Virus record (IMG/VR): IMGVR_UViG_3300009506_002262
Coordinates: 1-20,928 of that record
Source: a virus
DNA: 20,928 bases
Reading direction: 5' to 3' (one strand)
In this document: one piece after another, positions 1 through 20,928 of the stretch
Layout of the letters: every line of letters starts with the position of its first letter
How positions within the stretch are numbered: the first letter of the stretch is position 1
The notes under the pieces: model-generated
What the model was told of the DNA's origin: nothing
Databases searched by the model: none
Seen by the model: only the letters and a program-made list of their open reading frames with translations
Made by a program: the position numbers and the translations under genes

Positions 1-1585
1 GGTTGACCTGCGGCGCATAGATCGAGGCAGGTCCCAGCAGGGCAGGGGCAGCCACCGACTGGTTGACCTGTGGCGCGTACTGGGTCGCCCCGCCCAGCAG
101 AGCGGGATCAGAGACGGTCTGGGCTGCGAGCACCGTGGGGCCATAGAGCGTGGCCCCACCCAGCAGCGCAGGGCTCGAGACCTGCTGGTTGACCTGCGGA
201 CTGAACAGCGATGCCACGCCCAGCACCGCGGTCATCACGACCTTCTGGGCCACGGACGGGGCGTGCAACGTCGCTCCACCCAGCAGCGCCGGGCTGGTCA
301 CGAACTGGTCGGGGACAACCGTGGGAGCGTAGAGCGTGGCCCCGCCGAGGAGTGCCGGGTTGCTGACCGTCTGGGCCCCGCTGCTAACCGGCTGAACAGC
401 CGTGGTGCTGGCAACCCATGCCCCCGTTGCGTCAATCGAGTAGGCGCTCGGATCAAGGGGGGAGCCAGCGTACCAACGCACCACCCCGTTGAAGCGGGCC
501 GTTCCTACAAGGTCGGCCTGCGGACCCGAGAACCCAGAGGGGTAACCCGTGACAACCCCGATGCCGGTCCACCCTGTCGATGCCAACCACAGCGTGTTAT
601 CCGAGCCCCACGAAGGGGTCAGGCTGGGCGGGTTGGGACTGGTGCTCGTTCCGGTGGCGACATTCCCGGCCTCCACCACATCGTTGTGAGTGCCAGCCTT
701 GACCAGCGTGAGGACGACCCCGAGGTTGCTGGACGGGGAGATGCTGGTGACTTGGAACGAGGTCTCCCCACCGGAGGCCGTCTTGTAGAAGACGGAGCGC
801 CGCCAGTTGCTCCCATCACCACTACCGTTGGCCTGCGTGTAGCCGGTCGGGGTGTTGTAGGTGCAATCAACAGGGAAGTAGCACTCCGCGACGATCAGGT
901 CGCCAGAGGCGATGGTCCCCAGCCCGGTCAGCGAGACGGTCTGCGAGGTGCCTGATCCGCTGTCCTTCCACGACGCACGCGCCTTGATGAACGGGAAGTC
1001 GGGCGGGTTGACGATGGGGTCGTAGAGCGTGGCTCCACCCAGCAGGGCAGGGCTTTCGACTTGGAGCCACGGGCCCTTGAGATAGGTGCTGCTGTTGTTG
1101 TAGTAGATCGACAGCGACTCATCGCTGTGCATGCTGCCGTTGCTGACGTTGAGTACCGCCTCAAAGCGATCACTGGTGTTCCCCGATGCCGGATTCCACG
1201 AGGTGTCGGAGAAGGTCTTGACACCCGTGCCCGAGGTGGGAATCCCGGTGCCACGGGTCTCGGTATCCGAGGAGGTCCCCGAGTTGACGACGGCGAAGTG
1301 GCCGTTCGAGACGAGACCATAGGTGAGGTCTGCGCCTGCGGCCTGCACGTTGATGGACAACGTGTACGGATCGCCAGCGGACGCGACAGGCCAGTCCGCG
1401 CTACCCGGATACCCAGAGGCAGTGTAGAAGGCATGCGATAGGTAGCCAGAAGTGTTGGCCGGAACGGTGGCGGTGAGGACAGATGCCCCGGACCCGGGGT
1501 CCGAGTAGATGTTGGCGAGGGCTTCAACCTCAGCGCCATGTACCCCCGTGACCGAGTTGATGCTGATCCAGAACGTCCTGCTCAT
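1..1585 (-). CDS. Tail-fibre/appendage-like repeat protein, partial (C terminus beyond left edge)
   Basis: An open frame starts at the ATG at 1585-1583 and stays open for 528 codons to the left edge with no stop, so the C terminus is missing. The protein is rich in Ser, Thr, Gly and Asn, with few charged residues and no cysteine clusters, as in beta-rich phage fibres. Residues 1-175 form one region. One copy of a short repeat (core PALLGGATLY, then x-P-x-V) follows at 176-192. A second probable beta-domain spans about 195-400 and includes SDNTLWLAST. From residue 405 the repeat recurs about every 20-22 residues until the edge. The start codon overlaps the stop of the upstream gene (ATGA, 4 bp), so translational coupling is likely; I see no strong Shine-Dalgarno site. 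I infer a tail fibre or virion surface decoration. No receptor-binding or enzyme motif was recognised. Confidence 0.85.
   Translation of the reverse strand, partial: MSRTFWISINSVTGVHGAEVEALANIYSDPGSGASVLTATVPANTSGYLSHAFYTASGYPGSADWPVASAGDPYTLSINVQAAGADLTYGLVSNGHFAVVNSGTSSDTETRGTGIPTSGTGVKTFSDTSWNPASGNTSDRFEAVLNVSNGSMHSDESLSIYYNNSSTYLKGPWLQVESPALLGGATLYDPIVNPPDFPFIKARASWKDSGSGTSQTVSLTGLGTIASGDLIVAECYFPVDCTYNTPTGYTQANGSGDGSNWRRSVFYKTASGGETSFQVTSISPSSNLGVVLTLVKAGTHNDVVEAGNVATGTSTSPNPPSLTPSWGSDNTLWLASTGWTGIGVVTGYPSGFSGPQADLVGTARFNGVVRWYAGSPLDPSAYSIDATGAWVASTTAVQPVSSGAQTVSNPALLGGATLYAPTVVPDQFVTSPALLGGATLHAPSVAQKVVMTAVLGVASLFSPQVNQQVSSPALLGGATLYGPTVLAAQTVSDPALLGGATQYAPQVNQSVAAPALLGPASIYAPQVN
2..373 (-). 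repeat. Tandem coding repeat in tail-fibre-like protein, six copies of about 60-66 bp
   Basis: From residue 405 of the partial protein, units of 20-22 residues with the core P-A-L-L-G-G-A-T-L-Y-x-P-x-V appear six times before the window ends. The copies are diverged: one reads TAVLGVASLFSPQV and the last reads PALLGPASIYAPQV. At DNA level the element ggttgacctg recurs at 1, 61 and 188. An isolated copy lies upstream at 1010-1060 (residues 176-192). Unit length and pattern fit a repeated beta-strand/turn rod. The array continues beyond position 1. Confidence 0.85.
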
Positions 1586-2184
1586 GGACGGGGAGTCCAC
1601 TCATCCCAGCCGCGCATGGCTCGTATGGCCTTGTGCTGCCGGAACAGGTCGTCGGAGACCCAGATCCCGTGACGAGTGATCGCGGTGTCAGGCACCACGA
1701 AGTCCGTCCACGGGTGTACGTCTACCAGCGCAACGCCGTAGTTCGCCCCGGTCCAGCGAGCGATGTCCGCCGGGTTCTCAAGGTAGACGGTCAGCCGCTG
1801 ATTGGGGCCCTCGTGAGTAACTACCCCACCGGGGACATCGAAGGAGGCGGTGGCCCATCCCTCACGGAACTCCCAGATGTAGCCCTGCCGGGTGCCCACC
1901 GGCCAGTCCACCGGGTCGTCATTCCAGCCCCAGACGCGGATGGCACCGTTGCCGTTCTCATCGGTGAACGGCTCCCCCGCATAGTGGTCGAAGCCCCCGA
2001 TCTCGACCCCTTGGATGTTCAGGCCAAAGACCCAACCGGGGTTGTCGTCAATGGTCTCCCCGCCCGTGGGCAGCGCCTTAGCCGCTAGGCGCTCCCACGC
2101 ACGGCGAAACGGGCCTGTCGGTCGAACGTCAACCTCAAGCCAGTCCTCGGGGTGTGCCTTCGTCCACTGCAGCAGTACACGCAT
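1582..2184 (-). CDS. Hypothetical phage structural protein, 200 aa
   Basis: The frame starts at ATG 2184-2182. A GGGAGG ribosome binding site lies at 2197-2192, seven bases upstream, which supports this start. The protein is Trp- and Asp-rich (WDEWTPRP at the end, GWNDDPVDWPVG in the middle), is probably beta-rich, and has no signal peptide or membrane segment. No catalytic motif was recognised. It lies between a small structural-type protein and the fibre-like gene and overlaps the latter by 4 bp, so a role in the head-tail junction, tail or fibre attachment is inferred from position only. Confidence 0.8.
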   Translation of the reverse strand: MRVLLQWTKAHPEDWLEVDVRPTGPFRRAWERLAAKALPTGGETIDDNPGWVFGLNIQGVEIGGFDHYAGEPFTDENGNGAIRVWGWNDDPVDWPVGTRQGYIWEFREGWATASFDVPGGVVTHEGPNQRLTVYLENPADIARWTGANYGVALVDVHPWTDFVVPDTAITRHGIWVSDDLFRQHKAIRAMRGWDEWTPRP

Positions 2185-2208
2185 GGGCAGACCTCCCGCC
2201 CATGGCGG

Positions 2209-2640
2209 CTAGAACGAGATGATCCCCGAGGCGTTCCACGCGATGGTCACGTCGCCACCATTCGGGGTGAGCGGCAGACCGGTTGCGGTGTCCCATGCAC
2301 ACAGCAGAGGACTGGTCGTGTCAGTGCCCGTGTCCTTGAACATCACGATCCACTCGGACTGATCGCCCGTCAGGGACGTGAACACGGTATCGGCGGCATC
2401 CACCACGCCCGCGCCCACGGAACCGATGGTGACGGTGCCGATGGCCGGGGCAGAGGCAAAGGCCGGGACCTGACCTGCTGATGCGATGTCAGGGTTGACG
2501 TAGGTGTCACCGACGACCGGAACGTCGTCCGTGGCATCCACGAAGAACACGCTGATGGTGTCGGTGTCCCAGTCGGGCACGGCGTACGTCCCCGACCCGA
2601 ACACCACATTGCGGTATGCGGTGAAGATGAAGTTAGCCAC
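2209..2640 (-). CDS. Small phage virion-type protein, 143 aa
   Basis: The frame starts at GTG 2640-2638, with AAGGAG ten bases upstream, and overlaps the preceding gene by 8 bp. The sequence opens MANFIFTAYRNVV and includes WDTDTISVFFVDATDD. It ends with a GLPLTPNGGDVTIAW stretch (from about residue 121). This pattern (short N-terminal helix, a D-W-D-T-D-T-I strand, and a final P-N-G-G-D strand) is one I associate with small proteins near phage head and tail genes that have no assigned function. It is probably a beta-sandwich virion protein such as a decoration or head-tail joining protein. The function is inferred from neighbours. Confidence 0.8.
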   Translation of the reverse strand: MANFIFTAYRNVVFGSGTYAVPDWDTDTISVFFVDATDDVPVVGDTYVNPDIASAGQVPAFASAPAIGTVTIGSVGAGVVDAADTVFTSLTGDQSEWIVMFKDTGTDTTSPLLCAWDTATGLPLTPNGGDVTIAWNASGIISF

Positions 2641-2986
2641 TGTGGACGATCTCCTTCGGCGGCGGGGCCGTGGGGATCAACGTGGGAGCCCCAACGGCAA
2701 TGCTCTGCGCAGGCGGCTTGTCCACCTCGTTCGCCAGCCGGAACCCAGCCGTGCCCTTGGCCTTCATCTTCTCCCAGATCTCGATGGAGACGAAGGCGAA
2801 GCCCTCGCTGTCCACCGTGATGTGGTAGGTCTTGACGGGGTGCATGCGCTGGCACTGGGGGCACCACTGGGGCTCGGGCTCGTGCCGCTTGAGCACAGGG
2901 TTGAACCGCCCCAGCGGGCGATCCATGTGCTCGAACGTGAAGACCCCAGCCCTCGCGGTCGGGTGGAACAGTCGTACTCCGCTCAT
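2633..2986 (-). CDS. Hypothetical protein with CxxC/His motif, 117 aa
   Basis: The frame starts at ATG 2986-2984 with GGAG six bases upstream. It is the first gene after the major capsid gene, beyond the GC hairpin. Residues 42-55 read CPQCQRMHPVKTYH, so C42, C45, H49 and H55 could hold a zinc ion; no second CxxC is present, so a zinc site is only possible. The C terminus is Pro-rich and probably flexible. The small size and position after the capsid fit a head completion or connector role, but no family was recognised. Confidence 0.78.
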   Translation of the reverse strand: MSGVRLFHPTARAGVFTFEHMDRPLGRFNPVLKRHEPEPQWCPQCQRMHPVKTYHITVDSEGFAFVSIEIWEKMKAKGTAGFRLANEVDKPPAQSIAVGAPTLIPTAPPPKEIVHSG

Positions 2987-3004
2987 CTCAGTCTCCGGTC
3001 AGGT

Positions 3005-3041
3005 GCCGGGGGGACGGGCTGCTGCCGACCCGCCCCCCGGC
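3005..3041 (-). terminator. GC-rich hairpin between capsid gene and next gene (attenuator-like)
   Basis: The arm at 3005-3018 (GCCGGGGGGACGGG) pairs with 3029-3041 (CCCGCCCCCCGGC). The stem has 13 base pairs with one bulged A at 3014 and a 10-nt loop. It lies in the 72-bp gap after the capsid stop. The minus-strand transcript has no U tract after the stem, so it is not a classic intrinsic terminator. It more likely lowers read-through or stabilises the 3' end of capsid mRNA. Confidence 0.55.
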
Positions 3042-3058
3042 GGCTATGGGGCTACTCG

Positions 3059-4042
3059 CTAGTTGGCCCCGATGCTGGACGCGGACTCGATGCGGCAGTA
3101 CTTGGAGCCGACGTTGGTCAGCAACTTGGCTCCGAACATGCCCTTCCAGCCGACGATCGCCTTCTGGGCGAGCGGGTCGGTGTGGTCACCGCCGGGGCTC
3201 ACCATGTAGGCGCGGATCGACTGGAGGTCACCGAAGGCCCACGCATCCGGTCCGAAGACGAAGGTGGAGTACACGTCCACAGTCGCTCCAACACCAGCGT
3301 CGGCAAACAGGTTGGCGACGTTCGTCTTGAAGAACTTGACGCCCATGTACTCCCCGACCTCTCCGGTCAGGAGGCGACCCGGCTGGGCGTACTTGCTCAC
3401 GTCGGTCCACCCACCGGTTGCCGTGTCGGCCTGCAGGTCGAACAGCACCATCGGGTTGATGAAGGCGTGGTACGTCCCGTCCGGGAAGCGCGGGATGTTG
3501 GCCTGCTCGAGGAGAGCAGCCGCCCGCCGGATGTCCGTTCCGACGAGGTTGTGGGTCGAGGCCACCGTGGCCCGGGACGTTGCGGCCCCGGAGTAGATGA
3601 CCCGTGCGGTCCCTGCATGCAGGGTCTCGCCGCACCAGAGGTCCACGGTCGAGGCGGCGTTGCGGGCGACCCGCTCCGCGGCGACCGAGAACAGGCGGTG
3701 AGGAGACTCGGCCATGGCCACGTCGCTGACTGCCAGCGTGCGGCCTGCCTGATAGACCGTGTACTCCTCGTACCCAATCGCCATCTCCTCGTCCGTGGGC
3801 GGTGCGCCCTCGGTGAGCCACGGGGTCGTGCCCGCTGTGACGGTGTGGGCGTTGGTCGTCACGGACATGTCCGCGATCGAGATGTGACGCACGAGGTTCG
3901 TGCCGGGGATCAGGTCCCCACGCACGTATGCGCCGTCCTGCATGTAGACCAGATTGTCCCGCAGGTTCCGGTCCAGCATCCGCAGGACCAGAGCCGTCAC
4001 GGTCTGGTTGAAGTTGGTGGTTGCGGTCGTCAGAGTTGCCAC
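3059..4042 (-). CDS. Major capsid protein, N4-gp56-like family
   Basis: The product has 327 residues, within the usual size of HK97-fold major capsid proteins of the N4-gp56 family. It starts at GTG 4042-4040; the upstream Shine-Dalgarno match is poor (TTGGGG only). Family-like features are the early TPWLTEGAPPTDEEM segment (about residues 73-87), followed by a strand and V-Y-Q-A-G-R-T-L-A-V-S-D, the long helix HRLFSVAAERVARNAASTVD, the FPDGTYHAFINPMVLFDL strand region, and GEVGEYMGVKFFKTN towards the C terminus. It follows a scaffold-like gene and is followed by a hairpin, the standard arrangement for phage heads. The family call rests on pattern recognition, not a search. Confidence 0.88.
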   Translation of the reverse strand: MATLTTATTNFNQTVTALVLRMLDRNLRDNLVYMQDGAYVRGDLIPGTNLVRHISIADMSVTTNAHTVTAGTTPWLTEGAPPTDEEMAIGYEEYTVYQAGRTLAVSDVAMAESPHRLFSVAAERVARNAASTVDLWCGETLHAGTARVIYSGAATSRATVASTHNLVGTDIRRAAALLEQANIPRFPDGTYHAFINPMVLFDLQADTATGGWTDVSKYAQPGRLLTGEVGEYMGVKFFKTNVANLFADAGVGATVDVYSTFVFGPDAWAFGDLQSIRAYMVSPGGDHTDPLAQKAIVGWKGMFGAKLLTNVGSKYCRIESASSIGAN

Positions 4043-4090
4043 TGCTATACCCCAAGTCCAAGGTGGGACCCCGGGTTCAGCGGCAGTGGG

Positions 4091-4699
4091 TTACCCCTTG
4101 ACTGACGCCTCGAACTCCGGGGAGTACTTCCTCAGATCGGACTCCAACTCCTCGACCGACTTGTCTTCCTGAGACTTCGGTGGAGCAGTAGAGCCACGCT
4201 TCGGGGCCGACGGGTCAATGGGTGCGGGTGGTTCCTCACCACTGCTCAGACGAGCGTTCAGAGCGGCCAACTTGGCCTCATCCATCGCGGCCAGAACGTC
4301 CTCGTCCAGAGCCTCGGCAGCGTCCGCGTACTTGACACGGCGCGTGTCGAGAACTCGCTGACGACGCTCGGTCTCGATGGCCTGATCCTTCTCAGCCAAC
4401 TGCTGACGAAGGCGCTCGACCTCGCTCAAGTCTGAGCCCTCACGCTGTTGCCTCTCCGCTTCCATGGCCTGCAGCCGACGGTTCTGCTCGTCCAACTGCT
4501 GGCGTAGGGTCGCGGTCTCGGCAGCATGTGCGCGATCTTTCCCAGCGACCCGGTTCTTCCAGATGGCTTCCACCTGCTCGACCGATTGAGTCGGCTCGCC
4601 TTCGTCGCCAGTCGGCTCGCCCTCGGGGGCGGGGTCCTGTGGCGAGGAAGTGGCCTCGTCAGTCGGTGGGGCGGGATCGGTAGGCGATCCTTCCGGCAC
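4091..4699 (-). CDS. Capsid scaffolding-like protein, 202 aa
   Basis: It starts at GTG 4699-4697 with GAGGAG at 4712-4707, seven bases upstream. The N terminus (residues 1-40) is Pro-, Glu- and Asp-rich and disordered. Residues about 45-115 form a charged coiled coil (for example LRQQLDEQNRRLQAMEAERQ and VERLRQQLAEKDQAIETERR). The C terminus is short and mixed-charge, with VEELESDLRKYSPEFEA. This composition and the place directly upstream of the major capsid gene are typical of phage scaffolding proteins, which guide procapsid assembly and then leave. No protease domain is visible in it. Confidence 0.85.
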   Translation of the reverse strand: MPEGSPTDPAPPTDEATSSPQDPAPEGEPTGDEGEPTQSVEQVEAIWKNRVAGKDRAHAAETATLRQQLDEQNRRLQAMEAERQQREGSDLSEVERLRQQLAEKDQAIETERRQRVLDTRRVKYADAAEALDEDVLAAMDEAKLAALNARLSSGEEPPAPIDPSAPKRGSTAPPKSQEDKSVEELESDLRKYSPEFEASVKG

Positions 4700-4725
4700 C
4701 GATGTTCTCCTCTTTGGTTGTTAGT

Positions 4726-4748
4726 GAGCCGACAGCCCGTATCGGCTC
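4726..4748. repeat. Inverted repeat in scaffold leader (7-bp stem, 9-nt loop)
   Basis: GAGCCGA at 4726-4732 pairs with TCGGCTC at 4742-4748. It would form a hairpin at the 5' end of the scaffold-capsid mRNA, just downstream of the predicted start site. Confidence 0.5.
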
Positions 4749-4783
4749 GAACGAACTATAGAGCACACCGGGTGCGGGCTGTC
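4731..4783. repeat. 9-bp inverted repeat flanking the promoter
   Basis: GACAGCCCG at 4731-4739 is the exact reverse complement of CGGGCTGTC at 4775-4783. The right arm overlaps the -35 box and the left arm lies downstream of the predicted start, with the -10 region between them. It could be a split operator, or an RNA stem in transcripts that read through from the giant gene. The left arm also overlaps the 4726-4748 hairpin, so the two structures are mutually exclusive. Confidence 0.5.
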
Positions 4784-4785
4784 AA
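4755..4785 (-). promoter_or_regulatory. Sigma70-like promoter for scaffold and capsid genes
   Basis: On the minus strand a perfect -35 box TTGACA lies at 4785-4780. TATAGT (5 of 6 matches to TATAAT) lies at 4760-4755, with a 19-nt spacer. A weaker box TCTATA at 4762-4757 gives the ideal 17-nt spacer. A start near 4748 would give a leader of about 50 nt ending in the GAGGAG site of the scaffold gene. The element lies in the only long gap inside the structural operon, which fits a separate boost of scaffold and capsid expression. Confidence 0.55.
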
Positions 4786-4790
4786 CGTGT

Positions 4791-7700
4791 TCAGCGCACT
4801 GTGGGCTGGAACTGAGGCACCTGCGGCTGCTGCCCGGGCGTCTCCGGCGTTCCGCCGAAGACACCACTCAGCGTGTCCGTGGCCTGCTGGAACACGTCGC
4901 CGCCAGCCTCCTGCAGAGCCCCGACGGCGACTCCCAACTGCTGGGTGGTGTAGGCCGGGCCGAAGGCATAGATGAGCATGTCGGTCACCGTCTGCCCGAA
5001 CTGCTCAGGGCTCATCAGGTCCTTCTGGATGCCCTGCGCCTTGGCGTACTCGTGCTCGGCTGAGGCCTCGGCCAGCCGCCGCGACCAGAGCGGGGCGTTG
5101 GCCGGGATCTCCCACGGCAGGGCCGGGGTCAGCATCGACACAAAGTGCCACAGCCCGTTGTTCTCGATCATGGCCTTGCGGAAGTTCGGGTCGAAGTTCT
5201 GCTGCAGCATGATCTGGCGGTAGACCGCGTTGGACAGCGCCAGCCCACCGAAGGGGGCCGGGATGCCGAACGGGTACTTCACGAGGAAGCGGACCATCTC
5301 GGGCAGCACCTTGCCCCACATGTACGACGACGGGTAGAGGCCGAAGTAGGGATGGTTGACGCTGCGCTCCACGAACGAGCGACCGCGCTTGTAGTACTGG
5401 GTGGTGAAAGCCTGCTCCTCGGCACGCGACACGGCGAAGCGGCCTGCCTGATAGACGGCCTCCTGCTGCGGATCGAAGGGCACACCCATCAACTGGCCGG
5501 AGTTGGGCCGGGTCTGCACCGGGGGCTCGCGCAGAATCTCGCGGAACGCCTTGCTCACGTCATCGCTGACGGCAGGCTTCGGGCGACGACCCTTTGCACG
5601 CACCGGGAGCGCCCTTGCGTTGTCCAGATCCTGCAGCGCCTTGCGCTCGGCAGCGCGGGCCTCCTGCACCTTGCGAGCCTGCGCCTTGACCGCCGCCCGG
5701 GATTCAGCCGCCACCTTCTCGTGGGTCTCCAGCGGCGTGCGCTTGGCCGCGCCCCGCACCTTGGCCCCGGCGTCGGCAGCGGCCCTGTGAGCCTTGACCG
5801 CCTGCTTCTCGAGGTCAGCGATCTCGTCGGCCAGTTCGAGGACCCGCGCCTCCTGCCGGTGCAGCGAGGCGGTCAGCCCGCCCGCTGAACGGCCACCCTC
5901 CTTGATCTTGGCCGCGGTCAACTTCGTCTCGGCCCTGAGCGTGCGCAGCAGAGCCTTCTGTTCCTTGATGGCCTCGGTCAGGCGATCAGCGGTCTGCTGC
6001 GCCACGAACTGGCGCTGGATCAGGTCGGCGGATGAGGTCTTCGACCGGGCAGAGATCAGTGCCCGGTTGGCCGTGTTGCGCTTGGCGCTCAACTTGGCCA
6101 GTTCGGTCTCAGCCTTGCGTGCCGCCCGGCTCGCCTCGGTCGCCGTCGTGCGAGCCTTGGCGATCGCTGCCGTGCGAGCCTCAGCCGCGGCCTGCCGCCG
6201 CTCCGCGGACCAGACCGCATCGTTCGTCCGACGCAGCATGTTGCGGATGTACTCCAGCGCCGGGCGCAGGTCCGGGGAAACGCCCTTCATGCCGCTTTCG
6301 GCAGCCTGCATGAAGGCCTCCACGAACCACTCGGAAACGCCCCGGTGCCAGATCGTGGTGCTGTGGTTGGTCTCGGCGTTGTAGATGCCGATGAGCGTCT
6401 TGCGCATGGACGGGTCCAGCGTGGCCTCGATGCCGTGGACAATCTCGTGCAGGACGGCTTCCTTGGTGGACTTGTCGGTCAGCAGCATCAGCCGCCGTGC
6501 GTCCTTGAGCAGGACGTTGGCCCCCAGAATCTCGCCATCCCGCTGCATCCACAGCGCGAGTGCGCTCGGGCGCGGGAAGGCCGCACTCTTGCGAGCGTCC
6601 AGCGCCGACGCCACCTGCAGGGCGGACATGCGCTGGTTGTCGAGCCCGGCGATGCCCTTGGTCATCACCATGTGCGGCTCCACGATCCCGCGCTGACGGT
6701 CCCACAGGAACCACTGGTACTGGCCATTGCTCCACGAGCGGATGCGCTCTCCAGCGGCTCCACCCACCGTGTCGGCCTCGGCCAGCCGCACCTCGGTCAG
6801 GTAGTCGTCCCAGACCTTGTAGTCGCCACCGTAGGTCAGCAACTGCGGGCTGTCCTTGCCGCCCGAGTAGAGCCCGACCAGCCGCAGCACTTCGTCATCG
6901 TCGTACAGCGCCCTCATCTCGTCGGAGATGTCCGCGTTGTAGAGCCGCCGCCGCATGTCATCGACCGCCTCCCGCACGACCTCGGGGTCCTCACTGCGCA
7001 GACGAGTGCGGATGTCCCGGGAACCGGGCAACGGGATACGGCGCACTTCGGGTGAGCGGAACTGGCCGTCCCGGATGAGATTCGAGCGGATGTCATTGGC
7101 CAGCGTCTCGCTGCTCTGGGACAGCAACCGGTCGAGATCCCCGTTACGGGATGCCCGCTGCACCAGCGCCCGCATGGTGTGCGTGTCCAACACCCCGTGC
7201 AGCGCCTCGCGGGTGCCAGACATGAGGACGGTCATCTGCCCCGTCTTGGCAGCCAGCCCGGGCGTGACGGTGGCCATGCGCAGGGCCCAGTCGCTGCGGG
7301 CCTCGCCGTTCTGTACCCGCATGAAGTTGACGAGCCCTTCGGATTCCCGCGCCCGGCGCGAGAAGGGACCATCGGTCAGCCACAGGGTGGCGTTGCCCAT
7401 GGCCCGATAGGTGCTGGCGTTGCGAGCCGTGGTGTTCGGGTTCTGCAGCGCGAGGAAGGAGTCGCTGATCGGGAAGGGCAGCACCTCGATCCGCTCTGCG
7501 ACAGCCCGCCGGTTCTTGGCAAGGACGATCTCGTCGGGTCCACCGGTGGGGTTCTTCCCGTTACGGATGGCCTGCTGGACGAAGCCCTTGGTCTCGGCCT
7601 CGTTCATGCCGCGGGTGTTGCGCACCATCCAGTCGAGCGCATCAGCGGTCTCCTCATCGAGGTAGTTGATGGCGTCGTCCATGCCGCCCACGTAGCGGAA

Positions 7701-10700
7701 GTCGGACCAGCGTCCCGCATCCAGCAGATAGCCCTGCTGGATGGCCTGTGCCCGGCCCAGCGCCAGCGGATCTGTCCGCAGATGGGCGTACTCCGGCGGG
7801 ATCAGGCCCGCCACGCTGTAGGCCTTGCCCTGCACGGCATCCAGCGCTCCACCCGGGTAGATCGTGTCCTCGTTGGCCCGCAGCAGGGACCACAGCCCCT
7901 CGCTCAGGTTGATGTCGGTCTGCGGAGTGAGGGCCGCGAACAGCATCTTGTTGAACTGCACGTCGGGCGAGTTCAGGGCGACGTTGGCCACGTACTTGGA
8001 GGGGAAGATGCCGCGGTCGTAGATGAGCGTGGCCAGATCCGGGTTGACCCGGAACAGGGCGTCGGCGTCGATGCGCTGGGCCCGGAGCATGACCTGCTCG
8101 CCCAGCGAGTAGGGGTTGTACAGCGAGGCGGGATCGCGCAGCAGGCGATCGACCCCGCCGGGCAGGACTACTCGGAGGCGGCTGGACCCTCGGGTGGTGA
8201 GGGCGGGGTTGAGGGCGTCGATCCCTCCTCGCCCGGCGAGGTGGGCGGTGGCGGGGTTGTCGGGCGCGACCCCACGGACAAGCCCGGCAAGGTGCTCCCG
8301 AGCCTGAACGCCTGTCCGACCTGCCAGTTGTTCGGCTTCCGCGGTGCGCCCGAGCCCTCGGAGGGTGTCGAGGTGTCCGGCTCCGTCGGCTGCTGAGGTC
8401 CAGTCATTCCAACTCTCCACGACTTCGACGGGGAAGAAGTCTCCCTCGAGACCCCACTTGGCTCCCCACGCCTTGGTCATCCCATGGTAGGCCTTGTTGT
8501 AGATCTCGTCACGGAAGTCGAGGCGGTGCGGCATCGACTTGGAGAACTCCTCGGGCAGGATGACCCGGATCGCCAACTTCCCGTTCTGGGCCCGCACGAT
8601 GGTCGCACCGGTGTCGGTCAGCGGGTGATCCTTGGTCATGCGAATGGCCTCGTCCAGTTCGGAGACCATGCCCAGCATCTCGGTGTCGCTGTAGTTGCGA
8701 GCCGTCGTGCGGAACTCGATGGCCCAGCGCTCGGTGGCCGGATTCTGGATCTCGCGCAGGCTCTCGTTGATGCGGACCACCCGCGAGCCCAGCACGCCCG
8801 ACTGCTGGTGGAGGTAGCCCAGCGCCGCGGTGGCAGCCTGCACGTCCTCCTTCGACCCGGCGAACTCAATAACCGCACTGGGTGAGATCTCCAGCGCCTG
8901 CGTGTCCGGGTTCCACCACCAGCCAGTGCTGGAGCGCATCTCGAGCGGCACGGCTCCGGTGAGATCCGAGACCTGCTGCACCGTCCAGCGCGAGAACGCA
9001 TCGGTGACCTGCCGCTGCTGGGCGAGGTCGAGGCTGTCCCACGCCATCTCGCTGGCGTACTGCGAGCCATAGCCGGGCGAGACCTCGACCGCGATCTGGG
9101 CGGTCGGGGCTCCGCTGGACACGTCCACGGTCTGCATCGGCTCGACCCGGCGCAGGGTCTCGTGCCACTGGTAGGGCATGAAGTCCGCCGCCTCCTGCAA
9201 CTTCTGCAGGTAGGCCACGTCGTCCAGCGGCTTCCGCACGGTCGGCAGGCTGTGGTACTCCCAGCCCAGTTCGTTGGCCATCTGGTTCAGTGCCAGATCC
9301 AGCGCCCGGGCATCGACCCGGTGAACGTCGATCTCGGGCGCGTAGTCCCGGGCCCACGCCTTGAGCGACTGAGCGAACTCATCCTGCAACTGCCGCCAAC
9401 GGGCGTCGATGACCTGCCGCAACAGGGGCAGCGGAACATCCGGGTCCAGCCCCAGCGCGATCATCTGTGGCGTGAACCAGCCTCCCTCGGGCCGCACCAT
9501 GATCGAGGTGCGGTTCGGGCCAATGGACGCCATCTGACGGGCGTTCATGCGGATGCCCATGAGGATGTCGGCGGGCGAGACCCCCACATCGTCGGGATGG
9601 TTGTGCCAGAAGGCCTTGTCCTTGCCCAGCGTGTCGATCCAATCCTCGGGGATCGGGTCGATGTGCGCGTCCAGCGGGTAACCGCGCAGGGCCAGCGGGC
9701 GCTCGTAGATGCCCTTGTTGGTGATGATCGGCTGGTCCACCCCCTGCGTCCAGTTGGAGTAGTGCTGGGTCCGGGCCACGATGGCCCCGCTCTCATCGGT
9801 CAGCACGGCATGCTCGCGCATGGCGTACTCCACGTTGTCGGCCCAGTCCATGAACTCCTGCGTGCCCGGGATCTGGACCCGGTTCAGGCTGAGATCCAGC
9901 GCGTCATCGGTCACGTCGGCCATGAACAGGAACGCGCTCCGCTCGGCGGCAGACAGGCCGCGCAGGTTGTCGCTGGTGGCTCCCATCGGCACGTCCGCGA
10001 AGACCCGGTGCAGGAGTTCGTCCTCGGTGATGCCCATGACGTTGGCCCGGGCCTGCCAGATCCGGCGCACGTTGCGCACGAGGTTGGTGTTGCCCTTGCC
10101 CATCAGGTCCTCGATGGAGGACCAGAACTCGGCAGGCTTGTTGTAGGGGTCACCGACGGTCACCCCCACCCGCCGTGCGAACTCGGGGTCGGCTCCCAGA
10201 TCGGTCAGGGTCTGCTCGACATCCTGCCGGGTCACCTTCCCGTCGCGGACCAACCGCCACAGGCTGGCTCCGCTGTCGGCCCCGGGCACGTTGTCCTTCA
10301 CGATCTCGGCCACCACGTCGAGGTCGATGATGCTGCGAGCACCCAGATCAGAGGGCTTGATCCCGTCCAGCAGCCCGACATTGCGCGAGGGACCGCTCAG
10401 TGCCCACTGGGTCTTCTCGGTCATGTAGCGAACGGCGATCTCGCCCCAGTCCTGCGTGGCGTAGGTCGCCTCCAGCACCCCGTGCAGGTTGGGCTGGATA
10501 CGAAGGATGACCTCCTCGAACTCACCGCCCAACTGCTGACGAGCCAGCCGGGCATAGTTGATCTGCTTGACCCGCTTCACGTCCAGCCGGTCGCCCAGCG
10601 TCAACTTCTGGGCCCAGCGTCCCAGCCGCGACTTCGGCCCGAAGCCCTCCCGGGAAGCGACCTTGCCCCACAGCACCCAGTTGCCACGCTCGATCTGGTC

Positions 10701-13628
10701 ATCGAAGGCGTACTTCGACTGGCGCAGGATCACGTCGATCAACTCGATCGTGCGCTGGTCCAGTTCGGAGGCAACGAACCCGGGCTTGATGCCCCGCATG
10801 GCGTTGAGGACGAAGGGCTCAGTGAACTCCATCAACTGGAAGATGGGGGAGTACACGAAGCGGACCATGGGGTAGATCTTCTCCGCGATCTGGCCCAGCC
10901 AGTTGTGCTGCCCACCCAGCGCCGTCTTGGCATAGCCGGTGAACTTCTGCGTGACGCCCACCTTCCAGAAGTTGCCCTCGAAGGCGTGCATCAGGGCCTC
11001 GATGGCCTCTCGCGGCGTCAGCCCCTGCAGCACCTCGTCGCCCAACTTGGCGGTCGTGAACAGGTTGTAGATCCGCTCGGCGCTCAGGGCCCGCGGCGGG
11101 AACCCGGCCTCCTGTGCCGCCTTCACGACACGGGCGAACAGGGCATCCGATTCGCCCCCGGTCAGCCCGAAGCGCTCGGCGTTGAACCGGGCGAAGCGCT
11201 CCCGGGCATCGGCCATGATCCGCTCGCCGCGGACGTTGTGGAACAGCCGGTCCTTCTCCAACTGGAGCCGGGTGTAGGTCGGCACCTCGGCAGCCACGTC
11301 GGTCACATCGACCCACGGGTTGACCCCGATGATCCGCCCCTCGGCATCCTGCGTGACCCGCCACAGGCCACTCTCGTCGGGCTTGTAGCCCAGCCGGTAG
11401 CCGATGTCGGCGTTCTCCTTGCGCCAGCGCTCGATCTGCTTAGGCAGGTTCACCTTGGGGCCGATCTCACGGGTCAGGCCCCCGGCCTTGCGCTGCTCCT
11501 CGATGAGGGTGCGCACCTGCTTGAGCAGGTCGGCGTCCTCGAGGCGACCGCCGATGTTGTCGAACAGGAGGTCGTACGTGTTACGGGCTTCCCGTACGGC
11601 AGATACGTCTCCCCGCTTGACGGCATCAAGGACTACTTCCGCTCGTTGCGTAGTCAGTTCCCGGGGACCCAGCAGCGTGAGGCGTTCGAGATCCACCTGA
11701 CCGGGCTTCACCGGCTTATTGCTCGCACCCAGTGCGCGCTTTGCCCGCGTAAGGGCACTGGAGAAGGTCTGCTGGGTGTGCCCGAAGTAGATCGCGTCTA
11801 TGAGCGCTACGCCCTGAACGTCCAGACTCTCCGAGACTCGTACGAGTTCTGCGTCATTCGCAGTCGGGAACATACGCCGCATACGGGCGAGCGCCTGCTC
11901 CTGCGCCCGGGCCAAGGCCGCCGCCGTCCCACCCCGGACCTCCGGGAGATAGCGAGGCTTGACCCGCATGGCACGCTGCTCGATGGCAGTCGCCATGTCA
12001 CCCCCGCGCAGGCCCTTGAGACGTGCGGCGATCTCCTCCTCGGGGAGGGCCCCCGGCAGGCGATAGGCCTGCCGCACGTCCTTGACCACCTCGCCCCGGA
12101 TCACGTTGCGGGTCAGGAACGAGGCATAGGTGCCCATGCCGCGGTCGAGAATCCCCACGTCGGCACCGGCACTGGACAGTTCGTTGCGAAGGGCGGTCCA
12201 CGTGTCCAGCCCGTAGGCCCGGATCGCGCCCTCGGTAGTGTGCGAACTGACCAGCGCGTTCGTCATCTTGGCCGCACGATCACCACCGAACAGGATCTCG
12301 AGCGGGTTGTTGAGGCGCTGCACCACGGCGTTCACGCCGCGGATCGACGGCTCCCAGACATCCACGAAGTCGGCGTAGTAGTTCCCGGCCTTGACCGCCT
12401 CGGCGTTGGCGGCGATGTCCTTGTCCTGCAGCAGGAGCCGGATGCCCTGCGCCTGCACGCGACGATCGGTGGCCTGCAGGATGGACGCCTCGTTGAGGCT
12501 GATGCCGCGGGCATCCGCGATGTGCTGGGCTACCCGCTCGGCAATCCCAACCGCATCGTCCCCGAAGACCGAGAAGAAGGTCGAAGCCCGGGCGGCTGCC
12601 ACGCGAGACGCGATCTTGACCGCCCCACCAAAGCCCAGCGAGCCGACGATGAGCGGATCGGTGCCCACCGCCAGCAGCATGTCGAAGACGCCCTGCGCAG
12701 TGAGGAGCCCTTCCTGTGGGACATCGCTGTACGAGCGCAGGATCTGGTTGTTGACGGCGATCTCGGCCTTGATGGCACCCCGGAACTCCTCGGTGCCGGG
12801 CGTCCCGAAGTCGCCCCGGCGAGCCCGCTCCGCGACCTGCCAGTAGAACGAGGGAGCCGCCCCGCCCTCGGGCCGCGGGATGCCCGGGTTGCGGCCCATG
12901 GCGTACTGCTCCACCGCGTCGATGGAGTCAGAGGCGATCCCGAACTCCAGCAGCCCGCGCTGCACGAGGCGGCGTCCGTAGTCCAACTGCTCCAGCAGGT
13001 TGCTCGACGGGCCAAAGGTGCTGAACAGCCCGGTCGCTCGCCCGGCTCGCACGTCCTGCTCCCACTGGGTCTGCGCCACGCGCGAGAAGCCGAGGATGGC
13101 GTTGATCGGGCTCTTGGAGATCTCGTCCATGTAGCGCTGGATGAAGACCGGATCGTCCTTGTGCTCCAACCACGTCGGGATCGAGGAGACCACGCCGATG
13201 GGCGCACCCAGCACGTTGCCCGCGGTCTCCAGCGGGAAGTCCACCAACCCGCCGAGGAAGCGGCCCACTCCGCTGATGGGCTCGACACCGGTAAGGCCCC
13301 CCAGTCCGCCGAGCAGGTTCGTGAAGAACCCGCCCGCCTCCTCCGGCGCGGGCTGAGGGGCAGCCTCGGTTCCGGCGAACTGGGCATACGGGTTGGCCCG
13401 GCCCGCCTCGAACGACGGGGCACCCACCAACTTGAGCGGGAACTTCCCGATGTTGGCGAAGGGCCGGTTGCGGTTCGGAGCCCAGTCGCCCGCGGGACCC
13501 GGGATGGGCTCGCTGCTCTGGGTGGACCGTGCCTTGCGCAGGTACGAGACATCCGGGCTCGAGCCGATCAGGCTGCTGGCCGAAACGAGCGGCAACTGGC
13601 CCTGCCGCTGGGAGACCTGACCGGGCAT
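4791..13628 (-). CDS. Giant multidomain virion protein (polyvalent-type), 2945 aa, with JAMM-like and zincin motifs
   Basis: One uninterrupted frame of 8.8 kb starts at ATG 13628-13626, directly after the stop of the upstream gene, with GAGG eight bases upstream. In order: Gly-rich hydrophobic stretches at about 95-152 and 313-345 that could be membrane-active; a KIYPMVRF segment at 917-924; a JAMM/MPN-like set at E1272, H1342-x-H1344, S1351 and D1354; a low-complexity linker at about 1741-1821; an LDTHTM motif at 2147-2152; a zincin motif HEIVH at 2394-2398, with E2433 or E2437 as a possible third ligand; an Ala/Lys/Glu/Arg-rich coiled coil at about 2475-2685; and a C-terminal domain from about 2750 with KVLPEMVRF at 2773-2781. 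Size and mixed peptidase-like domains resemble phage polyvalent or internal ejection proteins packed in the head and delivered with the DNA. The exact function is unknown, and a role in the tail or portal is an alternative. Confidence 0.85.
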   Translation of the reverse strand: MPGQVSQRQGQLPLVSASSLIGSSPDVSYLRKARSTQSSEPIPGPAGDWAPNRNRPFANIGKFPLKLVGAPSFEAGRANPYAQFAGTEAAPQPAPEEAGGFFTNLLGGLGGLTGVEPISGVGRFLGGLVDFPLETAGNVLGAPIGVVSSIPTWLEHKDDPVFIQRYMDEISKSPINAILGFSRVAQTQWEQDVRAGRATGLFSTFGPSSNLLEQLDYGRRLVQRGLLEFGIASDSIDAVEQYAMGRNPGIPRPEGGAAPSFYWQVAERARRGDFGTPGTEEFRGAIKAEIAVNNQILRSYSDVPQEGLLTAQGVFDMLLAVGTDPLIVGSLGFGGAVKIASRVAAARASTFFSVFGDDAVGIAERVAQHIADARGISLNEASILQATDRRVQAQGIRLLLQDKDIAANAEAVKAGNYYADFVDVWEPSIRGVNAVVQRLNNPLEILFGGDRAAKMTNALVSSHTTEGAIRAYGLDTWTALRNELSSAGADVGILDRGMGTYASFLTRNVIRGEVVKDVRQAYRLPGALPEEEIAARLKGLRGGDMATAIEQRAMRVKPRYLPEVRGGTAAALARAQEQALARMRRMFPTANDAELVRVSESLDVQGVALIDAIYFGHTQQTFSSALTRAKRALGASNKPVKPGQVDLERLTLLGPRELTTQRAEVVLDAVKRGDVSAVREARNTYDLLFDNIGGRLEDADLLKQVRTLIEEQRKAGGLTREIGPKVNLPKQIERWRKENADIGYRLGYKPDESGLWRVTQDAEGRIIGVNPWVDVTDVAAEVPTYTRLQLEKDRLFHNVRGERIMADARERFARFNAERFGLTGGESDALFARVVKAAQEAGFPPRALSAERIYNLFTTAKLGDEVLQGLTPREAIEALMHAFEGNFWKVGVTQKFTGYAKTALGGQHNWLGQIAEKIYPMVRFVYSPIFQLMEFTEPFVLNAMRGIKPGFVASELDQRTIELIDVILRQSKYAFDDQIERGNWVLWGKVASREGFGPKSRLGRWAQKLTLGDRLDVKRVKQINYARLARQQLGGEFEEVILRIQPNLHGVLEATYATQDWGEIAVRYMTEKTQWALSGPSRNVGLLDGIKPSDLGARSIIDLDVVAEIVKDNVPGADSGASLWRLVRDGKVTRQDVEQTLTDLGADPEFARRVGVTVGDPYNKPAEFWSSIEDLMGKGNTNLVRNVRRIWQARANVMGITEDELLHRVFADVPMGATSDNLRGLSAAERSAFLFMADVTDDALDLSLNRVQIPGTQEFMDWADNVEYAMREHAVLTDESGAIVARTQHYSNWTQGVDQPIITNKGIYERPLALRGYPLDAHIDPIPEDWIDTLGKDKAFWHNHPDDVGVSPADILMGIRMNARQMASIGPNRTSIMVRPEGGWFTPQMIALGLDPDVPLPLLRQVIDARWRQLQDEFAQSLKAWARDYAPEIDVHRVDARALDLALNQMANELGWEYHSLPTVRKPLDDVAYLQKLQEAADFMPYQWHETLRRVEPMQTVDVSSGAPTAQIAVEVSPGYGSQYASEMAWDSLDLAQQRQVTDAFSRWTVQQVSDLTGAVPLEMRSSTGWWWNPDTQALEISPSAVIEFAGSKEDVQAATAALGYLHQQSGVLGSRVVRINESLREIQNPATERWAIEFRTTARNYSDTEMLGMVSELDEAIRMTKDHPLTDTGATIVRAQNGKLAIRVILPEEFSKSMPHRLDFRDEIYNKAYHGMTKAWGAKWGLEGDFFPVEVVESWNDWTSAADGAGHLDTLRGLGRTAEAEQLAGRTGVQAREHLAGLVRGVAPDNPATAHLAGRGGIDALNPALTTRGSSRLRVVLPGGVDRLLRDPASLYNPYSLGEQVMLRAQRIDADALFRVNPDLATLIYDRGIFPSKYVANVALNSPDVQFNKMLFAALTPQTDINLSEGLWSLLRANEDTIYPGGALDAVQGKAYSVAGLIPPEYAHLRTDPLALGRAQAIQQGYLLDAGRWSDFRYVGGMDDAINYLDEETADALDWMVRNTRGMNEAETKGFVQQAIRNGKNPTGGPDEIVLAKNRRAVAERIEVLPFPISDSFLALQNPNTTARNASTYRAMGNATLWLTDGPFSRRARESEGLVNFMRVQNGEARSDWALRMATVTPGLAAKTGQMTVLMSGTREALHGVLDTHTMRALVQRASRNGDLDRLLSQSSETLANDIRSNLIRDGQFRSPEVRRIPLPGSRDIRTRLRSEDPEVVREAVDDMRRRLYNADISDEMRALYDDDEVLRLVGLYSGGKDSPQLLTYGGDYKVWDDYLTEVRLAEADTVGGAAGERIRSWSNGQYQWFLWDRQRGIVEPHMVMTKGIAGLDNQRMSALQVASALDARKSAAFPRPSALALWMQRDGEILGANVLLKDARRLMLLTDKSTKEAVLHEIVHGIEATLDPSMRKTLIGIYNAETNHSTTIWHRGVSEWFVEAFMQAAESGMKGVSPDLRPALEYIRNMLRRTNDAVWSAERRQAAAEARTAAIAKARTTATEASRAARKAETELAKLSAKRNTANRALISARSKTSSADLIQRQFVAQQTADRLTEAIKEQKALLRTLRAETKLTAAKIKEGGRSAGGLTASLHRQEARVLELADEIADLEKQAVKAHRAAADAGAKVRGAAKRTPLETHEKVAAESRAAVKAQARKVQEARAAERKALQDLDNARALPVRAKGRRPKPAVSDDVSKAFREILREPPVQTRPNSGQLMGVPFDPQQEAVYQAGRFAVSRAEEQAFTTQYYKRGRSFVERSVNHPYFGLYPSSYMWGKVLPEMVRFLVKYPFGIPAPFGGLALSNAVYRQIMLQQNFDPNFRKAMIENNGLWHFVSMLTPALPWEIPANAPLWSRRLAEASAEHEYAKAQGIQKDLMSPEQFGQTVTDMLIYAFGPAYTTQQLGVAVGALQEAGGDVFQQATDTLSGVFGGTPETPGQQPQVPQFQPTVR
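8168..8407 (-). other. Candidate nested out-of-frame ORF inside the giant gene, 79 aa, Pro/Ser/Thr-rich
   Basis: In the +1 frame relative to the giant gene, ATG at 8407-8405 opens a 79-codon frame that ends at TAG 8170-8168. GGAGAG at 8418-8413 lies five bases upstream of the ATG, a good ribosome binding site. The product starts MTGPQQPTEPDTSTPSEG and is otherwise Pro-, Ser-, Thr- and Gly-rich, with a short NNWQVGQAFRLG core. In the first half its codons end in G/C more often than those of the overlapping giant frame, which here uses gaa, caa, gca, ctt and cgt. It may be a real overlapping gene, the remains of a linker whose frame was changed by two compensating indels, or chance. Confidence 0.3.
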
Positions 13629-16115
13629 CTACGGTGCCTCGGGCAGATTCGGCCTGATGTTTCCACCCGGGGTGTAGATGTTGTCCGGGACGTACACGTC
13701 CGGCACGGACGGCGTGACGATCCCCACATCCGGGCCTTCGGGCAGGTGCTGCGGCGTGACCGGGCTGGGCGTCGAGGTCGGCAGGTTCGGCACCTTGATC
13801 TGGCTGGACGGCGGCGGGGGTGCGGGACCGATGGCCGGGATCGGGAAGTCCACCCCGGTCTGCGAGCGCACGTAGGACGAGAGCGTCTGTCCGGGACCAG
13901 TGAGCGGCAGGCTCTGGATCGGGTTGAGCAGGCCCTCGGGCACGTTGATCTGCCCGGCATTGGGACCCTGCTGCTGGACCATCCACGGGTTGCGCTGGCG
14001 GTAAGTCGAGGTCACCAGTTCGGAAGCCCGGTCGCGGTAGTACTTCTCGTTGGCACGGGTGACCTCGGCAGCCACCGTCCCGAAGCGGGCCTCGCTCGGC
14101 AGCAGGTCCGGGTTGGGTCCCTGCCGCAGCGGGTTGCTGATGGCCTCGTAGCCACGCTGCTCGTAGACATCCGCGTAGCGCTGCTCGCGCCCGACCGGGG
14201 TCGCCGTGCGGCGGGCCTCGTAGTTGGCCTGCCGGGCCGCGAGGTTGCGCTGCTCGGTCCAGCGATCCATGGCCGACGCCCCCTGCTCCGGGCCGTACAG
14301 CAGCAGGAAGACGCTGGCCACCTGCGTCGGGTTGGCCTGCAGCAGGGACTGCCGGGCCTCGGGCGAGTTGGCGTAGAAGGCGGTCATGGCATCGTCGTAG
14401 ACCGTCTTGTTCTGGGCCCCGCGCAGATCCGCGTCGTAGAGCGAGGGGTCCAGCAACTGGGTCACGTCGAAGCCGCCGGGAGCCTCGCCCACCCACTGCC
14501 CAGTGGTCGGATCGAACTGGGCGTTGGAAGGGATGGCCCACTGCACGTAGAGCGCCCCGTCCGCCGAAGGCGTGATGTTGACCGTCCCGCCCTGCGGCGG
14601 GTTGCGGAACGGGTTGCGGGCGGTCCACGCCATCTGGCCGTCACTGCCGAAGATCCCGTACAGGCGCTGGTTGCCGACGCTGTAGGTGTAGCCCAACAGG
14701 GTGTCGTTGCCCGCCGTGACCTCAGCCGTGGGGCGACCGGTGCGCGGGTCGATGTTGGTGCCGCCCTGCGCGTAGATGGGCTGCAGGGGCACCCAGATGG
14801 GCTGCACGCTGTTGCGTCCCATGGTCTGCATCAGGACTACGCCCTTGGTCGGGTCCTGCGCAGTGGCATCGGTGACCGAGACCAGCGCGTAGGCCGACCC
14901 GCCACCCTCGACCGGCTGCATGGCGAACAGGAAGCGCCCGGACTCCACGGAGTCGATCATGGAGGTGTAGGTGGCCACGTCGTTGGCGATGGCCCCGGCA
15001 TCACTCAGCCCGGCGAACTCACTGCCGGTGCCACCCTCTGGCCCCTCACCGCGCAGCGCGGTCAGTTCGTTGGCCAGCATGCCGCGGTCGATCTCGTCCA
15101 CCATCGTGGAGCGAGCCTGCGAGACGGCCTTGGTGTAGTTCTCGTACGCCGCCCGGTCAGCGTACGGGTCGTTGATGGTGTTGGCCGACAGGGCCGCGTC
15201 CAGATCGGAGCGGGCCTCGCTGTAGAAGCGCCACTCGTCCAGATCCTGCCACTTGTTGGCCGTCACGTTGAAGTCGGCCAGTTCCTCCTCGGCCTTCTTG
15301 CGCCCACTGGCGTCGTCGTACTGGGTGGCCAGATCCCGACGGCTGCGGATGCCGGAGCGCTTCTGCTGCGAGAGGTCGAGGAAGACGCCGTAGTCGAGGT
15401 GGTCGATGCCGACCTCGTGCAACTGGGCCCGCAGCCCGGCGAACTCGGGGTCGGTATCGAAGGACTCGATCAGTTGCAGGAAGCGGGCATTGTCGTTCTC
15501 GTCCCCGTTGCGCAGGTCGGCCAGATCCTCGGGAGTCCCGAAGGAGGAGACGCCCAAGATGCCCTTGGTGCGGGCTGCCGCGGTGAGGGCCGAGACCACC
15601 GTGTCGTAGGCCCGCTCGTAGCGGTCGTAGGACGACATGACCGCGGAGTTGTAGGCCGCCTGCTTGTTGGCCCTTGCGCCGGATGCGGCCCGGGCCTTGG
15701 CCGTGTCGAGGAACTGGGCAGCCGAGCGCATCAGGGTGCGGTAGATCTCCGAGTCCTTCGGCATCTTCGCGGCCCACTCCTTGTAGAAGTTGGCCATCTG
15801 GACCTCGTTGACCTTGTGCTCCGCGTACTTGAGCGACATCTTCGACTCCTCGATCGAGAAGCCGTAGGTCAGCAGCAGGTTGTCGTAGTAGTCCCACAGC
15901 GGGTCGGACTCGGACAGCGAGTCGCGCCGGTTGCGCAGGAAGTCGAGGAGCATCTGGTCGGTGACCGGCTTGCCCTCGAACTCGCCCCCGTTCTTCCATG
16001 CGTCAACGATGTTCGAGTCCTGCCGCGCCGCCATCTCGCGGGCGAGCGAGACGATGACGGAGGCGAGTGAGGGTGCGGTACGCGGCAGCCGACCAAACCG
16101 ACCGCTACGGGCCAT
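13629..16115 (-). CDS. Large probable virion protein, 828 aa, Pro-rich C terminus
   Basis: It starts at ATG 16115-16113 with GAGG seven bases upstream. The stop is immediately followed by the ATG of the giant gene, so the two are probably translated in tandem. Residues 1 to about 370 are mostly helical and charged (for example AHKVNEV-type segments). Residues about 390-545 are beta-rich and Gly/Asn-rich, with SGRFLFAM and TLLGYTYSVGNQRLYGIFG. Residues about 560-730 are helical again. From about 740 the chain is Pro-rich, with VPNLPTSTPSPVTP near residue 778. No catalytic or membrane motif was recognised. Position between the portal cluster and the giant protein suggests an internal virion or portal-associated protein. 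Confidence 0.82.
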   Translation of the reverse strand: MARSGRFGRLPRTAPSLASVIVSLAREMAARQDSNIVDAWKNGGEFEGKPVTDQMLLDFLRNRRDSLSESDPLWDYYDNLLLTYGFSIEESKMSLKYAEHKVNEVQMANFYKEWAAKMPKDSEIYRTLMRSAAQFLDTAKARAASGARANKQAAYNSAVMSSYDRYERAYDTVVSALTAAARTKGILGVSSFGTPEDLADLRNGDENDNARFLQLIESFDTDPEFAGLRAQLHEVGIDHLDYGVFLDLSQQKRSGIRSRRDLATQYDDASGRKKAEEELADFNVTANKWQDLDEWRFYSEARSDLDAALSANTINDPYADRAAYENYTKAVSQARSTMVDEIDRGMLANELTALRGEGPEGGTGSEFAGLSDAGAIANDVATYTSMIDSVESGRFLFAMQPVEGGGSAYALVSVTDATAQDPTKGVVLMQTMGRNSVQPIWVPLQPIYAQGGTNIDPRTGRPTAEVTAGNDTLLGYTYSVGNQRLYGIFGSDGQMAWTARNPFRNPPQGGTVNITPSADGALYVQWAIPSNAQFDPTTGQWVGEAPGGFDVTQLLDPSLYDADLRGAQNKTVYDDAMTAFYANSPEARQSLLQANPTQVASVFLLLYGPEQGASAMDRWTEQRNLAARQANYEARRTATPVGREQRYADVYEQRGYEAISNPLRQGPNPDLLPSEARFGTVAAEVTRANEKYYRDRASELVTSTYRQRNPWMVQQQGPNAGQINVPEGLLNPIQSLPLTGPGQTLSSYVRSQTGVDFPIPAIGPAPPPPSSQIKVPNLPTSTPSPVTPQHLPEGPDVGIVTPSVPDVYVPDNIYTPGGNIRPNLPEAP

Positions 16116-16380
16116 CCCAGTCCTCGTCTAGGTTCATGCGCATGTAGGTCCCCACTCCCGACTGCCAGAAGGAGTTGCCACTGCTGGTGTTGCTGGTCGT
16201 GGTGAAGGGCCACGGCTGCGGCTCCGGCGCGGGAGCGGCACTCGGAGCCGGTGGCCGTGGCGGCTGGGGCGGGAGCCCAGCCAACTTGGTCTTCGCAATC
16301 TCGCGCTCGGGCTCCGTGCCGTGTGCGGCCATTGCCTCCAACTTCTCACGGAGTGTGCGCATATCAGCCATTGGGGCCAC
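16105..16380 (-). CDS. Small hypothetical protein, 91 aa (or 88 aa from ATG 16371)
   Basis: The longest frame starts at GTG 16380-16378, but ATG at 16371-16369 and ATG at 16362-16360 are equally good starts; no clear ribosome binding site decides between them. The gene overlaps the portal stop (by 17 or 8 bp) and the next start (by 11 bp). The N-terminal part, MRTLREKLEAMAAHG through EREIAKTKLAGL, looks like a short helical hairpin and vaguely recalls the DUF2786 N-terminal pattern. A Pro/Ala-rich linker follows, then an acidic tail NLDEDWDGP. Tight coupling on both sides supports it as a real gene. Confidence 0.7.
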   Translation of the reverse strand: MAPMADMRTLREKLEAMAAHGTEPEREIAKTKLAGLPPQPPRPPAPSAAPAPEPQPWPFTTTSNTSSGNSFWQSGVGTYMRMNLDEDWDGP

Positions 16381-18307
16381 CCACCGGGACGCTGCTGACG
16401 AGGCGGTTGGACGCTTCGCCGCCCTGCACCAGCGTCTGCGACTGGATCGGCTGCTGCGGGCCGGTCAGGTTCTGGCCCTCGGGCGTGTTGGAGGGCTGGG
16501 CCTCGGGCCCAAGCCGCGGCTGCTCTCCGGGGCCACCGTTCATGGAGGGAACGCCCTGACGGCCTCCCAGCAGACGGCGGAAGTTGGCCAGCGACTGGGC
16601 CTGAGCCTGCACCTGAGCCTGCGCCTGCGGGCTGGGTGCATAGCCGAGGTTCTGGAGGACGGCCATCAACTGGGCCATGACCTGCACCCGCTCCGGCCAG
16701 ATCGAGGCATCCGTGGACTCGCCGCGGATGATGTCGCTCTCCGACTCGGGATCGTCCACGCCCACGTGGTCCATGCCGCGCTTCTGGCTCCACAGCCGAC
16801 CGGTGACGAGGTTGGTGGCCATGACCGCCGTCTCGGCATCGTCACGCGGGGTGAGCGACGGAGCGACCAGATCCAGACGGGCCACGCCCGACAGGACCGG
16901 CTTGAGTTCGGTCACCTTGCGGGCCCAGATGTTGGCAGCCAGCCCCCACAGGTCACGCCGCCACTGGTAGAACAGGTCCCGCTTCATGCGGATGCGGGCC
17001 TCGTAGTTGGCGACCAGCGCCACGATGGCCTTGGACGAGGACAGCACCTGCGCCGGGGCCAGCCCGCGCAGCAGGTCGTTCAGGCCCGAGATGTCGGCCA
17101 GTTCGCGGTCGAGGCGGGACAGGAGCTGCTCGAGTTGGAACTCGGGCATCCACGGCTCGATCTTCTCGACCCGGTTGCCCGCGCCCGGGGCGGTCACCTT
17201 GTTGGGCTTGGGCACGGCGTTGGAGGGCACCACGTCGGGGGCCTCCGGGCCGGTCAACTGCCACAACTGGCCGTCGATGGTGCGCTGCATCATCTGCGAG
17301 CCAGCCGTGACGCGCTCGTCCTTCTCGCGCAGGATCGACTCGATGTCATAGAGTTCCGGTCGCCCATCGGGCAGCCCGGGCACGTAGGTGTTGAACAGCG
17401 GGACGTAGGGCATCTTGCCCTCGTACTCGGGATGGCGCTGGTTCTTCACCATCACGTTGCCGACGAAGATGCAGTTCCACGTCTCGTGCTTCACTCCCTT
17501 ATATGCCCGACCCTTGGGCTTGGTGCGGACCGGGCGCTTGTACCAGTAGTCGTAGACCTCAACCTCGAGCCCCATCTGGCCCAGCCAGTTGCGGGCCATG
17601 GTGGTCAGGGTCGGGTACTCGCCGGAGGGCTGCACGAAGGGGATGATGGTCCCGTCGTCGCGGGTGAACTCGTTGACCTCCAGCCCCCACTCCTCGTACA
17701 CGCTCTGGGCGGACTGGGTGTAGGTGTACAGGCACCAGTCGAGGCGGGTGTAGTCACTGGTGCCCCAGCCGAGGTACAGGTTCCGCGGCTGGTCGATGAT
17801 GCGGACGATGGGACGGTGCTCGTCGCTGTCCCAGTAGACCTTGGCCGCGGTGCGCCCATACAGGCCCTTGACCACACAGGCCTGATGGCTCTTGAGGTCC
17901 AGATTCTCCTCGGCCTTCCACGCGAAGTAGAGCCGTTCGGCCAGCGCGGCACTCTGGCGGCCCTCGTCGGTGGGGATGGTGGCGACCATGTTCTCGACCG
18001 GGGGCACGCTCTGCAGCGAGGCCGGGACATCGACGTAGACGGGGGGCACGTTGATCGAGACGTGGGAGCGACCGGGGGTGGTCGCGGTCGGGTGGTGGGC
18101 CCAGTGGCTGGCTCCCGCATGCTCCAGCACGTCGGGCGGGTAGTAGAGGGTGTCGAAGCGGTCGCACATCAGCGCGAAGCGATCCATCTCCGGCTGGATC
18201 TCGGACTTGCGGTCGCTGATCTCCTTGAGGAGGTCGGCTTCCTCGTCCGTCGCGTAGGTCCGCGCCAACTGCGTGGCGCTCCGAATGTCCAGATAGCGAA
18301 CTGCCAT
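16364..18307 (-). CDS. Phage portal protein, 647 aa
   Basis: It starts at ATG 18307-18305, 5 bp after the terminase stop; GGAGG at 18323-18319 is eleven bases upstream. The protein opens with a helical region and has an early FDTLYYPPDVLEH segment. The middle contains MPYVPLFNTYVPGLPDGRPE and YDIESILREKDERVTAGS, a strand-then-long-helix pattern typical of portal proteins. Helices around residues 420-455 (SSKAIVALVANYEARIRMKR, then DLFYQWRRDLW) fit the stem and crown region. The C terminus carries a QAQAQVQAQAQ tract and a Gln/Pro/Gly-rich tail. Place directly after the large terminase and upstream of the capsid supports the call. The dodecameric portal forms the DNA channel at the head vertex and docks the packaging motor. 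Confidence 0.85.
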   Translation of the reverse strand: MAVRYLDIRSATQLARTYATDEEADLLKEISDRKSEIQPEMDRFALMCDRFDTLYYPPDVLEHAGASHWAHHPTATTPGRSHVSINVPPVYVDVPASLQSVPPVENMVATIPTDEGRQSAALAERLYFAWKAEENLDLKSHQACVVKGLYGRTAAKVYWDSDEHRPIVRIIDQPRNLYLGWGTSDYTRLDWCLYTYTQSAQSVYEEWGLEVNEFTRDDGTIIPFVQPSGEYPTLTTMARNWLGQMGLEVEVYDYWYKRPVRTKPKGRAYKGVKHETWNCIFVGNVMVKNQRHPEYEGKMPYVPLFNTYVPGLPDGRPELYDIESILREKDERVTAGSQMMQRTIDGQLWQLTGPEAPDVVPSNAVPKPNKVTAPGAGNRVEKIEPWMPEFQLEQLLSRLDRELADISGLNDLLRGLAPAQVLSSSKAIVALVANYEARIRMKRDLFYQWRRDLWGLAANIWARKVTELKPVLSGVARLDLVAPSLTPRDDAETAVMATNLVTGRLWSQKRGMDHVGVDDPESESDIIRGESTDASIWPERVQVMAQLMAVLQNLGYAPSPQAQAQVQAQAQSLANFRRLLGGRQGVPSMNGGPGEQPRLGPEAQPSNTPEGQNLTGPQQPIQSQTLVQGGEASNRLVSSVPVGGPNG

Positions 18308-18312
18308 CTACG

Positions 18313-19893
18313 TCAGCGCCTCCGCGGCATCTGCATCACCGTTCCCATGCTCACGGCCCGTGCCGGGAGGGAGTGTACATCACCCCGCCGGGGCAACTCG
18401 GGGCCAAAGTACGACAAGGTGGGGTCGTTGTCGATAGGCTGGTTGCCGATTCTGACCGCCTCACGCACGGCGAGGGCCAGTGCGATGACCGCATCGGTCT
18501 GCAGTTTGCGGTCCTCCAGCCGGTAGCCCAGCAACTGGCGACGAAGGGTCAACCACGCCCCCTCGCGGGGCAGCCGCAGGCGACCCTTCTCGATCATGCC
18601 CTTGAGGTCGAGCAGCAACTTCGTCTTCTTTGAGCGGGTGCCGCCCATCTCCACGGCATGGAAGGGATGCACCCCGCGCAGGAGATCTTGGAAGGTCTTG
18701 CCCCCGAAGCCGGTGGCGTCGAGGTGGGTGGCGCACACGGTATGGCGGGTGTTGAACAGGCGGTGCCCCTCGAGGATGGTGGCGGTCACCGAGGTGGTGG
18801 TCTGGCGACCGGTCTTGCGCCGGATGCGGACCCCGGTCACGTGCAGGGGGTCGGTGATGTCGAGGGTGATGGCGTAGGTCGAGTCGAAGGTGATGGCCGG
18901 GTCCACGCCCTGCGTGTAGCGGTGGTTGCGCTTGGGCAGTTGCTCCGGGGGCAGGTCCTCGGTGAAGGAGGCATCCACCGCCTGTGAGCCGAAGAACGCA
19001 CTGCGCGACTCGATGAATCCGCCGTCGATGTTCTGGGGGATGAGGTATTCGGGCATGGCCTCGACCAGCCGGTTGAAGGTCACCTCGTCCAGCCCGTAGC
19101 CGATGTTGTCGCGGGTGCTCATGCGCAGCGAGTAGTGGCCCGGCTTGCGCTCCGGGGCGTCGGGGTCGCCCTCGAACCAGAGATCCGCGAAGGCGGTCAG
19201 GCCCTCGGTGGCTGTGGAGATCAGGAACAGTTGTCCACCGGTGCCCAACCGGCGCAGGTGGAGAACTTCGTTGACCACGAACTCCAACTGGGGCTCAAAG
19301 GCGCACTCATCGAAGGAGATGCCGTGCATGTCCTTGCCCAGCGAGCCGATGGCCCGCTCGCCGGTGGAGCGGAAGTGGATCTGGGCCCCGCCCAGCACCC
19401 GGTGGAAGACGACCCACGGGTAGTCGCCGTTGAACTTGCGATCGGTCTTGATGACCTCCTTGCCGAGGAGGTCGGTGATCGGGCAGCCGTGGCCGCGCTG
19501 GGCCTCGTGGGTGCCGTTGAAGATGCGCACGATCTCGTGGAACACGAGGTCGGCGGTCTCCTGCTGGATGCCGAAGTGATACCACTCGTAGTCGGTCTGG
19601 GCCCACGCCATCATCTCACGCGAGTTGCCGGGGTTGGGTGGCCGCATGCCCATCTTGTAGACGCAGTTGTGGACGATGAGGATGGCCAGCCCGAGGGTCT
19701 TGCCCGCCCGGTTGCCCGCGCTGATGGCGATGGTCAGGTAGGCGGCTCGCCAGCCCGACGGGGTGCGCATGAGGGCGGTCTTGAAGATGCGCTCCTGCCC
19801 GGGGTGGGGGGTGATGCCGAGGAAGGTCTTGGCAAAGAAGCCTACGTCCCAGCGCCCACGGGCGAGGTTGCGCTGGAAGGCGGCTTCATCCAT
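18313..19893 (-). CDS. terL: Terminase large subunit (packaging ATPase and nuclease), 526 aa
   Basis: The start is ATG 19893-19891, nine bases after the stop of the upstream gene; the ribosome binding site is weak. The ATPase domain has a Walker A motif GNRAGKT at residues 60-66, a Walker B ISFDE at 192-196 (D195, catalytic E196) and a coupling motif LISTAT at 224-229. The RNase H-like nuclease domain has the three expected acidic residues: D331 in GVDPAITFD, D392 in LDATGFGGKT, and D467 in TDAVIALALAV. Length and motif order match full-length TerL proteins. It drives DNA translocation into the procapsid through the portal encoded just downstream and cuts the concatemer. Confidence 0.95.
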   Translation of the reverse strand: MDEAAFQRNLARGRWDVGFFAKTFLGITPHPGQERIFKTALMRTPSGWRAAYLTIAISAGNRAGKTLGLAILIVHNCVYKMGMRPPNPGNSREMMAWAQTDYEWYHFGIQQETADLVFHEIVRIFNGTHEAQRGHGCPITDLLGKEVIKTDRKFNGDYPWVVFHRVLGGAQIHFRSTGERAIGSLGKDMHGISFDECAFEPQLEFVVNEVLHLRRLGTGGQLFLISTATEGLTAFADLWFEGDPDAPERKPGHYSLRMSTRDNIGYGLDEVTFNRLVEAMPEYLIPQNIDGGFIESRSAFFGSQAVDASFTEDLPPEQLPKRNHRYTQGVDPAITFDSTYAITLDITDPLHVTGVRIRRKTGRQTTTSVTATILEGHRLFNTRHTVCATHLDATGFGGKTFQDLLRGVHPFHAVEMGGTRSKKTKLLLDLKGMIEKGRLRLPREGAWLTLRRQLLGYRLEDRKLQTDAVIALALAVREAVRIGNQPIDNDPTLSYFGPELPRRGDVHSLPARAVSMGTVMQMPRRR

Positions 19894-19902
19894 CCACGCA
19901 GT

Positions 19903-20403
19903 CTATACCTCGGCGGTGGTCAGTTCCGGGGGTGCGATGGGCGTGATCTCGGTGTATTCGCCCTCGATGTCGATGACCTCGGCGGGGATCGGCAGGCGGT
20001 TGCCGGAGAGGATGCCCGCCAGACGCATCATCAGGTCGCGGTCGGCCTGCTTCTCGGCACGGCGGTCGATGAGGCCCTGTGCCTGCAGGCCGTGGGTAGC
20101 GGTGACCTTGAGTTTGCCCATGTCGAGCAGACGCTGGGCCTCGGAGCGGACAGCCGCGGCGAAGTCCTGCGAGCCGCCCACGGAGCGGATGGTGAGGGCG
20201 TCTCCGTCGAGGGGCACGCCGTCGGTGTTGTCGAGGTTGCCACCGAGGCAGGTGGCGATGTGACGGCGGATGGTCTCGGCCTTGGTGGGCTGCTCGAGAC
20301 GCTTCATCTCGTGCTCGATGTAGTTGGGGGTGCGCCCGGCTTGGAGGAGGGTGTCGATGACGAGGCGACGGGGGCTGGCGCAGATCCCGCACTGACGGCT
20401 CAT
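19903..20403 (-). CDS. Zinc-site/helix-turn-helix protein, probable small terminase subunit, 166 aa
   Basis: I chose ATG 20403-20401, giving a protein that begins MSRQCGICASPRR. An upstream ATG at 20463 would add 20 Arg-rich residues and has no better ribosome binding site. C5-x2-C8 followed by H48-x3-C52 flanks a helical region (RLVIDTLLQAGRTPNYIEH). This arrangement is shared by phage DNA-binding proteins that open with a CxxC and a helix pair ending in an RRH-type motif. Residues 80-130 are helical and charged and could mediate oligomerisation. Lying first in the operon, just before TerL, it is most likely TerS, which recognises the packaging site. A transcription regulator is the alternative. 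Confidence 0.75.
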   Translation of the reverse strand: MSRQCGICASPRRLVIDTLLQAGRTPNYIEHEMKRLEQPTKAETIRRHIATCLGGNLDNTDGVPLDGDALTIRSVGGSQDFAAAVRSEAQRLLDMGKLKVTATHGLQAQGLIDRRAEKQADRDLMMRLAGILSGNRLPIPAEVIDIEGEYTEITPIAPPELTTAEV

Positions 20404-20522
20404 GGGGACGAGAGTACCACGAGACCGCCAGCGCCAACGGCGGTCGCGTCCTGACGGTCTCATGGCAGGAAAGGAGGCCCATCGCTGGACTCCGACGTAA
20501 GTCTACTCGACGGGGGGACTAT

Positions 20523-20538
20523 AGGGGGGTACTAACTA
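20523..20538. repeat. 16-bp direct repeat, copy 1
   Basis: AGGGGGGTACTAACTA is found here and again at 20813-20828. The copies are exact and 290 bp apart, both within the non-coding island. Confidence 0.85.
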
Positions 20539-20562
20539 ACTAGGTACTGAGTACTTAGGTTG

Positions 20563-20626
20563 GTTCTATATAGAGCCTAGTTCAGTCCCTACAGGAGAGA
20601 TCTAACTCTGCTCCTATATATAGAAC
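20563..20626. repeat. 10-bp inverted repeat with TATATA arms
   Basis: GTTCTATATA at 20563-20572 is the reverse complement of TATATAGAAC at 20617-20626. The arms contain the palindromes CTATATAG (20566-20573) and CTATATATAG (20614-20623). GGTTCTAT also repeats directly at 20562 and 20630. These easily melted sites could be -10 elements or a regulator site; no matching -35 box was found. Confidence 0.6.
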
Positions 20627-20802
20627 TTGGGTTCTATCTACGTGCTGTTTGTCTCTACCAAGTAGTACTGCATAGGACCTGCGTTATTACTCGCACTAGA
20701 GGGGTAACTAGTGTGACCTATGGATCAGAGAGGCAGTATTCACAGCCGCTAACTAGTCTCTCAGAAAGCCATAGGGGGACTGGGTAGTCAGTCTCTCCTA
20801 GA

Positions 20803-20821
20803 TACCCCCCTCAGGGGGGTA
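20803..20821. repeat. 19-bp palindrome with one central base
   Basis: TACCCCCCT at 20803-20811 and AGGGGGGTA at 20813-20821 are exact reverse complements around C20812. With no real loop it is a better protein-binding site than an RNA hairpin. Confidence 0.8.
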
Positions 20822-20828
20822 CTAACTA
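20813..20828. repeat. 16-bp direct repeat, copy 2
   Basis: This is an exact second copy of the repeat at 20523-20538. It also supplies the right arm of the palindrome at 20803-20821, which the first copy lacks. Confidence 0.85.
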
Positions 20829-20928
20829 GTAGGTCTCTCCCTCTCTATCAGGCTCACCTAGTCTGGTCAGTGCAGACATACCCCCTCCCTGTACCAGCCG
20901 AGTCTGTACTCCAGTCCAACCTGTACTC

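Follow-up and report, generated by a model that had tools for sequence, protein, structure and literature searches.

A giant phage protein of probable polyvalent type belongs to a family with a constant carrier frame and differing enzymes

The window analysed here, a virus record of 20,928 bases, encodes a 2,945-residue giant protein that, by sequence comparison, is a member of a widespread family, not named before, that combines a constant carrier frame with differing enzymes. The giant probably represents a new family of polyvalent proteins of the phage type, delivered with the DNA and processed by a zincin, and we judge the family and its chassis-plus-cargo architecture to be new within a known kind, the phage polyvalent proteins. 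A constant carrier with variable cargo was not found described in the literature searched. Coordinates are collected in Table 1.

Table 1. Features of the giant and its neighbours in the window, with supporting observations (counts refer to family members or testable loci).
Feature	Position	Strand	Remarks
Giant protein, probably polyvalent-type	4791..13628	-	2,945 aa, ATG; relatives known
N-terminal chassis (aa 54-1214; blocks Na-Ne)	9987..13469	-	iterated HMMs
Gly-rich, low-charge segment (aa 91-165), possible membrane-active part	13134..13358	-	recurs in relatives
JAB/RadC-like domain (aa 1267-1400): E1272, H1342, H1344, S1351, D1354	9429..9830	-	conserved in 5 members
M1 block (aa 1497-1639), unassigned alpha/beta domain	8712..9140	-	common to 27 members
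M3 block (aa 1888-2129)	7242..7967	-	common to ~14 members
Zincin-like metallopeptidase domain (aa 2302-2465): HEIVH 2394-2398, third ligand E2433	6234..6725	-	motif conservation
Coiled-coil linker (aa 2469-2680)	5589..6224	-	SMC-coil match and alignment
C-terminal signature domain (aa 2717-2892; ERSxNHPYxGxYPxSYMWGKxLPE)	4953..5480	-	all relatives having this part
Terminase large subunit	18313..19893	-	phrog_2, E 2e-15
Portal protein	16364..18307	-	phrog_156, E 1.5e-10
p828, conserved partner immediately upstream of the giant	13629..16115	-	present in 39/52 testable loci
Scaffold-like protein	4091..4699	-	phrog_2303, E 0.0016; same position in 79/81 loci
Major capsid protein	3059..4042	-	phrog_1357, E 1.5e-41; 66/66 testable loci

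The giant is encoded by a single frame whose ATG directly abuts the p828 stop codon without a gap, and which takes up 8,838 of the 20,928 bases (42%), in agreement with an earlier note on this DNA that described one 8.8-kb frame filling more than 40% of the window. Its codon-position GC of 0.67/0.46/0.89 is uniform along the gene, a normal coding composition, and its homologues are 23–37% identical to it; the frame is therefore not a chance one, and its length of 2,945 aa is confirmed. A 2,302-aa frame on the plus strand (9162-16070), antisense to the giant and p828, was rejected as a codon-bias shadow of the minus-strand genes because its codon-position GC is 0.90/0.46/0.66.

Neither Pfam nor PHROGs gave a match to the giant, for most of whose length the earlier note could name nothing; its domain pieces drew chance-level names only from Pfam up to E 10. 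Searches of PDB sequences returned no match of note for the giant and nothing for three profiles. Among the 50,697 cultured-phage records of INPHARED, tblastn found no match for the giant, nor for the terminase, two small relatives and one C-terminal domain, and a direct scan of IMG/VR with the giant's own peptide patterns was likewise negative. Relatives were found by scanning IMG/VR with the terminase and then with conserved blocks. The terminase scan led to 13 related contigs, several with a giant in the same position. Two relatives, G001 (45 kb) and G002 (49 kb), carry short repeats at their ends and appear to be complete circles, and their alignment with the window yielded the C-terminal signature ERSxNHPYxxxYPxSYMWGKxLPE, which matches 83 IMG/VR contigs, or 163 with a broader alignment. 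In genome contigs the narrow signature alignment found nothing and the broad one a single 50-kb contig binned as an Anaeromyxobacter MAG (L106), the only relative from the genome collection, which has the same portal-p936-giant-scaffold order. It may be a whole phage binned with that MAG, which does not prove the host. The G001 giant is split into frames of 1,528 and ~1,375 aa that overlap by ~42 bases (L001 20661-20703 / L014 1-3948) and were kept as separate pieces; sequencing error, a real split gene and a frameshift cannot be told apart here.

Iterated profiles delineate a common plan, in which the N-terminal blocks Na-Ne are followed by a variable insertion and the C-terminal domain, and some members carry a further insertion between Nb and Nc, giving two insertion sites. 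The conserved chassis comprises ~1,150 aa at the N-terminus and ~175 aa at the C-terminus, the Na-Ne blocks being present in 46–69 of ~85 family sequences. The second insertion varies from 127 to 1,903 aa. The smallest member, L094, has 1,275 aa and the longest complete frame 3,148 aa with the same gene order, and one 5′-open frame reaches 3,617 residues. The window groups with L017, L019 and L020 in the chassis tree. In 50 of 58 members the glycine maximum falls within the first 260 aa; the Gly-rich segment of the window is modest, its glycine count being reached in 12 of 500 shuffles. The hydrophobic stretches claimed earlier are weak: a single 19-residue span (aa 314) exceeds a mean Kyte-Doolittle value of 1.4, which demonstrates no transmembrane helix in the giant.

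The insertions hold recognisable enzymes in several relatives, in place of the motif sets of the window or next to them. Found in frame were ADP-ribosyltransferase (ART) domains (4 of 50 records, the best at E 1.2e-12), GNAT (E 3.7e-7), two ParB domains in L054 (E 2.7e-9) and a C5 cytosine methylase in L060 (E 4.8e-30). An ART-PolyVal match in one relative (E 1.5e-5) probably belongs to L019, which shows an ART-like segment. In L060 (G047), at aa ~1400-1600, one search matched the C-terminal part of the methylase profile before the N-terminal part, so a circular permutation of the domain is possible; that contig has another C5 methylase gene at a different place. Exchange of cargo was assessed in the pairs having both parts (L078/L079/L080/L081), and first-insertion comparisons with L070, L084 and L085 were excluded, those frames being 5′-truncated. 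L079 and L080 share 63% of the chassis, and their insertions of 834 and 997 aa align over 7–8% only; L078 and L081 share 65%, with a 1,127-aa insertion in L078 only. Close chassis can thus carry unrelated insertions, and the cargo therefore changes faster than the carrier.

In the window protein the insertion opens with a JAB/RadC-like set, in which the residues E, HxH, S and D stand in the expected order and the motif HNHPDDVGVSPAD spans aa 1342-1354, with HNHP at 1342-1345. As in RadC/JAB proteins, the signature reads E ... HNHP ... S x2 D and the first strand is RadC-like (E, a hydrophobic run, D..G); in contrast to them, the domain is embedded in a phage giant, and its profile score is weak, hhalign against two RadC proteins giving 59% probability over 25 columns, compared with at most 0.7% in 30 column shuffles. 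The same set occurs at the same place in G001, L019 and L020, and more loosely in L017; the JAB-type domain is confined to the small clade of the window. Farther along the insertion lies a gluzincin-type HExxH...E set, HEIVH at 2394 and EWFVE at 2433. Both metallopeptidase-like motif sets reported earlier are present and recur in relatives. HExxH is usual in signature-bearing frames, although some members have none; among relatives having the zincin domain, it is kept in 42 of 45, as is the later Glu. On the chassis tree this zincin type appears as one gain or loss. A sister clade (L059, L061, L063, L065, L067, L075-L077, L082) has another zincin motif, HExxH...SEY...E..AE, in the same region of the insertion. 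L021, L024 and L046 have a long coil as an insert that separates the HExxH helix from the Glu helix, a variation described for polyvalent-protein peptidases (PMC5512222). An SMC-type coil match around aa 2457-2670 of the window protein accounts for the long coiled coil noted before.

Two structure models were examined: model A, window aa 1267-2466 (mean pLDDT 59.8), and model B, the chassis of L058 at aa 467-1666 (mean pLDDT 61.7). In model A, confidence is fair over most of the JAB-like part, whose second half mostly has pLDDT 75-92, and over the zincin part (pLDDT ~70-90), for which three strands, the helix bearing HExxH and additional helices are predicted. Against the PDB (Foldseek, VIA) the matches listed were weak, mostly KH or microcompartment (BMC)-like and to the M1 block; no JAB entry stood among the matches listed for the whole 1,200-residue model and no fold match was obtained for the zincin domain, a search that barely probes either part. 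Motifs, conservation and predicted secondary structure point to the JAB/RadC-like and zincin assignments. Model B is confident over ~residues 110-530 and mostly helical. Among predicted viral proteins its best match, at E 1.3e-9 and probability 1.00, is A0A6J5RYQ7, annotated as a ‘Large polyvalent protein associated domain-containing protein’, though with a low TM-score of 0.1, as the chains are long and flexible; the next match has E 7.4e-4. In the PDB, Foldseek gave model B helical chance matches to argininosuccinate lyase only, and the LPD38 profile (PF18857) matched none of 35 records, with controls equally silent.

The gene order around the giant is nearly fixed. On the minus strand of the window it runs terminase, portal, p828, giant, scaffold, capsid, which confirms the earlier placement of the giant among head genes. 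At loci with enough flank, capsid (downstream), scaffold and p828 recur as counted in Table 1, and upstream the portal is found in 21 of 22 and the terminase in 7 of 8. p828, an 828-aa protein without a known family, is a candidate second ejection protein. A 143-aa protein of unknown function at 2209-2640 (-), matching phrog_644 (E 1.7e-24), has the same place in G001, and an open-ended, fibre-like frame at 2-1600 (-) contains repeated ‘PALLGGATLYxPxV’ units. Past the capsid gene, the late module of G001 consists of small connector-size genes and fibre-like proteins; neither a tape-measure candidate nor a long-tail module was recognised in this complete circular relative, and its gene content therefore suggests that a short tail is likely.

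The term polyvalent protein covers multidomain products of phages and conjugative elements that are encoded close to virion genes, are predicted to pass into the host along with the DNA and in many cases are processed by their own zincins (Iyer 2017, PMC5512222). The giant resembles those of phages (e.g. P1 DdrB) as a large multidomain protein next to virion genes, located among late genes with portal and terminase. Domains of several unrelated activities lie in one polypeptide, JAB-like and zincin motifs in the window and ART, GNAT, C5 methylase and ParB in the family, so that ART, GNAT, DNA methylase, ParB and JAB/RadC-type domains meet in one family, as in phage polyvalent proteins. Motifs and prediction likewise indicate the layout of a zincin MPTase, with strands, an HExxH helix, a Glu helix and a variable insert between the two C-terminal helices. 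In support of the polyvalent reading, the published list has every cargo class found, and the same paper describes the late-gene setting and processing by zincins (PMC5512222). In contrast to catalogued phage polyvalent proteins, the window domains reach no Pfam profile, the links to those catalogues being ART-PolyVal in one relative and the LPD-annotated chassis match; the family is defined by a chassis that is constant at its N- and C-terminal ends and takes up insertions at two sites; and L060 carries a C5 methylase, not an adenine methylase-helicase module. Unlike in the window family, RadC was confined to conjugative-element polyvalent proteins in the published theme analysis (PMC5512222).

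The N4 virion RNA polymerase gp50 (~3,500 aa, with N-terminal, enzyme and C-terminal parts) is an example of such a large protein that is packed in the virion and leaves it by way of a short tail (PMC12633501). It is similarly a giant protein with a central enzyme and a large C-terminal part, ejected with two partner proteins. However, neither an RNA polymerase domain nor sequence similarity to gp50 was found in the window protein, and the cargo of its family differs between phages. No RNA polymerase family was among the matches of the window, 20 whole relatives and 47 insertion segments, and no MuF family among those of the window or relatives, searches that a diverged domain or version could escape. 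By analogy with such systems, the chassis would be packed in the head near the portal together with p828 and ejected through the short tail along with the DNA, serving packing and passage, while the exchangeable enzyme domains of the middle region would target host systems inside the cell as infection begins. In the window this cargo would comprise the JAB/RadC-like and unassigned domains followed by the zincin metallopeptidase, which most likely would cleave the polyprotein into functional parts, either while it is being delivered or afterwards. The earlier proposal of a delivered multi-enzyme is well supported by the fixed place in the head module, the conserved ends, the swappable enzymes and the chassis match; its remaining part, presence in the virion, packaging, ejection, self-processing, catalysis and targets, we infer. 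More tentatively, and with slightly less than even confidence in the whole, we propose a dedicated delivery chassis, unrelated in sequence to the N4 vRNAP, T7 and P1 systems and seen only in uncultivated phages so far, whose fixed ends govern packaging and translocation while enzyme cassettes are swapped at the two insertion sites.

A mainly structural role, as an ejection protein in the DNA conduit like T7 gp15/gp16 or P22 gp16 with enzyme-like segments that are decoration or degenerate, appears unlikely for the giant. It shares with the T7 and P22 proteins a likely packing near the portal and ejection, and its position beside the portal, Gly-rich N-terminus, helical chassis and short-tail-like genome fit such a role, as do L094 (1,275 aa) and L066 (1,454 aa), with short or no recognised cargo. 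However, 42 of the 45 zincin members retain the catalytic residues, relatives have intact ART, methylase and ParB matches, and the cargo is exchanged, whereas the T7 and P22 ejection proteins, to which no sequence relation was found, are smaller and lack exchangeable enzyme cargo. The two readings are compatible, and both can be true. Less probable still, and by a good measure, is that the metallopeptidase is a prohead maturation protease that cuts scaffold or capsid during assembly, which would make the giant a factor in assembly and not a delivered effector. The giant sits where protease or MuF genes are often found, and between portal and scaffold no gene was recognised as a separate prohead protease, but HExxH is missing altogether from some members, ART, methylase and ParB domains would be of no use in assembly, and prohead proteases are typically small separate proteins. 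A tail tape-measure protein is hardly credible, for although great length, a coiled coil and some weak structural similarity (tape-measure entries at E above 0.02, well short of the top match) would suit one, the giant lies between portal and scaffold, upstream of the capsid gene, in all testable loci, G001 has no long-tail gene set, and length varies from 1,275 to 3,148 aa via enzyme-bearing insertions in the same gene order; position and cargo likewise disfavour the outcome that the earlier note had set against its proposal, a tape measure or plain fibre without an enzyme domain.

The giant represents a large uncultivated phage group (163 contigs by one signature) in which a constant giant carrier bears a varying enzyme load. 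The cargo hints at the host systems that may be disarmed at entry, restriction in the case of the methylase and protein modification in those of ART and GNAT. The conserved ends are candidate packaging and translocation signals, a question that giant ejected proteins such as the N4 vRNAP also raise.
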